From contig CABIVS010000002.1 of assembly GCA_902362375.1 (NCBI GenBank), forward strand, positions 1 to 64,000: 64,000 bases of DNA, in the 5' to 3' direction. The translations under genes and the position numbers were made by a program. The stretch's first letter is position 1. Every line of letters begins with the position of its first letter. This document shows, piece after piece, positions 1 through 64,000 of this stretch. The stretch comes from Bacteroidaceae bacterium (GTDB lineage Bacteria > Bacteroidota > Bacteroidia > Bacteroidales > Bacteroidaceae). The notes beneath the pieces are model-generated. The model was not told the DNA's origin and made no database searches. It was given only the letters and a program-made list of their open reading frames with translations.

Positions 1-213
1 GGCTAAAAGCTGGGTGGGATGAAAAATATTTATCAAAACTTTTACAGGATAATGATTTTTAATGCGTCTGCCCTGTGTAACGGGACGACTTACCGACTGC
101 ATAAAAAACTACTAATCTCTGCACTGAAAACCCTTAATCTTTGCACTGAAAAGTCTTAAGTACAAGATTGAAAAAATAGTTTGTTGCAGTATGATGATAT
201 GACAATGCCTCAA
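1..213. other. Non-coding left edge with short tandem repeat
   Basis: No gene is visible here. Positions 114-130 and 136-152 hold two near-identical 17-bp direct repeats (AATCTCTGCACTGAAAA and AATCTTTGCACTGAAAA, one mismatch) with a 22-bp period. The stretch lies downstream of the minus-strand GH106 gene. I see no clear intrinsic terminator. Confidence 0.5.
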
Positions 214-2979
214 CTATGGCATCACATTTACCGGAATCAGCCGTACCTCACTATTCAAGCCGGAGGGTAATGGACTCCAATGCCCATAATTGGCCGGACG
301 ATAGTTCAAATCAACAATATTGATTTCTTTGAATTTGCGCCACTGCACTCCCTGCCTGTCTAATTCTGCAATTCGATTCGCAGGGAGATTCGTGACTTCT
401 ATCTCGATGTGGTTTTTTCCGGGTTTTAAGAACTCGCCTAACTTTAGTTGATAAGGCACTGCCCATGCGCATCCCGCTTCCTGTCCGTTGATGCGGACAC
501 GGGCACTTTCGCGTACATCTCCCAAATCAAGAATCCAGTCGTCAGCTTGCAAAGCCGGCAATTCGATGTCTAAGGAATAAACACCGGTTCCCATGTTCGT
601 TTGGGCTGCCGGATGATTGATATGGGTCCATGAACAGGGGCGATCTATATCAAATGTTCCTTGAATTTCCGGTTTGCTTTCGGCGAAGTGCAACTTCCAA
701 CCATGATCCAGACGAAGGCTGAAAGGTTGTTCTTTTACATACTTCCACGGTTTGGATGTCTGCAAAGATTGTTGATACGTTTGCAGAATAATCGATTCAC
801 CGGATTTTAATTGCAAATAGACTTGTGTTTTGCCGTCTGCCTGTCTCACTTTAGCTTCACCACATTCTCCGGTCATGGGATTGAAGAGAGCGGCTGCGGC
901 TGCATTCGTTCCCAATGTGATCCAACCGTCCACTCCTTTATTTTGCAAGGAAGAGATGAAATAGTGGTGTCCCGTATCATTCACTCTCCGGATCGCTTGT
1001 AGTCCGAATTTGGTTTTCATTTCTTCGGGAGAGATATTGCAGCTGGCCAATGTGCGTGCATAATCCGTTCCTGTGATAATCTTCCCCTTTCCGATTGGAG
1101 TAACGGTTGTTTTCGAGAAAGAAACAGCCGGAAGTTGCCGGAGCGTACGCTGGTAGCTTTGGCGTTTTTGTTCCAACTGACCGTATCCCGGTACATCTGT
1201 CGGATAATTTTCGAGGAATACGATAGTAGCTCCCTGTTTGGCAAGTTCATAAAGATGTGCCAATACATCACTCGGCATTAGGTGCGCAGCAGGCACTACC
1301 AATGCTTTGTAGCCCGTTCCGCCCGAAGTAACCAACTGTCCGTCTTTGAAACGTGTACTGCGAATAAAGTTATCGGAAATATAATCCCCGTCATACCCGC
1401 TGTTGTTGATGCGATGGATAGCGTCGATAAACTTAGGAGCCAGTTTATCCATGTGGTGTATCGTGAATAATAACAATCGTCCCGGCTGCTCATTCCACAT
1501 ATCATATACCGGAAGATAAATCAGGAAATCATTATCCGGCCGTCCCATTTGCAGGAAGCTCTGGCAACGGGTGATATAGTTGAAGAACGAAGGAGCATCA
1601 CGCCAAATACTGTTTGTCGGACTCATATTGATAGAAGCGTAGAATAACCATCCGGGCCATTCGGCTTCTTTCGGAGAGTACGGAGTGCCGTGGAAAAACA
1701 TATGATTGACACCGGAAACAAACATCAGATCCATATCCGGTTTGCACTGCGACAAAGAAGTGCGGAAATGTTCCGTCAGCCATGTGAATGTTTCGGAAGA
1801 AGTATATGTTTTTCCTGCAATGTGAGCGGCCGAAGAGGCGTATTTCAGCATAGACAGGTCGGAATCATTCTTTTTAGTCAAAGAGTCCTGACGCAATCCT
1901 TCAATATGGAATTGCGACAGTCCGAAACCCTCACATTCGGGAATATCCACGGAGGCATAAATATCAATCAGATTGCCGGGCGAACCATGTGCCTGATTGC
2001 GGGTAATGCTACCGTTTTTGTGTGCCCAGTCCGTCCACTGGCAGGTAAAGTTCTCCAATAACAAATCGGAAATCGTTTCCCGGTAATCGGATACGATACG
2101 TCTGCTGACTTCCGGACGGCTTTCGTCCAGAAATTCAGGGAAATGTTCTTCCAGTTTGTACCCCCGTCGACGAGTGAATTGTTCCAGGAAATCGTCTGTC
2201 CAATCTGCCTGATACACTTCGTAAGAGTCGTTGAAGAATGTATGGGGATAGCTCGTCTTGCTGCTTTTGAAAGCACGGTCAAAACGGGAAAGATAGTTCT
2301 TTACAGCTTTCTTTGAGAGGTGGTTCATCACATATCCCTCACCTCCGGGAGCGGCACGTTTCACTTTCTGTCGTGTCTTACCGATATAAAGAGCTACGAT
2401 TTTCCATTTGCCCGCAGGGGCTTTCCATTGTAGTTTGTCTTTTTTTACGTGGGCGGTCAGGTTGATACATTTACCTTTCTCATCGTAAGCCATCACTCGG
2501 CTTAGTACGGAATAAGCCTGTTGCTTAGGGTCGGTCACATTGATATCTTGTTCAATCTCTTTGTCCCCCTCTATGTGGTATGTCTGGAAGATAGCCTTCG
2601 TAGCTGCGTCTTCGATACTGACTTCCGGTCCGCCGAAAGGCCATCCGGTTCCGGTATTCATGTCAATCTCGATACCGGTGCGCTTTCCTTCCGCCTGTGT
2701 ATGTTTGAGAACTTCCATCCAGCGGGGAGAGAGAAATTGAATCTCGTTCGCATCATTGCCCTGCACACCATAGATGGGAGTAATTTCTACCGCCCCCATT
2801 CCGGTGCGTGCATATTCTTCCAGATTGTATGTCAGGTTCTTTTCGTCTACGGCACTTCCCAACCACCACCATCTGGCACCGGGACGTGCTTCCACCGGAG
2901 CATCCGGCCATTGCTGTGCTTGCATTACTCCACCTGCGGCAAGCAGGCAAAGGACTATCCATTGTCTTTTATTCATCAT
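214..2979 (-). CDS. GH106 family alpha-L-rhamnosidase
   Basis: Predicted exo-acting alpha-L-rhamnosidase that removes rhamnose from the non-reducing end of RG-I oligosaccharides in the periplasm. The 921-residue protein has an N-terminal signal peptide ([22 protein letters not shown]). The N-terminal catalytic region shows GH106 family features near residues 30-120: RPGARWWW, GMGAVEITPIYG and DMNTGTGWPFGGP. A beta-sandwich near residues 800-870 (LDLGDVRESARVRINGQEAG) is typical of the family's C-terminal jelly-roll. Its ATG overlaps the TGA of the upstream GH28 gene by four bases (ATGA), so translation is probably coupled; it is the last gene of a minus-strand operon that starts near 10.8 kb. 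Family assignment is firm; the RG-I specificity comes from the GH28, CE12 and GH2 neighbours. Confidence 0.9.
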   Translation of the reverse strand: MMNKRQWIVLCLLAAGGVMQAQQWPDAPVEARPGARWWWLGSAVDEKNLTYNLEEYARTGMGAVEITPIYGVQGNDANEIQFLSPRWMEVLKHTQAEGKRTGIEIDMNTGTGWPFGGPEVSIEDAATKAIFQTYHIEGDKEIEQDINVTDPKQQAYSVLSRVMAYDEKGKCINLTAHVKKDKLQWKAPAGKWKIVALYIGKTRQKVKRAAPGGEGYVMNHLSKKAVKNYLSRFDRAFKSSKTSYPHTFFNDSYEVYQADWTDDFLEQFTRRRGYKLEEHFPEFLDESRPEVSRRIVSDYRETISDLLLENFTCQWTDWAHKNGSITRNQAHGSPGNLIDIYASVDIPECEGFGLSQFHIEGLRQDSLTKKNDSDLSMLKYASSAAHIAGKTYTSSETFTWLTEHFRTSLSQCKPDMDLMFVSGVNHMFFHGTPYSPKEAEWPGWLFYASINMSPTNSIWRDAPSFFNYITRCQSFLQMGRPDNDFLIYLPVYDMWNEQPGRLLLFTIHHMDKLAPKFIDAIHRINNSGYDGDYISDNFIRSTRFKDGQLVTSGGTGYKALVVPAAHLMPSDVLAHLYELAKQGATIVFLENYPTDVPGYGQLEQKRQSYQRTLRQLPAVSFSKTTVTPIGKGKIITGTDYARTLASCNISPEEMKTKFGLQAIRRVNDTGHHYFISSLQNKGVDGWITLGTNAAAAALFNPMTGECGEAKVRQADGKTQVYLQLKSGESIILQTYQQSLQTSKPWKYVKEQPFSLRLDHGWKLHFAESKPEIQGTFDIDRPCSWTHINHPAAQTNMGTGVYSLDIELPALQADDWILDLGDVRESARVRINGQEAGCAWAVPYQLKLGEFLKPGKNHIEIEVTNLPANRIAELDRQGVQWRKFKEINIVDLNYRPANYGHWSPLPSGLNSEVRLIPVNVMP

Positions 2980-4379
2980 TCTTTCGGCGTATTATAATAT
3001 TCTATGTTTTCTGTATCGTCAGTAACAAAAAGCGGTCGTCCGTCCGGCTGTTCAAAGTGGAAACGGACACCGTCGAAGGTTATATTCCGTGCATGACGGA
3101 TATAAAATCCTTTGGCGGGAATCGTGCCGAACATCCACGGTTCGGGATATACTTTTTCCTGTTCGGGAGGAACACGTTTGCCATCCTCTTCACTGTAGCC
3201 ACCTTTATAATAAAGGTGAATATTACGGAAAGTCACATCCTCGATACAGGCTCCCGGTACGCCGCTGATGATAGAAGCATACCGGCTGTCGGCATTCCAT
3301 ACATTGATATCGCTGATAAGAATACGTTTCATGGTGCCTACAGGAGTGCCTTCAGGACTGCGCATACGTGCACCCAACCGGAGGAAAATAGGTGCGTTGA
3401 CTATATTTCTCATTGTGATGTTGCTGATTACAATATCTTCCAGATGTCCTCCGTCTACCGTTTCCAATGCCAGCCCACGGCAATGTTCAAAGATACAGTT
3501 CGTAATCGCAATATTGCGGAAACCTCCACTGCTTTCTGTGCCGAATTTGATGCGTCCCGTACGGAAACCATGATCGGGAGCCTGCGGTTCGTCCAACTGC
3601 CAAGTGCCGTCCATTACACTGCCTTTGTCAAAGCCGCTGACATAACAATCGCTGATCGTCACATTTTCCGTGTCTTGGAAGCGTCCTAATCCATAAGAGG
3701 CTTTCAAGACAATGGCATCATCCCAGGGGGAGTTCACCGTGCATTGGCTGATACGTACGTTCCGGCAGCAATCAATGTCGAAGCCGTCCCGGTTGGTGTC
3801 TACTTTCAGATTCAGAATCGTCAGATGATCCACTCCGGTAGCCAACAGGGCGAAATGCCCGCAATGCAGCATGGATAAATCTTTCAGGGTCACATTTCTG
3901 CAATCTTTCAGGCTGATCGCCTTATTGCCTACACCCGGCAGGCGGCTCTCTTCACGGGTCAAGCCTTTGCCGTAGATTAAGCCGGGACCACTGATCGTAA
4001 TATTCTCCAGTCCGATTCCCCAAATTAAAGAGTTTTTCCAATGGCTGTGACCGAAATCCTGATACTTGTTATGTTCATTCGGTTCGGCGGTATCATATCC
4101 TTCCTCTTTTCCGGGAAAGGCGGCAATGATGCGGGTGCCCTGTTCCAAATAGATATGAATGTTACTTTTTAACCGGATGGAATAACACGCATATTCTCCC
4201 GCAGGTAGATATACTGTGCCTCCTCCGGCCTGTGCGGCCGCTTCAATCGCACGATTGATGGCAGGCGAATCAATTGTTTTCCCATCCGCTTTGGCTCCGA
4301 AGTCCATTACATTATAAATGGCTGCATGTAGATAAATGCAATCTATTAACAGACTGAATAATAAATAGATCCTTTTCAT
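2976..4379 (-). CDS. GH28 polygalacturonase-family glycosidase (RG-I GalA hydrolase)
   Basis: Right-handed beta-helix glycosidase expected to cleave alpha-galacturonosyl linkages in RG-I oligosaccharides. The 467 residues start with a signal peptide ending near LHAA, followed by the pectate-lyase-superfamily opening [33 protein letters not shown] in shortened form at residues 22-55. The GH28 acidic motifs are present as NRDGFDID and [10 protein letters not shown], and the substrate-binding region as [12 protein letters not shown]. The first motif reads NRDG rather than NTDG, as in divergent exo-acting GH28s. The gene overlaps its neighbours by four bases at both ends (ATGA junctions). GH28 membership is sure. 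Whether it releases terminal GalA or cuts internally cannot be read from sequence. Confidence 0.9.
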
Positions 4380-5008
4380 TTTTTGTCGATTTTGGCAAAA
4401 ATATCCGGTAACATATAGTAGTTGTAATCCGCTTTTTCATTCTGTTCGTAGAAACAGAAATAAAGTCGGAAAGGCTTGTTTCCTTCATTTTGGGAAGAAG
4501 CCGGGGAGAGACTGCAACGTCCGGTCAGTACAGGGCGGTCGGTTTGTTTGCCTGATTCGTAAAGCATCAGGGGAGTTGCATCCTTATGTCCGTCGCTCAA
4601 GCGGATATCAACAGTAGGAGTGACAGCCTGCAGCGTTTTCAACTTCATGCTTTCTCCGTAGTAGCAAGTGAAGGCTTGTCCCTCCACGCTGAATACATTG
4701 ATGTCCGAATCCGGTTGGCAATCGCCGAAACTCCAAAATAGGGCATCGGCTTCCGGAGCAGAGGCGACTTCTACTTCCAGGATAAATCCACGACTATCGG
4801 GCAATGCTTTCCATTGGAAGGACACTCCCTGTATCTTTTCTTCAGGTTTTAGCCAGTGGCTTTCGTTTCCTTTCTTCGATACACCCAACCGGAAAGTGCC
4901 GGCAGGTGGCGTCAGTGCTTGTGCTTGCGCCTCAATGAGCAAGATTCCCAGCAGTGCGATGGTCAGGAGATGTCTTAACATAGTTGAAGTTGATATTACT
5001 TTGTTCAT
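4376..5008 (-). CDS. Small secreted protein resembling part of DUF4450 proteins
   Basis: Protein of 210 residues with a hydrophobic N-terminus ([20 protein letters not shown]) that looks like a signal peptide; no catalytic motif is recognised. The body ([33 protein letters not shown], cut short here, and later [20 protein letters not shown]) resembles, from memory, the N-terminal region of much larger (about 1,200-residue) DUF4450 proteins found in pectin loci, so it may be a stand-alone version of that module. The start at 5008 follows AAAAGAGA and gives a 77-bp out-of-frame overlap with the upstream GH28. An ATG at 4981 is the alternative and fits the signal peptide better. The stop overlaps the next GH28 start by four bases. 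The function is unknown; a binding or accessory role in the enzyme operon is only a guess. Confidence 0.6.
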
Positions 5009-6467
5009 TCTCTTTTAGTTCAATGACATTCTTTTCTTCTGTCTTTAACGTGATTTCAGATAAGTTGAAATTCTTCGTATAGCAGATTTTGCCCGGTTTG
5101 TCGGTCTGCGCTTCGATGGCATAAAGATAGAAATTTTCCAGACGTAACGAGTCATTCCATCCCGAAGCGGAGATAAATTCGTCCACATTTTCCGCTTTTA
5201 CCTTTGATACGTAGACATTGCGGAAACGCGGATAACCTTTTTCGGGAGGCGTTACTGGGGTCAGCATGACTCTCCAGTGCTCCGGGATTTCTTTCCCTTC
5301 ATACTCTTTGGGTAAAGTGCTGTAACTGTAACTGGGGTTCCAGTTCAAGTCTGCTGCCAGTACGTGACGGACGTTTGCCGCTTTTACTTCAGTCATATAA
5401 ATGTTTTCGATTGTTCCTCCACGGTTCATGGCACTTTTCAACCGCAGTACGGCCGAGGTGCCGATTGCTTCCAGATTATATCCCAATACATTCCGTATGC
5501 TGCCGGAAGTTTCGCTTCCGCAGGTGATAAGTCCGGCACCTTTGCGGGCGATGCAATTTCGTATGACCACATTTTCTGTAGGAAGGTTCACCCGCAGTCC
5601 GTCTGCATCCCGTCCCGATTTGATACAGATATTATCATCGTTACAGTCTACATCGCAGTTTTCGACCAAGATATTGCAGGAAGAATCAATGTCGATACCG
5701 TCCGTGCTCGGACCGTGTCCGCCTATATTGTTGTTGATTGTCAGTCCGTCTATCGTGCAATAATCGGAGTAAAGAATCTGACACCCCCAAAAACCGGTAC
5801 GCATCAGGGTAAATCCTTTCAATGTAATGTCCGAGCTGCGTTCTATGAGGATGCCCCGTACCCGTTTGCAGTCGTAATCCACAATCCAGCGCAATCCTTT
5901 TGCTTCGTATTCTTTCCGCATTTCCCAATATTTATCCCAAAATACTTTTCCCCGGCAGTCCAGCATTCCTTCTCCGGTGACAGAAACGTTCTTTTCATTG
6001 ACAATGTTGATAACTGCCGCGGGCCATGTCATCTCGATTCCTGCAATCCGTGAACGGAATTCGGGATAATGATGAATGGATGGGCTGGCCAATAAAGTCA
6101 CCCCTTTGTCCAGTTGCAGGTTGACACCGCTTTTTACGAACAGTGCTCCTGTCTGGTAATATCCCGGTTGGAGAACTACCGTTCCTCCACCGCTGACGGC
6201 ACAACTGTCAATTGCTTTCTGGATAGCTTCCGTGCTAAGCACCGTGCTGTCTGCTACCGCGCCAAAAGAATTAGCGGATAAAATTACATTGTTTCCGGGC
6301 ATTTGCCGGCTGCCTACACTGTCGGCCCACGACAAATCCGGTTGCTGCGGAACCTGCCCCCATTCGAAGCTGTTGTTTCCTGCCTGTTTGGCCGTTGGGG
6401 TGGCGCAAGCTGCTGTCAAAAGTGTGCCTGCTAGTAGGAGCAGGGGAAAGATGCCTTTGGTTTTCAT
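4932..6467 (-). CDS. GH28 glycosidase, lipoprotein
   Basis: Beta-helix GH28 enzyme of 511 residues with a type II signal peptide ([13 protein letters not shown], Cys about residue 21), so it is membrane-anchored. Active-site motifs are complete: [46 protein letters not shown] and RLKSA, corresponding to the family's NTDG, G/QDD, SHG and RIK blocks. It probably acts on galacturonosyl bonds of RG-I. The last 25 or so residues (after VIELKENE) run out of frame through the start of the next gene. That is an unusually long overlap, and either the tail or the next gene's start may be recent or mis-called. The gene sits 48 bp downstream of the CE12 gene in the same operon. Confidence 0.9.
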
Positions 6468-6515
6468 ATTTATCTAATGCCTGATACTTAATACTTGATA
6501 CCTAATACTTATCTC

Positions 6516-7754
6516 CTAATTTCCGTCCGGTTTCTCTATTTCCGTGAATGGTGATTCGTTCCAGTGGAAACCATTCACATCGTCCGGTTGTGCCGGGTTA
6601 TAGGATGGGTCTATTTTCAGGTGTTTAGCCAGTTCCGGTACGGCTTTTTTCATTCCTTCAATCACACATTGGGCTATTTGATAGGCTCCGTAAGGATTAA
6701 AGTGGGTGTTATCGGCAAAATTCTTGGTCTGTCCCGGATAAGTGCCTGCCGGATAATGCACGAAAGCGCGTTTGGACGTTTCCGGCCCCAAGGCTTCATA
6801 AAGCGTACGGGTCATTTCGTTGAGGTCGATCAACGGAATATTTTCCTTTGCTGCCAGCCAGCGCATGGCTTCCGGATAATCTTCGTGTGTGTCACGGATA
6901 TGTCCGGTGGCATCGAAACTCCGGCGTTGGGTGGGAGTGACCAGTACGGGGTATGCTCCCCGTGCACGGGCTTCATCAATAAATGTTTTCAGGCTGGTCA
7001 TAAAAGAGTAATAGGCTCCTTTGCCCGGCCCTTTCTGCTTTTGGTCGTTATGTCCGAATTCCATGAAAAGATAATCTCCTTTCTTTATCTGGCTCAATGC
7101 TTTTTTCAAACGTCCTGCGGCAATAAAAGTATTGGCTGATTCGCCCGATTCCGCATAATTGGCGATACAAACGTCTGTGCCGAAGAAATGAGGTATCATT
7201 TGTCCCCAGCTCGCCCATGGCTCGTTGTCTTGGTCGACTACGGTACTGTTGCCGCATAGAAAAACGGTAATCACCGACGGATCGGCAGGCTTGATACTGA
7301 TACTCTGGCATACGGGTGCATCGCCGTTAAATTCCAGAGTCAGTTTATCGTCCCAGTTCAGTTTAGTCTTTTCGCGGGGTTTGATACGTACGGATTCTTT
7401 CTCGGAAATGCGGGGATTGCGTTTGTTGATGATAAATGTTTCATCTACGAATTGTCCCTTTTGGGTCGCGAGGTTATCAATGAACAGTCGGCGTGACTCG
7501 CCTCTTACAGTGGTCACCCCTGCCTGTTTCTTGCTTCCCAGGCGAACGGTTACTTGGTAGTTACCATCCGGCACACGGACAGAAAAGAAGAAGGGTGCCT
7601 TACTGCCTTTCGCGGGAGTAGCGACGAGATCATATCCGTATCCTGTCTCCTCACTGTAGCGGGGAGCGTCTGCCAACTGGTATGTTTGGGCTTTCTCCTG
7701 TGCGTTGATATTTGCCGTTGCCAGGACTAGCAAACCTATAATAGTTGTTTTCAT
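6516..7754 (-). CDS. CE12 rhamnogalacturonan acetylesterase
   Basis: SGNH-hydrolase esterase that removes acetyl groups from galacturonate in RG-I, which otherwise block lyases and hydrolases. The 412 residues have a signal peptide, an N-terminal beta-sandwich (about 22-155) and a C-terminal SGNH domain. Catalytic blocks are CGNSTVVD (Ser170), NYAESGES, MEFGHNDQK (block III Asn, about 235) and FADNTHFNPYGA (Asp and His, about 365). The pattern and the two-domain form match the Bacteroides CE12 group. A palindromic repeat lies 36-116 bp upstream of its start, between it and the GH2 gene. Family confidence is high and the substrate follows from context. Confidence 0.88.
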   Translation of the reverse strand: MKTTIIGLLVLATANINAQEKAQTYQLADAPRYSEETGYGYDLVATPAKGSKAPFFFSVRVPDGNYQVTVRLGSKKQAGVTTVRGESRRLFIDNLATQKGQFVDETFIINKRNPRISEKESVRIKPREKTKLNWDDKLTLEFNGDAPVCQSISIKPADPSVITVFLCGNSTVVDQDNEPWASWGQMIPHFFGTDVCIANYAESGESANTFIAAGRLKKALSQIKKGDYLFMEFGHNDQKQKGPGKGAYYSFMTSLKTFIDEARARGAYPVLVTPTQRRSFDATGHIRDTHEDYPEAMRWLAAKENIPLIDLNEMTRTLYEALGPETSKRAFVHYPAGTYPGQTKNFADNTHFNPYGAYQIAQCVIEGMKKAVPELAKHLKIDPSYNPAQPDDVNGFHWNESPFTEIEKPDGN

Positions 7755-7789
7755 GTAAATAATATAAAAGTATATTGTTTATGGAGTTT

Positions 7790-7870
7790 AGGCACGGATT
7801 ACACGGATTTCACGGTTTTTAGAATTATGCTTTCTATAGAGCAACAGCGTAATCCGTGTAATCCGTGCCT
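7790..7870. repeat. Palindromic intergenic repeat, copy 1
   Basis: A perfect 20-bp inverted repeat: AGGCACGGATTACACGGATT at 7790-7809 and its reverse complement at 7851-7870, with a 41-bp loop. The same arms recur at 44177-44256. The element lies between two minus-strand genes, just upstream of a CE12 gene in both cases. It could be a REP/MITE-like element or an RNA hairpin affecting mRNA stability. Confidence 0.85.
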
Positions 7871-7883
7871 GATAATTTCCCAT

Positions 7884-10760
7884 TTAGTTAATTTTTGGTT
7901 TGAGCTCGTCAGGTGAATCTTTGGTATAAGATTTCACATCTCCCGCCACTTTGGTGAATAATGCTTGGATTAGTTCCGGAGTTATCTTTTCTGTCGGACG
8001 GAAAGCATCCGAATTCATATAATCCAGGATTGCTTTGTGCATCTGGCGGGCTACAATCCGTTTTTCCGGTTGGGAGGTAATATCCATACTGGTCATCATC
8101 AGTTTGCCGTTCAACACCTTTGCTTCGAACAACATTCCAATTTTCCGGCTGATAAACCAGGTATCAATACTTTGAATCGTAGGTTGGAATTCTGCCGGGA
8201 AGTCGGTGAATTGCATCACTTGCGCTTTGTTCAGCAGTTCCCACCATTGCAGGTTGCTATGATATTCAGTAGGAAATTCACGGAAAAGAGGGTGATATTC
8301 ATTCAGGAAAATACCTGTTGTGTGTGGCGGACGCATCTTGAACCAGGAAGTATTCCAAAATACGGGAGTAAAATATTGTTTGACTTCCTTGCCGTATTGT
8401 ATCTTTCCGGCAGCCGTAATCAGCACATTTCCTCCGTCCTGCAACACTGCCAATGCTTTGGCGTCCAAGGTGTCGGTGGTATATACTGTTCCTTGCGCCA
8501 GTTCCACTTGTGCCGGATATACCCAGAAATCCCAGTCGTTTACGGCATCACTGCCTTCGATACGTACTTCCAGATTTAGTTTCTGCGGTGTATCGATTGC
8601 TTCCAGAGTCATATCTACACTACCCAGAGAATAAAGATTTCCGATGGGAATGTGATGGGTGCCGACAGTTCCATGAGCATATACTTTTCCGAATTTATCC
8701 TTAATGGTATATACTGTTTTTGCACTTTTCAAGGGAGCAGCTCCGAAATGGGATACTTCAATGTCGGCATGGAATGTTTCATTATTGGCATATACAAATT
8801 TAGGAATACGTGCCAAAGGTACGGTCGGACTGCAAAAGCGTCTGAACTGTTCTGCGTTGATATATCCTTTTTCTTCAAAGAACACGTCCAGTACACCGAC
8901 TAATGCAGTTCCCTGACCGGAATAATCATTGAGAGCCAGCAACTGGAATCCCGCATAGTCCGGAGTACGCAAGGTCTTTTCAATCTCATGTTTGTAGCAG
9001 AGTGCCTGCAATTTGCCCGAAGCCATCATGAAATCGTAGCTTTGGCTTCCCATGTGGTTATCGTTCAGAATATCCCGGAAGATTTCAAAGTTCTTCGCTT
9101 TGTTAACTCCCGTATATTTACGGATTTCATTGAAATTCGGGAATACGCACCATTGACCCGTTTCGTGTGATACATACGGTTGTTTCACCGTGTCAATCCT
9201 TGTACGATAATCCGATTCACTTTCCGGTTGCGCACCTGCCCAGCTTAATCCGCGTGCACCTGCTTTCACATGATACTCATTGTGAGGTTGCCATTGCCAA
9301 CTGTTTCCAACGGAAGCTCCTGTGTATACACGACGCGGATCGGTTGCTTTCCAATAATCCACGAACTTGCTGACCCATGCCACCCAACGACCGGAAGGCT
9401 CATTGCCGCAAGCCAGCATACAGTATGAAGCATAATTCCCATATTCCTTGGTCAGTGCAATGGTTTCGTCCATCAGGTATTTGTCAATCGGTTGTCCGTT
9501 ACCCAGTCTCGGACCGTGGTTCGGCCAGCTCGGTCCTTCCGGTTGCAGATAGAAACCAACCAGATCGGCAGCAATGAAAGCTGCCTCCGGCGGACAGAAA
9601 GAGTGGAAGCGCATATGATTCAAGCCGTAGCTGCGGCAAATGCGGAATACCCGTTCCCAAGAAGCCACATCCATCGGAGCATAGCCTGTCAACGGGAAAT
9701 CACAGTTTTCCACTGTACCGCGAAGCATTGTCTTACGACCGTTCACATAGAACCATTTTCCCTCGATCTTGAAATCACGCATACCGAACTGTACCTGTTT
9801 CGTATCAGACAGTTTGCCGTTGACCAGCTTTGCCGTCAGTTTATAAAGTGCCGGACTGAATTCATCCCACGTCAGAAACTCTTTTCCCATCGGAAGTTCC
9901 ATTTCCACCGGATTATCTCCCGGACGGATGTTGAAACTTTGATGTATGGGAGCCACTTTGTGCTGAATGTCCGTGTTAAAGCTCTCGGCGGAAAGGGTGA
10001 TCTCTCCCTTGGTGGAAGAAGCAGACCGTATATTCATGCGAACCAGCGCTTTCTGATTGCTCAAATCGGGATATACCTGAATATCTTCTAAATGGACTTT
10101 GGGAGTAGCTTGTAACTCGATTCGTCCGACGATGCCGTTCCAGTTACCTTGTGTCTGGTCGGTGATGCTGTGAGAATCGGGACCTACGTTGATTTCTTTG
10201 ATTCTATTATCGATACGGATGGTAATCAGGTACGTTTTTCCGGGGGTGGTTGCAGCAGTCAGGTCATAGACATGGGGAACACAAAGACTGTTTTGCATAC
10301 CAAGCTCCTGCTGATTTACCCATACAGTAGTTTCGATGTGCGGACGTTCCAGAAAAAGAGTGATTCTTTCTCCTTTCCAGTCAGCCGGAATTGTCACTTT
10401 CTTTTGATACCAGGCCACACCTACATAATGTTTGTCGGGAGTCAGAAAGAAGGGTAGCTTTACTTGTCCCTCTATCCTGTATTTTTCCATATATGGGTTG
10501 AAGTAGTAAGAACTGTCGTAGAGGCTTCCGGTCCATTGGGTACGGACGGTCACTTCATCTCCTTTCCATTTTTCGGGCATGGAGCCGGGCAGGTTGATAG
10601 AATCGTCGAGGGATTTTTTGAACCATTGTTCCTTGACGCCGGTATCTTCCCGGTCTATCCGGAAATTCCATTTGCCGGATAAGCTGAAAGAGTGATTTTG
10701 TCCCGCTACGGTCAGTATGGAGATAAATACGATAGCAATACTTACTAAAAGTCGTTTCAT
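7884..10760 (-). CDS. GH2 family beta-galactosidase-like enzyme
   Basis: Predicted exo-acting GH2 glycosidase, most likely a beta-galactosidase trimming galactan side chains of RG-I. From the ATG at 10760 it has 958 residues and a clean signal peptide (MKRLLVSIAIVFISILTVAGQ); an ATG at 10787 would add nine residues. Domains run sugar-binding jelly-roll (about 25-220), immunoglobulin-like (220-330), TIM barrel (330-620), then C-terminal domains. The acid/base is Glu454 in ACGNEPSGRW, and a candidate nucleophile Glu lies in YVSHETGQW. It is the first gene of the minus-strand operon, transcribed from the promoter at 10806-10852. Beta-glucuronidase or another beta-glycosidase cannot be excluded. 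Confidence 0.85.
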   Translation of the reverse strand: MKRLLVSIAIVFISILTVAGQNHSFSLSGKWNFRIDREDTGVKEQWFKKSLDDSINLPGSMPEKWKGDEVTVRTQWTGSLYDSSYYFNPYMEKYRIEGQVKLPFFLTPDKHYVGVAWYQKKVTIPADWKGERITLFLERPHIETTVWVNQQELGMQNSLCVPHVYDLTAATTPGKTYLITIRIDNRIKEINVGPDSHSITDQTQGNWNGIVGRIELQATPKVHLEDIQVYPDLSNQKALVRMNIRSASSTKGEITLSAESFNTDIQHKVAPIHQSFNIRPGDNPVEMELPMGKEFLTWDEFSPALYKLTAKLVNGKLSDTKQVQFGMRDFKIEGKWFYVNGRKTMLRGTVENCDFPLTGYAPMDVASWERVFRICRSYGLNHMRFHSFCPPEAAFIAADLVGFYLQPEGPSWPNHGPRLGNGQPIDKYLMDETIALTKEYGNYASYCMLACGNEPSGRWVAWVSKFVDYWKATDPRRVYTGASVGNSWQWQPHNEYHVKAGARGLSWAGAQPESESDYRTRIDTVKQPYVSHETGQWCVFPNFNEIRKYTGVNKAKNFEIFRDILNDNHMGSQSYDFMMASGKLQALCYKHEIEKTLRTPDYAGFQLLALNDYSGQGTALVGVLDVFFEEKGYINAEQFRRFCSPTVPLARIPKFVYANNETFHADIEVSHFGAAPLKSAKTVYTIKDKFGKVYAHGTVGTHHIPIGNLYSLGSVDMTLEAIDTPQKLNLEVRIEGSDAVNDWDFWVYPAQVELAQGTVYTTDTLDAKALAVLQDGGNVLITAAGKIQYGKEVKQYFTPVFWNTSWFKMRPPHTTGIFLNEYHPLFREFPTEYHSNLQWWELLNKAQVMQFTDFPAEFQPTIQSIDTWFISRKIGMLFEAKVLNGKLMMTSMDITSQPEKRIVARQMHKAILDYMNSDAFRPTEKITPELIQALFTKVAGDVKSYTKDSPDELKPKIN

Positions 10761-10805
10761 GATATATAGAATTGATATGTTTTTCATTCTTTTTAAAATC
10801 TGCCG

Positions 10806-10852
10806 CTAAAGTAGAGCTTTTTAAGGGTTTAGTAAATAGAAAGATGTACAGA
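10806..10852 (-). promoter_or_regulatory. Promoter and putative HTCS operator of the GH2-GH106 operon
   Basis: Reading the minus strand: operator-like TCTGTACATCTTTCTATTTA (10852-10833) ending in a -33-like TTTA, a 19-bp spacer, then a -7 box TACTTTAG (10813-10806). The element has the same sequence and position as at eight other operons in the window. The start point would lie just upstream of the GH2 gene. Confidence 0.7.
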
Positions 10853-10912
10853 TACATAGAATATTGTATCAAAATGGACATCTAAAAGCGTTCGTGTACA
10901 AAACTACATGGA

Positions 10913-10970
10913 TTTGAAATATTGTCCATGCTCTTTATCTTTGAGGAGGGGCGGAGATGCCTTATCTTTG
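10913..10970 (+). promoter_or_regulatory. Promoter and putative HTCS operator of the GH42-GH28 operon
   Basis: A near-consensus Bacteroides promoter: -33 TTTG at 10940-10943, 19-bp spacer, -7 TATCTTTG at 10963-10970. Upstream lies an operator-like TTTGAAATATTGTCCATGCT (10913-10932) whose CCAT is 37 bp from the -7 box, 11 bp (one helix turn) farther than at most other sites. The start codon at 11003 is 32 bp downstream. Confidence 0.75.
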
Positions 10971-11002
10971 CAGGGTAAACTTTTTAATCTTAATAAGGAA
11001 CC

Positions 11003-13951
11003 ATGAAAAAAGTAGTAATCTGGATAGCTCTAAGTCTTTGGTCGGTGATGACAATCTTTGCCGGTGAGACAGCTTACCTCTTTTCTTATTTTATCAATGA
11101 CAGTAAAGACGGACTGCATTTAGCATATAGTTATGATGGATTGAACTGGCTGCCTTTACATGGCGGACGTTCTTATCTTACCCCTGCGGTTGGTAAAGAT
11201 AAATTAATGCGTGACCCCAGTATTTGCCAGTCGCCGGACGGAACTTTTCACATGGTCTGGACTTCTAGTTGGACGGACCGGATTATCGGATATGCCTCTT
11301 CCCGAGATTTGGTTCATTGGAGTGAGCAACAAGCAATTCCTGTGATGATGCACGAGCCGGATGCACATAACTGTTGGGCTCCCGAACTGTTTTACGATGA
11401 ACCTTCACAAACCTATTATATCTTTTGGGCAACTACGATTCCCGGTCGTCACAAAGAAGTGGCTACCAGTGAAAGTGAGAAAGGACTGAATCATCGTATA
11501 TATTATGTAACAACGAAGGACTTTCGTACTTTCTCGAAGACGAAGATGTTCTTCAATCCTGATTTCAGTGTGATTGATGCCGCTATTGTGAAAGACCCGA
11601 AGCGGGAAGATCTGATAATGGTAGTCAAGAATGAAAATTCCAATCCACCGGAAAAGAATTTGCGTGTGACACGTACAAAGAAGATAGAAAAAGGATTCCC
11701 GACCCAAGTATCAGCATCTATTACAGGAGAATATTGGGCGGAAGGTCCGGCTCCTCTTTTTGTAGGTGATACGCTTTATGTCTATTTTGATAAATACCGT
11801 GACCATCGTTATGGAGCTGTTCGTTCTTTGGATCATGGTGAAACATGGGAAGATGTGTCCGATCAGGTCTCTTTCCCGAGAGGCATCCGTCATGGAACGG
11901 CGTTTGCGGTGGATGCTTCTGTTGTGGAGACACTAAAAAAGAAGTCTTGGTTTAACGACAAAGACCTGACACTGACAGGAGTCTATTATTATCCCGAACA
12001 TTGGGATGAAAGCCAGTGGGAACGTGATTTCAAGAAGATGCATGAACTGGGATTTGAATTTACCCATTTTGCCGAGTTTGCCTGGGCGCAACTGGAACCG
12101 GAAGAGGGACGCTATGATTTTGCCTGGCTCGATAAAGCCGTGGCTTTAGCTGCCAAATATGATTTGAAAGTAATCATGTGTACTTCTACTGCCACTCCTC
12201 CTGTATGGATGAGCCGGAAATATCCCGAAATTCTATTGAAGAATGAGGATGGAACGATACTTGACCACGGTGCTCGCCAGCATGCTTCATTTGCTTCGCC
12301 TCTTTACAGGGAATTATCATACAAGATGATTGAAAAACTGGCGCAACATTATGGAAATGACTCCCGTATTATCGGATGGCAACTCGACAACGAACCTGCT
12401 GTACAGTTTGATTATAATCCGAAAGCGGAGCTTGCTTTCCGTGATTTTCTCCGTGCCAAATACAATAATGATATCCAACTTTTAAATGATGCATGGGGCA
12501 CTGCTTTCTGGAGTGAGGCTTATTCGTCTTTTGATGAAATAACGCTTCCCAAGCGCGTACAGATGTTTATGAATCATCATCAAATTTTGGATTACCGCCG
12601 TTTTGCTGCATCACAAACCAATGATTTCCTGAACGAACAATGTCTGTTGATTAAGAAATATGCAAAGAACCAATGGGTGACTACGAATTATATACCGAAT
12701 TATGATGAAGGTCACATCGGTGGTAGCTCCGCACTTGATTTCCAGAGTTACACCCGCTATATGGTATATGGTGATAATGAGGGGATTGGTCGTCGAGGCT
12801 ACCGGGTAGGTAATCCGTTGCGGATAGCCTGGGCAAATGACTTTTTCCGTCCGATACAGGGAACTTATGGTGTGATGGAATTACAGCCGGGACAGGTGAA
12901 CTGGGGCAGTATCAATCCCCAACCTCTTCCGGGCGCAGTTCGTCTGTGGATGTGGAGTGTGTTTGCCGGTGGAAGTGATTTTATCTGCACCTATCGTTAT
13001 CGCCAGCCTCTTTACGGCACGGAACAATATCATTACGGAATTGTCGGCACGGACGGAGTGACTGTTACTCCCGGCGGAAGAGAATATGAGACATTTATAA
13101 AGGAGATTCGTGAACTTCGTAAACATTGCTCTTCCCGTGAAACCAAACCTGCCGATTACCTTGCCCGTCGTACTGCAATTCTTTTCAATCATGAAAACTC
13201 CTGGAGTATCGAGCGGCAGAAGCAGAATCGTACATGGGACACTTTTGCACACATCGAAAAGTACTATCGTACCCTAAAATCATTCGGAGCTCCTGTCGAT
13301 TTTATATCAGAGACAAAGAATTTATCCGATTATCCGGTGGTCGTAATACCGGCTTATCAACTGGCTGATAAGGAACTGGTGGATAAATGGATTGCATACG
13401 TGAAGAATGGCGGAAATCTAATTTTAACCTGCCGTACGGCACAGAAGGATCGTTATGGCCGTCTTCCTGAAGCTCCTTTCGGTTCCATGATCGCTCCTTT
13501 GACAGGAAACGAAATGAACTTTTACGATTTGCTTCTTCCTGAAGATCCCGGTACTGTAATGATGGATGGAAAGGAGTATGCGTGGAATACATGGGGAGAA
13601 ATTCTGAATCCTCCCACTGACGCACAGGTCTGGGCTACTTATAAAAACGAATTCTATGAAGGAAGTCCGGCTGTTACTTTCCGTAAATTAGGAAAGGGAA
13701 CAATCACTTATGTTGGAGTGGACAGTCATGATGGAGCATTGGAAAAAGATATATTGAAGAAACTATATGTACAACTGAATATCCCGGTGATGGACCTGCC
13801 ATCTGGTGTGACAATGGAATATCGTAATGGATTGGGAATTGTATTGAACTATTCGGATCGTCCTTATACATTTAACTTGCCGAAAGGGGGCAAGGCACTG
13901 ATAGGAACTACGGAAATTCCTACGGCAGGTGTATTGGTCTTTTCAATGTAA
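11003..13951 (+). CDS. GH43-like / GH42 fusion beta-galactosidase
   Basis: Two-domain secreted glycosidase of 982 residues after a signal peptide (MKKVVIWIALSLWSVMTIFAG). Residues about 22-310 form a five-bladed-propeller GH43-like module with recognisable catalytic-type motifs: RDPSI (base Asp), VIDAAI (pKa-modulating Asp) and WAEGPAP (acid Glu). From about 318 a GH42 beta-galactosidase follows (GVYYYPEHWDESQWERD), with acid/base Glu in GWQLDNEPA, nucleophile Glu in VMELQPGQVNW, then the trimerisation domain and a C-terminal beta domain. It probably removes galactose, and possibly arabinose if the propeller is active, from RG-I side chains. RBS-like AAGGAA precedes the ATG. It is first in a plus-strand operon with GH28 and an SGNH esterase. 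Confidence 0.88.
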   Translation: MKKVVIWIALSLWSVMTIFAGETAYLFSYFINDSKDGLHLAYSYDGLNWLPLHGGRSYLTPAVGKDKLMRDPSICQSPDGTFHMVWTSSWTDRIIGYASSRDLVHWSEQQAIPVMMHEPDAHNCWAPELFYDEPSQTYYIFWATTIPGRHKEVATSESEKGLNHRIYYVTTKDFRTFSKTKMFFNPDFSVIDAAIVKDPKREDLIMVVKNENSNPPEKNLRVTRTKKIEKGFPTQVSASITGEYWAEGPAPLFVGDTLYVYFDKYRDHRYGAVRSLDHGETWEDVSDQVSFPRGIRHGTAFAVDASVVETLKKKSWFNDKDLTLTGVYYYPEHWDESQWERDFKKMHELGFEFTHFAEFAWAQLEPEEGRYDFAWLDKAVALAAKYDLKVIMCTSTATPPVWMSRKYPEILLKNEDGTILDHGARQHASFASPLYRELSYKMIEKLAQHYGNDSRIIGWQLDNEPAVQFDYNPKAELAFRDFLRAKYNNDIQLLNDAWGTAFWSEAYSSFDEITLPKRVQMFMNHHQILDYRRFAASQTNDFLNEQCLLIKKYAKNQWVTTNYIPNYDEGHIGGSSALDFQSYTRYMVYGDNEGIGRRGYRVGNPLRIAWANDFFRPIQGTYGVMELQPGQVNWGSINPQPLPGAVRLWMWSVFAGGSDFICTYRYRQPLYGTEQYHYGIVGTDGVTVTPGGREYETFIKEIRELRKHCSSRETKPADYLARRTAILFNHENSWSIERQKQNRTWDTFAHIEKYYRTLKSFGAPVDFISETKNLSDYPVVVIPAYQLADKELVDKWIAYVKNGGNLILTCRTAQKDRYGRLPEAPFGSMIAPLTGNEMNFYDLLLPEDPGTVMMDGKEYAWNTWGEILNPPTDAQVWATYKNEFYEGSPAVTFRKLGKGTITYVGVDSHDGALEKDILKKLYVQLNIPVMDLPSGVTMEYRNGLGIVLNYSDRPYTFNLPKGGKALIGTTEIPTAGVLVFSM

Positions 13952-13968
13952 CAATAAATAGATATTTT

Positions 13969-13976
13969 TATCTTTG
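13969..13976 (+). promoter_or_regulatory. Possible internal -7 box before GH28
   Basis: TATCTTTG matches the Bacteroides -7 consensus 35 bp before the GH28 start codon. No good -33 box or shared operator element lies at the right distance, so this could be a weak internal promoter or chance. Confidence 0.35.
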
Positions 13977-14010
13977 CAGGATTTGAATGAATTAAAAATA
14001 GAATCATACG

Positions 14011-15393
14011 ATGAAGACGAACTTATTGAAATATATGGCAGGTATCTGCTTTTGTCTGTTGACAGCTTCTTTGGCTTTTGCCGGTGATAATTATAAGACG
14101 GTAAAGGTGAAAGCGCCTTTTCCCATGCAGCCTATTAAAATCTTTATTTATCCCGATAAAGATTTCCCGATAACGGATTACGGTGCACAACCGGGAGGTG
14201 AGACGGATAATACCAAAGCCATTGCTGCCGCTATTGAGGCATGTAATCAAGCGGGAGGTGGACGTGTGGTTGTTCCGGCTGGTACATGGCTGACCGGGCC
14301 TATTCATTTCAAGAGTAATGTAAACCTCTGTTTGGAAGAGAATGCAGTTTTGAATTTCACGGATAATCCTTCTGATTATCTTCCGGCAGTGATGACTTCC
14401 TGGGAAGGCTTGGAATGTTATAACTATTCTCCTTTACTTTATGCTTTTGAATGTGAGAATGTGGCGATTACGGGTAAAGGAACTCTCCAGCCGAAAATGG
14501 ATGCTTGGAGAGTTTGGTTCAAACGTCCCCAGCCTCATTTGGAAGCGTTGAAGGAGTTGTATACAAAAGCTTCGACTAATGTCCCTGTGATAGAACGTCA
14601 GATGGCAATAGGGGAGAATCATCTTCGTCCGCATCTGATTCATTTCAATCGTTGCAAGAATGTGCTGTTGGATGGATTTAAGATACGGGAAAGTCCGTTC
14701 TGGACCATTCACCTTTATATGTGTGACGGGGGAGTGGTACGCAATCTGGATGTGAAAGCTCATGGACATAATAACGATGGTATCGACTTTGAAATGAGTC
14801 GCAACTTTCTGGTGGAGGATTGTTCTTTCGATCAGGGGGATGATGCGGTAGTTATCAAGGCCGGACGCAATCAGGATGCCTGGAGATTGAATACTCCTTG
14901 TGAAAATATTGTTATCCGTCGTTGTCAAATTCTTAAAGGGCATACTTTGCTTGGCATCGGAAGTGAAATATCCGGAGGCATACGGAATATCTATATGCAC
15001 GATTGCACGGCTCCTAATTCGGTAATGCGTCTTTTCTTCGTGAAGACCAATCATCGCCGGGGTGGATTTATAGAAAACGTTTACATGAAAAATGTACAGG
15101 CAGGCATCGCTCAACGGGTGCTTGAAATAGATACGGAAGTATTGTATCAATGGAAAGATCTGGTACCTACTTATGAGGAACGGATTACCCGTATTGATGG
15201 CATTTATATGGATAAGGTGACTTGTGAGTCGGCAGATGCCATCTATGAATTGAAGGGGAATGCCAAATTACCGGTTAAGAATGTAACGATTGAGAATGTG
15301 AAAGTGGGTGAGGTGAAAGAGTTCGTGAAGAAAGTGAATAATGTAGAGAATGTAGTGGAAAAGAATGTGACTTATGATAGGAAAGGGAAATAA
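14011..15393 (+). CDS. GH28 polygalacturonase-family glycosidase
   Basis: Beta-helix GH28 enzyme of 460 residues with a type I signal peptide (MKTNLLKYMAGICFCLLTASLAFAG), so it is periplasmic or secreted. Active-site blocks are HGHNNDGIDFEMSRN, DQGDDAVVIKAGRN and GHTLLGIGSEISGG, aligned to the family's NTDG, G/QDD and GHG motifs. The usual RIK is replaced by VKTNHRRGG. It presumably hydrolyses alpha-GalA linkages of RG-I oligosaccharides. It follows the GH43/GH42 gene by 59 bp and is likely co-transcribed, though a possible internal -7 box precedes it. It is one of four GH28 proteins in the window. They differ at the third and fourth motifs, which suggests different subsite specificities. Confidence 0.9.
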   Translation: MKTNLLKYMAGICFCLLTASLAFAGDNYKTVKVKAPFPMQPIKIFIYPDKDFPITDYGAQPGGETDNTKAIAAAIEACNQAGGGRVVVPAGTWLTGPIHFKSNVNLCLEENAVLNFTDNPSDYLPAVMTSWEGLECYNYSPLLYAFECENVAITGKGTLQPKMDAWRVWFKRPQPHLEALKELYTKASTNVPVIERQMAIGENHLRPHLIHFNRCKNVLLDGFKIRESPFWTIHLYMCDGGVVRNLDVKAHGHNNDGIDFEMSRNFLVEDCSFDQGDDAVVIKAGRNQDAWRLNTPCENIVIRRCQILKGHTLLGIGSEISGGIRNIYMHDCTAPNSVMRLFFVKTNHRRGGFIENVYMKNVQAGIAQRVLEIDTEVLYQWKDLVPTYEERITRIDGIYMDKVTCESADAIYELKGNAKLPVKNVTIENVKVGEVKEFVKKVNNVENVVEKNVTYDRKGK

Positions 15394-15481
15394 CCCTTTC
15401 CTGAAAGTAGCGGAAAATTTCATGCTATAATTTTAGTATAATGTAGTATCTTAGCAGCAAAATTGAAAACTTTATGCTAAG

Positions 15482-16168
15482 ATGAAGAAATCCTTTTATT
15501 TATTACTGCTAATCACTCTATATAGCAGTATCAGCTTTGCCCAAAGCCTGAAATCTATATCTATTTTAGGCGATTCGTATTCAACATTTGAAGGATACCT
15601 GCAACCCGATACCAATAGCATTTGGTATTATGTTTCTCCGCGGCAGCAAACGGATGTAACTTCCGTAAAGCAGACCTGGTGGCATAAATTCATCAAAGAG
15701 AATAACTACCGTCTTTGTGTCAACAACTCTTTTTCCGGTGCAACAATTTGTAATACCGGTTATAATCAGGCTGATTATTCGGATCGTTCTTTTATTACCC
15801 GTATGGATAAGTTGGGATGTCCGGATATCATCTTTATTTTCGGTGCAACGAATGATTGTTGGGCCGGTTCACCGCTTGGGGATTACAAGTATGAAGGATG
15901 GACCAAGGAAGATTTATATACATTCCGTCCGGCCATGGCATATCTGCTCGACCACATGATTGATCGTTATCCTAATGTTGAGATCTATTTTCTGCTGAAT
16001 TCAGGTTTAAAGGAAGAGTTTAATGAGTCGGTCAGAGCTATCTGTCATCACTATAATATTGATTGTATTGAACTGCATGATATTGATAAAAAGAGCGGTC
16101 ATCCTTCGATAAAGGGGATGGAGCAGATTAGCGATCAGATTAAGATGTTTATGAAGAAGACGAAGTGA
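15482..16168 (+). CDS. SGNH/GDSL-family esterase
   Basis: Small secreted SGNH hydrolase of 228 residues with signal peptide (MKKSFYLLLLITLYSSISFAQ). Blocks: ILGDSYSTFEG (nucleophile Ser32), NNSFSGATIC (oxyanion Gly), FIFGATNDCW (block III Asn) and a C-terminal GHPSIKGM with the catalytic His. It is likely a carbohydrate O-acetylesterase acting on pectic oligosaccharides, but it does not belong to the CE12 type seen elsewhere here and its substrate is not evident. It is the last gene of the plus-strand operon and ends 28 bp before a strong terminator hairpin. Confidence 0.75.
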   Translation: MKKSFYLLLLITLYSSISFAQSLKSISILGDSYSTFEGYLQPDTNSIWYYVSPRQQTDVTSVKQTWWHKFIKENNYRLCVNNSFSGATICNTGYNQADYSDRSFITRMDKLGCPDIIFIFGATNDCWAGSPLGDYKYEGWTKEDLYTFRPAMAYLLDHMIDRYPNVEIYFLLNSGLKEEFNESVRAICHHYNIDCIELHDIDKKSGHPSIKGMEQISDQIKMFMKKTK

Positions 16169-16195
16169 AAATATATCGGGAATTAAGATAATGAT

Positions 16196-16253
16196 ATTGC
16201 CACTTGCTACTCTTTGATTAGGAATACTATTTCAAAGAGTGTCAAGTGGCAAT
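16196..16253. terminator. Bidirectional terminator between convergent operons
   Basis: Long inverted repeat ATTGCCACTTG...CTCTTTGA / TCAAAGAG...CAAGTGGCAAT separates the SGNH gene (plus) from SusD (minus). Both genes point towards it. The two stem blocks are interrupted by a 3-nt internal loop. Confidence 0.8.
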
Positions 16254-16270
16254 AAGTTTAGTTGTTTATC

Positions 16271-18352
16271 TTAATATCCCGGATTCTGCATTGCTTTCTT
16301 TTCTTCATTACTTAGTGCAGAACCATTTGAATTGGTGATACCATCCAGGAAGGCTTGAGGAATCGGACGATAGTAATGTTTCTCCGGTTTGAATTCACCA
16401 AGACCTCTGCTGACACCATCGTTGAATTTATGCCAACGTGCGTCTAATGTTTTGGTACGCGCCAGATCCTCCCAGCGTTGCAATTCGCCACAAAGCTCAC
16501 GGGTACGTTCATTTAATAGGAAGCACATCATTTTGTCTGCATTGGATGTACAGCCCAGTTCGTTGTAGATAGGGGTGTCGACTGTAGAGTTATAAACATC
16601 TGCCACACTATTTAATTTCATTGTTGTTTTAGTAGAAGCAGTAGTCTCCTGTCCGATATTGTTTGACTCATAATAAGTGTTCTCTTCCCAGTAAATAGCA
16701 CCTTCGGAAGAATGCCCGCCACCTTTTCCGGAACAATAAGGATTATTCTTATAAGCTTGTCCGCCATCTACATTCTTACTACGGTCTTCACCTGTTTCGT
16801 AACCGGCACGTTCACGCAGTTTATTTATCCATTCGATAGCTTTGTCGTAATTGGCTTCCCCTTTACGAATATACGCTTCGGCAACCATTAATACATCATC
16901 TGCCGAACGGGCGATGATGGCATCGCGAGTACCGAATTGAGATGCAATGGAAACACGGTAACCATCCCGGAATTTAGATAAAGCTACTGAACGCTTGTGA
17001 GGTATGATATCGTAATAATTGCCCGTTTTCTCATTTATATTCCAGCTGTGTTCCTGTCCTTTGAAATAACGTACATATGTATATGTATTGCACATTTTTC
17101 CATCTTTCAAAACAGTATATGCCGGAGCGTTGGAATATTTCTCATATCGGTTGTCTCCCGGGTCATTAACGATGTATTTCATACCGAGTTCACCTCCACT
17201 AAAACGTTTGTCGCCTTCTTTTACACCTGCCGGGGCATATGGCATATCTTCTGCTGTCCAGGTGGGAGCACTTTTGGTCTCGTTGGCTCCATAACAGGTA
17301 ATGAATGATTTCCAGAAACGAGAGTCATTGACACGGTCAAACACCTGCATAGTATATTCTGTGGCACTCACATATGAGAATTCACGTCCTCCGGAGATGT
17401 CGCGTTTACATCCACCTATATCATTACCTTGATATACGGCCGGATAATAAAGATGCATCTGATTTCCATAACGTCCCCATGTTGATTCGTCGTTAGAGAA
17501 TTGAGCTGCCAGAACCACTTCACTTACTTTTTCATTGGCTCCGTTCGGCTGCTCATAGTCCCAAAGTTCTACATAGTCATTGCACAACGGATGTGCATCT
17601 ACCACTTCCGAACCATATTGAATCACAGCATCAAGGTCGGATGCTACATAATTACTGTTCCAGTCACTGTACAATTCGGATGCCCGGAATAAATGCGCTT
17701 TTGCGAGGAAATGGGCGGCAGCGTATTTATTGATTCGTCCAATCGATTCACCTTTATCCGGAAGTAGTCTGTAGGCTTCTCCAAAATCTGATATAATCTG
17801 GGTGTATATTTCTTCAGCAGAATTTCGTGTGAAATATGTTTCCGCACTTGTGGACGGAACTAATTTTAACGGTACGCCACCAAATTGCTTCACTAATTCG
17901 AAATAAGCATAAGCCCTTAGAAAATGCGCTTCTCCCAGACGTGTGTTATATGAGGGTGAACTTTGGTTATAATATTGAGGTATATTCTGGATTAATATGT
18001 TTGCGGGTTCAACCAGTCCGTAGTAATTGTCCCAGACAGGTTGGTTGGCATCTTTCTCAGATGAATTTAAATCTTGGCTATAGTGGTTCCATGCAGGGAT
18101 AACATTGTTAGCATCGGTAAATTCATCCACTCCCATGTTGTAACACTGAATACCCCATATATAGTTGAATTTGAATTTTAGTTTCTGGTAGGCTCCAGTC
18201 ACTAATTCATCAAGTCCTTCCTGTGTCTTAAAGCGGTCAGTACTATATTGAGTTGTTAAATTCTCATCAAGGAAAGATTCACTGCACGAAGTGATCGAAC
18301 TTCCTGTTGCGCCGGCTATTAGAGCTGCAAATAATATTCTATTTAATTTCAT
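16271..18352 (-). CDS. SusD/RagB-family glycan-binding lipoprotein
   Basis: Outer-membrane lipoprotein that caps its SusC partner and captures oligosaccharides. It has 693 residues, a lipobox ending SITSC, and acidic residues just after it (CSESFLDEN) that fit the Bacteroides surface-export signal. SusD features are the N-terminal segment followed by TPR-like helices (LGEAHFLRAYAYFELVKQFGGVPL near 145-170), and a C-terminal part ending with ERTRELCGELQRWEDLARTKT in shortened form and QNPGY. It begins 24 bp after the SusC stop, forming a two-gene operon. The promoter appears to lie inside the invertible cassette upstream of SusC. Confidence 0.95.
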   Translation of the reverse strand: MKLNRILFAALIAGATGSSITSCSESFLDENLTTQYSTDRFKTQEGLDELVTGAYQKLKFKFNYIWGIQCYNMGVDEFTDANNVIPAWNHYSQDLNSSEKDANQPVWDNYYGLVEPANILIQNIPQYYNQSSPSYNTRLGEAHFLRAYAYFELVKQFGGVPLKLVPSTSAETYFTRNSAEEIYTQIISDFGEAYRLLPDKGESIGRINKYAAAHFLAKAHLFRASELYSDWNSNYVASDLDAVIQYGSEVVDAHPLCNDYVELWDYEQPNGANEKVSEVVLAAQFSNDESTWGRYGNQMHLYYPAVYQGNDIGGCKRDISGGREFSYVSATEYTMQVFDRVNDSRFWKSFITCYGANETKSAPTWTAEDMPYAPAGVKEGDKRFSGGELGMKYIVNDPGDNRYEKYSNAPAYTVLKDGKMCNTYTYVRYFKGQEHSWNINEKTGNYYDIIPHKRSVALSKFRDGYRVSIASQFGTRDAIIARSADDVLMVAEAYIRKGEANYDKAIEWINKLRERAGYETGEDRSKNVDGGQAYKNNPYCSGKGGGHSSEGAIYWEENTYYESNNIGQETTASTKTTMKLNSVADVYNSTVDTPIYNELGCTSNADKMMCFLLNERTRELCGELQRWEDLARTKTLDARWHKFNDGVSRGLGEFKPEKHYYRPIPQAFLDGITNSNGSALSNEEKKAMQNPGY

Positions 18353-18376
18353 AATGTCTTTACTTTAATTTGTTTA

Positions 18377-21300
18377 TTAGAATCCAATGTTGACACCTAT
18401 TACAAAACTCTTCAAAGTGGTAGGTGAGCCAAATGTCTTGGTGTTATTGTCATAGTTTACCAAGTCAGTATCCAAAAAGTCACATGCCTTATAGATATTG
18501 AATGGATTCATGGCTTGAACATACAACTTCAGATTATTGATACCCAAATTCTTTAATTGCTGTGGGGCAAAGTTATAACCCAATGAAATATTACGAACTT
18601 TGATGTATGAGCCATCCTGATAGTTCATTGCACTGTTAAAGGCATCGGCTCCTTCACCGTTAGAACCGGGTGAATAGTATTTTGCATTCTCATTGGTACC
18701 GGCCACCCAATAGTCTACTTTACGCTGCATATAGCGACCGTCAAGAGTAACGGCTCCCTGTGGAACTGTAAAACCCCAGCGTGATAGAATAAAGAAGGAC
18801 AGTTCAAAATTCTTATAACTGAAAGTATTACTCCATCCACCTGTCCAGCGTGGACGTGTGTGCCCTACAATTTTCTTATCGTCATTAGCATCAATTTTGC
18901 CGTCATTATTTAAATCTTTCACTTTGATTTGTCCCGGTTTACGTCCATATTTGGCAGCTTCTTCAGCTTCTTCTGTTTTCCAGATGCCATCATATACCCA
19001 GTCGTAATAAACGCCGATTTCTTCACCGACAAACCATTTATTGTTCACATCTTCCGTTCTACCATTGGACAATTCGTCAATTCGGTTTCTGTCCATTGAC
19101 CATGTTAAAGTAGTGCTCCAAGAAAAATCTTTTGTTTGTACAGGTATTGCATTTACTTGTAGGTCAATACCATATCCGGATGTTTTACCCACATTCGCAT
19201 AAGTGGAAACATAACCCGTTAGCGAAGGAATTGACATTTCCAGTAACAAATCATCTGTTTTCGTTTTGTATGCATCGACACTACCGGTAAGTCGGTTATT
19301 AAAGAAACCATAGTCAATACCGACATTGTATTGTGTAGTTCTTTCCCAGCCTAGAGTCGGATTAGCCATTTTGGCGGGTTCCTTCTGTGAAGGATCTGAA
19401 GGTACATAACCCAGAGATGAGTCATTCTGTCCCCAGTTATAGTATAAACCTGTGATGGCACCTTTGGTTGCATATGCTTTGATTGCCGCATTACCTGTAA
19501 CACCCATACCTACACGAAGTTTCAACTGATTCAGCCAACTGATGTCTTTCAGGAAATCTTCCTGATCCATTCTCCATGCGATAGCAGCAGAGGGGAAACT
19601 GGCCCATTTGTGTCCTTCGGCTAATTGAGAGGCACCGTCCCAACGCATAGATGCTGTTAGCAAGTACTTATCTTTATAACCATAATTCAGGCGAATCATA
19701 TAAGAAGCCATTTGAGTTTCGGTCAGTCCTGTGCCGAAAGAGTTCAGTGTGCCGGCAGAGCCTATATTATACCAAAGCTCATCCGATGAGGCTACATTAG
19801 TGGCTCTCATATCTCCCATCTCGTAATGGTAGGCAGAAGCGGATTGCATCAATGTCATTCCCAAATTATGCTGTCCCAGAGACTTGTTGTAATAGATCAG
19901 GTTATCTAATGTCCATGCACGTTTTTGTTCGTTTTTATATTGTGCACCATTGTTACCGTCCCCATTAATACCATCAGCAGCGTTAGCAACTCCTAAGGTG
20001 TAGAATTGGAATTCAGGGCCAAACTGAAGACGATAGGACAAACCTTCCAATGGTTTCCAGATTTTACCGAAATCAATTTGTGAATACAAACTGGCAGAAG
20101 CGCGGAAAGTGCGGCGTTGATTAGTATTATAGTCCAATTCGCGAATAGGGTTGATGATATTTACATCACCACTCGGATAACGGACATATTCACCGTTTTC
20201 ATCGTAAGGCACTGTCCAGGGGATCATACCTCTTAATGCACTATAGAAATCACCCGAACCGGTTACAGATTTTGAGAAACTGTATCCATAGTCTTGAGTT
20301 GAATACGATGCATTGATTGAAGAACCCATTTTGAACCAATCGACAGGAGTTACGTCAAATGAGGTTTTCAATGTATAGCGTTCGTATGCTTGTCCCGGTT
20401 GTGTACCTTTCTGGTCCAGATAGCCGAATGAGGCATAGCCTTGAAATTTGTCAGACCCTCCGGATGCGCTTAAGGTATGTTCGTGAGTGATCCCTGTTTG
20501 TTTGCCGTGAGAAGTCCAGTCGTATGAACCTACTAAAGATGGATCGTAAACTCCGTTTACCCATGCCTTCTCGATGTTCTGCCATGAAGAGGTTACACTG
20601 CCGAATGCAGCTTTATCTGCTTCATAAGTCGGAGTGGCGGAAGCATAAGATCCTGCATTGTATTTAGCTAAGCGGGCATAATCCAGCCATTCGGAGGCAG
20701 ACATCATCTTTGTTACATCGTGTAGTGTTTCAAAAGTGACAGTACCGGAATAGTTCAGGGTTACCTTCCCTTCTTTTCCTTTTTTAGTAGTCACAAGAAT
20801 GACACCATTGGCACCACGTGAACCATAAATTGCTGTGGCTGAAGCATCTTTCAGAATGTCAATAGATTCAATATCGGAAGGATTGATGTTTTCAATGCCT
20901 CCATTTTGAATGACCATACCGTCTACCACATACAACGGACCCTGTTCCGCATTAATGGAGCGTTGTCCACGGATATTAATGTTACCGACCTCTCCGGGAC
21001 GTTGACTGGACGTGATATCTACACCGGCTGTTTTGCCTTGCATTCCTTCCAGTGCGTTTCTTACAGGCATTGCTTTCAGTTCTTTTTCTCCTACGCGAGC
21101 CATAGCACCGGTTACGTCACTTTTTTTCTGGACTCCATATCCTACAACTACTACTTCGTCTAAGGTTTCTGTATCTTCTTGAAGAGTAATTTGGAAGTTA
21201 GTATTTCCGGCCACGGATACTTCTTGTTTTTTATATCCTATATAAGTGATAGTGATTGTACCTTTCATTGGCACATTGGAAAGAGAAAACTTGCCATTTA

Positions 21301-21508
21301 AATCGGTAATTGTACCATTAGTAGTACCATTAACCAATACACTGGCACCAATAACCGGTTCTCCGGTGAAATCTGTAACTGTGCCCGAAATTGTCTTATT
21401 CTGGGCATAAGATTCTACTATTAAAAAAGAAAACAAAGTGAGGAGAAATAGCCGTCGGATAGTATCCTTATAGGCGTACAGGTGATTACCTTTTTTGTTG
21501 CTTTTCAT
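18377..21508 (-). CDS. SusC/RagA-family TonB-dependent transporter
   Basis: Outer-membrane beta-barrel importing glycan fragments with its SusD partner. The 1,043 residues show a signal peptide ending SYAQN, a carboxypeptidase-D-like domain (ISGTVTDFTGEPVIGASVLV, about 40-115), the TonB-box-like stretch ETLDEVVVVGYG, a plug domain with ILKDASATAIYGSRGANG, and a barrel ending in a C-terminal aromatic (VIGVNIGF). No STN domain is present, consistent with HTCS rather than sigma/anti-sigma control. The start is preceded by a roughly 255-nt untranslated leader that includes the left inverted repeat. In the present orientation the HTCS-type promoter at 21771-21817 faces this gene. Confidence 0.95.
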   Translation of the reverse strand: MKSNKKGNHLYAYKDTIRRLFLLTLFSFLIVESYAQNKTISGTVTDFTGEPVIGASVLVNGTTNGTITDLNGKFSLSNVPMKGTITITYIGYKKQEVSVAGNTNFQITLQEDTETLDEVVVVGYGVQKKSDVTGAMARVGEKELKAMPVRNALEGMQGKTAGVDITSSQRPGEVGNINIRGQRSINAEQGPLYVVDGMVIQNGGIENINPSDIESIDILKDASATAIYGSRGANGVILVTTKKGKEGKVTLNYSGTVTFETLHDVTKMMSASEWLDYARLAKYNAGSYASATPTYEADKAAFGSVTSSWQNIEKAWVNGVYDPSLVGSYDWTSHGKQTGITHEHTLSASGGSDKFQGYASFGYLDQKGTQPGQAYERYTLKTSFDVTPVDWFKMGSSINASYSTQDYGYSFSKSVTGSGDFYSALRGMIPWTVPYDENGEYVRYPSGDVNIINPIRELDYNTNQRRTFRASASLYSQIDFGKIWKPLEGLSYRLQFGPEFQFYTLGVANAADGINGDGNNGAQYKNEQKRAWTLDNLIYYNKSLGQHNLGMTLMQSASAYHYEMGDMRATNVASSDELWYNIGSAGTLNSFGTGLTETQMASYMIRLNYGYKDKYLLTASMRWDGASQLAEGHKWASFPSAAIAWRMDQEDFLKDISWLNQLKLRVGMGVTGNAAIKAYATKGAITGLYYNWGQNDSSLGYVPSDPSQKEPAKMANPTLGWERTTQYNVGIDYGFFNNRLTGSVDAYKTKTDDLLLEMSIPSLTGYVSTYANVGKTSGYGIDLQVNAIPVQTKDFSWSTTLTWSMDRNRIDELSNGRTEDVNNKWFVGEEIGVYYDWVYDGIWKTEEAEEAAKYGRKPGQIKVKDLNNDGKIDANDDKKIVGHTRPRWTGGWSNTFSYKNFELSFFILSRWGFTVPQGAVTLDGRYMQRKVDYWVAGTNENAKYYSPGSNGEGADAFNSAMNYQDGSYIKVRNISLGYNFAPQQLKNLGINNLKLYVQAMNPFNIYKACDFLDTDLVNYDNNTKTFGSPTTLKSFVIGVNIGF

Positions 21509-21698
21509 ACTTTAATTATTAAGTTATAAATATTGGTTTATATAGCCTTTATTGTTCATTTTCTTTTCGTCTTCTTTTGAGGACTTTTTATCTCTTGCTT
21601 TATTATATGGGGATATTCCTGTAATATAGGATTTTATAGAGGATTGGTAATGTAATGTATTATATAATATTTATATATTTACATAGTGTATTTATTGT

Positions 21699-21730
21699 TA
21701 TTAAGTTAAACAAAAGTTAGATTCTCTTTT
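21699..21730. repeat. Left inverted repeat of the invertible cassette
   Basis: 32 bp (starting TATTAAGTTAAAC, ending GATTCTCTTTT) that is the exact reverse complement of 23280-23311. The next base on either side does not match. It lies in the leader between the promoter at 21771 and SusC. Confidence 0.95.
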
Positions 21731-21770
21731 TAAAAGAAACTTTTTACATTCTACCTGTGAAAAAGTGTTG

Positions 21771-21817
21771 CAAACATAACGACTTAATCAAGATATAGCA
21801 ATGCAGAATCGTACAAA
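21771..21817 (-). promoter_or_regulatory. HTCS-type promoter inside the cassette, facing SusC
   Basis: On the minus strand: operator-like TTTGTACGATTCTGCATTGC (21817-21798), ending in a -33-like TTGC, 19-bp spacer, -7 box TATGTTTG (21778-21771). Sixteen of 20 operator bases match the copy at 57551-57570. Transcription would start about 21764 and cross the left inverted repeat into SusC. After inversion the same promoter would start near 23246 and run rightwards into the fimbrillin/SusC operon. Confidence 0.75.
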
Positions 21818-21952
21818 TGCATGGAAAATACCGTCTTTTGCACGATATTCCATGTTATGGGTGCGATTTTCGATTGGTGACCAATGACTATGAATCTTTT
21901 TGTTTCTATTTTATTGTATTGAAAATAGTAATTTATAAACCTAAAAAACGAT

Positions 21953-23131
21953 ATGGCGAATTTTTCAATTGTAATTGTTCCAACTAAAAAATTATCAAAT
22001 GGCAGACATCGGATAAGGGTAGCAGTAGCCCACCATTCACAAACCAGATATATATCTACCCAGTTTACTTTGGATTCTGCCAACCAGTTAAAAAATGGTA
22101 GAGTAGTAAGGCATGAGAATGCTGCAAATATGAACATTTGTCTTCGAAGACTAATCAATGAGTATGAGGAAATTGTTACATCAATCAGCTATTTACCTGT
22201 AATCTCATGTACTGAGCTAATACGTATTATCACTTATGAACAAAAGAAAAAAGGAATCACTTTTCAAACTGTTGCGAAAGAGTATATGGATTTTATGAAA
22301 GGAAAAGAACGGGAGAAATCTTATAAACTCTACAAGATAGCTACAGAGAGATTCATTAAGTATATGAATGGAGATTTCCCTCTAATACAGTTGAGTCCTC
22401 TCCATATACAAGGATTTTCAAAAGCTCTCCGTAAAGAGAATCTGGCAGATACTACTATCAGGATATATTTGACTCTGATAAAAGTCGTATTGAATTATGC
22501 AGGTAAAATGAACTATGTAACTTATTCTATCCATCCTTTTGTTCTCTTTAAAATGCCTGCAAGTAATGTACGAGAACTCGATTTGTCAGTAGATGAATTA
22601 AAGAGAATACGAGACACTCGTCTTTTTAAATCTTCTCAATCTATAGTAAGAGATATTTTTATGCTTACTTATTATTTAGGTGGTATTAACTTGAGAGATT
22701 TGTTGGCATATAATTTTAAAGATAAAAAGTATATGAGATATATACGTCATAAAACACGTAATAGTAAAAAAGGAGAGAATGAAATTGCATTTACTCTACA
22801 ACCCGAAGCAAAAGCTATCATAGATAAATATCTGACTAGAGACGGGTATTTAAAATTTGGAAAGTATTCATCTTATAGACAGATATACAGTTTGATTTTT
22901 CGACATATAGACAAGGTGGCACGACTTTCAGGGATAAGTAAAAAGGTTACTTACTATTCTGCTCGAAAGACATTTGCACAACATGGATATAATTTAGGAA
23001 TCCAAATTGAGAAAATAGAGTATTGCATAGGGCACAGTATGAAAAACAATCGTCCTATATTCAATTATATCAAAATTATGCAAGAACATGCTGATAAAGT
23101 ATTTAGGGAAATATTAAATCAGTTATTATAA
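21953..23131 (+). CDS. Tyrosine recombinase (site-specific DNA invertase)
   Basis: Integrase-family protein of 392 residues, predicted to recombine the 32-bp inverted repeats that flank it. It has an N-terminal arm-binding domain, a SAM-like core-binding domain (about 100-205) and a C-terminal catalytic domain. Catalytic residues are visible: Arg248 (GGINLRDLL), Lys267 (RHKTRNSKKG), Arg338 in YYSARKTFA, His361 in CIGHSMKNN and the nucleophile Tyr372 in FNYIKI. The usual HxxR His is Tyr, as is common in Bacteroides recombinases; the next position is Lys rather than His. Nothing is truncated, so it should be active. The gene is visibly more AT-rich than the glycosidase genes. It reads away from SusC and towards the fimbrillin operon, with a hairpin just after its stop. 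Confidence 0.9.
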   Translation: MANFSIVIVPTKKLSNGRHRIRVAVAHHSQTRYISTQFTLDSANQLKNGRVVRHENAANMNICLRRLINEYEEIVTSISYLPVISCTELIRIITYEQKKKGITFQTVAKEYMDFMKGKEREKSYKLYKIATERFIKYMNGDFPLIQLSPLHIQGFSKALRKENLADTTIRIYLTLIKVVLNYAGKMNYVTYSIHPFVLFKMPASNVRELDLSVDELKRIRDTRLFKSSQSIVRDIFMLTYYLGGINLRDLLAYNFKDKKYMRYIRHKTRNSKKGENEIAFTLQPEAKAIIDKYLTRDGYLKFGKYSSYRQIYSLIFRHIDKVARLSGISKKVTYYSARKTFAQHGYNLGIQIEKIEYCIGHSMKNNRPIFNYIKIMQEHADKVFREILNQLL

Positions 23132-23146
23132 AACGTTGATTCTTTT

Positions 23147-23171
23147 ATGCCTCGTCTTGAGGCATTTCTTC
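23147..23171 (+). terminator. Hairpin after the recombinase gene
   Basis: ATGCCTC-GTCTT-GAGGCAT followed by TTTCTT, 16 bp after the recombinase stop. It is a modest intrinsic terminator that would insulate whichever operon lies downstream in each orientation. Confidence 0.55.
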
Positions 23172-23189
23172 TGTTTTCAAGTTTTTTCT

Positions 23190-23210
23190 CTATTGAAGAT
23201 TCTTCAATAG
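23190..23210. promoter_or_regulatory. Perfect 21-bp dyad inside the cassette
   Basis: CTATTGAAGA-T-TCTTCAATAG is symmetric about one base, 70 bp inside the right inverted repeat. With a one-base centre it suits protein binding better than an RNA hairpin. It may be an operator or an accessory site for inversion. Confidence 0.5.
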
Positions 23211-23279
23211 CTGCCTCATTATTGTCTAACGGTAACTCTCTAATCCTAATAATGCTTTGATAAACAAGGCTTTCAAGTC

Positions 23280-23311
23280 AAAAGAGAATCTAACTTTTGT
23301 TTAACTTAATA
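23280..23311. repeat. Right inverted repeat of the invertible cassette
   Basis: 32 bp (starting AAAAGAGAATC, ending TTTAACTTAATA), exact reverse complement of 21699-21730. It contains TAACTT twice, 11 bp apart, as a direct repeat, which may reflect recombinase-binding half sites. Confidence 0.95.
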
Positions 23312-23402
23312 TTTTGAAGTATGATAAACTATGGAAAACACAGCCTTTCACTTATAGTCATTAGAAAGGATGAATTTCGAGGGCTATTCTTTATTACTTA
23401 TG

Positions 23403-23437
23403 GAGAATCTATAAATGAGAATATATTTGTTTAACTT
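23403..23437. repeat. Degenerate third copy of the inversion site
   Basis: GAGAATCTA (23403-23411) and TTTGTTTAACTT (23426-23437) are both parts of the right inverted repeat, in the same orientation but separated by 14 bp instead of 3. TATATTTG (23422-23429), a perfect -7 box with no good -33, overlaps it. It could be a decayed or secondary crossover site. Confidence 0.5.
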
Positions 23438-23450
23438 TAAAAAACATGGT

Positions 23451-24467
23451 ATGAAAATAAACTATGTAACGGCTGCTTTTGCTCTGCTGCTTTTGGCGGG
23501 ATGCAGTAATGACGTGAAAGAATCTGATATCAAGTTCGCAGGAGAAACAGGTGCAAAAGTTTCTTTTAGTGCAGTGATTAATAATCAAGAGGCAAGCGAA
23601 CTTAAGACTAGAGCTACGGAAACAAGTTGGGAAATGGGTGACTTGGTTGGAATTACATGCGGATCCCGGCAGGTGAATATTGAGTATGAATATACCGGTG
23701 GTGAAAATAGCTTGTTTGCCGCAAAAAGTGGATATGCTGAAGATATCTGGGTATTAGGTACTCAAGAATATGATGTGACAGCTTATTATCCGTTCACTGG
23801 AACATCAGGTACGGAAGCTGAAACCATTGAAGTGTCTACTGATAGTGAAAATCAGGCTACAGCAGAAAAACGTGAACAGATTGACTTTCTTTATGCATCA
23901 GGAAAGGCAACTGCCGAAACTCCCAATGTAAAATTAGCATTTAATCATGTAATGAGTCGTATCAAACTGACTTTTACAGCTGGTACGAATGTTACATTGT
24001 CGGATATCACATGCTACCTTATTAATTTGAAGAAGAACGGGACATTTAATCCGAATACAGGAGAAACAACTGTAAGTATAGAATCTGTAACGTCGGATGA
24101 TGATATTGTATGGACTAAAGTAGGTGCAGCTGATAATTATACGATACAGGCTATCTTATTACCGCAAACTCCACAGAAAGAAGTCTATATCCAAGCAGGA
24201 ATGAACGGATATTATTACGAAGTTCACTTTCCGAATTTGACAAAATTGGAGCCTGGGGTTTCTTATAATTATACTATTCAAGCTAATGAGTATAAAGATA
24301 ATCCTTTTGTATTAACTATTACCGAAGAGACACAAATCATTGGATGGAAAAATGAAGATGGCGGAACTGTTGAGTCAGATCCGAGTGTAGCAGGAACAGG
24401 TACGAACATCACTAATCCAAGCTGGAATATCACAGAAGAAACTATTACTCCTACATCCAAAAAATGA
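23451..24467 (+). CDS. Fimbrillin-family (Mfa-like) lipoprotein
   Basis: Lipoprotein of 338 residues from the ATG at 23451 (MKINYVTAAFALLLLAGC). An upstream ATG at 23415 adds 12 residues that spoil the signal peptide and overlap the degenerate repeat. The mature part has fimbrillin-family features: TRATETSWEMGDLVGI, TAYYPF, DFLYASGKA and LAFNHVMSRIKLTF. Such proteins usually form pili or act as surface adhesins. As the first gene of a SusC/D operon it may instead be a surface glycan-binding protein. No HTCS-type promoter faces it in the present orientation; inversion of the cassette would supply one about 205 nt upstream. Confidence 0.8.
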   Translation: MKINYVTAAFALLLLAGCSNDVKESDIKFAGETGAKVSFSAVINNQEASELKTRATETSWEMGDLVGITCGSRQVNIEYEYTGGENSLFAAKSGYAEDIWVLGTQEYDVTAYYPFTGTSGTEAETIEVSTDSENQATAEKREQIDFLYASGKATAETPNVKLAFNHVMSRIKLTFTAGTNVTLSDITCYLINLKKNGTFNPNTGETTVSIESVTSDDDIVWTKVGAADNYTIQAILLPQTPQKEVYIQAGMNGYYYEVHFPNLTKLEPGVSYNYTIQANEYKDNPFVLTITEETQIIGWKNEDGGTVESDPSVAGTGTNITNPSWNITEETITPTSKK

Positions 24468-24517
24468 TATTTTGAATAAAACGAAAGAATTACTAAAAAC
24501 TAAATAAAATCTGATTT

Positions 24518-26086
24518 ATGAAAGTATATAACTATATATCAATGCTTCTTCTTGGAGTAGTGTCCTTGGCTTCTTGTTCGCAGGATGACGGGATAGAAGG
24601 TGAAAATATGGGAACTTTACAAGGCTTCCAAATCAGCGTATCTGAAGATGGCTTTCAAACTGTAAATGCTCCTGGAACGCGGGCTACGGAGAATAATTAT
24701 ACAACTAAATTTTCCGAAGGCGATATGATTGGTATTTTCGCAGTCAAAGGTGAAAATATTGTTGAAGATATAAATAACCGCCAATTTACGTATCAGGATG
24801 GGGAATGGGTGTTGACCGACGGTGAAGATGCTATAGAATATAAAGGTTCGGAGTTCTCTAAAATGAACTTTTATGCTTATTATCCCTATGACTCTAAAGT
24901 TACTTTCGAACCTGCGAATGATGATCCTTTCGTTACATATGTCAGCAATTGGAAAGTTGGAGTAGACCAAAGTGGTGATAACTATACTAAGTATGATTTG
25001 ATGACAAGCACAGGGACTGTACAAGGTGACCGCTTGAAAGGGTCAATTGCTTTTACCATGCAGCATAGAATGGCGATGGCTGTGATACAAATGCCTGAAA
25101 AGGTGTATACCTTTACAAATACGGATGTAACACTGGAAGATTATAAATTGCCTGTAACTGTAGGTTCTTTTACTATAGATAATGTGGAGGCATCTCCTTA
25201 TTATCAGGCAAGTACAGATACTTATCGCTTTTTGGTGAAACCCAATACGGCTTTTTCTATCAAAGGGACTTATACTGGAGCACAAGAAATGGATTATGCT
25301 GCTAACGGTACTTTGGAAAGTGGAACTGCAAAAAAATATGTGATCGAGGACACAAATAAGAGTTCACATCTTTTGGCTGTAGGAGACTATTATTGTGCAG
25401 ATGGTTCTATTGTCAGCAAAGATGTAGAAACTGCACCAGACAATGTAATCGGTATTGTATATCATGTAGGTAATCCGCAACCGTCAATAACAACTCCTGC
25501 TACATATACAGAAACAAATGATGCATTGCGCCGTGATTATCCAAGCTGTACGCATGGACTCGTACTGGCTATAACTTACCCGTCAGTTGGTGGAACACAA
25601 ACTGCTGCATTTTCAACTAATAGAGATGTGTTTTTTGGCGGCTGGTATTCAACGGATGAAGATTGGTCGGATAAATTTGTAGCTTGTACAACATATAATA
25701 CTTCCATTGCAGCATATTTGGGATATAACAATACAGTATTAATGACGATGTCTCCTAATACATTTGTGTGCGACAAGGCTGTAAGTTATGTTGAGGCTTA
25801 TCGTGGAGCAGTTTTCGTGCCTGCTTCTGCCTCTAGCTGGTATCTTCCCTCTTTATACGAATTAGATGAACTCGTAAATGTTATATCTACCGTTCAAGAA
25901 AGTATTAAAAACGCAGGTGGAGAGGCTCTGGCTGTAGGTAGTCGTCATTGGAGTAGTAATGAACGTACAGGAAATACAACGGTAATATATCAGCATATAC
26001 TTCAGGCTACAGGAGCATACCTGGTTGATAAATATCGAAACCAAGGAGGAGCAGCTGGTTATTTCCCTATGATGCTTGCATTTTAA
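24518..26086 (+). CDS. Fimbrillin-like lipoprotein with C-terminal DUF1566-like domain
   Basis: Lipoprotein of 522 residues (lipobox SLASC, then SQDDGIEGEN with a surface-export-like acidic run). The N-terminal half matches the fimbrillin pattern of its neighbour: TRATENNYTTKFSEGDMIGIF in shortened form, NFYAYYPYD and FTMQHRMAMAVI. The C-terminal part (about 400-520) contains SSWYLPSLYELDEL and SRHWSSNE, which resembles DUF1566/lectin-like modules found in surface proteins. It is probably a surface-exposed binding protein paired with the preceding gene, 50 bp downstream of it and about 105 bp before SusC. Carbohydrate binding is inferred only from context. Confidence 0.75.
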   Translation: MKVYNYISMLLLGVVSLASCSQDDGIEGENMGTLQGFQISVSEDGFQTVNAPGTRATENNYTTKFSEGDMIGIFAVKGENIVEDINNRQFTYQDGEWVLTDGEDAIEYKGSEFSKMNFYAYYPYDSKVTFEPANDDPFVTYVSNWKVGVDQSGDNYTKYDLMTSTGTVQGDRLKGSIAFTMQHRMAMAVIQMPEKVYTFTNTDVTLEDYKLPVTVGSFTIDNVEASPYYQASTDTYRFLVKPNTAFSIKGTYTGAQEMDYAANGTLESGTAKKYVIEDTNKSSHLLAVGDYYCADGSIVSKDVETAPDNVIGIVYHVGNPQPSITTPATYTETNDALRRDYPSCTHGLVLAITYPSVGGTQTAAFSTNRDVFFGGWYSTDEDWSDKFVACTTYNTSIAAYLGYNNTVLMTMSPNTFVCDKAVSYVEAYRGAVFVPASASSWYLPSLYELDELVNVISTVQESIKNAGGEALAVGSRHWSSNERTGNTTVIYQHILQATGAYLVDKYRNQGGAAGYFPMMLAF

Positions 26087-26191
26087 AAGCATCAGGATAA
26101 TTTGCTATAAGAAATATGTTGAGGATGTTGTCTAAAATAAATGGAGCGACTCTTTCAATATGCGATTAAAAAACTATTATGAGTGATAAAT

Positions 26192-29100
26192 ATGAATAAG
26201 AAAAACTTAATAAAAGGAACTGCTCTTCCTGTCGCACTGTTTTTCTCCTTCGCCCTGCTTCCGAGTTTCGGTAATCAAGGACAAGTCTTTGCTGCCATGG
26301 ACGTAGTCCAGCAGCAAGGCTTCATCAAAGGAACGGTGGTAGATGATAAAGGCGAACCGGTGATCGGTGCGAATGTAGTTGTTGAAAGCACTAATATCGG
26401 TACAATCACCGATATTGATGGTGTGTTCAAAGTCAATGTACGCCCAGGTACAAAATTGAAAATATCCTTTATTGGATATAGCGACCAGATAGTGGCGGCA
26501 AAGAAAGATATGCGGGTTGTGCTGGTCGAAGATGCTACTGCCTTGCAAGAGGTAGAAATCGTAGCTTATGGTATGCAGAAAAAAGTGACTATGACCGGTG
26601 CGATTGCCAGTGTGAAGAGTGAGGCTTTGACACGTACATCTGTAGGTTCTGTTTCTAATGTATTGGGAGGTCAAATGACAGGTTTGACTACTGTACAGTA
26701 TTCCGGTGAGCCGGGTTCGGATGCTGCAGATATTTTTATTCGTGGTAAAGCAACGTGGGCAGATTCTACTCCATTGATACAAGTGGATGGCGTGGAACGT
26801 AGCATGAATGATATTGACCCGAATGAAATAGAGTCCATTTCTATCCTGAAAGATGCTTCGGCAACTGCTGTGTTTGGTGTTCGTGGTGCTAATGGTGTTA
26901 TCTTGATAACTACTAAACGTGGTAGAGAAGGAAAGGCGAAAATTTCGTTTACTACTTCAGCTTCCGTATTGATGCCGACTAAAATGGTGGAGACGGCCAA
27001 TTCGTATGACTATGCAACGTTTTATAATCAGATGCGTGCCAATGATGGGAAAGAAGCGATGTTTAGTGATGCGGTAATTCAGAAATTTAAAGATGGATCT
27101 GATCCTATTCGTTTCCCAAGTATTAACTGGGTCGATTATATCATGGGAGATGCCACCTTGCAAAGTCAACATAATGTTAATATATCCGGAGGTACGGATA
27201 AAGTACGTTATTTCATTTCTGCCGGAGCTTATACACAAGGGGGACTTTTCAATGAATTTCAGTTACCTTATAACATCAGTTATCAGTATCGTCGGTTCAA
27301 CTACCGAAGTAATCTGGATATGGATGTGACAAAAACAACCACTCTGTCTTTTAATGTGGCGGGTAATGTTAATTCTTCTGATAAACCACGTACAAGTCAG
27401 GGCTCATCAGGTATGGTGAAAAATATCTATTATGCCACTCCATTCAAAAGTGCCGGTTTTGTAAATGATAAATTGGTTTACACTACAACTGACAGCTATG
27501 ATGATGGAATGAGCCTGCCTTTTACTGGTGATATCGACCCATTTACTTACTATGGAGGTGGTGCTACTCGCACTAGTAATAACTCATTGAACGCTGACCT
27601 TGTTCTGGATCAGAAATTGGATTTTATCACGAAGGGACTTTCATTCAAATTGAAAGGATCTTATAATAGTTCATTCACTGTTTACAAATATCTATCCGGT
27701 GGAACAGAAATGACTTATAACCCTGTATTGTCAAGTGAGGGTATAGTAAATCTGCGCCCTGTGGATGGGAGTAAGTATACAGATGTAAGTTATAGTAGTG
27801 GTACAGGTAAATCGCGTGATTGGTATATGGAGGCAGGATTGAATTATAATCGTTCTTTCGGAAACCACAATGTAGGTGCATTGTTACTTTACAATCAGTC
27901 CAAAGAATATTATTATTCAAATACAGAATATCCGGATGTTCCGCGTGGTTATGTCGGACTGGTAGGACGTGTCACTTATGACTGGAAGAATCGTTATATG
28001 ATTGAAGCTAATATGGGTTATAACGGTTCTGAGAACTTTGCTCCGGATAAACGTTTTGCTCTTTTTCCTGCAGGTTCTGTGGGTTGGGTGATGAGCGAAG
28101 AAAATTGGTTTCAACGTGCAAAACCGTTCGTTAGTTTCTTGAAATTACGTGCTAGTTTCGGATTGGTAGGTAATGACAAGATCAGTGGTAGCCGGTTTAT
28201 GTATACAGCTGACCCGTATAGCGTTAACTTAAATGATTTAACCAATCGATATGCAAGTTCTTCCGGTAGTGGTGGCTATGGCTATTTTTTCGGAACGGAC
28301 GGTCTGAATGTTACAACTAGCAAAGGAGCCTACGAAAAATCAAAAAATAATCCGGACGTATCATGGGAAAAAGCTTTCAAGCAGAATTATGGCATGGATA
28401 TCAACTTCTTTGATGACCGATTATCCGCTACAATCGAATATTACAAGGAACATCGTTGGGACATTCTGTTGCAGGATGGAACAGCGCCAGGTATGCTGGG
28501 ATTTACCACACCATATTCAAATCTTGGGGAAGTGAAAAACTGGGGATGGGAATTATCACTGAAATGGAATGATAGAATAGGTAAGAATTTCCGTTATTGG
28601 GCAGGGATTAATCTCTCTTACAACCAGAATGAGATCATTGAACGTAAAGAATCACCGCAAGATTACGACTATCAGTATTTGAAAGGTCACCGCATTGGTT
28701 CGCGTAGCCAGTATGTTTTTTGGCGTTATTACGATGAAAGTACTCCCGAACTGTATGAAAAGACATTCAATCGTCCATTCCCAACACATTCAGTAGACTT
28801 GAAAAATGGGGATGCTGTGTACGTTGACTTAAATGGTGACCGTCAAATAGACTCTAACGATATGAGTTACGACTATGGATTTACGGATGATCCGGAATAT
28901 ATGGTTGGTCTTAATTTCGGATTTGCCTGGAAGAATTGGGAAGTAAATACACAGTGGACAGGGGCTTGGAATGTAAGCCGTATGATTTCAGATGTATTCC
29001 GTCAGCCCTTTGTCTCTTCTGCTACCAAGACCGGGGGGGGACTGTTGGCTTACCACTTGACCAATACATGGACTACAGAGAATCCTTCGCAGAATGCGGA

Positions 29101-29386
29101 ATATCCTCGTGCAACTTGGGATAATGCGGACAATAACTATGCCACTTCTACACTGTATGAGAAAGATGCCAAGTACTTGCGTCTGAAAACGCTTACCGTG
29201 TCTTATAACTTCCAGTTTCCTTTCATGAAGAGATTAGGATTGAACACCTGTCAATTGGCATTCAGTGGTTACAATCTGTTGACGTTTACCCCATACCTTT
29301 GGGGAGATCCGGAAGCAACAGCAAGTAATGCACCTTCCTATCCATTGACTAAGACCTATACAGTGAGTTTGAAATTAGGATTCTAA
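26192..29386 (+). CDS. SusC/RagA-family TonB-dependent transporter
   Basis: Outer-membrane importer of 1,064 residues from the ATG at 26192; a GTG three codons upstream is less likely. After the signal peptide come a carboxypeptidase-D-like domain (IKGTVVDDKGEPVIGANVVV), the TonB-box-like ALQEVEIVAYGMQKK, a plug with FIRGKATWADSTPLIQVDGV and ILKDASATAVFGVRGANG, and a barrel ending YTVSLKLGF. A run of eight G residues at 29033-29040, inside codons for Thr-Gly-Gly-Gly, is a potential slippage site. It pairs with the SusD starting 22 bp downstream. It is not the partner of the minus-strand SusC, whose plug and tail sequences are clearly different. Confidence 0.95.
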   Translation: MNKKNLIKGTALPVALFFSFALLPSFGNQGQVFAAMDVVQQQGFIKGTVVDDKGEPVIGANVVVESTNIGTITDIDGVFKVNVRPGTKLKISFIGYSDQIVAAKKDMRVVLVEDATALQEVEIVAYGMQKKVTMTGAIASVKSEALTRTSVGSVSNVLGGQMTGLTTVQYSGEPGSDAADIFIRGKATWADSTPLIQVDGVERSMNDIDPNEIESISILKDASATAVFGVRGANGVILITTKRGREGKAKISFTTSASVLMPTKMVETANSYDYATFYNQMRANDGKEAMFSDAVIQKFKDGSDPIRFPSINWVDYIMGDATLQSQHNVNISGGTDKVRYFISAGAYTQGGLFNEFQLPYNISYQYRRFNYRSNLDMDVTKTTTLSFNVAGNVNSSDKPRTSQGSSGMVKNIYYATPFKSAGFVNDKLVYTTTDSYDDGMSLPFTGDIDPFTYYGGGATRTSNNSLNADLVLDQKLDFITKGLSFKLKGSYNSSFTVYKYLSGGTEMTYNPVLSSEGIVNLRPVDGSKYTDVSYSSGTGKSRDWYMEAGLNYNRSFGNHNVGALLLYNQSKEYYYSNTEYPDVPRGYVGLVGRVTYDWKNRYMIEANMGYNGSENFAPDKRFALFPAGSVGWVMSEENWFQRAKPFVSFLKLRASFGLVGNDKISGSRFMYTADPYSVNLNDLTNRYASSSGSGGYGYFFGTDGLNVTTSKGAYEKSKNNPDVSWEKAFKQNYGMDINFFDDRLSATIEYYKEHRWDILLQDGTAPGMLGFTTPYSNLGEVKNWGWELSLKWNDRIGKNFRYWAGINLSYNQNEIIERKESPQDYDYQYLKGHRIGSRSQYVFWRYYDESTPELYEKTFNRPFPTHSVDLKNGDAVYVDLNGDRQIDSNDMSYDYGFTDDPEYMVGLNFGFAWKNWEVNTQWTGAWNVSRMISDVFRQPFVSSATKTGGGLLAYHLTNTWTTENPSQNAEYPRATWDNADNNYATSTLYEKDAKYLRLKTLTVSYNFQFPFMKRLGLNTCQLAFSGYNLLTFTPYLWGDPEATASNAPSYPLTKTYTVSLKLGF

Positions 29387-29407
29387 CCGTTTTTAGAAAG
29401 AAAAAAT

Positions 29408-31426
29408 ATGAAACAACGATATAAATGGCTCGTCAGAGCAGTGATAGGGGGGATTCTTTGCATAGGTTCTGTATCCTGTGTGGACGAAATTAAATTTGGA
29501 AATAGCTTCCTTGATAAAGCACCGGGCGGAACGGCTACTAAAGATACGGTGTTTAACAGTGCTACCTATACGCGTCAATTTCTGAATTCCTGCTACAGTC
29601 GCCAATATTATGGACTGCCTTATGGAAATAGCTCGAATGTCGATTTCCCGGACTCATCTAATCCTTATCTGGGAAAGTTTGATGCGTTGACTGACTGTTG
29701 GCAACTTCATTATGAGTCTACTACCATTTACAATAGTTACTATAGTGGTACACACACAGCCAATTATGGAACGCGTGGTGATATCTTTGGGTACACTCGT
29801 GAGGTAGTGTGGCAGGTTGTACGCTGGTGTTGGTTGTTATTGGAGAATGTGGATAATGTACCGGGTATGAGCGATACAGAAAAAACAAAGATAAAAGCAG
29901 AAGCTAAGTGTATAATGGCTGCCCGCTATTTTGATATGTTCCGCCATTACGGAGGATTACCATTAGTTTACGAATCATTTTCCGGAACAGAATCAAGCTA
30001 TAACTTACCGCGTGCTACTGTGGAGGAAACAGTAAAATATATGATTAACCTGTTGGATGAAGCTATTAATTCAGGAGGGCTTGAATGGGCTTATACAGGA
30101 GCGGATGCTACTACTGAAACGGGACATTGGACAAAAGCCGGAGCGATGGCTCTGAAGTGTAAAATCTGGCAGTTTGCTGCTTCTCCTCTATTTAATGCCA
30201 GCCAGGGATATGCAGGCGGAAGCAGTGAAGCTGAACAACAACATCTGGTGTGGTACGGAAGCTATCGTTCAGAACTTTGGGACAACTGCTTGGCAGCCTG
30301 CAAGGAGTTCTTCAACGCTATGGCAGTGAATGGATTCTATCAGCTGAAAGAAGCAACTGGTGATACTCCTGCTGATTACCGCTATGCTTATCGTATGGGA
30401 TATGTATTGCTGAATAGTCCCGAAGTGTTACACTCTGTCCGTGTAAATGGGTATGAGACAACCGGTGGTTCTTCAAGTTATTTCTGGCATGCCTGGTGTA
30501 ACAATGGTCGTAATTCATATACCCCCACACAAGAATATGTGGAAATGTTTCCTTGGGCAGATGGTACACCTTTCGATTGGGATAAGACTGAAGCAGAAGG
30601 TAAGTTGGACGAGATGTTCCTGAAGGGGACTTTTAAAGATGGGGAACAAACACTTTCAGATCTTGATTTAACACGTGACCCACGTCTATATGAATCGGCG
30701 ATAGTGAACAACGTACCTGAAAATCTAGGATGGTCTTCTGCCAGCATGAGTGGTGACCCGTGGGAGCTTTGGGTAGGCGGCTCGGATGCCGGAACAAGCT
30801 CTTTCCTGGAGAGTGGACGTTTTGCCACCGGTTACGAGAATATGAAATACTACTTGAGTGATAGCGATTATAATCGCCAGGGGGTACATTGGGTATATCT
30901 TCGTTTGTCCGACCTTTATTTGACTTATGCAGAAGCATTGCTTCAAGCCAACAATGATCTTCAAGGAGCTGTAAACCAAATTGATATTGTGCGTGCTCGT
31001 GTCGGACTGCCCGGACTCGTGAAATGTAATCCCGACAAGAATCTGCTTTCTGACAAAGACGCTTTACTGGAAGAACTATTGCGTGAACGTGCCTGTGAAC
31101 TAGGTATGGAAGATAGCCGTTACTTTGACTTGGTTCGTTACAAACGTGCCGATCGATTCGAAACTCCTTTGCATGGATTGCTGATCTATCGTTTGGATAG
31201 TAATGGTTCACCTATAGAGAAAGCATGGCGTGAAGGATCTGATAAAACAACAAGTAAGAATGGCGGTGCTTTGCAGCCTGTAAAGTTTAGTTATAAAAAG
31301 TTCCAATTGAAAAACAGAACGCGTGTCTGGTGGACAAAAGGTTTTGATTCCAAGTGGTACCTTTCTCCGTTCCCACAGAGTGAAATCAACAAAGGATATG
31401 GGTTGATTCAGAATCCGGGATGGTAA
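29408..31426 (+). CDS. SusD/RagB-family glycan-binding lipoprotein
   Basis: SusD-like lipoprotein of 672 residues with lipobox IGSVSC. Characteristic blocks include KAEAKCIMAARYFDMFRHYGGLPLVYE (shortened here, about 160-185), TKAGAMALKCKIWQFAASPLFN in part, LSDLYLTYAEALLQAN, and the C-terminal LLRERACELGMEDSRYFDLVRYKR region ending LIQNPGW. It lies directly after its SusC partner and is predicted to bind RG-I oligosaccharides at the cell surface. Confidence 0.95.
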   Translation: MKQRYKWLVRAVIGGILCIGSVSCVDEIKFGNSFLDKAPGGTATKDTVFNSATYTRQFLNSCYSRQYYGLPYGNSSNVDFPDSSNPYLGKFDALTDCWQLHYESTTIYNSYYSGTHTANYGTRGDIFGYTREVVWQVVRWCWLLLENVDNVPGMSDTEKTKIKAEAKCIMAARYFDMFRHYGGLPLVYESFSGTESSYNLPRATVEETVKYMINLLDEAINSGGLEWAYTGADATTETGHWTKAGAMALKCKIWQFAASPLFNASQGYAGGSSEAEQQHLVWYGSYRSELWDNCLAACKEFFNAMAVNGFYQLKEATGDTPADYRYAYRMGYVLLNSPEVLHSVRVNGYETTGGSSSYFWHAWCNNGRNSYTPTQEYVEMFPWADGTPFDWDKTEAEGKLDEMFLKGTFKDGEQTLSDLDLTRDPRLYESAIVNNVPENLGWSSASMSGDPWELWVGGSDAGTSSFLESGRFATGYENMKYYLSDSDYNRQGVHWVYLRLSDLYLTYAEALLQANNDLQGAVNQIDIVRARVGLPGLVKCNPDKNLLSDKDALLEELLRERACELGMEDSRYFDLVRYKRADRFETPLHGLLIYRLDSNGSPIEKAWREGSDKTTSKNGGALQPVKFSYKKFQLKNRTRVWWTKGFDSKWYLSPFPQSEINKGYGLIQNPGW

Positions 31427-31464
31427 TGAGGCAACAAATATGAATAACGATATTAGATAATGAT

Positions 31465-34400
31465 ATGAAGAAATATAAGATTCTGGTACTGGCTCTGTTG
31501 GCATGTTTAAGCATTCCGGGTGGAGCACAGAATACTGACAACAATATTACAGGTGTTGTTGTAGACAAATGGGGAAATCCTGTGTATGGAGCATCCGTAC
31601 AAGTAGCAGGTTTACCGTCTGTCAGAGTAGAGACCGACAAGAATGGTAAATTTGAGATTGCTGCCGAGGCAGGGCGGAGTTTACAGGTGGTGACATCGGA
31701 TAAAGGTTCTACCACTGTAAAGGTGGAGAAAAACGGAAAACCAGTGAGGATAGTGATGGATTATGGAGCGGAAACAATTGATGTAGGAGCCAATCGTACA
31801 TTCACCCGTCACGAATCAACTGCAGCGGTTTCTACTGTGTATAACGAGGAATTCAACAAGCGTGCCTCAAAGGATATTTCTAATTCTCTTTTCGGACAAG
31901 GACTGGGACTAACCACTTTGCAAAATGCAGGTAACTACTCCACCGTGGAGCCTACCTTTTATATACGTGGCTTGCAGAGCTTGTCAAGCAGTTCACCGCT
32001 TATATTGGTAGATGGTTTGGAACGTGATATGAGCTTGATAACCCCGGAAGAAGTAGAATCAGTATCTATATTGAAAGATGCTGCCGCGGTAGCATTATAT
32101 GGATACAAAGGTATTAATGGTGCTGTCCTGGTGACTACGAAACGTGGTAAGTATAACACCAGAGAAGTGAACTTTACTTACGACCACGTGACGAATTTCC
32201 AAGTGCGTCGTCCGGAGTTTGCGGATGCTGCAACCTATGCTGAAGCAATCAATGAAGCACGTGGCTATGAAGGATTGAGCGCACGTTATACTTCGGATGA
32301 AATTAATATGTTTCGTAATGGAACGGTGACAGGAAGCGGTATTGGTGCAAATATATCTGCCATGCTTCCTTATCTTTATCCGAATGTGGACTGGATTGAT
32401 GAAACATTCAAAAACACAGGTATCTCAAATAAATATACCATTGAGTTCCGAGGTGGAGGTAATAAGTTTCGTTACTACACGATGGTTGGATTACTAACCG
32501 ATAAAGGTTTCATAAAGAATGCCAATATGAACGATGGATACTCTACGCAAGATAAATATTCTCGTGCCAACTTGCGTTCGAATTTGGATATCGATTTGAC
32601 GAATACGACTAAATTGAAGTTGAATATTCTGGGTACATTGGCGGAATCAAGTCGTCCGGGAGCTTCGGCAGATTTGTGGAATATGGTTTACTCATTGCCT
32701 CCCTCTGCTTTCCCCGTACGTACAGAAGATGGAACTTGGGGTGGTAATTCCACTTGGGCAGGCACATTAAACCCTGTGGCACAGTCACAAGGCGCGGCCT
32801 ATAGTAAGGGACATACACGTAGTTTGTTTGCTGATTTGACTTTATCACAAGACTTATCCGGTTTCGTAAAAGGATTAGGAGTTGATTTGCGTTTGGCCTA
32901 TGACAACTATTCGTCTATCTGGGAAGACCATAGTAAGACTTATTCTTATAAAGGGTATACGGCCAGTTGGACAGACCCTAGTGCCGGTGGTCCGATGTAT
33001 ACTACTGTTACGGGTGGTACGCCTAGCGAAATGTCAACCAGTGCTAATACAAACGATTGGACACGCCAGTTTAACTTTTCCGGTAATATTAACTACAACC
33101 GCTCGTTTGGTAAACATGATCTCTATTCTCAATTGAAGTGGGAGTATGAATATCGTGACAGTTACGGGTTAAACACTACCATCTACCGTCAGAATGTGTC
33201 ATGGTATACTCACTACGGGTTCAATAAACGGTATTATGTAGATTTGGCACTGTTGGGGTCTGAATCGAGCCTGTTGGCACCGGGACATAAGTGGGCTTTT
33301 TCACCCACCATCTCTGCAGCTTGGGTGCTTTCGGAAGAGAACTTCCTGAAGAACACTTCGTGGATTGACTTATTAAAACTACGGGCTTCATTTGGTGTTA
33401 TCAATGCCGATTATCTTCCTAAAGATGGAAGCAATACGGTTTATGACTATTGGGATCAGATTTATTCGACTTCCGGTACAATGTATCGTTTTGATTCCGG
33501 TTACAACTCTGCTTTCGGAAGTACGTATGTCAGTCGTTTAGCAACTGTAAACTCTACCCATGAAAAGGCTTATAAATATAATGTAGGTATTGATGCCACC
33601 TTGTTTAAAGGGTTGAATTTGACGTTGGAAGGCTATTATCAACGTAGAAAAGATATTTGGGTATCTTCCGAAGGGCAGTATTCCACGGTATTAGGTATGG
33701 ATGCTCCTTTTGAGAACGCAGGTATTGTAGATAGTTGGGGCACGGAGATTGGTCTGGACTATACCAAACGGATAGGTAATTTAGTTTTTAACATCGGAGG
33801 TAATTTTGCTTGGAATCGGAATGAGATTAAAGAACAGTTAGAAGAACCACGTCTATATAACAATTTGGTGCAAACCGGTCATCGGTTGGGACAAGTTTAT
33901 GGAATGATAGCAGAGGGCTTTTTCAAAGATAAAGAGGATATAGCAAATAGTCTTACACAGAATTTCAGTACGGTAGTACCAGGCGATATTAAATATAAAG
34001 ATGTAAATGGTGATGGCATCATTGATTCCAACGACCAGACAGCTATTGGATATAGCACTACTGCTCCTGAAATTTATTATTCATTCCATTTGGGAGCTGA
34101 ATGGAAAGGACTTGGTTTCGATGCCATGTTCCAGGGCGCTGGTAATTACTCTGCCGTATTGAATACAAAAAGCGTGTTCTGGCCATTAATCAGCAACTCG
34201 TCTCTTTCTACTCACTATTATGAAAATCGTTGGACGCCGGAGAATCAGAATGCTAAATATCCGCGTCTGAGTTCAGAAAGTAATGCTAATAATTATCAGA
34301 CTAATACCATTTGGCTGGCTGACCGTTCATTTTTGAAATTACGTAACCTGGAAGTTTACTACAAATTTCCCAAACGTTTGATGGAGCGTACTAAAATATT

Positions 34401-34536
34401 AGGTAGTGCCAAGTTGTATGTCCGTGGAGTAGACTTACTTTGTTTTGACCACATTGATGTGGCGGATCCGGAATCTTACGGTGCGACAAACCCGCTGAAT
34501 AAGAGCGTGGTAGTTGGTGTGATAATAGGTTTTTAA
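31465..34536 (+). CDS. Second SusC/RagA-family TonB-dependent transporter
   Basis: Outer-membrane importer of 1,023 residues. It has a signal peptide (LACLSIPGGAQN), a carboxypeptidase-D-like domain (ITGVVVDKWGNPVYGASVQV), a plug with TFYIRGLQSLSSSSPLILVDG and SILKDAAAVALYGYKGINGA, shown here in part, and a barrel ending VVVGVIIGF. The usual GANG plug motif reads GING and the pre-plug stretch DVGANRTFTRHES diverges, so this is a distinct SusC subfamily from the one two genes upstream. It is 38 bp after the first SusD in the operon, followed 22 bp later by its own SusD. Confidence 0.95.
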   Translation: MKKYKILVLALLACLSIPGGAQNTDNNITGVVVDKWGNPVYGASVQVAGLPSVRVETDKNGKFEIAAEAGRSLQVVTSDKGSTTVKVEKNGKPVRIVMDYGAETIDVGANRTFTRHESTAAVSTVYNEEFNKRASKDISNSLFGQGLGLTTLQNAGNYSTVEPTFYIRGLQSLSSSSPLILVDGLERDMSLITPEEVESVSILKDAAAVALYGYKGINGAVLVTTKRGKYNTREVNFTYDHVTNFQVRRPEFADAATYAEAINEARGYEGLSARYTSDEINMFRNGTVTGSGIGANISAMLPYLYPNVDWIDETFKNTGISNKYTIEFRGGGNKFRYYTMVGLLTDKGFIKNANMNDGYSTQDKYSRANLRSNLDIDLTNTTKLKLNILGTLAESSRPGASADLWNMVYSLPPSAFPVRTEDGTWGGNSTWAGTLNPVAQSQGAAYSKGHTRSLFADLTLSQDLSGFVKGLGVDLRLAYDNYSSIWEDHSKTYSYKGYTASWTDPSAGGPMYTTVTGGTPSEMSTSANTNDWTRQFNFSGNINYNRSFGKHDLYSQLKWEYEYRDSYGLNTTIYRQNVSWYTHYGFNKRYYVDLALLGSESSLLAPGHKWAFSPTISAAWVLSEENFLKNTSWIDLLKLRASFGVINADYLPKDGSNTVYDYWDQIYSTSGTMYRFDSGYNSAFGSTYVSRLATVNSTHEKAYKYNVGIDATLFKGLNLTLEGYYQRRKDIWVSSEGQYSTVLGMDAPFENAGIVDSWGTEIGLDYTKRIGNLVFNIGGNFAWNRNEIKEQLEEPRLYNNLVQTGHRLGQVYGMIAEGFFKDKEDIANSLTQNFSTVVPGDIKYKDVNGDGIIDSNDQTAIGYSTTAPEIYYSFHLGAEWKGLGFDAMFQGAGNYSAVLNTKSVFWPLISNSSLSTHYYENRWTPENQNAKYPRLSSESNANNYQTNTIWLADRSFLKLRNLEVYYKFPKRLMERTKILGSAKLYVRGVDLLCFDHIDVADPESYGATNPLNKSVVVGVIIGF

Positions 34537-34558
34537 TCACTAAAAACAATGCGAAAGA

Positions 34559-36271
34559 ATGAAACTGAATAAATTGATATATAGTGTTCTGGGCATCTTT
34601 GCTCTTTCCTCTTGCGCGGACAATATGGAATATAAAGAATACAGTAATTATGACGCGAATTATGTGAAACGTACTTTTGGTGATGTGGGCGGTTTAGTGT
34701 CCAACATTTATCAAGAACTCGACACTGACTTCGGTAACTATAGCGGGGCTGTTTTAGGCTCTGCTACGGATGAAGCGGAATATGCCTATACAGGAAATTC
34801 GATTGAGTATTTCTACAATGGTTCCTGGAGTCCGACAAATGCACAAAGCAGTATGTGGACTGCCTGTTATAAGGCTATTGCCGATTGTAATCTTTATTTG
34901 GAAGAGTTTACGGGACTGACTTTTTCTGATTATGAACAAATATCAGATTATAAAGCGGAGATGTACCGTTATAACAATTACCAATATGAAGTTCGTTTTT
35001 TGAGAGCTTATTTCTATTTCAATCTGGTGCGACAATACGGTGATGTTCCTTTTACGGATCATGTATTGTCAACGAGTGAGGTCAACTCACTCACTCGTAC
35101 ACCTGCGCAAGATATTTTTGATTACATCATTTCCGAATGTGATGCAATAAAAAATGATATTATCCCTGACTATACCAAATTGGGAGATTTAATGCCTTCA
35201 GGTGAATCAACAGAGACAGGTAGAGCTAACAAACGTGCTGTGTTGGCACTCAAAGCGCGTACTGCCCTTTATGCAGCGAGTCCATTGTTTAATCCGGACA
35301 ATAATAAAGAATTATGGTATCGTGCTGCGACGGCAAGCAAAGAACTGATTGATGCTTGTGACGAAGCCAAGATGAAATTAATCAGTGAATATGAAACTCT
35401 GTGGAGTGCAACAAGCTATAATGATGCTATTGATGAACTTATTTTTGGAAAACGCGCTTCGACCGGTACCAACTCATTCGAAAAATATAATTTTCCCATT
35501 GGATTGGAAAATTGTAAGGGAGGAAACTGTCCTACACAAACGTTAGTAGATGCATACGAATTTCAGGCAACCGGTTTGAGACCGGATGAAACTACTGGTT
35601 ATGATAAGAATCAACCTTATTATGAAGGACGTGACCCGAGATTTGAAAAAACAATAGCTAAAAATGGCGATACAAAGTGGCCGAACTGGAATGAAACAGC
35701 TTTGGAAACCTATACGAGTGGAGCAAATGGTGAACCTTTAAGTGGAGGTACTCCTACCAGTTACTATTTGAAAAAGTATTGTCAGGCTGCGGTAAATACA
35801 ACTTCTGCAAGTGCTTCTACATCTTATCATACATGGATTACGTTCCGTTTGGGTGAGTTTTATTTGAACTATGCGGAAGCATTGTTCAAGTATTTCGATA
35901 ATCCTTATACAAAAGATCCTGAATTTGGAGTTTCTGCCAATGATATGGTGAATAAGACTCGTATTCGGGTTAAAATGCCGGAATTTCCTACCGGTATGAC
36001 TAATGCAAATTGGTGGAAGAAGTATAAAAATGAACGTATGGTAGAGCTTGCTTTTGAAGGACATCGTTTTTGGGATGTACGCCGTTGGAAAGAAGCAGAT
36101 ACTTATTTCAAGAGTATTGATGAAATGAAAATCACTAAAAATTCAGATGGTTCATTTAAATATACTCGTAATACGGTGAGTCGGCAGTGGGATGACAAGA
36201 TGTATTTATTCCCGATTCCGCAGAGTGAAAGAGGGAAGAATCCTAACTTAGTGCAAAATCCGGGATGGTAA
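34559..36271 (+). CDS. Second SusD/RagB-family glycan-binding lipoprotein
   Basis: SusD-like lipoprotein of 570 residues (lipobox FALSSC). Family blocks: YQYEVRFLRAYFYFNLVRQYGDVPF in part (about 140-165), NKRAVLALKARTALYAASPLFN in part, FRLGEFYLNYAEALFKY and ERMVELAFEGHRFWDVRRWK, ending NLVQNPGW. It pairs with the preceding SusC and is followed 29 bp later by a PL11-like surface lyase lipoprotein, the usual order of a Sus-like import module plus surface endo-enzyme. Confidence 0.95.
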   Translation: MKLNKLIYSVLGIFALSSCADNMEYKEYSNYDANYVKRTFGDVGGLVSNIYQELDTDFGNYSGAVLGSATDEAEYAYTGNSIEYFYNGSWSPTNAQSSMWTACYKAIADCNLYLEEFTGLTFSDYEQISDYKAEMYRYNNYQYEVRFLRAYFYFNLVRQYGDVPFTDHVLSTSEVNSLTRTPAQDIFDYIISECDAIKNDIIPDYTKLGDLMPSGESTETGRANKRAVLALKARTALYAASPLFNPDNNKELWYRAATASKELIDACDEAKMKLISEYETLWSATSYNDAIDELIFGKRASTGTNSFEKYNFPIGLENCKGGNCPTQTLVDAYEFQATGLRPDETTGYDKNQPYYEGRDPRFEKTIAKNGDTKWPNWNETALETYTSGANGEPLSGGTPTSYYLKKYCQAAVNTTSASASTSYHTWITFRLGEFYLNYAEALFKYFDNPYTKDPEFGVSANDMVNKTRIRVKMPEFPTGMTNANWWKKYKNERMVELAFEGHRFWDVRRWKEADTYFKSIDEMKITKNSDGSFKYTRNTVSRQWDDKMYLFPIPQSERGKNPNLVQNPGW

Positions 36272-36300
36272 ATGATTATTAAACAAAAAAGGTACTGAAT

Positions 36301-38391
36301 ATGAAGAAGATATTATATACAATGGGATTGTTGAGCTTGCTGATGTCAGGTGCTTGCTCAGAAAGTGATCCTATAGTCGACGACAGTAATAATTCAAACC
36401 AACCGGAGGAAGTCTTGCCAGACTTGCCGACGGAGGTAATCACAGGTAGTCGCGCAATGTGGGTTAGTTATGATCCTATGTCAAGTTCTGATGTAAACAA
36501 TGCAACAGGTATTTCGTCTGCATTAATAAGTTGGAGATTACTGTTGACTGATCCGGCGAATACGGCTTTTGATATTTATAAATCGGAAAATGGTGGTATA
36601 GAAGTAAAGCTGAATGAGGAAGCGATTACAAATACTACTTGTTGGACGGATGCAGATATTGATCCGGATAAGAATAGTTATTATCGAGTGACACTGGCCG
36701 GTCAGACAGAAACGCTTTGTGACTATACCTTTACCTCTCAAATGGCAACCAAATTCTATCATGAAATTGTCCTAAATACGAATGTGCCGGATTTATCATT
36801 AACATACTCTCCGGATGATATTCAGGTAGGCGATCTGGATGGTGACGGTGAATTGGAAATTGTTGTGAAAAGAGAACCGTATGACGGAGCTAATCAAGGT
36901 GGATGGCGCAATGGTACCACTTTGCTTGAAGCGTATAAGATGAACGGTACGTTATTATGGCAAATAGACTTAGGTATAAATATTCGTTCCGGTTCGCATT
37001 ATACTTCTTATATATTATATGATTTTGACGGAGATGGCTTGTGTGAAATCGCATTCCGTTCGTCCGAAGGAACGAAGTTCGGTAATGGTAAACAAATTAC
37101 TGATGCGAATGGAAATGTGAATGATTATCGTATACGTGACACGAATGGTGTGGGTTGGTATTCGGGAGCAAGCCTGTATACAACTTGTGGATTGATATTG
37201 GAAGGCCCTGAATATATTTCTATTTGCCGTGGATATGACGGTTGCGAAATCACGCGTGTTACTAATATACCTCGTGGCAAAGAAGATGAATCTAAAACCT
37301 CTCGTGCTCAATATTGGAATAGCTATTGGGGGGATGATTATGGAAACCGTATGGACCGCTTCTTTATTGGTGTGGCTTATCTGGACGGTATACCAGACGA
37401 AACAACTGGTGTAAGAACAGCCAATCCCAGTCTGATTATCAGTAGGGGTATTTACGCGAATTGGCAGGTGTGGGCATTCGACTTGAAAGGAGGCGAACTG
37501 GTGAATCGTTGGAAATTTGATACAGCTGACCATGATGATAAATGGAAAGCGATGTGTTCACATTGTTTCCGTGTGGCTGATTTGGATGGTGACGGAAAGG
37601 ATGAAATATTATATGGATCAGCAGCTATTGACGATAATGGAGTAGAACTATGGTGTACGGGAAATGGTCATGGCGACTGTTTGTATGTGGGTAAATTCAT
37701 TCAAGACCGTGCAGGATTACAAATTGTTGCTTGTTTTGAGGAAGAGGAAACTTACAGTACACAAGGGCTTGGATACGGTTGTCAGGTGATTGATGCGCGA
37801 AATGGAAACCTGATTACCGGACATGGAGCAGGTAAAAATGGTGATGTGGGACGTTGTATTGTAGCAGATGTAGATCCGGATAGTCCGGGATTTGAATATT
37901 ATTCGTCTTTGCAGTCGGGTATGTACAGTTGTAGTAGTGGTGGAGTGGTTGCTACTGATTATCCGAAAGGAATTGGTAGTGGTGTGATGTATAATGCTGC
38001 TATTTATTGGAGTGGCCAGCCGACTAGAGAAATGTATGACCGTGCTTGTGTTGTTAGTTACAAGAACAATCCGGATGTAAACAAGACAAATAAAAATCGT
38101 TTGGTGTATTTCGGTATTTATGGTGCTAACGACGGAAATCACAGTACGAAATATAATCCTTGTTACTATGGCGATTTCCTCGGTGATTATCGTGAAGAGG
38201 TCATTTTAGGTTCGAGTGATGGTAAGTCTATTTATATATTCTCGACTAACCATCCTACGACTCATCGTTTACCTCATTTGATGACAGACCACACTTATGA
38301 TATGTCTCAAGCTATGCAGAATATGGGATATAACCAGGGGACTAATTTAGGTTACTACGTCGGTGCAGAAACGATGAAGAATGCAGAATAA
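36301..38391 (+). CDS. PL11-like rhamnogalacturonan lyase, surface lipoprotein
   Basis: Predicted calcium-dependent eight-bladed propeller lyase that cuts the RG-I backbone by beta-elimination at the cell surface. It has 696 residues and a lipobox (LLMSGAC) followed by SESDPIVDDS, a surface-export-like acidic run. After an N-terminal FnIII-like domain (about 50-145) come propeller calcium motifs VGDLDGDGELEI, YDFDGDGLCEI and VADLDGDGKDEI. Compared with the PL11 domain at 45677 it diverges at several core positions: KREPYDGANQGGWRNG for KWDPSNAHDNSHDGY, and SSEGTKFGNGK for TADGTVDGVGK. Specificity may therefore differ. It is last in the operon, before a strong terminator. Confidence 0.85.
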   Translation: MKKILYTMGLLSLLMSGACSESDPIVDDSNNSNQPEEVLPDLPTEVITGSRAMWVSYDPMSSSDVNNATGISSALISWRLLLTDPANTAFDIYKSENGGIEVKLNEEAITNTTCWTDADIDPDKNSYYRVTLAGQTETLCDYTFTSQMATKFYHEIVLNTNVPDLSLTYSPDDIQVGDLDGDGELEIVVKREPYDGANQGGWRNGTTLLEAYKMNGTLLWQIDLGINIRSGSHYTSYILYDFDGDGLCEIAFRSSEGTKFGNGKQITDANGNVNDYRIRDTNGVGWYSGASLYTTCGLILEGPEYISICRGYDGCEITRVTNIPRGKEDESKTSRAQYWNSYWGDDYGNRMDRFFIGVAYLDGIPDETTGVRTANPSLIISRGIYANWQVWAFDLKGGELVNRWKFDTADHDDKWKAMCSHCFRVADLDGDGKDEILYGSAAIDDNGVELWCTGNGHGDCLYVGKFIQDRAGLQIVACFEEEETYSTQGLGYGCQVIDARNGNLITGHGAGKNGDVGRCIVADVDPDSPGFEYYSSLQSGMYSCSSGGVVATDYPKGIGSGVMYNAAIYWSGQPTREMYDRACVVSYKNNPDVNKTNKNRLVYFGIYGANDGNHSTKYNPCYYGDFLGDYREEVILGSSDGKSIYIFSTNHPTTHRLPHLMTDHTYDMSQAMQNMGYNQGTNLGYYVGAETMKNAE

Positions 38392-38420
38392 GAAGAACTT
38401 TATTTGAAAGATTAGTTTGT

Positions 38421-38465
38421 AAAAAAGAACAATCCGACCATTTTGTCGGGTTGTTCTTTTTTTCA
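38421..38465 (+). terminator. Intrinsic terminator after the SusC/D-PL11 operon
   Basis: AAAAAAGAACAATCCGAC-CATTTT-GTCGGGTTGTTCTTTTTTT: a 14-bp stem with one G-U pair and a long T run, 30 bp after the PL11 stop. Confidence 0.9.
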
Positions 38466-38487
38466 TATTTGCACAAATCGCCATATA

Positions 38488-38534
38488 AATGGATGATATT
38501 CCATTTCTTTATTAATCGGCTCTCCTTATTTTTG
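38488..38534 (+). promoter_or_regulatory. Promoter and putative HTCS operator of the exo-lyase gene
   Basis: Operator-like AATGGATGATATTCCATTTC (38488-38507) whose last four bases serve as -33 (TTTC), a 19-bp spacer, then -7 TATTTTTG (38527-38534). The start codon at 38559 is 24 bp on. Confidence 0.7.
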
Positions 38535-38558
38535 CAGTGTGACATAGCTTATTGACGT

Positions 38559-41500
38559 ATGAAGAACATATTTCCTCTTTTGTTCCTTTTCATCACTTTG
38601 GGAATGAACATGAATGCACAAGACAATCAAATCTCCGGCCTCAACGCCCGCCAGTTTCATAAATATTGGAAGGTCGAATCGGAGTCTCCTGATTATAAAG
38701 TGACATTTATCGGTGATACAGCCGAAATCGTTTCTCCCAAAGGGCTAACTCTCTGGAGAAAAGAAAAGATGAATGGACGGGTGACGATTGAATATGACGC
38801 GTGTGTAGTTGTAGAAAAAGAAGGAGACCGATTGAGTGATTTGAATTGTTTCTGGATGGCTTCGGATCCTACCTGTCCTGATAATATCTGGAAACGTGAA
38901 AAGTGGCGCAACGGAATCTTTCTGAATTGTTATTCCCTGCAACTCTACTATATGGGATATGGTGGAAATTATAACTCCACTACGCGCTTCCGCCGTTATG
39001 ACGGTAATGAGGCAGGAATCGCAGATCCGAAAATACGTCCTGCTATATGGAAAGAATATACGGATGCCGACCATTTGCTAAAGGCAAATCACTGGTATCA
39101 CATCAAGATAACCAATGAAGATAATAGGGTTAGTTATTACATAGATGGCGAGCGACTGGTGGACTTCCGCGATGCCGAACCTCTGACTGAAGGATGGTTC
39201 GGTTTTCGTACCACCTTATCACGTACCCGCATTACTAATTTTCGCTATGAATGTTCACCTCAACAGATTTCTGCCGTTCCTTTGCATTGGATCGGTGATA
39301 CCCCTGAACAGGATAAAGCGGTAAGTTTCGGAGTTCCTTTTGATGAAGGAGATGTATTTCCTGCAACTCCGTTGCGGCTAAAAGTGAATGAATATCAAGA
39401 TATTCCAGTGGATACCTGGCCATTAGCCTATTGGCCGGATGGCTCAGTGAAATGGAGCGGAGTTGCCGGAGTCATTCCTGCCGGAACGGAAAGATTGACA
39501 TTAGAAAAAGCCTCCAAGAAAGCAAAAACGACCAATAAACAGCCTAAGGCTTCTATCTCTATCACTGAAACACCTGAAAATATTCAAATTGAAACAGGGG
39601 TACTTTCCGTTTTTATCCCTCGATACGGAGATTTCCTGATTGATAGTCTGTTATATAAAGGAACTAAAGTAGGAGAGAAAGCACATCTTATTTGTAGCAC
39701 TCAAAGCAAACCGATTCAAGAAAATACATCTCAAATATCTTTTACTCGTTACATAGGAGAAATAAAATCAGTAACCGTAGAACGTCTGGGTTCAGTACGG
39801 GCACTTATAAAGTTGGAAGGCGTGCATCGGAACAGAAATAAGGAGATTGATACGAACTACTCTGAAGGGAACTACGCGAATGACTCTGATGAGAACAGTC
39901 AGAATAATCGTGAGTGGCTTCCTTTTGTTGTCCGCCTCTATTTTTATGCTGGTAGTGAACAGATAAAAATGGTGCATAGCTTTATCTATGACGGCGATCA
40001 GAAGATGGATTTCATCCGTAGTCTGGGCATTCGTTTCGATGTTCCGATGCGTGAAGCCCTGTACAACCGTCACGTCGCTTTTTCGTGTGCGGATGGAGGA
40101 GTCTGGAGTGAACCGGTGCAACCATTAGTGGGACGACGTATGCTTACCATGCCACAGGTACAAGATGAACCATCTCTGCAACAGCAACAAATGGAGGGCA
40201 AACGTATTCCTCCTTATGAAGCTTTTGACGAGAAAAACCGGGAATTGCTTAATGACTGGGCTTCATGGAATGGCTACCGCCTGTCTCAACTCACGGCTGA
40301 CGCATTCTCCATTCGTAAACGTACCAATGGTGATGCTCCCTGGATAGGGACTTTCTCCGGTACCCGTAGTGACGGTTATGCTTTTGCCGGTGATATAACA
40401 GGTGGACTGGGACTTTGCCTGCATGACTTCTGGCAATCTTATCCGTCTTCTATCGAAATTTCAGATGCAAGAACTCCGGTTGCCACGCTTACTGCCTGGC
40501 TGTGGAGTCCGGATGCAGAACCGATGGACTTACGCCACTATGATAATGTGGCTCACGGTCTGAATGCCAGCTATGAAGATGTGCAGGAAGGAATGAGTAC
40601 TCCCTATGGTATTGCCCGCACCACCACGCTCACTCTCGTTCCGCAAGGAGGTTACACAGGAAAGAAAACTTTTGCGGATGACGCCCGACAGCTCTCTGCC
40701 ACCAGCATATTAATGCCAACTCCGGAATACCTGTATAACCGCCGAGCCTTTGGAATATGGAGCCTCCCCGATCGCAGTACTTCCTTTCGTATTCGTGTGG
40801 AAGAGCGTCTGGATGCTTACATCCACTTCTACCAGAAAGCCATTGAACAGAACAAATGGTATGGTTTCTGGAATTATGGTGATGTGATGCACGCTTATGA
40901 TCCTGTCCGTCATACCTGGCGTTATGACGTCGGAGGCTTTGCCTGGGACAATACAGAACTAGCTTCCAATATGTGGCTTTGGTATAATTTTCTCCGTACC
41001 GGTCGTGCCGACATCTGGCGTATGGCTGAAGCCATGACCCGGCATACGGGTGAAGTCGACGTTTACCACATTGGTCCGAATGCCGGATTGGGTAGCCGTC
41101 ATAATGTGAGTCATTGGGGGTGTGGTGCAAAAGAAGCACGAATCAGTCAGGCCGCCTGGAACCGTTTCTACTATTATCTCACTACCGACGAACGCTGTGG
41201 AGACTTAATGACCGAAGTCAAAGATGCCGACCATAAACTCTACGAACTAGACCCTATGCGTCTGGCTCAACCTCGCAGAGAATATCCTTGCACTGCACCT
41301 GCCCGTTTGCGTATCGGTCCCGACTGGCTGGCCTATGCAGGTAATTGGATGACAGAGTGGGAGCGTACAGGTAACACGGCTTATCGTGATAAAATCATAG
41401 CAGGAATGAAGAGTATTTCCGCCTTACCCAACCGCCTGTTTACCGGCCCAAAAGCTCTGGGATTTGATCCGGAAACAGGTATCATCACAACCGAATGTGA

Positions 41501-41909
41501 TCCGAAATTAGAATCGACTAATCATTTAATGACGATCATGGGCGGATTTGAGGTTGCCAATGAAATGATGCGTATGATTGATATACCCGAATGGAAAGAC
41601 GCCTGGCTTGACCATGCCGCACGTTATAAGAAGAAAGCATGGGAACTTAGTCACAGCCGTTTCCGTATATCCCGCCTGATGGCTTATGCGGCTTATCATC
41701 TGCGTGATAGACAAATGGCAGAAGAAGCCTGGACGGACTTATTCACCCGTTTGGAACATACACCTGCACCCTCTTTCCGCATCACGACCATCCTTCCACC
41801 GGAAGTTCCGGCTCCATTAGACGAATGTGCAAGCATCAGCACGAATGATGCTGCCCTTTGGAGCCTCGACGCTATTTATATGCAGGAAGTTATTCCGAGG
41901 GATGAATAA
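38559..41909 (+). CDS. Exo-rhamnogalacturonan lyase-like (PL26/PcRGLX-type) protein with N-terminal DUF6250 domain
   Basis: Secreted protein of 1,116 residues (signal MKNIFPLLFLFITLGMNMNA). Residues about 30-230 form a concanavalin-like domain of the DUF6250 type (WASDPTCPDNIWKREKWRNG, shown here in part; ANHWYHIKITNEDNRVSYYIDG in part). From about 240 it matches the RIFT-barrel start of PcRGLX/YetA-like exo-RG lyases: LHWIGDTPEQDKAVSFGVPF and SWP-type VDTWPLAYWPDGSVKWSG. A helical barrel follows, with NYGDVMHAYDPVRHTWRYDVGGFAW (part) and GLGSRHNVSHWG. It would release unsaturated disaccharides from RG-I chain ends. The family call rests on remembered motifs; activity on RG-I fits the locus. 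It appears monocistronic. Confidence 0.72.
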   Translation: MKNIFPLLFLFITLGMNMNAQDNQISGLNARQFHKYWKVESESPDYKVTFIGDTAEIVSPKGLTLWRKEKMNGRVTIEYDACVVVEKEGDRLSDLNCFWMASDPTCPDNIWKREKWRNGIFLNCYSLQLYYMGYGGNYNSTTRFRRYDGNEAGIADPKIRPAIWKEYTDADHLLKANHWYHIKITNEDNRVSYYIDGERLVDFRDAEPLTEGWFGFRTTLSRTRITNFRYECSPQQISAVPLHWIGDTPEQDKAVSFGVPFDEGDVFPATPLRLKVNEYQDIPVDTWPLAYWPDGSVKWSGVAGVIPAGTERLTLEKASKKAKTTNKQPKASISITETPENIQIETGVLSVFIPRYGDFLIDSLLYKGTKVGEKAHLICSTQSKPIQENTSQISFTRYIGEIKSVTVERLGSVRALIKLEGVHRNRNKEIDTNYSEGNYANDSDENSQNNREWLPFVVRLYFYAGSEQIKMVHSFIYDGDQKMDFIRSLGIRFDVPMREALYNRHVAFSCADGGVWSEPVQPLVGRRMLTMPQVQDEPSLQQQQMEGKRIPPYEAFDEKNRELLNDWASWNGYRLSQLTADAFSIRKRTNGDAPWIGTFSGTRSDGYAFAGDITGGLGLCLHDFWQSYPSSIEISDARTPVATLTAWLWSPDAEPMDLRHYDNVAHGLNASYEDVQEGMSTPYGIARTTTLTLVPQGGYTGKKTFADDARQLSATSILMPTPEYLYNRRAFGIWSLPDRSTSFRIRVEERLDAYIHFYQKAIEQNKWYGFWNYGDVMHAYDPVRHTWRYDVGGFAWDNTELASNMWLWYNFLRTGRADIWRMAEAMTRHTGEVDVYHIGPNAGLGSRHNVSHWGCGAKEARISQAAWNRFYYYLTTDERCGDLMTEVKDADHKLYELDPMRLAQPRREYPCTAPARLRIGPDWLAYAGNWMTEWERTGNTAYRDKIIAGMKSISALPNRLFTGPKALGFDPETGIITTECDPKLESTNHLMTIMGGFEVANEMMRMIDIPEWKDAWLDHAARYKKKAWELSHSRFRISRLMAYAAYHLRDRQMAEEAWTDLFTRLEHTPAPSFRITTILPPEVPAPLDECASISTNDAALWSLDAIYMQEVIPRDE

Positions 41910-42525
41910 TTGATACGTTTGATATATGGTTTTATCGACGAGACAGTAGTTTTCCTATCCCGGCGTTCTGTTTTTAAGATTAGACTGGAGAATAATCCTT
42001 TTAGGATTGGTGAACTGGAGGAAAAACTGCATAAATGAATGCAATAATATACGGAAATATAGCCAGAAAGTGAATGATAACCGATAGAATATGTAGCTTT
42101 TCTAGTAGATAAACTGTTCGTTGGGTTTAAACCAACGAGGTATTCCTCGGTGAGGAACACTACCTTCCTCACCGGGAAATCTATCTTTCATCGGTGAGGA
42201 AGCTGCAAATGTACTTTCTTTAGGTTGTTTTTTATCTAATTGGCTCAAAAATGAAATGATAAGATGAATGTTATAATGAGGGGTGTTCTGCTAAAATAAC
42301 GCCTATTCGTAAGGATTGAACGTATAACATTTATTATTTGACAGATATTAGCCACATAAGATAGAATGAAGAAATAAGATATTGGCAAATGTAGGGATTA
42401 TTTCATCCTCCCTTATTCATTTATGTCATTCTTCCTTTTCTGCAATGCTTAAATATTCCTTTTTTAATATTGAATATGTAAGCATTCGATATGGTCGATA
42501 TTTCTTCTTTGTCTTTATTGCATTA
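41910..42525. other. 616-bp non-coding stretch between convergent genes
   Basis: No convincing gene is present. It holds a hairpin CGTTGG-GTTTAAA-CCAACG at 42119-42137 and a cluster of short repeats at 42148-42201. The rest is AT-rich with no recognisable signal. It separates the plus-strand exo-lyase from the minus-strand tandem CE12 gene. Confidence 0.6.
42148..42201. repeat. Short palindromic repeat cluster
   Basis: CGGTGAGGAA occurs at 42148-42157 and 42192-42201, with its exact reverse complement TTCCTCACCG at 42165-42174. The first two form a 10-bp stem with a 7-nt loop. There is no T run, so it is not a classical terminator, and three units are too few for CRISPR. Confidence 0.7.
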
Positions 42526-44160
42526 TTATTTCAGATACTCTTTCAACGGGCAATCGGTCTTTTTCAGTCCTTCGGCAATGCTTTTCGCATTCATGTGTGC
42601 TCCCTTCAGGGAAGTGTGCGTATGGTCGTGGTTATAATAAGCTGCCGCTTTCTTGATACCTACTTTTTCCAGTTTATTGGCACTAATCTTATTTAAATCA
42701 ATGAAATAAGCCCCGGTAGCTTCGGCTGCTTCACGTGTCCATTTACCAAAAGACTCTGTGTTGCGTTCTATTTTTCCATCTTTCCATTTGTTACGCGGAG
42801 TATGGCTTAGAACGATGGGAACAGCTCCTTTCTCCTGAACGTCCATAATGAATTTCCGAAGATACCAGCCGAATGTATAAATCACCTGATATTTCCCTGT
42901 TTTCTCCATCAAAAAGACTTTGCTCTCGTCACTGGAACCACGTAATTCGGCACGGGCTTTGCCTACATTAATGTCTCCCGCATCATTATGTCCGAACTGA
43001 ATCAGCACAAAATCTCCCGGCTGCAAGGCATTATAAACCTTATCCCAACGACCTTCGTCCAGGAAAGTGCGGGCACTGCGTCCTGCCATGGCACGGTTTT
43101 CTACAGAAATTTTATCCAGATTGAACTCATCGGCAATTACGCTTCCCCAACCCCACATACCGTTTTTGTCTTTATCTTCATTTCGGACTGTACTGTCTCC
43201 GATAGTAAACAATACCGGATGTCCATCTTTACGGCTTGAACCTGTCACAGTATCTTTCTCAACGGGCTTCAGATAATTGGCCAATTCCAATCCCTCATAA
43301 GCACGTATTCCATCCGCAGCAGATTCCGCATTGACTTTAGCACCGAAAGCACTTGTGTGTATACGGTCGATGTAGAACATATATTTCACCTTGTTCTTGC
43401 CGGACTTCTCGAATTTGCGGGCACTGATATCATTCAAATCAATAAAAGGAACCCCCTGTTCTTCGGCTACTTGCTTTGCCCACAATCCGAAAGTCTTGTT
43501 GACGCGTGTGATGATGGTGCTGTCTTTATCTTCCCAAGCATTGCGGGGAGTAAGCGAGAATAGGATAGGATGAGCCCCTTTTGCTTTTACATCCTGAATA
43601 AAACGGCGCATATATTCCCCGTATGTATATACGGTTTCTTTCACTCCGGTCTCTTTGATGGTTACGTTCAGCGTATCTTTGCCGATTCCCGGAATAGAGG
43701 CGCGGGCACGTCCGCTGTCATAAGGACCATTATCATTGTGTCCCAATTCGATGATAACCCAGTCTCCGGGGCGTACCCCTTTGATTACATCCGGCCAAAG
43801 ACGGTTGTAGAAAGTACGGCTACTGGTGCCTCCCAACGCATGATTCTCAACAGTAATCCGGTTGGAATCGAAATAGTCGCCGGCAAAATAGCCCCATCCC
43901 CATTGTCCGTTGTTGCCATTTCCTAAAGTTCCGGTACGCATGGTTGAATTACCTACCAGAAACAGAACCGGGTTGTTACCTTTCCGGCTGGAACCGGCTT
44001 CCGGCCGCGAGGTGCGTGCCTTATTCAAGCTGTCCAGCGTGTTGTCAACCACCTGATTGACGTCTGCCATGGGAGCGGAAACTTTATTTTGCGCTTGCAG
44101 TTGCAAACTGCATACAATGATTATCAGTCCGCACGTATATTGAAACAATTTATTTTTCAT
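42526..44160 (-). CDS. Tandem CE12 rhamnogalacturonan acetylesterase
   Basis: Secreted protein of 544 residues with two consecutive SGNH esterase domains. Domain 1 (about 62-305): VGNSTMRTG with Ser72, LGHNDNGP and DRIHTSAFG. Domain 2 (about 312-540): IGDSTVRNE with Ser323, FGHNDAGD and DHTHTSLKG. Both keep the Ser, Asn, Asp and His residues, so both should be active. Each is introduced by a similar sequence (GSSRKGNNPVLF and GSSRKDGHPVLF), showing internal duplication. The expected role is removing acetyl groups from O-2/O-3 of GalA in RG-I; two domains could cover different positions. It is second in a minus-strand operon after GH105, with a palindromic repeat between them. Confidence 0.88.
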   Translation of the reverse strand: MKNKLFQYTCGLIIIVCSLQLQAQNKVSAPMADVNQVVDNTLDSLNKARTSRPEAGSSRKGNNPVLFLVGNSTMRTGTLGNGNNGQWGWGYFAGDYFDSNRITVENHALGGTSSRTFYNRLWPDVIKGVRPGDWVIIELGHNDNGPYDSGRARASIPGIGKDTLNVTIKETGVKETVYTYGEYMRRFIQDVKAKGAHPILFSLTPRNAWEDKDSTIITRVNKTFGLWAKQVAEEQGVPFIDLNDISARKFEKSGKNKVKYMFYIDRIHTSAFGAKVNAESAADGIRAYEGLELANYLKPVEKDTVTGSSRKDGHPVLFTIGDSTVRNEDKDKNGMWGWGSVIADEFNLDKISVENRAMAGRSARTFLDEGRWDKVYNALQPGDFVLIQFGHNDAGDINVGKARAELRGSSDESKVFLMEKTGKYQVIYTFGWYLRKFIMDVQEKGAVPIVLSHTPRNKWKDGKIERNTESFGKWTREAAEATGAYFIDLNKISANKLEKVGIKKAAAYYNHDHTHTSLKGAHMNAKSIAEGLKKTDCPLKEYLK

Positions 44161-44176
44161 GTTCGTTTTCTTTTTT

Positions 44177-44256
44177 AGGCACGGATTACACGGATTTCAC
44201 GGTTTTAGTGCTATGATTACGTAAAACAACCGTGTTAATCCGTGTAATCCGTGCCT
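44177..44256. repeat. Palindromic intergenic repeat, copy 2
   Basis: AGGCACGGATTACACGGATT at 44177-44196 and its exact reverse complement at 44237-44256, the same 20-bp arms as at 7790-7870. The pairing extends imperfectly inwards. It lies 17 bp upstream of the tandem CE12 start. Confidence 0.85.
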
Positions 44257-44290
44257 TATTATTCTCTTATACCTTATCGAAAACTGTATG

Positions 44291-45433
44291 TTATTTTAAT
44301 TTATAAACTTCTGTTCCGGCAAGCAGGAAACAACCGACTCCGTAGTCTTCAAAATCGGGTACACTCTTGTAAGTAACCGGCTGTCCGTCTTTAGGCTCCT
44401 TGCCTGTTCCCTGCACATATCCCAGAAATCCGTTCGGGTGTACGGCATCTTTCACCATAGCGTTCCATGCTTTTAACAGGACGGGAAGATACTCTTTACG
44501 GTCGAGCAATCCGTTGCGGACTCCCCAAGCCATACCATAAACAAATAAGGCTGTACCGGAAGTCTCTTTTCCTCCGAAGTTCGTCGGGTCGTGAAGACTG
44601 ACATTCCAGAAACCATCTTCACGCTGACATTTCTTCAAAGCCTTGCTCATGGTCAGGAAATCATTGATATAGTCCTGACGATGTTTCTCGTCAGAAGGAA
44701 TTTCATCCAACACACGTACCAAAGCAGCATATACCCATCCGTTTCCACGACTCCAATAGCAATCTTCGCCATTCGGCTCTTTATATGGAGGATTAAAATC
44801 CTGATCACGCCACCACAGACCGTCTTTAGGGTTGAACATACCCGTTTCATCGTGTTGGCTGCGTGTGTAGTAGTACATATCCCACATCTTATCGTAGTAT
44901 TTCTGTTCTCCGGTCATTTTTCCGAATTTAGCGAAGATAGGCATTGCCATTTGTACGGCATCAATCCACCACCAGTCGTTCACCTGCGGCGTATTCACCA
45001 CCATATCGATGCTCGCTTTGATATTCCGGATCATATTCGGGTCTGACGGACAGATTTTATAGATATCAATGTATGCCTGTCCGCAACAATGATCGTCCGC
45101 ATTACGGGTAGTATTGCCGTTGCGCATTCCCCATTTGTGGAAATCTGCCCAGTCGTAAGTATACTTATAATAATCCTCGCGCGGATAAATAGAATAGAGA
45201 GCCATCAATCCTTCATAGTATACACCACGCGTCCAGATATTGCTGGGACGTACACGACCATAAAAACTGGGAGTAGTGTAATCGGCATACTTCTTCATAA
45301 AGTAGTCATTCACCTTTATGATATTCTCTAAAGTCTCTTTTTGTGCCGGGAGCTCTTGTGCTGTGACCGTATGGACTGGTATCAGACAAGAAAGAAGCAA
45401 TCCTGTAAAGAGTAAGAATAGTGGTTTCTTCAT
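44291..45433 (-). CDS. GH105 unsaturated rhamnogalacturonyl hydrolase
   Basis: Removes the 4,5-unsaturated galacturonate left at chain ends by PL9/PL11 lyases. From the ATG at 45433 it has 380 residues with signal MKKPLFLLFTGLLLSCLIPVH. The longer reading frame to 45529 would start upstream of the promoter, so the extra 32 residues are rejected. Motifs of the (alpha/alpha)6 barrel: RGVYYEGLMALYSIYP, TRNADDHCCGQAYIDIY (likely catalytic Asp), DWWWIDAVQMAMP and WSRGNGWVYAALVRVLDE. It heads a minus-strand operon with tandem CE12 and is divergent from the PL11-GH105 gene. Confidence 0.9.
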   Translation of the reverse strand: MKKPLFLLFTGLLLSCLIPVHTVTAQELPAQKETLENIIKVNDYFMKKYADYTTPSFYGRVRPSNIWTRGVYYEGLMALYSIYPREDYYKYTYDWADFHKWGMRNGNTTRNADDHCCGQAYIDIYKICPSDPNMIRNIKASIDMVVNTPQVNDWWWIDAVQMAMPIFAKFGKMTGEQKYYDKMWDMYYYTRSQHDETGMFNPKDGLWWRDQDFNPPYKEPNGEDCYWSRGNGWVYAALVRVLDEIPSDEKHRQDYINDFLTMSKALKKCQREDGFWNVSLHDPTNFGGKETSGTALFVYGMAWGVRNGLLDRKEYLPVLLKAWNAMVKDAVHPNGFLGYVQGTGKEPKDGQPVTYKSVPDFEDYGVGCFLLAGTEVYKLK

Positions 45434-45483
45434 GGTACAATAGTTCTGTTTTATTAATTTGCTGTTTACAATAATTTCTATTG

Positions 45484-45530
45484 CAAAGGTAAGAGACGTT
45501 CCTTTCTTTTTCAATGGATTTTCGTGCAAA
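45484..45530 (-). promoter_or_regulatory. Promoter and putative HTCS operator of the GH105-CE12 operon
   Basis: Minus strand: operator-like TTTGCACGAAAATCCATTGA (45530-45511) with -33 TTGA, a 19-bp spacer, then -7 TACCTTTG (45491-45484). It fixes the true GH105 start at 45433. Confidence 0.78.
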
Positions 45531-45602
45531 TGTCTTTAAATTCGTTCACAAGGCAGCAGGAAATAGCGTAAAATGCATACCTAATGATGATTTCTACATA
45601 TA

Positions 45603-45649
45603 TCTGTACAATATTCTATTTCATGAATGGACTGCGTCCTTTACTTTTG
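45603..45649 (+). promoter_or_regulatory. Promoter and putative HTCS operator of the PL11-GH105/rhaM operon
   Basis: Operator-like TCTGTACAATATTCTATTTC (45603-45622) with -33 TTTC, a 19-bp spacer, then -7 TACTTTTG (45642-45649). The long reading frame beginning at 45584 includes this promoter, so translation must start at 45677. Confidence 0.78.
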
Positions 45650-45676
45650 TGTTGTAATTTGATAATCGATAAAACT

Positions 45677-48600
45677 ATGAAGTGCATAACTCTTTATTTT
45701 AGTTTCTGCCTGATAGCTATCTCCTCGATAGCCCAGCCAAACTATGACTTTTCGAAGTTAAAACGCGAACGTCTGGGACGTGGTGTAATTGCTATCCGGG
45801 AGAATCCGTCTACTGTAGCTGTTTCCTGGCGTTATTTGTCTTCCGACCCGATGAATGAATCTTTTGATATTTATAGGAACGGTGAAAAGATAAATAACCA
45901 TCCGTTGAAGGATGCTACTTTCTTTCAGGATGCTTATACAGGAACAGAATCTGTACTTTATACCGTGAAAGCAAGGGAAGGGAAAACGGAAAGCAGCTAT
46001 CAATTACGGGCAAATGCCCCGTCGGGTTATCTGAATATTCCGTTGAACCGCCCCGAAGATGGTACGACTCCGTTAGGACAAAACTATTTTTATACTCCGA
46101 ATGATGCCAGTATCGGTGACGTGGACGGTGATGGTGAATATGAGATTATTCTGAAATGGGATCCGAGTAATGCACATGATAATTCACACGACGGTTATAC
46201 GGGAGAAGTATATGTTGATTGTTATAAATTGAACGGTCAGCAGCTATGGCGTATTAATCTGGGAAAGAATGTACGTGCAGGTGCGCATTATACTCAATTT
46301 ATGGTTTATGATCTGGATGGTGACGGTCATGCGGAAGTGGTGATGAAGACCGCAGACGGAACGGTGGATGGAGTCGGAAAAGTGATTGGAGACGTCAATG
46401 CGGACTATCGAAGTGAGCAGGGGCGTATTCTGACCGGACCGGAATATCTGACAGTATTCAACGGATTGACAGGAGAAGCGATGCAAACAATTGATTATGT
46501 GCCCGAAAGAGGAAACCTGATGGGTTGGGGAGACAGTCGTGGTAATCGCAGCGACCGTTTTCTGGCCTGCGTTGCTTATCTCGACGGCATACACCCAAGC
46601 GTAGTGATGTGTCGTGGATATTATACACGTACTGTTTTGGCTGCTTTTGACTGGGATGGAAAGGAGCTGAAACAACGTTGGGTATTCGACAGTAATAATC
46701 CTGGTTGTGAAGATTATGCCGGACAGGGAAATCATAACCTGCGGGTAGGTGACGTGGACGGTGACGGATGCGATGAGATCATCTACGGTTCATGCGCCAT
46801 AGACCATAACGGCAAAGGACTCTACACCACGAAAATGGGACACGGCGATGCCATTCACCTGACTCATTTCGACCCTTCTCGTAAAGGGATGCAAGTATGG
46901 GATTGCCATGAAAATAAACGTGACGGTTCTACCTATCGGGATGCAGCTACCGGAGAAATTTTATTTCAGATTAAAGACAGTACGGATGTGGGGCGTTGTA
47001 TGGCAGCCGATATTGACCCGACTCAACCGGGCGTTGAAATGTGGTCTGTTGCTTCCGGAGGAATAAGGAATGTGAAAGGAGAAGTAGTAAAAGACCGGGT
47101 GAGAGGTTTATCCTGTAATATGGCTGTCTGGTGGGATGGAGATTTGTTGCGTGAATTGCTGGATCGAAATAGGATCAGCAAATACAATTGGGAAAAAGGA
47201 ATCTGTGAGCGCATAGCTATTTTTGAGGGGACTCTTTCTAATAATGGAACCAAAGCGAATCCTTGCCTTCAGGGAGATATCGTGGGTGACTGGCGCGAAG
47301 AAGTACTGATGCGTACAACTGATAATACAGCTTTGCGGCTTTACGTCTCCACTATTCCTACCGACTATCGTTTTCATACTTTCCTCGAAGATCCGATTTA
47401 TCGTATAAGTATCGCTACCCAGAATGTTGCTTATAATCAGCCTACACAGCCCGGATTCTATTTCGGACCGGAACTTCAGGGAACCGTATTCAGAGGATGT
47501 GAAATACCTGGGAAGAAAACGGTAGTGAATGATTCAAATACTCCTTTACATTTGCTGCAACCTGCCTATCAGGGTACTTATGGTGACCTGACACCCGGGC
47601 AGGTCAAGAAAGATATAGACCGTGTATTTGCTTATATTGATAAGGAGACTCCGGCACGTGTGGTAGATAAGAACACTGGTAAACTGATAACCGACTACAC
47701 CACGATGGGAGAGGAAGCGCAACTGGAACGTGGTGCTTTCCGTCTGGCAAGTTACGAATGGGGAGTAACCTATTCAGCCTTGATAGCAGCTGCTGAAGCT
47801 ACGGGCGATCAACGTTACATGGACTATGTGCAGAACCGTTTCCGCTTTCTGGCGGAAGTGGCGCCTCATTTTAAGCGTGTGTACGAAGAGAAAGGCACGA
47901 CAGACCCTCAACTGCTGCAAATCCTCACCCCTCATGCCCTGGATGATGCCGGGGCTGTGTGTGCAGCGATGGTGAAAGTCCGTGTGAAAGACCGCTCGCT
48001 TCCTGTAGACGGATTAATTGAGAACTATTTTGATTTTATTCAGAATAAAGAATATCGGTTGGCAGATGGTACTTTTGCCCGCAATCGTCCGCAACATAAT
48101 ACACTTTGGTTGGACGACATGTTTATGGGGATTCCGGCAGTAGCCCAGATGAGCCGTTATGACAAGGCTCAAAAAGAGATATATCTGGCGGAGGCTGTCA
48201 GACAATTCCTGCAATTTGCCGACCGTATGTTTATCCCTGAAAAAGGTTTGTATCGTCATGGATGGGTGGAAAGCAGTACCGATCATCCTGCCTTTTGTTG
48301 GGCGCGTGCCAATGGATGGGCTATGCTGACAGCATGTGAATTGCTCGATGTATTACCGGAAGATTACCCCCAACGCGCGAAAGTGATGGATTATTTCCGG
48401 GCTCATGTACGCGGAGTGACTGCCTTGCAAAGTGGAGAAGGGCTTTGGCATCAATTGCTCGACCGGAATGATTCTTATCTGGAGACGTCTGCTACGGCTA
48501 TTTACGTATACTGTTTGGCGCATGCTATCAATAAAGGCTGGATTGATGCCATTGCTTATGGACCTGTCGCTCATTTGGGATGGCATGCCGTGGCCGGTAA

Positions 48601-48859
48601 GATCAATGCGGAAGGTCAGGTGGAAGGCACTTGTGTGGGTACGGGGATGGCTTTCGATCCTGCTTTTTATTACTATCGTCCGGTCAATGTATATGCGGCA
48701 CATGGATACGGACCGGTGCTTTGGGCAGGTGCGGAAATGATTTCTCTATTGAAGAATCAGTACCCGCAGATGAATGACAGTGCCGTTCAGTATTATCAGG
48801 TGAAACAGAAGACGACTGCACCTATTTTTGCCATCGATACAGAAGAAAAGAAAGATTAA
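45677..48859 (+). CDS. PL11 rhamnogalacturonan lyase fused to GH105
   Basis: Bifunctional secreted enzyme of 1,060 residues from the ATG at 45677 (signal MKCITLYFSFCLIAISSIAQ). Residues about 22-620 are a canonical PL11 lyase: IGDVDGDGEYEIILKWDPSN, YDLDGDGHAEVVMKTADGT and VGDVDGDGCDEIIYGS calcium motifs. From about 640 (TYGDLTPGQVKKDIDRVFAY) a GH105 domain follows, with LWLDDMFMGIPA, FCWARANGWAML and WHQLLDRNDSYLETSATA. The lyase would create unsaturated ends and the GH105 domain remove the unsaturated uronate, coupling two successive steps. It lacks a lipobox, so it is probably periplasmic. It is followed 18 bp later by rhaM. Confidence 0.88.
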   Translation: MKCITLYFSFCLIAISSIAQPNYDFSKLKRERLGRGVIAIRENPSTVAVSWRYLSSDPMNESFDIYRNGEKINNHPLKDATFFQDAYTGTESVLYTVKAREGKTESSYQLRANAPSGYLNIPLNRPEDGTTPLGQNYFYTPNDASIGDVDGDGEYEIILKWDPSNAHDNSHDGYTGEVYVDCYKLNGQQLWRINLGKNVRAGAHYTQFMVYDLDGDGHAEVVMKTADGTVDGVGKVIGDVNADYRSEQGRILTGPEYLTVFNGLTGEAMQTIDYVPERGNLMGWGDSRGNRSDRFLACVAYLDGIHPSVVMCRGYYTRTVLAAFDWDGKELKQRWVFDSNNPGCEDYAGQGNHNLRVGDVDGDGCDEIIYGSCAIDHNGKGLYTTKMGHGDAIHLTHFDPSRKGMQVWDCHENKRDGSTYRDAATGEILFQIKDSTDVGRCMAADIDPTQPGVEMWSVASGGIRNVKGEVVKDRVRGLSCNMAVWWDGDLLRELLDRNRISKYNWEKGICERIAIFEGTLSNNGTKANPCLQGDIVGDWREEVLMRTTDNTALRLYVSTIPTDYRFHTFLEDPIYRISIATQNVAYNQPTQPGFYFGPELQGTVFRGCEIPGKKTVVNDSNTPLHLLQPAYQGTYGDLTPGQVKKDIDRVFAYIDKETPARVVDKNTGKLITDYTTMGEEAQLERGAFRLASYEWGVTYSALIAAAEATGDQRYMDYVQNRFRFLAEVAPHFKRVYEEKGTTDPQLLQILTPHALDDAGAVCAAMVKVRVKDRSLPVDGLIENYFDFIQNKEYRLADGTFARNRPQHNTLWLDDMFMGIPAVAQMSRYDKAQKEIYLAEAVRQFLQFADRMFIPEKGLYRHGWVESSTDHPAFCWARANGWAMLTACELLDVLPEDYPQRAKVMDYFRAHVRGVTALQSGEGLWHQLLDRNDSYLETSATAIYVYCLAHAINKGWIDAIAYGPVAHLGWHAVAGKINAEGQVEGTCVGTGMAFDPAFYYYRPVNVYAAHGYGPVLWAGAEMISLLKNQYPQMNDSAVQYYQVKQKTTAPIFAIDTEEKKD

Positions 48860-48877
48860 CTTTAAATAGATAGAACC

Positions 48878-49192
48878 ATGAAACGAGAAGCTTTTAAAAT
48901 GTATTTAAAACCCGGATGTGAAGCTGAATATGAGAAAAGACACGCTGCCATCTGGCCCGAATTGAAAGCATTGCTTTCCAAGAACGGAGTGTCGGACTAT
49001 TCGATTTATTGGGATAAGGAGACCAATATCCTGTTTGCTTTCCAGAAAACGGAAGGTGAGGCCGGTTCGCAGGACTTGGGTAATACGGAGATTGTGCAGA
49101 AATGGTGGGACTATATGGCGGATATCATGGAAGTGAATCCGGACAACTCGCCGGTGTCCATTCCTTTGCCGGAAGTATTTCACATGGATTGA
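48878..49192 (+). CDS. rhaM: L-rhamnose mutarotase
   Basis: Converts alpha- and beta-L-rhamnose (EC 5.1.3.32) so that released rhamnose can enter catabolism. It is a small cytoplasmic dimeric alpha/beta-barrel type protein of 104 residues, typical length. The family pattern is clear: MKREAFKMYLKPG, YEKRHAAIWPEL with the catalytic His22, DYSIYWDKET and the WW pair in QKWWDYMADIM. Co-transcription with PL11-GH105 (18-bp gap) ties RG-I cutting to rhamnose use. No rhamnose isomerase or kinase genes are in the window. Confidence 0.93.
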   Translation: MKREAFKMYLKPGCEAEYEKRHAAIWPELKALLSKNGVSDYSIYWDKETNILFAFQKTEGEAGSQDLGNTEIVQKWWDYMADIMEVNPDNSPVSIPLPEVFHMD

Positions 49193-49243
49193 TTTTTTAG
49201 TAATTAGGTTCGTTGTTTCTTTTATTATCTCAACTATCTTGAT

Positions 49244-49251
49244 TATTTTTG
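49244..49251 (+). promoter_or_regulatory. Promoter of the HTCS gene
   Basis: -7 TATTTTTG at 49244-49251 with a TTTA at 49221-49224 (19-bp spacer). The shared operator element is absent at both typical distances, as expected if the regulator is expressed without its own control. Confidence 0.55.
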
Positions 49252-49282
49252 TCCAACATTAATTATTAATCTTGGAATCTAT

Positions 49283-52200
49283 ATGATGCAAAGACACCTT
49301 TTAATCTTTACCTTTCTTGTTAGTTTTGTGTTGAATGCCTATGGTGCGATAGAGCTTCGTTCTACACAAATGAGAACGAGTGACGGTCTTCCCAATAACT
49401 CTATTCGATACATTTATCAGGATAGCAAAGGTTTTTTGTGGCTGGCTACTTTGAACGGATTAAGTCGTTATGACGGCAACTCTTTTCTTACTTTCCGTCC
49501 GGAAATCGGTGACAAGGTGTCTTTGGCAGACAACCGTATCTACGATCTGACAGAAGATAAAGATGGCTTTTTGTGGATTTCCACTACACCTGAACTATAT
49601 AGTTGCTATGATTTGCAACGTGCCCGTTTTGTTGACTATACCGGTTGTGGCGAACTAAGACAGAATTATTCAGGGGTATTTGTAGCTGCTAACGGAGATG
49701 TCTGGCTTTCCCATTCGGGAAACGGCTGCCGGAAGATGGTACATCAGAAAAATGGTGAGATGACATCTACCGTATTCAGGACCGAACGTGGAAACCTGCC
49801 GGATAACCGGGTGAAATTCGTGAATGAGGACACCAGTGGGCGTATTTGGATCGGCACTCAATGCGGTCTGGTTTCTGTCTCCAACGGGCAATATCGGATA
49901 GAAGACCGATTAATCCACTTCACTTCTTCGCTAGCCTATAAGAACGATATGTATTTCCTTACAGCAGATGGAGATATCTATTATTATCAGGAGGCTACTC
50001 AAAAAATGCAAAAGTTGGCTTCTCTTGCCACTGTGGCAGGGGCGACATCGCCAACCGGAAATTTCCTGTTGAAAGATAAGTGGGTGATCCTGACTACTAC
50101 CGGAGTATATACTTATCAATTTGCTACCGGAGAGATGGCCGCAGATCCTCGCTTGAATATTAAAAAGGGAGAATTGATACGTGATAATCGTGGAGATTAT
50201 TGGATATACAATCATACGGGACGACTTACATATGTGCTTGCCGAAACCGGAGAGAGTAAGGACTTCCAGTTGATTCCCCAGGATAAGATAAGTTATATCG
50301 ACTTTGAACGTTATCATATCGTCCATGATTCGCGGGGAATTATTTGGATTTCGACCTATGGAAATGGGCTTTTCGCTTATAATACTGCCGAAGATAAACT
50401 GGAGCATTTTGTGGCGAACATTAATGACCAGAGTCATATCAGTTCGGATTTCCTGCAATATGTGATGGAAGATCGTGCTGGTGGCATCTGGGTAGCTTCG
50501 GAATATTCAGGCTTGTCCCGTATTTCCGTATTGAATGAAGGAACCTCCCGCATCTATCCCGAATCCCGTGATTTGTTCGACCGGTCGAACACCATCCGTA
50601 TGCTTACTAGAATGTCTAATGGAGATATCTGTGTAGGTACGCGTAAGGGGGGATTATACACTTTTGATTCGAGCCTTCATTCAAAAATGACCAATCAATA
50701 TTTCCATTCTAATATCTATGCTCTCACCGAAGACAAGCAGGGACGAATGTGGATGGGAACTCGTGGAAATGGTCTCAAAGTGGGGGATACCTGGTATTAT
50801 AATAATCCTTCTGATTTGACAGCCTTATCCGATAATAACGTTTTTGCCATTTATCGCGACCGTAAAGACCGCATGTGGATAGGAACATTTGGCGGTGGGC
50901 TGGAATTGGCTGAACCTACTCCCGACGGTAAATATAAATTCCGTCATTTCTTCCAGCAAACATTCGGGATGAGGATGGTGCGTGTGATAGAAGAAGATGC
51001 AAATGGGATGGTGTGGGTAGGAACCAGTGAGGGTATTTGTGTTTTTCATCCGGATTCATTGATTGCAGATGCCGATAATTATCATCTTTTCAGTTATACA
51101 AACGGAAAGTTTTGCAGTAATGAAATCAAGTGTATCTACCGGGATACGGAAGGGCGGATGTGGATTGGTACGTCCGGTTCGGGACTGAATCTTTGTGAGC
51201 CGCAGGATAACTATTGTTCTTTGAAATATGAACATTACGGAACTTCCGAAGGATTGGTTAACGATGTAATCCAGTCCATTCTGGGAGATAAAAAGGGGAA
51301 TCTCTGGGTTGCCACCGAATATGGTATTTCCAAATTTAATCCGGCTACCCATTCTTTTGAAAACTATTTCTTTTCTTCCTATACACTGGGAAATGTGTAT
51401 AGTGAGAATAGCGCCTGTATGCGCGAAGATGGAAAACTGCTTTTTGGCACAAACTACGGATTAATAGTGATCGATCCTGAAAAGATACAGGATAACGAAA
51501 CTTTCTCCCCGGTTGTTTTCACGGATTTATATGTCAATGGAACGCAGATGAATCCGCAGATGGAGGACTCTCCGTTAAAGCAATCGTTGGCTTATTCGGA
51601 CGAAATAACCCTGAAGTTTTTTCAGAACTCATTCTTGATAGATTTCTCTACTTTTGATTATTCGGATAGCGGTCATACCAAATATATGTATTGGCTGGAA
51701 AATTACGATCAGGGATGGAGTGCTCCTTCTCCTCTGAATTTTGCTTCGTTTAAGTATCTTAATCCGGGAACTTATATACTTCACGTCAAGTCGAGCAATG
51801 GAACGGGTGTTTGGAATGATAGCGAGACTACACTGAAAATTGTAATTGTCCCTCCATTCTGGAAAACGACTTGGGCAATGCTGGGTTATGTGCTGTTATT
51901 AATCATAGCCTTGTACTTTGCTTTCCGTATCGTTCGTAACTTTAATGGCTTGCGTAACCGCATCAATGTAGAAAAGCAGTTGACAGAATATAAACTGGTG
52001 TTTTTTACCAATATCTCTCATGAATTCCGTACTCCGCTTACCTTGATTCAGGGAGCATTGGAGAAGATTCAACGGGTGACTGATATCCCGCGTGAATTGA
52101 TATATCCGCTGAAAACAATGGATAAGAGCACGCAGCGTATGTTGAGGCTTATCAATCAGTTGCTGGAATTCAGAAAGATGCAGAATAATAAGCTGGCACT

Positions 52201-53575
52201 CTCTTTAGAGGAAACGGATGTCATCTCTTTCCTTTATGAAATATTTTTGAGCTTCGGAGATGTAGCGGAACAAAAGAATATGAATTTCCGTTTCCTGCCT
52301 TCGGTGCCGTCCTATAAAATGTTTATTGATAAAGGAAATTTGGATAAGGTGACTTATAACCTGCTTTCAAATGCCTTTAAATATACTCCTTCGAACGGAA
52401 CAATTATTCTCTCGGTGAATGTGGACGAAGGGAAGCAAACCTTGCAGATTCAGGTTTCGGATACGGGAGTCGGCATTCCTAAAGAGAAGCAGAACGAATT
52501 GTTCAAGCGATTTATGCAGAGCAACTTCTCCGGTGACAGTATCGGTGTAGGGTTGCATTTGAGCCATGAACTAGTTCAGGTACATAAAGGAACGATTGAG
52601 TATAAGGATAATGAAGGCGGTGGTTCAGTATTTACCGTATGCATTCCGACGGATAAGACGGTGTATTCGGAGAAAGACTTCCTTGTCCCGGGCAATGTAC
52701 TGCTGAAAGAGGCGGATGGACATGCGCATCATTTGTTGCAGCTCTCTGAAGAACTTCCTGACTCGGAAAAACTGGCTGTTCCTCTGAATAAACGGAAAGT
52801 CTTGATTATTGAAGATGACAATGATATTCGTGAATTCTTGAAAGAGGAAATCGGAGCCTATTTCGAAGTGGAAGTTGCAGCCGACGGTACGTCCGGATTT
52901 GAAAAGGCACGTACGTATGATGCAGATTTGATTATCTGCGATGTCCTGATGCCGGGAATGACGGGATTTGAGGTTACTAAGAAGCTGAAATCGGATTTTG
53001 ATACGAGCCATATTCCTATCATTCTGCTGACTGCTTTGAGTTCGCCGGAGAAACATCTGGAAGGTATAGAAGCCGGAGCGGATGCTTACATAGCCAAACC
53101 GTTTAGTGTAAAATTGTTGTTGGCACGTGTATTCCGCCTGATCGAGCAGCGCGATAAATTGCGTGAGAAGTTCTCCAGTGAACCGGGTATTGTGCGTCCG
53201 GCCATGTGTACCACTGACCGGGATAAAGAATTTGCAGATCGGTTGGCTGCCATCCTTGAACAGAACCTCGCCCGGCCTGAATTCTCTATTGATGAGTTTG
53301 CACAGATGATGAAGTTGGGACGAACGGTATTTTATCGGAAACTACGTGGAGTAACGGGATATTCGCCTAATGAATATTTACGTGTTGTGCGCATGAAGAA
53401 AGCAGCCGAGTTGTTACTGTCGGAAGATAATCTGACGGTTGCAGAAGTCTCCTATAAGGTGGGTATCAGCGATCCTTTCTATTTCAGTAAATGCTTCAAA
53501 GCTCAATTCGGAGTAGCACCGTCCGTTTATCAACGTGGTGTGAGTAATGATAATGATTCTCCGCAGGATTCATAA
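49283..53575 (+). CDS. Hybrid two-component system (HTCS) regulator of the RG-I locus
   Basis: Single-protein sensor and activator of 1,430 residues. It has a signal peptide and a large periplasmic sensor of two-component-propeller repeats (GLPNNSIRYIYQDSKGFLWLAT-type, shown in part; WMGTRGNGL, WIGTFGGGL), closed by a Y_Y_Y domain (about 750-850). One transmembrane helix spans about 865-885. Then come histidine kinase HisKA (TNISHEFRTPL, His913), HATPase (NLLSNAFKYTP, Asn1030; DTGVGIP), receiver domain (VLIIEDDND; phospho-acceptor Asp1220 in ICDVLMPGM) and an AraC-type helix-turn-helix at the C-terminus (AEVSYKVGISDPFYFSKCFK). All catalytic residues are present. It likely senses an RG-I oligosaccharide in the periplasm and activates the nine promoters that share the 20-bp element. 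Confidence 0.95.
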   Translation: MMQRHLLIFTFLVSFVLNAYGAIELRSTQMRTSDGLPNNSIRYIYQDSKGFLWLATLNGLSRYDGNSFLTFRPEIGDKVSLADNRIYDLTEDKDGFLWISTTPELYSCYDLQRARFVDYTGCGELRQNYSGVFVAANGDVWLSHSGNGCRKMVHQKNGEMTSTVFRTERGNLPDNRVKFVNEDTSGRIWIGTQCGLVSVSNGQYRIEDRLIHFTSSLAYKNDMYFLTADGDIYYYQEATQKMQKLASLATVAGATSPTGNFLLKDKWVILTTTGVYTYQFATGEMAADPRLNIKKGELIRDNRGDYWIYNHTGRLTYVLAETGESKDFQLIPQDKISYIDFERYHIVHDSRGIIWISTYGNGLFAYNTAEDKLEHFVANINDQSHISSDFLQYVMEDRAGGIWVASEYSGLSRISVLNEGTSRIYPESRDLFDRSNTIRMLTRMSNGDICVGTRKGGLYTFDSSLHSKMTNQYFHSNIYALTEDKQGRMWMGTRGNGLKVGDTWYYNNPSDLTALSDNNVFAIYRDRKDRMWIGTFGGGLELAEPTPDGKYKFRHFFQQTFGMRMVRVIEEDANGMVWVGTSEGICVFHPDSLIADADNYHLFSYTNGKFCSNEIKCIYRDTEGRMWIGTSGSGLNLCEPQDNYCSLKYEHYGTSEGLVNDVIQSILGDKKGNLWVATEYGISKFNPATHSFENYFFSSYTLGNVYSENSACMREDGKLLFGTNYGLIVIDPEKIQDNETFSPVVFTDLYVNGTQMNPQMEDSPLKQSLAYSDEITLKFFQNSFLIDFSTFDYSDSGHTKYMYWLENYDQGWSAPSPLNFASFKYLNPGTYILHVKSSNGTGVWNDSETTLKIVIVPPFWKTTWAMLGYVLLLIIALYFAFRIVRNFNGLRNRINVEKQLTEYKLVFFTNISHEFRTPLTLIQGALEKIQRVTDIPRELIYPLKTMDKSTQRMLRLINQLLEFRKMQNNKLALSLEETDVISFLYEIFLSFGDVAEQKNMNFRFLPSVPSYKMFIDKGNLDKVTYNLLSNAFKYTPSNGTIILSVNVDEGKQTLQIQVSDTGVGIPKEKQNELFKRFMQSNFSGDSIGVGLHLSHELVQVHKGTIEYKDNEGGGSVFTVCIPTDKTVYSEKDFLVPGNVLLKEADGHAHHLLQLSEELPDSEKLAVPLNKRKVLIIEDDNDIREFLKEEIGAYFEVEVAADGTSGFEKARTYDADLIICDVLMPGMTGFEVTKKLKSDFDTSHIPIILLTALSSPEKHLEGIEAGADAYIAKPFSVKLLLARVFRLIEQRDKLREKFSSEPGIVRPAMCTTDRDKEFADRLAAILEQNLARPEFSIDEFAQMMKLGRTVFYRKLRGVTGYSPNEYLRVVRMKKAAELLLSEDNLTVAEVSYKVGISDPFYFSKCFKAQFGVAPSVYQRGVSNDNDSPQDS

Positions 53576-53602
53576 GAATAAGATTAATTAAAACAGCATA
53601 GT

Positions 53603-54490
53603 ATGAGACTAATTTCTTTTTGTAAAATATTACTTTTAAGCGGTTGCTTTACAACTGTTTGTACTTCTATGAATGCACAAGACAAAGTTATGAAAAAACA
53701 GGATTCGCCTATTGATATAGATTTGTGGCAAAACGGCTTACCCAATACGAATGGGATGGAAGCCCAGGGATATGATGATAAAAAGAATAATTTCAAACCT
53801 AGTATCCGGGTATATTTGCCGAAAGCTTCTCAACAGCCGGCGAGAGCTGTTATTATATGTCCGGGAGGTGGATACGGGCATTTGGCAATGGCTCACGAGG
53901 GGTATGACTGGGCACCGTTTTTCAATGAACAGGGAATAGCTGCTATTGTCTTGAAGTACCGTATGCCTAATGGTAATCGGGAAGTTCCCATGTCGGATGC
54001 ATACGAAGCTATTCGTTATGCGAAAGAACATGCTTCTGAATGGAATATTAATCCTGATTGCATTGGCATCATGGGATTTTCGGCAGGGGGGCATTTGGCC
54101 TCTACAGTGGCTACGCATGCTTCCGAAGAACTTCGTCCTGCTTTTCAGATTCTTTTTTATCCGGTAATTTCGATGGAACCTAAATACGGGCATGGTGGAT
54201 CGTGCAGACAGTTTCTAGGTGAAAGAGCAACGGAGGAATTGAAAAAGGAATTTAGTAATGAGTATCAGGTGGATTCGCTCACACCGAGAGCGTTTATAGC
54301 TTTATCCGATGACGACAGGGGTGTGGTACCTATGAATTCTATTCGTTACTATTCTGCTTTGAAAGAAAAGGAGATACCGGCCGCCATGTATATTTATCCC
54401 AGTGGTGGACACGGATGGGGAATGAAAGATAGTTTTAAATTCCGCAATGAAATGTTGATGGAGCTGAAAGCTTGGCTAATGACTTTTTAG
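53603..54490 (+). CDS. Alpha/beta-hydrolase esterase
   Basis: Secreted serine esterase of 295 residues (signal ending near SMNAQ). Oxyanion motif CPGGGYGHLA, nucleophile elbow IMGFSAGGHLA (Ser160), a candidate acid Asp in LSDDDRGVVP and His in SGGHGWGM complete the triad. It resembles acetyl-xylan-esterase-like hydrolases (BD-FAE type) that are common in polysaccharide loci. It probably removes acetyl or another ester from pectic oligosaccharides; the exact ester is not evident. It starts 27 bp after the HTCS stop, so it is likely co-transcribed with the regulator, and is convergent with the GH2 gene. Confidence 0.78.
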   Translation: MRLISFCKILLLSGCFTTVCTSMNAQDKVMKKQDSPIDIDLWQNGLPNTNGMEAQGYDDKKNNFKPSIRVYLPKASQQPARAVIICPGGGYGHLAMAHEGYDWAPFFNEQGIAAIVLKYRMPNGNREVPMSDAYEAIRYAKEHASEWNINPDCIGIMGFSAGGHLASTVATHASEELRPAFQILFYPVISMEPKYGHGGSCRQFLGERATEELKKEFSNEYQVDSLTPRAFIALSDDDRGVVPMNSIRYYSALKEKEIPAAMYIYPSGGHGWGMKDSFKFRNEMLMELKAWLMTF

Positions 54491-54532
54491 GGGAGGCTAT
54501 TAAAGCAGTGCTAATACCTGTTGAGAACTAAT

Positions 54533-57496
54533 TTATTTGATTGTTTCGAGAAATTCTACTTCAATGATTCTTAACTGATTTTTGCTACTGCTCTTTTCCT
54601 GTTCCATTTTATTGGCAGCTTTGGCTTCTACTTCAATGATCTGTCCGAAAGCATCCTTGTCACTGGTATTTCCTTTCAGGCGAATGGTTATAGTGTTGGC
54701 ACGTACCGGCTTTTCTACATTGAGATGAATATACCCCAGACTCTTATCTGTATTTCCGTTCCAAATCAGGATGTTTCCGGCATATACTTCCAATGGATAA
54801 CTGCGTGAACGCCACCCTTGCAATTTGATACATATATCGTCTATTTCGGCTTCTCTCTCCAGTGTATAAGTAATCCAGGCAGTGCTCAACTTACCGTCAT
54901 TTTTCCATTCCGTCAGTTCGATATCATCATAGCTCTTTTCAGCATCGCTGTTATTGGAACCGGCTTTTGCTGAAACGATGCGTACACCTTTTTTGCTATC
55001 TTGGTAAGAAGGGGTAGAAGGAGTCTCACCCCTGTCCAGTTGTCCTTTTAAAGTCTCCTGCGGGAGATAAGTGCTTAAACCTTCAGTAACTTTTACAGGC
55101 ACTGTTTCCAATGTGAGTGTGGCGGCAAGTAATCCTTTAGCCTGTGCTGTCAGAGTTACTTTTCCGGCAGTGGTTGTGCTACGGATCAGTGCACGGTTGA
55201 TGCCACATTCTACCGGAAGTTTTGTATCAAGGATATGATTGTTTTCACCTTGAGCAATCCCTCCACGCCATTCTGCTTGACCGTTGAGTGTGAATTGAAC
55301 CGTACGATTATCCAATGGGCAACGTTTTCCGTCTTTATCTACAACTTCCACCTGTATTAAAGCCATGTCTGCACCATCTCCATGGAATCCTTCGGGATTT
55401 TGAATAGCGGTAAGTTTCAGTTTGGCTGGTTCACCGGCTGTATGTATAGCGTAGCGGCTGATTTCTTTTCCTGCTTGATTATAGCTGACTGCTTCCAGTT
55501 TACCCGGTTTGAATGTTATGTTGTCAAAAGTAAAGAGGAAATTGTATTGGCGTTTGCCTTTACCCAGAGATTTACCATTCAGGAAAAGTTCCACCTCTTC
55601 CCCGGTAGATACCACATGTATGGGTTTTACTGTATTTTCAGGATAATTCCAGTGTCCGATAATGTAGGTCTGGTCTTCTTCCGTATCTACCCATCCGTTC
55701 CACATCACCTGATGTGCATAGAAGGCGTCTTTCTCAATACGCATAGCATCTGTCACTCCACTTCTGCGATAGTTTTCCGCTCCCCGGTAATGGGTATTGG
55801 TGTCAGAGAAGATAATTTTAGTGCCGCCGGAGCTGACCCTGTTGCCTGTTCCGGGACGCTCACGCCAATAATCATACCAGCGGGCTATCATGGTAATGGC
55901 AAATTCATCTTGGTTACGGTTATAATCAGTAGCCGGTTTACCTTTATAAAGCGGACCGTCACCCTCTTTATGGAAAGGATAGCTGTATTCGTCCCAGTAT
56001 TTTCTTAAACCTTCGTCGCGGCAATATTCGGTAGCCCACATCGGATGATGCTCACTTCGGTTGATATACAGCATTTCGCCACCGTATTCCGCTTCACGAA
56101 TATCCAACATTTCACGTGAACCGATAGCACGTCCGCCAAACGGATCATATTTGTCACGGACAGCTTTCATCTCTATCATGTGTTCACGGCTGATAGCTTT
56201 GTTGCCACATTCGTAGAACAAGATACTCGGGTTGTTGCGGTTATAAATGATTGCATCGCGCATCAGTTCCACCCGTTGCTCCCATTGGCGTCCCTCACGG
56301 TCTTTTTCCGCATCTCCGGCAGGCATTGCCTGTATCAGACCTACACGGTCGCAAGATTCTACATCTTGTTTCCATGGAGTGACGTGCATCCAACGAACCA
56401 GGTTTGCATTTCCTTTTACCATTAGACCATTAGAAAAGTCGCTTAACCAGGCTGGTACGGACAGACCTACTGCAGGCCATTCATTGCTGGTACGTTGTGC
56501 ATATCCCTTCATTTGGATAACACGGTCGTTCAATTCTATTTTTCCTTCAACAAAGCGTGTTTTACGGAATCCGGTGCGGGTGCTGACTTCATCGAATATC
56601 TGATTGCTGTCATCTTTCAAGGCAGTTTTTACCGTATACAGGTAACCATATCCCCAACTCCAGAAATGAAGATTATTGATAATGGCGGATGCCTTTACCG
56701 TTTTAGTCTCTCCTGCTTTTAAAGTCACTTTATCACCTTGGAAAGTTTTCAATCGTTTGCCATCGGCATCAAGTACAGTCACTTGATAACTGAACTGGCG
56801 GGGAGATTTACTGTCGTTTCTGACTTCTGATTCGGCATGAATGGTTGCTTTATGCCCTTTTATATCGAAATCTTTGGCGTACACATAAACACCTGTTGTT
56901 TTCAGGTTACTGTATAAGGGAAGAGTTTGATATACATTATCGGTAACGTACAGAAATACATTTTTGGGGATACCGCCATAGTTAGCATTGAAATTGCGGT
57001 CGTTCCACTGAAATTTGGAGTTGGTTCCCTCTTCTCTGTACATCCAGTTGTTATCGGTGCGAACGGCAATTACGTTTTCACCCTCCTTCATATATGGAGT
57101 CAGGTCGAATCCCACTGCCATTACGCCATTTTCGTGTCTGCCCAGATTATGACCGTTGAGATAGAAGTCTCCACGTTGACGTACTCCTTCGAACTCGATA
57201 AATACTTTCTGGTTACTTTTCAGTTCCGGAATCCGGAAACTTTTGCGATACCACACCACTGTGTCTGTCAATTGTTCGATGGAGAGTTTAAATGCTTCAT
57301 CTTCATTGAAAGCATGAGGCAAAGTTACTTGCTTCCATTCACTGTCGTCGAATTTAGTGTCTTTGGCTTTAGGAAATTCTCCTATTTGCAGCTTCCATTC
57401 ACTGTTGAAGTTGTATTTTTTGCGTTCGGCCGCCTGACTGTTGATAATAGACAGTGTGATCAGCAGAAAAACGAAAAGATATAATTGGTGTTTCAT
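54533..57496 (-). CDS. GH2-family glycosidase with non-canonical acid/base site
   Basis: Secreted GH2-type protein of 987 residues from the ATG at 57496 (MKHQLYLFVFLLITLSIINS); a TTG three codons upstream is rejected. Domains: sugar-binding jelly-roll (about 25-200), Ig-like (200-300), TIM barrel (300-590), DUF4982-like and Ig-like domains, and a C-terminal discoidin-like module (about 830-940). The nucleophile-type Glu is present in WATEYCRDEG. At the acid/base position the usual Asn-Glu is Asn432-Lys433 (FYECGNKAIS), with a Glu three residues before the Asn. Activity may use another residue or be lost. It is monocistronic from the promoter at 57525-57570. Substrate is unknown; a beta-glycoside of RG-I is the contextual guess. 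Confidence 0.8.
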   Translation of the reverse strand: MKHQLYLFVFLLITLSIINSQAAERKKYNFNSEWKLQIGEFPKAKDTKFDDSEWKQVTLPHAFNEDEAFKLSIEQLTDTVVWYRKSFRIPELKSNQKVFIEFEGVRQRGDFYLNGHNLGRHENGVMAVGFDLTPYMKEGENVIAVRTDNNWMYREEGTNSKFQWNDRNFNANYGGIPKNVFLYVTDNVYQTLPLYSNLKTTGVYVYAKDFDIKGHKATIHAESEVRNDSKSPRQFSYQVTVLDADGKRLKTFQGDKVTLKAGETKTVKASAIINNLHFWSWGYGYLYTVKTALKDDSNQIFDEVSTRTGFRKTRFVEGKIELNDRVIQMKGYAQRTSNEWPAVGLSVPAWLSDFSNGLMVKGNANLVRWMHVTPWKQDVESCDRVGLIQAMPAGDAEKDREGRQWEQRVELMRDAIIYNRNNPSILFYECGNKAISREHMIEMKAVRDKYDPFGGRAIGSREMLDIREAEYGGEMLYINRSEHHPMWATEYCRDEGLRKYWDEYSYPFHKEGDGPLYKGKPATDYNRNQDEFAITMIARWYDYWRERPGTGNRVSSGGTKIIFSDTNTHYRGAENYRRSGVTDAMRIEKDAFYAHQVMWNGWVDTEEDQTYIIGHWNYPENTVKPIHVVSTGEEVELFLNGKSLGKGKRQYNFLFTFDNITFKPGKLEAVSYNQAGKEISRYAIHTAGEPAKLKLTAIQNPEGFHGDGADMALIQVEVVDKDGKRCPLDNRTVQFTLNGQAEWRGGIAQGENNHILDTKLPVECGINRALIRSTTTAGKVTLTAQAKGLLAATLTLETVPVKVTEGLSTYLPQETLKGQLDRGETPSTPSYQDSKKGVRIVSAKAGSNNSDAEKSYDDIELTEWKNDGKLSTAWITYTLEREAEIDDICIKLQGWRSRSYPLEVYAGNILIWNGNTDKSLGYIHLNVEKPVRANTITIRLKGNTSDKDAFGQIIEVEAKAANKMEQEKSSSKNQLRIIEVEFLETIK

Positions 57497-57524
57497 GATA
57501 ATCAATAATATATTTATTCACTCG

Positions 57525-57570
57525 CAAAATTACTTCTTTTTTGAATGTATGAAATGGAGAAATGTACAAA
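57525..57570 (-). promoter_or_regulatory. Promoter and putative HTCS operator of the GH2 gene
   Basis: Minus strand: operator TTTGTACATTTCTCCATTTC (57570-57551), the clearest copy in the window, with -33 TTTC, an 18-bp spacer, then -7 TAATTTTG (57532-57525). Confidence 0.78.
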
Positions 57571-57636
57571 GATTATATACAATTGTGCACCTTTTGAAAT
57601 TAATTTAAAAATAATTCTTCTTATGGGCGGGATGCT

Positions 57637-57668
57637 CTTGACAAAACCTTTTTTATGTTGTATATTTG
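57637..57668 (+). promoter_or_regulatory. Promoter of a candidate small RNA
   Basis: -33-like CTTG at 57637-57640, 20-bp spacer, perfect -7 TATATTTG at 57661-57668. It lacks the shared HTCS element. It points towards an intrinsic terminator 130 bp away. Confidence 0.6.
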
Positions 57669-57674
57669 TGGATG

Positions 57675-57833
57675 TTAATATCAATGGGTAAAAGGTAGTA
57701 TTATAAAAAGAATGAAAAAGAAACCGGTACAATATGATGACAATATATTAGGAAATTCTTGCAGTAGTTAAACTGTGAGAGTTTTCGTATAAGCCAAAGG
57801 CTGCGAATCTTTATGGGATTTGCAGCCTTTTTT
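57675..57833 (+). ncRNA. Candidate small RNA or small-peptide transcript
   Basis: A stretch of about 160 nt between a Bacteroides promoter and a strong intrinsic terminator, with no conventional gene. It contains a 19-codon frame at 57712-57771 (MKKKPVQYDDNILGNSCSS) without an obvious ribosome-binding site. It could act as a trans-acting sRNA, as known beside other Bacteroides polysaccharide loci, or encode the peptide. Boundaries are inferred from the signals only. Confidence 0.5.
57796..57833 (+). terminator. Strong intrinsic terminator
   Basis: AAAGGCTGCGAATC-TTTATGG-GATTTGCAGCCTTT followed by TTT: 14-bp stem with one G-U-like pair. No protein gene on the plus strand ends here, which supports a short non-coding transcript. 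Confidence 0.85.
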
Positions 57834-58301
57834 GTTGCAAAAAATCATGGCTGTGTTCTTAGATCCGGAATTTATAGTTTATAATAAACTTGGATAGCGT
57901 TTATAATAAACTCCTCAATAATTTATTAAGAACGGTGAAGAGGATTATGAAAGATGAGTCAGTTTTTTTCTTCTTTGGTATAATACGAAATATAACTTGA
58001 TTGGGGATTTCTTATGAAAAGTAAATGATATGAACATTGTTGTTGAAAAATTATATTCTTTACGTACGATATTACAGTTTCTGTGATTACGAGATAATAT
58101 TCTGCCGGGGAATTAATCTCCAAACGTCGATATAAGAAAAAAGTCTATTTGTAGCGTGTCTTCTTTTATAAAGAGGATGCGCTTTTTATTTAAGAGACGG
58201 AGAAACTGTACTGATTTTAGGTATGTAGAAAAGTGCATCCGGATATGGAATATTGTATACGAATAAGTAGTATTTGAGGCTTTTGCATGGAACTCCATAA
58301 G
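57834..58301. other. Non-coding stretch upstream of GH28
   Basis: No gene is seen. It contains the twin palindromes at 57877-57912 and a GAATATTGTAT at 58248-58258 that also occurs at 10859-10869 and, reversed as GTACAATATTC, at 45606-45616. These are possibly parts of extended regulatory regions. The remainder is AT-rich and unremarkable. Confidence 0.5.
57877..57912. promoter_or_regulatory. Twin palindromic operator-like repeats
   Basis: GTTTATAATAAACT occurs at 57877-57890 and 57899-57912. Each contains the 13-bp dyad GTTTAT-A-ATAAAC. The 22-bp spacing (two helix turns) puts both on the same DNA face, as for cooperative dimer binding. Confidence 0.5.
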
Positions 58302-58359
58302 AAAATCAATATCTCCATATCCTTAAGCTTGGGGTGAATGGGCAGATGCGGTACTTTTG
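58302..58359 (+). promoter_or_regulatory. Promoter and putative HTCS operator of GH28
   Basis: Operator-like AAAATCAATATCTCCATATC (58302-58321) with its CCAT 37 bp before the -7 box TACTTTTG (58352-58359); a -33-like CTTG lies at 58328-58331. The preceding CATAAGAAAATC block is also conserved at 59785. Confidence 0.65.
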
Positions 58360-58384
58360 CAGAAAAAGTAATAAGCAGTAGAAA

Positions 58385-59695
58385 ATGATAAAGTCAGCAA
58401 TTTTAATAGTAGCGGCATGTTGTAGCTTACAACTATTTAGTCAGGAGAAATTTCCCGATGGCAAAATGATACCGGATTGGTTTTACCAAAATGAGAAAAC
58501 TGATATCAGTATAATGGGAAAGAAATTCTTGATTACAGATTATGGAGTAGTGAATGATAGTACACTACTACAAACTGAAAAGATTCAGGCTGTTATAGAT
58601 TTGGCATCCGACAATGGTGGGGGAGTTGTTGTCATTCCGGAGGGCACTTATCTTAGTGGCGCACTTTTCTTCAAACCGGGAACACATTTACATCTGGAAT
58701 CAAAGGCTATATTAAAAGGTAGTGATGATATTAGCAACTTTCCTGTAATAGAAACACGGATGGAAGGACAGAATCTGAAATACTTTTCTGCCTTGATTAA
58801 TGTTGATAAGATTGATGGTTTTACTCTTTCCGGGAAAGGAACGATTGATGGAAACGGTGAGCGATACTGGAAATCATTCTGGTTGCGGCGGCGGGTTATT
58901 CCTAAATGTACTAATATGGATGAATTGCGTCCCCGTTTGCTTCATATATCCCATAGTAATAACGTACAGATTTCTGATGTACGGCTGGTGAACTCTCCGT
59001 TTTGGACGACTCACATTTATAAGTGTGATAGTGTAAAACTCTTGGATTTACATATCTATTCTCCTTCTTCCCCTGTAAAAGCTCCCAGTACAGATGCTAT
59101 TGATATCGATGCATGTAAAAATGTACTGGTTAAGGGATGTTATATGTCTGTCAACGATGATGCAATTGCTTTAAAAGGCGGGAAAGGACCCTGGGCGGAT
59201 CAAGATCCCGATAATGGTGGCAATTGTGATATTATTATTGAAGACTGTACTTTCGGATTTTGTCACGGAGTGCTGACTTGTGGAAGTGAGTCAATCTATA
59301 ATCATAATATAATTCTCCGGCGCTGCGATTTGGATCAGGCTAAACGCCTTTTATGGCTGAAAATGCGTCCGGATACTCCTCAACAATATAAGTACATCTT
59401 GGTTGAAGACGTAAAAGGGAATGTTCGCAATTGCATCTTTATTGCTCCATGGACACAGTTTTATGATCTGAAAGATCGCAAAGATATGCCGGTCTCATAT
59501 TCCAGCTATATAACGATGCGTAATATTCACCTGGATTGCGATTCCTTTTTTGCTGTAGAGAAATCAAATCAGTACAAATTATCCAATTTCTGTTTCGACA
59601 ATCTGGCTATCAAGGCGAAAAAGGATGTGAAGATAGATGAAAACATAATTGATTCACTCATCATAAGAAAGGTTGAAATAACTAAGGTGAATTAA
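58385..59695 (+). CDS. GH28 polygalacturonase-family glycosidase
   Basis: Beta-helix GH28 enzyme of 436 residues (signal MIKSAILIVAACCSLQLFSQ). The motif set is the most canonical of the four GH28s: PSTDAIDID, VNDDAIALKGGKG, CHGVLTCGSES and RLLWLKMR. It opens with KKFLITDYGVVNDSTLLQTE, the usual helix-start region. It is probably periplasmic and acts on galacturonosyl bonds of RG-I oligosaccharides, perhaps those from lyase action. It has its own HTCS-type promoter and is followed after 200 bp by a gene with another such promoter, so it is likely monocistronic. Confidence 0.9.
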   Translation: MIKSAILIVAACCSLQLFSQEKFPDGKMIPDWFYQNEKTDISIMGKKFLITDYGVVNDSTLLQTEKIQAVIDLASDNGGGVVVIPEGTYLSGALFFKPGTHLHLESKAILKGSDDISNFPVIETRMEGQNLKYFSALINVDKIDGFTLSGKGTIDGNGERYWKSFWLRRRVIPKCTNMDELRPRLLHISHSNNVQISDVRLVNSPFWTTHIYKCDSVKLLDLHIYSPSSPVKAPSTDAIDIDACKNVLVKGCYMSVNDDAIALKGGKGPWADQDPDNGGNCDIIIEDCTFGFCHGVLTCGSESIYNHNIILRRCDLDQAKRLLWLKMRPDTPQQYKYILVEDVKGNVRNCIFIAPWTQFYDLKDRKDMPVSYSSYITMRNIHLDCDSFFAVEKSNQYKLSNFCFDNLAIKAKKDVKIDENIIDSLIIRKVEITKVN

Positions 59696-59790
59696 AAAAG
59701 AATGGCAGAAAGACTGGAAAATTGTACATAGACTGTAAAATCGTACAAAAACGACGTCTGATAGGCTGTACGCATATGAATTTACATAAG

Positions 59791-59848
59791 AAAGTCGAAT
59801 TCTCCATATTCCTTTCCTTTCATTCTGCCATGTAATACGGTATCTTTG
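59791..59848 (+). promoter_or_regulatory. Promoter and putative HTCS operator of the CE20-like/GH105 gene
   Basis: Operator-like AAAGTCGAATTCTCCATATT (59791-59810), -33 TTTC at 59818-59821, 19-bp spacer, -7 TATCTTTG (59841-59848). Operator-to--7 distance is 37 bp, as at 10913 and 58302. TCGTACAAA at 59741-59749 also occurs inside the cassette promoter region at 21809-21817. Confidence 0.7.
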
Positions 59849-59895
59849 ACATGTGCTTATTTAGTAAAACATTGAATCTAAAACTATAAAATACA

Positions 59896-62427
59896 ATGAA
59901 ATTCTGTAGAATTATTTTTTGTCTGTGGCTATTGATCTGTTTTTTCCCTTTGGGAATTTATGCAGATATACAACTTCCCTCTATATTATCAGATAATATG
60001 GTACTTCAGCAAAATGCGAAAGTACGTTTCTGGGGAAAAGCACGTCCCGGAGAGAAGATTCAGGTAAAAACTTCGTGGGATCATAAGAAATATAAGGTGG
60101 TTGCTTCAGAAAGCGGTCATTGGGAATTGATGATACAAACACCGGTAGCCACTTCCGGACAGTCTGTGATATTGAAAGGCGATAATAAGATTCATATCAA
60201 TAATGTATTAATAGGTGAAGTTTGGCTTTGTACCGGACAGTCAAATATGGAATTTCCAGTAGCTCGTAATCCGCAAGTGAAATGGAAAACAGGAATGCTG
60301 AATGAAGCGGAGGAAATGAAAGATGCTGATTTTCCGGAAATCCGTCTGTTTCATGTAGAGCATCAGATGGCGCCTGATGGTGAAAAAGAGGATTGTACAG
60401 GGAAGTGGGTGGTTTGTAGTCCGGAGAATCTGAAAGACTTTTCTGCTATAGGATTTGTCTTTGGGCGTAAATTGCATAAGGAATTGAGTACACCGGTTGG
60501 TTTAATTCAGTCTACTTGGGGAGGAACACATGCCGAATCCTGGACAAGCATGAAAGTGATGGAAAACAATCCGCTGTATGCCGATGTCTTAAAACAGTAT
60601 TCAAAGGAAAAGGTGAGTAGGGAAAAAGATAAGTGCAAGGTTCCGGCTACTTTGTGGAATGGTATGATTGCTCCTATAGTAGGATATACTGTAAAAGGGA
60701 ATATCTGGTATCAGGGAGAGTCCAACTCTGTTCGCTATGAGAAATATCAGGAGGTATTTACTAACTTGATAAATAGTTGGCGAAAAGAGTGGAATCAGCC
60801 GGATATGCCATTCTATTTTGTACAGATTGCACCACATTACAAACAACCGGCAGGTATTCGTGAAGCACAATTGAAAACATGGTTAGGTGGACTTGAGAAC
60901 ATTGGTATGGCAGTAGTGACGGATGCAGCCGATTCTACAGACATACATCCACGAAATAAAGTTGCACCGGGCGAACGGCTGGCAGCTTGGGCATTAGCAA
61001 AGCAATATGGTAAAAAGATTGTTTATTCAGGACCTCTCTACAAATCAATGAAAGTGAATGGGAGAGAAATTACATTAGATTTTGATTTTGCGGAAGGTGG
61101 TCTGCAGACACCTGGCAATGAACCGGTAAAAGGATTTTTTATTGCTGGTAGTGATGCGCGGTTTTATCCGGCTGAAGCCGTAATTGATGGAAGTTCGATA
61201 ACGCTTTCTTCAACTTATGTCTCTGTACCTGTAGCTGTACGCTACGGTTATGGGACTTTCTTTAGAGTAAATCTGTTTAATAAAGCCGGACTTCCGGCAG
61301 TTCCTTTCCGTACAGATACTTTTGCTCCCGACACTTATTATCGTCTGTTTGCCGATTCGGAAATTCGCCGTTTCCCGAAAGCGTGGCAACTGGATCATGG
61401 AAAACGCCTGTATTTTGGTTATGCGCAAGGAGTAGGTTGTTGTGCGATGTTACAAGTTTGGAAGAAAACAGGAGACAAGAGGTACTTTGATTATGTAGAG
61501 GCATGGGCTGATTCTTTGGTAGATGACAAAGGAGAGATTCATTTATATAAGAAAGAAACCTATAATTTGGATTATATAAATTCCGGGAAAGTTCTGTTTG
61601 ATTTATACGATGAAACCCAAAAGGAGAAATATAAATTGGCTATCGAGAATCTGATAGACCAGTTGAAAAAGCAGCCTCGTACAACAGATGGAGGTTTTTG
61701 GCATAAAAAAATATATCCTTATCAGATGTGGTTGGATGGATTGTATATGGCTTCTCCTTTTATGGCTAGATATGGAGCTGAATTTAATCGTCCGGAATGG
61801 ATTGATGAGGCTGTTAAACAGTTCACTCTCTGCCATCAGCATACATACGATACCAAGACCGGACTTTATTATCATGCATGGAATGAGGACCGTAGCCAGC
61901 GCTGGGCTGATCCGGAAACTGGCCATTCTCCTAATTTCTGGGGACGTAGTATCGGTTGGTGGTTTATGGCTTTAGTAGATGCTTTGGAATATATTCCCCA
62001 AGATCATTCAGGCTATGCTGATATGATTAAATGGACGAAGGAATTAGCAGAAACTCTTTCAAAATACCAAGATAAAAATGGCTTGTGGTATCAAGTAATT
62101 GACCAACCTTCACGTACCGGTAATTTTCCGGAAGCTTCTGTTACGACACAATGTATGTATGCCTATATGAAAGCTGTGAATAAAGGATACATTGATAGTC
62201 AGTATCGCGCCATTGCAGAAAAGGCTTTTAAAGGTCTGTGTGATAAACTACTGATTTCCAATCCGGACGGAACATTGACATTAACCAAATGTTGCCAAGT
62301 GGGTGGATTAGGTGGTAAGCCTTACCGTGACGGCAGTTTCGAGTATTATATAGGAGAGAAAATGAGAGATAATGATGCTAAAGCAACAGGCCCTTTCATT
62401 ATGGGATGTATTGAACTGAACAAATAA
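59896..62427 (+). CDS. CE20-like acetylesterase fused to GH105
   Basis: Bifunctional secreted protein of 843 residues (signal ending near GIYAD). Residues about 24-470 are a sialate-O-acetylesterase-like SGNH domain (SASA/CE20 type): LCTGQSNMEFP with Ser116, STWGGTHAESW, WYQGESNS and TDIHPRNK carrying the Asp/His. From about 485 (YYRLFADSEIRRFPKAW) a GH105 domain follows, with MWLDGLYMASPF and FWGRSIGWWFMALVDALE. It would deacetylate RG-I fragments and remove the unsaturated uronate from lyase products. It is the third GH105 domain in the window. The next gene follows after 69 bp without a terminator. Confidence 0.87.
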   Translation: MKFCRIIFCLWLLICFFPLGIYADIQLPSILSDNMVLQQNAKVRFWGKARPGEKIQVKTSWDHKKYKVVASESGHWELMIQTPVATSGQSVILKGDNKIHINNVLIGEVWLCTGQSNMEFPVARNPQVKWKTGMLNEAEEMKDADFPEIRLFHVEHQMAPDGEKEDCTGKWVVCSPENLKDFSAIGFVFGRKLHKELSTPVGLIQSTWGGTHAESWTSMKVMENNPLYADVLKQYSKEKVSREKDKCKVPATLWNGMIAPIVGYTVKGNIWYQGESNSVRYEKYQEVFTNLINSWRKEWNQPDMPFYFVQIAPHYKQPAGIREAQLKTWLGGLENIGMAVVTDAADSTDIHPRNKVAPGERLAAWALAKQYGKKIVYSGPLYKSMKVNGREITLDFDFAEGGLQTPGNEPVKGFFIAGSDARFYPAEAVIDGSSITLSSTYVSVPVAVRYGYGTFFRVNLFNKAGLPAVPFRTDTFAPDTYYRLFADSEIRRFPKAWQLDHGKRLYFGYAQGVGCCAMLQVWKKTGDKRYFDYVEAWADSLVDDKGEIHLYKKETYNLDYINSGKVLFDLYDETQKEKYKLAIENLIDQLKKQPRTTDGGFWHKKIYPYQMWLDGLYMASPFMARYGAEFNRPEWIDEAVKQFTLCHQHTYDTKTGLYYHAWNEDRSQRWADPETGHSPNFWGRSIGWWFMALVDALEYIPQDHSGYADMIKWTKELAETLSKYQDKNGLWYQVIDQPSRTGNFPEASVTTQCMYAYMKAVNKGYIDSQYRAIAEKAFKGLCDKLLISNPDGTLTLTKCCQVGGLGGKPYRDGSFEYYIGEKMRDNDAKATGPFIMGCIELNK

Positions 62428-62496
62428 TATAGAAGTAGAAATGATAGGAAATTTTCGACTATTGTTTCAATTAATGAACTAATAAAATGTAGTACC

Positions 62497-63609
62497 ATGA
62501 AAAAAGAACAAATTATCAAATCGATGTTATTTTTAATTATTCCTTTGCTTGTTATCTCATGTGATGGTAATGGCTTTATGGAATATGAAGAGACTGCATT
62601 GATGCAAAGAGATGCGCAGCAAGGACTTTTAAGTGACGAGGCAAGTGATAATACATGTATGGTTAATCTGAATTTATTTACAAAACCTTATTTTGATTAT
62701 CAGTATAATACAGGTGATCATGTAGATGAGTGTTTTGTATATATTGATAATCAGGAAGATCATACTAGATGCCTTTATCCACAAAGTGGAAAAAATGTAA
62801 AAGGTAGTTTTATGATACCTTTCGGAAAACATCGAATTAAATTGAATATAGAAATTGATGATGGTAAATCATATATATATCCGATTGAACTATGTAATGC
62901 TTTGGTAACTTTAAAGAACGGTGAAGCAAGTATGGTGCTTTACGATAGAGTTATTCTTAAAAGAGCAGATTCTTCTTTCACAAATTCAGCCTTTACAGTT
63001 GAATTTGATGTAGATTTTCCTTATGCTGAAAACAATGATTATACATTAGATATTACATTAGGATTTTATGATGAAACATACGACGATGGTTCTTCAGGTC
63101 CTTATGTAAACGGAAACGTTAGTGTTTATACTTATTATCAATGGGAATCCATTTTTGAACCAGCTAAGCCAACTTATATTGACTTTGTTCTTGGAATTGT
63201 ATATAATTCTACTCAAAAGGAATATTGTTATAAAGGGTATTGTGAACAAGAACTTTCTATAGATAGAAATGGAATGGTTATTAATAATGTAAGTTGGCAT
63301 AAAATGGTAAGATTACCTAATGGTGATGATATTGGATATGAATTATATTTAATAACAGGTATATGGGCTAAATTACAGTCGAATATTGATACAATGATTG
63401 GTGAAACAGAAGTATCTTGGTATTCAGCTTATTATAGAGTAAAATGGGATGACGGAGAATATTCAGAATGGTATCCTATGGATGAATTAGACGAATCTTC
63501 AGTTAGGATAGATGCTACTATCGATTATTATCCCAACATTGAGATTGTATGTTTCAATACCAAAGAAATTCAGGATGCTTATGCATCACAATGGGGCATT
63601 GTACCTTAA
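62497..63609 (+). CDS. Unrecognised lipoprotein
   Basis: Lipoprotein of 370 residues (lipobox LLVISC, then DGNGFMEYEE) that I do not recognise. After a short linker the sequence looks all-beta, rich in Tyr, Asp and Asn, with repeated Y-x-Y and aromatic motifs (YTLDITLGFYDETYDDG; VSVYTYYQWESIFEPAKPTY), as in surface binding proteins. Codon use is clearly more AT-rich than the glycosidase genes, suggesting a different history. It probably belongs to the operon of the CE20-like/GH105 gene. Carbohydrate binding is a guess from context. Confidence 0.55.
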   Translation: MKKEQIIKSMLFLIIPLLVISCDGNGFMEYEETALMQRDAQQGLLSDEASDNTCMVNLNLFTKPYFDYQYNTGDHVDECFVYIDNQEDHTRCLYPQSGKNVKGSFMIPFGKHRIKLNIEIDDGKSYIYPIELCNALVTLKNGEASMVLYDRVILKRADSSFTNSAFTVEFDVDFPYAENNDYTLDITLGFYDETYDDGSSGPYVNGNVSVYTYYQWESIFEPAKPTYIDFVLGIVYNSTQKEYCYKGYCEQELSIDRNGMVINNVSWHKMVRLPNGDDIGYELYLITGIWAKLQSNIDTMIGETEVSWYSAYYRVKWDDGEYSEWYPMDELDESSVRIDATIDYYPNIEIVCFNTKEIQDAYASQWGIVP

Positions 63610-63791
63610 TAACTAAAAAATCTTGATTTTTACGTATAAAGATGGGATCAATATTAAAATAGATATTCAACTACTGATTGCGTAAATAGCAAAATAATCA
63701 AGTATACTTGATAACTGATATACAATTTTTTTAGGTTTGAATTTAATTTATTAATCAAATAAGTATTTCTTAATTATTTTTTATATATAAA

Positions 63792-64000
63792 ATGAGAAAC
63801 ACAGCAACTTTTCAAAAAAAGGCATATCCAATTGCCGTGAGATGCTTAACAAGCATTTTATATTTCTTTTTGTTTTCGCTTTCCTCGCTAGCGGCTTGTG
63901 TAGATAAAGAACCTGTAGATGAGGAGGATGCAGACCCTGCCATCAATCCTCACAGTTCATTTTTGGAGGATGAAGAAAGTGGTGGTTCTACAAGTTCTGG
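63792..64000 (+). CDS. Lipoprotein, start only (cut by window end)
   Basis: The first 69 codons of a lipoprotein gene. The signal peptide ends in SLSSLAAC, followed by VDKEPVDEEDADPAIN, an acidic run typical of Bacteroides surface-exported lipoproteins. The remainder, and so its family, lies outside the window. It is 182 bp after the previous gene, which holds only AT-rich sequence with no clear promoter. Confidence 0.6.
   Translation, partial: MRNTATFQKKAYPIAVRCLTSILYFFLFSLSSLAACVDKEPVDEEDADPAINPHSSFLEDEESGGSTSS

What the first reader, a model, noticed from the sequence alone, without database searches (positions are those of the whole stretch)
21699..23311. Self-inverting cassette that would hand an HTCS-controlled promoter to one of two SusC/D operons
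Seen: a complete tyrosine recombinase gene sits between perfect 32-bp inverted repeats. A promoter with the locus-wide operator (21771-21817) lies inside the segment and points out to the minus-strand SusC/SusD. The plus-strand fimbrillin-SusC/D-SusC/D-PL11 operon on the other side has no such promoter. Inversion would place the promoter near 23232-23239 (-7 box), reading into the plus-strand operon with a leader of about 205 nt. Known: Bacteroides invert promoters for capsules and some surface proteins. Inference: here it selects between alternative RG-I import systems under one sensor, and I know of no description of this for a pectin locus.
Basis: partly seen in the sequence, partly recalled or inferred. 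Interest (0 to 1): 0.95.

Follow-up and report, generated by a model that had tools for sequence, protein, structure and literature searches.

The report
Flip-flop promoter choosing pectin importers
In a gut Bacteroides pectin-use locus, a 1.6-kb DNA cassette carries its own recombinase gene and one predicted outward promoter; related genomes hold it in both orientations between two sets of nutrient-importer genes, so it likely lets each cell hand the pectin sensor's signal to one set or the other.

Summary
A 1,613-bp cassette (21699-23311) has exact 32-bp inverted repeats, an open tyrosine-recombinase gene and one outward Bacteroides-type -7 box. A 14-nt motif learned only from six other promoters of the locus finds its best held-out match in the window beside that box.

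I examined 17 relatives in other genomes (15 with an intact recombinase frame); both orientations occur. Two pairs share about 99% identical flank on one side with the cassette reversed, and the recombinase tree needs 4 orientation changes (at least 3 on well-supported branches). Inversion is thus real between genomes. A homologue of the locus's hybrid sensor lies on the same contig, 8-57 kb away, in 15 of 17 genomes.

Inferred: the sensor activates one promoter and the recombinase decides which importer operon it serves. One operon is conserved (SusC1 98-99% in two close pairs), the other hypervariable (43-80%), which suggests diversifying selection.

Not shown: flipping within one culture, transcription, sensor binding. 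4 of 18 cassettes lack the motif. Invertible promoters and phase-variable SusC/D are known; a sensor-gated two-way selector in a pectin locus was not found in the papers searched. New variant of a known kind.

The parts
21699..21730 (+). Left inverted repeat, TATTAAGTTAAACAAAAGTTAGATTCTCTTTT; core TTAAGTTAAACAAAAGTTA
   Evidence: core found in relatives
23280..23311 (-). Right inverted repeat, exact reverse complement of the left one
21771..21778 (-). -7 box TATGTTTG of the single outward promoter-like site; faces SusC1 in this orientation, would lie at 23232-23239 facing the fimbrillin operon after inversion
   Evidence: identical in the 8 aligned rows (window and 7 relatives)
21839..21852 (-). 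Operator-like site 1, TGGAATATCGTGCA
   Evidence: Held-out motif match 16.2 bits, 0/500 nulls; present in relatives
21802..21815 (+). Operator-like site 2, TGCAGAATCGTACA (inverse direction), inside a nearly invariant block of about 56 nt (21799-21854)
21953..23131 (+). Tyrosine recombinase (392 aa) inside the invertible segment; moves with it
   Evidence: Pfam Phage_int_SAM_5, Arm-DNA-bind_5, and Phage_integrase below its curated cut-off; XerA alignment; 1671 homologues at E<=1e-40, best 120 listed
23147..23165 (+). Terminator-like hairpin after the recombinase, expected to limit read-through into the neighbouring operon
   Evidence: 23131-23215 folds with z -3.9
23190..23210 (.). Palindrome CTATTGAAGATTCTTCAATAG, a second stem
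   Evidence: Sequence; fold
18377..21508 (-). SusC1 (TonB-linked outer-membrane transporter), the operon now behind the promoter; the conserved side
16271..18352 (-). SusD1
23451..24467 (+). Fimbrillin-like (Mfa_like_1) protein, first gene of the alternative operon
   Evidence: start inferred from the conserved leader
24518..26086 (+). 522-aa protein without a family match, alternative operon
26183..31426 (+). SusC2 and SusD2, alternative operon
31465..36271 (+). SusC3 and SusD3, alternative operon
36301..38391 (+). Rhamnogalacturonan lyase family 11 protein, end of the alternative operon
49283..53575 (+). Hybrid two-component sensor/regulator (Reg_prop, Y_Y_Y, HisKA, HATPase, receiver, AraC-type HTH), presumed activator
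   Evidence: homologue on the same contig as the cassette in 15 of 17 genomes
59715..59728 (+). Strongest operator-like site of the locus (before the GH88-domain gene 59896), TGGAAAATTGTACA; further training sites start at 10915, 38490, 45605, 57555, 58246

Best explanation
The 1.6-kb cassette, found in both orientations between two SusC/D importer operons in related genomes, likely is a self-encoded two-way DNA switch that hands one predicted pectin-sensor-controlled promoter to one operon at a time. Shown: exact repeats, an open recombinase gene inside, a single outward -7 box, a locus-wide motif beside it, and both orientations in near-identical flanks, with reciprocal junctions at the repeats in the pair read base by base. 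Inferred: the recombinase recombines the two repeats at a core of about 19 bp. The HTCS at 49283-53575 binds the operator sites when it senses RG-I fragments. In the present orientation SusC1/SusD1 is induced and the fimbrillin-SusC2/D2-SusC3/D3-PL11 operon is silent; after inversion the reverse holds. The enzymes elsewhere in the locus, with their own operator-like sites, would stay induced in both states. The most likely benefit is surface variation, such as escape from phages or antibodies that use one importer, while the ability to eat pectin is kept; a difference in substrate range is the other possibility.
For: Inversion: the window against G042 (collinear flank 91.9% identical over 7.6 kb) and L054 against L055 (one flank 99.1% over 8.9 kb) have the cassette reversed; L054/L055 swap reciprocally inside TTAAGTTAAACAAAAGTTA. 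L160 against L161 (one flank 99.0% over 8.1 kb) is also reversed, by alignment. The recombinase tree of 16 rows (15 labelled) needs 4 orientation changes, at least 3 on starred branches; the label is not significantly clustered on it (98-106 of 500 shuffles as low). Dedicated site: in 11 of 11 genomes exactly two sites with at most 1 mismatch to the 18-nt core exist, both flanking the recombinase. Core changes occur in both arms together (AAATG in G002 and G008; C variant in G438). Promoter: 14 of 14 cassettes have an outward TAnnTTTG box on the recombinase 5' side (12 exactly one, L057 and L144 two), at 64-65 nt from the repeat core in L057, L144 and L147 too; none of the 12 with an intact recombinase has one on the recombinase strand in its 3' part. 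L158 and L159 have it as well. In L001, L002, L051 and L052 the repeat ends 7-13 nt before the SusC1 ATG, leaving no room for an outside promoter. Operator: 14 of 18 cassettes have a match at null p<=0.002 on the promoter side; no 3' side scores above 8.5 bits. Regulator: HTCS homologue on the same contig in 15 of 17 genomes, 8-57 kb away. Relics: G009 and G099 keep a similar promoter region, fixed before SusC1, with a single repeat and no close recombinase there. Assembly break: in G125 both flanking contigs end at the same point inside the repeat.
Against: No reads were available, so flipping within one culture is not shown; the orientation differences are between genomes held as different species. 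L054, L055, L056 and L144 show no operator match above chance, and the fixed promoters of G009 and G099 also score low (4.3 and 3.1 bits). The 14 matching cassettes are not independent: seven of them carry the identical best site. In L160 and L161 the only TAnnTTTG match overlaps the repeat, so their -7 box is unclear. In G041 the regulator beside the cassette (59%) is not the genome's best match to the window's HTCS (73%, on another contig), and in G152 it has one stop codon inside. The fimbrillin leader holds a TATATTTG box outside the cassette, so low independent expression is possible. The first catalytic arginine of the recombinase is replaced by an invariant Asn (N246) in the alignments; activity is untested. 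In G125 the break could be a plain repeat-assembly failure. The survey was not exhaustive: recombinase relatives under about 42% identity were not checked for repeats.
Confidence: 0.82

Rival explanations
1. The cassette is an ordinary phase switch whose promoter does not answer to the RG-I sensor; the operator resemblance is incidental or belongs to another regulator.
For: 4 of 18 cassettes lack an operator match above chance; HTCS binding was never measured; invertible promoters without a described sugar sensor are what the read passages report for Bacteroides.
Against: The held-out 14-nt motif ranks the cassette first outside its training set; the block is nearly invariant even where the flanking operons differ (L004); fixed SusC1 upstream regions of five distant species (L121-L125) carry the motif (12.2-15.0 bits).
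Confidence: 0.13
2. The inversion is a slow evolutionary rearrangement, not a phase switch: orientation is fixed for long times in each lineage.
For: Only between-genome differences are seen; five of the seven cassettes that lie between SusC1 and the fimbrillin operon share one state; L002 and L052 (99.5% identical) do not differ.
Against: Two pairs with about 99% identical flank differ in state; the repeats and, in 16 of 18, the recombinase frame are kept; G125 contigs break inside the repeat.
Confidence: 0.12
3. The element is a small integrating mobile element whose ends are the repeats, and the promoter position is accidental.
For: Integrase-type recombinase; relatives at about 45% identity occur in unrelated loci.
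Against: Inverted, not direct, repeats; orientations alternate at a fixed position; the relic in G009 and G099 keeps promoter region and one repeat but no close recombinase.
Confidence: 0.03
4. Mechanism as in the best explanation, but the purpose is substrate choice (two RG-I import systems for different side chains) rather than evasion.
For: Both sides are SusC/D systems in one RG-I locus; SusC1 and SusC2 share only 27% identity.
Against: Between G001 and G015 the alternative operon is 43-71% identical while the other compared genes are 93-100%, which fits evasion better than a fixed substrate.
Confidence: 0.35

Closest known systems
Bacteroides fragilis Tsr19/BF2766 (EPS promoter IVp-I, distant IVp-II), Tsr0667 (three SusC/SusD clusters) and Mpi, as described in PMC4747536 (passages seen)
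   Same: Site-specific recombinase flips promoter or gene segments of surface molecules, SusC/SusD among them
   Different: There each enzyme acts on several regions, and BF2766 lies near its segment; in the 11 genomes the recombinase sits inside the segment with its only two close sites. Kinship of this recombinase with Tsr19 or Tsr0667 was not tested.
Salmonella Hin / H segment (recalled, comes from no call)
   Same: The recombinase gene lies inside the segment that it inverts, with an outward promoter
   Different: Hin is a serine recombinase and flips one operon on or off; here a tyrosine-type recombinase and operons on both sides
B. intestinalis phase-variable regions (PMC8375218, section 7 read)
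   Same: Inversions at TonB-transporter/SusD-type clusters, often with a dedicated recombinase; the species encodes a 75% relative of this recombinase
   Different: The text speaks of whole-cluster inversions and of no sensor-controlled selector; whether one region is this locus could not be told
B. thetaiotaomicron BT1927 S-layer promoter (PMC12548429, passages seen)
   Same: Invertible promoter between repeats, lockable by mutating one
   Different: On/off of one surface protein

Membership tests
Bacteroides invertible-promoter phase switch | Promoter-like site between inverted repeats next to surface genes | tested here: met
Bacteroides invertible-promoter phase switch | Both orientations occur, with breakpoints at the repeats | tested here: met
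   Between genomes:
Bacteroides invertible-promoter phase switch | Both orientations coexist in one population | not testable with these tools
   No reads; only the G125 contig breaks, ambiguous
Bacteroides invertible-promoter phase switch | Downstream expression depends on orientation | not testable with these tools
   No transcript data for this locus
Tyrosine recombinase | Catalytic-domain match and conserved residues | tested here: inconclusive
   Domain families match, Phage_integrase below its cut-off; K267, R338, H361 and Y372 invariant in a 15-row alignment, but the first Arg is Asn (N246); residue roles assigned by alignment and recall; structure job unfinished
HTCS regulon member | Shares the operator motif of other promoters of the locus | tested here: met
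   Held-out motif in the window; 14 of 18 cassettes
HTCS regulon member | Regulator binds and activates it | not testable with these tools
   No binding data
Tsr19 / Tsr0667 recombinase group | Sequence membership | not tested
   Reference sequences not at hand; a simple motif scan for a serine-recombinase neighbour of more distant relatives found none adjacent

The most novel reading that the evidence does not exclude
The locus is a heritable AND gate: a sugar sensor decides when, and a self-inverting promoter decides which importer. It pairs one conserved default importer with an exchangeable, fast-diversifying alternative module, so a pectin eater can change its exposed receptor set without losing its diet. 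Recombinase sites fused to SusC start regions (a third copy in G391) would let the gate recruit further importers, and the shared 5' region could let the sensor influence recombinase expression and thus switching.
Probability: 0.35. Interest if true: 0.88.

Novelty: new variant of a known kind. Interest (0 to 1): 0.74.

Why it matters
Glycan use in Bacteroides is usually treated as deterministic sense-and-respond (general knowledge). A sensor-gated selector would make part of it a heritable cell-to-cell choice, which bears on phage sensitivity, strain competition on pectin and the reading of RNA-seq from mixed populations. Orientation could be scored from sequencing reads, so the claim is directly testable.

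Tried and rejected
A motif built from four cassette-less SusC1 promoters was too narrow: the cassette was its top hit in the window (16.4 bits), but intergenic hits elsewhere were no more than chance, so I trained on the other promoters instead. A guessed operator string gave 0 matches. Looking for a Mpi-type neighbour of distant recombinase relatives gave one serine-recombinase-like ORF far from the recombinase in L067 and none adjacent. Relatives at 42-47% identity (L058-L068; L162 and L163) lie in other loci, some beside efflux and histidine-kinase genes, show no copy of the short repeat motif searched, and are not counted; L145 and L146 (partial or split relatives) likewise. Relatives under 42% and a few partial ones (for example in G144, G056, G024) were not looked at for context. 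Cassette counts: 18 in all (window plus 17), 16 with an intact recombinase frame and 2 (L144, L147) with the recombinase split into two frames; L161 is cut by a contig end, so only one repeat is seen there. For the orientation tree L004 (two similar operons) was unlabelled and L144 and L147 were left out; L056 and L159 have SusC1-like genes on both sides and were labelled by the closer one. G156 has unread bases between SusC1 and the fimbrillin gene and was not counted. The genome searches score only the best few candidates of each genome (up to 12, 4), so absences are not firm. The mobile-element idea was dropped for the reasons given under rivals.

Full report
What is there. The window carries a large rhamnogalacturonan-I (RG-I) use locus: GH106, GH28, GH2, GH42, GH88, family-11 and PcRGLX-type lyases, esterases, three SusC/SusD pairs and one hybrid two-component sensor. 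Between the minus-strand SusC1/SusD1 pair and a plus-strand run of genes (fimbrillin-like protein, a 522-aa protein without family match, SusC2/D2, SusC3/D3, PL11) lies a segment bounded by exact 32-bp inverted repeats, 21699-21730 and 23280-23311. It is the longest perfect inverted repeat in the window with arms at most 5 kb apart; the longest in 40 shuffles was 16 bp. Inside are a 392-aa tyrosine-recombinase-type gene and, at its 5' side, a single TAnnTTTG box pointing outward at SusC1. The meaning of TAnnTTTG as the Bacteroides -7 box is recalled. A terminator-like hairpin follows the recombinase.

The operator is real as a sequence pattern. A motif trained by EM on six other promoter regions of the locus, cassette left out, reads TGGAATATTGTACA at width 14. 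Its best site in the window outside those training regions is 21839-21852 in the cassette (16.2 bits, 0 of 500 null stretches as high), with a second at 21802-21815; the SusC1 leader, the fimbrillin leader and the 3' part of the cassette have none (4.6, 5.3 and 4.7 bits). With widths 16, 18 and 20 the cassette sites remain high (3, 2 and 3 of 500 nulls reach them) but no longer come first outside the training set. A pattern count gave 24 matches against 8.0 (sd 2.6) expected, though that pattern was written after looking at the sites.

The cassette exists elsewhere. A genome scan found four close relatives (L001-L004). A search of 158 genomes of the genus gave 43 with a relative at E<=1e-40. 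I examined 18 new places at 20 kb or less and four more with split or partial frames; with the cassette anatomy came L051-L057, L144 and L147. A search of 399 genomes of the family, overlapping the first, gave 11 at E<=1e-110 and added L158-L161. In all I count 18 cassettes: the window and 17 others, 16 with an intact recombinase frame. Relatives at 42-47% identity sit in other loci, several beside efflux and histidine-kinase genes, without a copy of the short repeat motif searched, and are not counted; weaker relatives were not examined for context.

Orientation. In the window and L003 the promoter box faces SusC1; in L001, L002, L051, L052 and L053 it faces the fimbrillin operon. L054 and L055 share a 99.1% identical flank over 8.9 kb on one side, with the cassette (97.8%) reversed; the junctions swap reciprocally within TTAAGTTAAACAAAAGTTA. 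L160 and L161 share 99.0% over 8.1 kb on the one side that both contigs hold, with the cassette reversed. L057 and L147 are a further opposite pair at 78-82%, though L147's recombinase is split. On a recombinase tree of 16 rows, 15 labelled, the state changes 4 times by parsimony and at least 3 times by starred branches; shuffled labels need 5.3 on average and 98-106 of 500 shuffles need as few, so the state follows kinship weakly at best. No reads were available, so coexistence in one culture is not shown. In G125 both flanking contigs end at the same point inside the repeat, and no close recombinase was found in that assembly; this fits mixed orientations but also a plain assembly failure.

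A dedicated switch. In 11 of 11 genomes the only two sites within one mismatch of the 18-nt core flank the recombinase. In four more genomes, with a shorter 15-nt pattern, one or two extra sites occur in each; one of them, in G391, is an exact third copy at the start of another SusC operon, with a leader that matches the SusC1-like leader into its coding part. That looks like the start of a multi-way shuffle (inference). Changes in the core appear in both arms at once in G002, G008 and G438.

Which promoter serves what. In L001, L002, L051 and L052 the repeat ends 7-13 nt before the SusC1 ATG, so no promoter fits between. All 14 cassettes have an outward TAnnTTTG box on the 5' side of the recombinase (12 exactly one; L057 and L144 two), 64-65 nt from the repeat core in L057, L144 and L147 as well. 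None of the 12 with an intact recombinase has such a box on the recombinase strand in its 3' part; L144 has one. L158 and L159 have the outward box; in L160 and L161 the only match overlaps the repeat. The fimbrillin leader outside the repeat has TATATTTG at 23422-23429 in the window, kept in 3 of 7 aligned leaders; weak independent expression cannot be excluded. In G009 and G099, which have SusC1 at 83% and no relative of the recombinase above 31% listed, a similar promoter block sits directly before SusC1 together with one repeat copy: either a locked relic or a pre-switch state. Five SusC1 relatives at 67-69% (L121-L125) have fixed upstream regions with the motif at 12.2-15.0 bits, while G009 and G099 score 4.3 and 3.1. 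The cassette promoter may thus be the SusC1 promoter made movable (inference).

Link to the sensor. A homologue of the window's HTCS (53-98% identical) lies on the same contig as the cassette, 8-57 kb away, in 15 of 17 genomes; in the other two (G003, G316) it is on another contig. In G041 the nearby copy (59%) is not the best match of that genome, and in G152 the nearby copy has one stop inside. 14 of 18 cassettes have the operator motif at null p<=0.002 on the promoter side and none above 8.5 bits on the other; seven of the 14 share one identical best site, so they are not independent. L054, L055, L056 and L144 do not match; their nearby regulators are 53-60% identical to the window's, but L057, L147 and L160 match with regulators of 55-56%, so drift of the regulator does not by itself explain the misses. 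Binding and induction are untested.

One side conserved, one side hypervariable. Between G001 and G015 the compared enzymes, SusC1/SusD1 (99%), recombinase (98%) and HTCS (97%) are 93-100% identical, while the seven genes of the alternative operon are 43-71%. Window against G042 shows the same: SusC1 98%, HTCS 99%, alternative operon 53-80%, the recombinase itself 86%. In L054/L055 the SusC gene beside the cassette is only 78% identical over its matched 5' part amid about 99% flanks. This favours diversifying selection on the surface module, for instance by phages or antibodies, over a fixed second substrate; no experiment here separates the two.

Comparison with what is known. Promoter or segment inversion by Mpi, Tsr19 and Tsr0667 in B. 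fragilis (PMC4747536, passages), the invertible S-layer promoter BT1927 (PMC12548429, passages), capsule promoters (PMC12118408, passages; PMC13114119, passages) and inversions of SusC-type clusters with dedicated recombinases in B. intestinalis (PMC8375218, section 7 read; passages) are described. A review lists SusCD among inverting loci (PMC12632263, passages); a B. thetaiotaomicron transcriptome atlas maps predicted invertons (PMC10994844, passages). Searches for rhamnogalacturonan or pectin with invertible, phase-variable or inversion terms found 0 papers; the listings show none by title on such a locus (searches listed 20 of 31 and 20 of 32). Two key papers were not held. B. intestinalis encodes a 75% relative, so an inversion there may already have been seen without this reading. 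Verdict: a new variant of a known kind. What is new is the combination: resident recombinase, operons on both sides, a promoter carrying the locus's operator motif, and recurrence across many species.

The recombinase. Alignment with XerA places Asn246 where the first catalytic arginine is expected and Arg338 and His361 at conserved places; the nucleophile is probably Tyr372 (inference). PMC8138268 (passages) states that some IntCTnDOT-group enzymes lack that arginine and that in the CTnDOT integrase another arginine substitutes for it, so its absence does not rule out activity; that this recombinase belongs to that group was not tested.

Noticed in passing
window 7790-7870 and 44177-44202: An element with CCGTGAAATCCGTGTAATCCGTGCCT occurs before two esterase genes of the locus, at the first place as an inverted pair; 3 matches against 0.00 expected.
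   Followed up: no
L164 8741 (G391): Third exact copy of the repeat core at the start of another SusC operon, sharing leader and first codons with the SusC1-like leader: a possible 13.5-kb inversion partner.
   Followed up: partly
L144 8354-9362 and L147 9002-10182: Recombinase split into two overlapping frames while both repeats remain; these switches may be frozen.
   Followed up: partly
L159 10809-14999 (G431): The SusC1-like gene facing the promoter is interrupted by an insert with a 301-aa ORF on the other strand.
   Followed up: no
L004 (B. faecis): The cassette sits between two mirror-image fasciclin-SusC-SusD-fasciclin operons, about 29 kb from the HTCS homologue (85%), with nearly the same operator block.
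   Followed up: partly
L064 2353-11260 and similar loci: 45%-level recombinases recur beside an efflux (OEP, HlyD, MacB) and histidine kinase/LytTR gene set and a DUF5053 gene; role unknown.
   Followed up: no
window 23426-23437: A 12-nt piece of the repeat recurs just before the fimbrillin start, perhaps an older recombination site.
   Followed up: no
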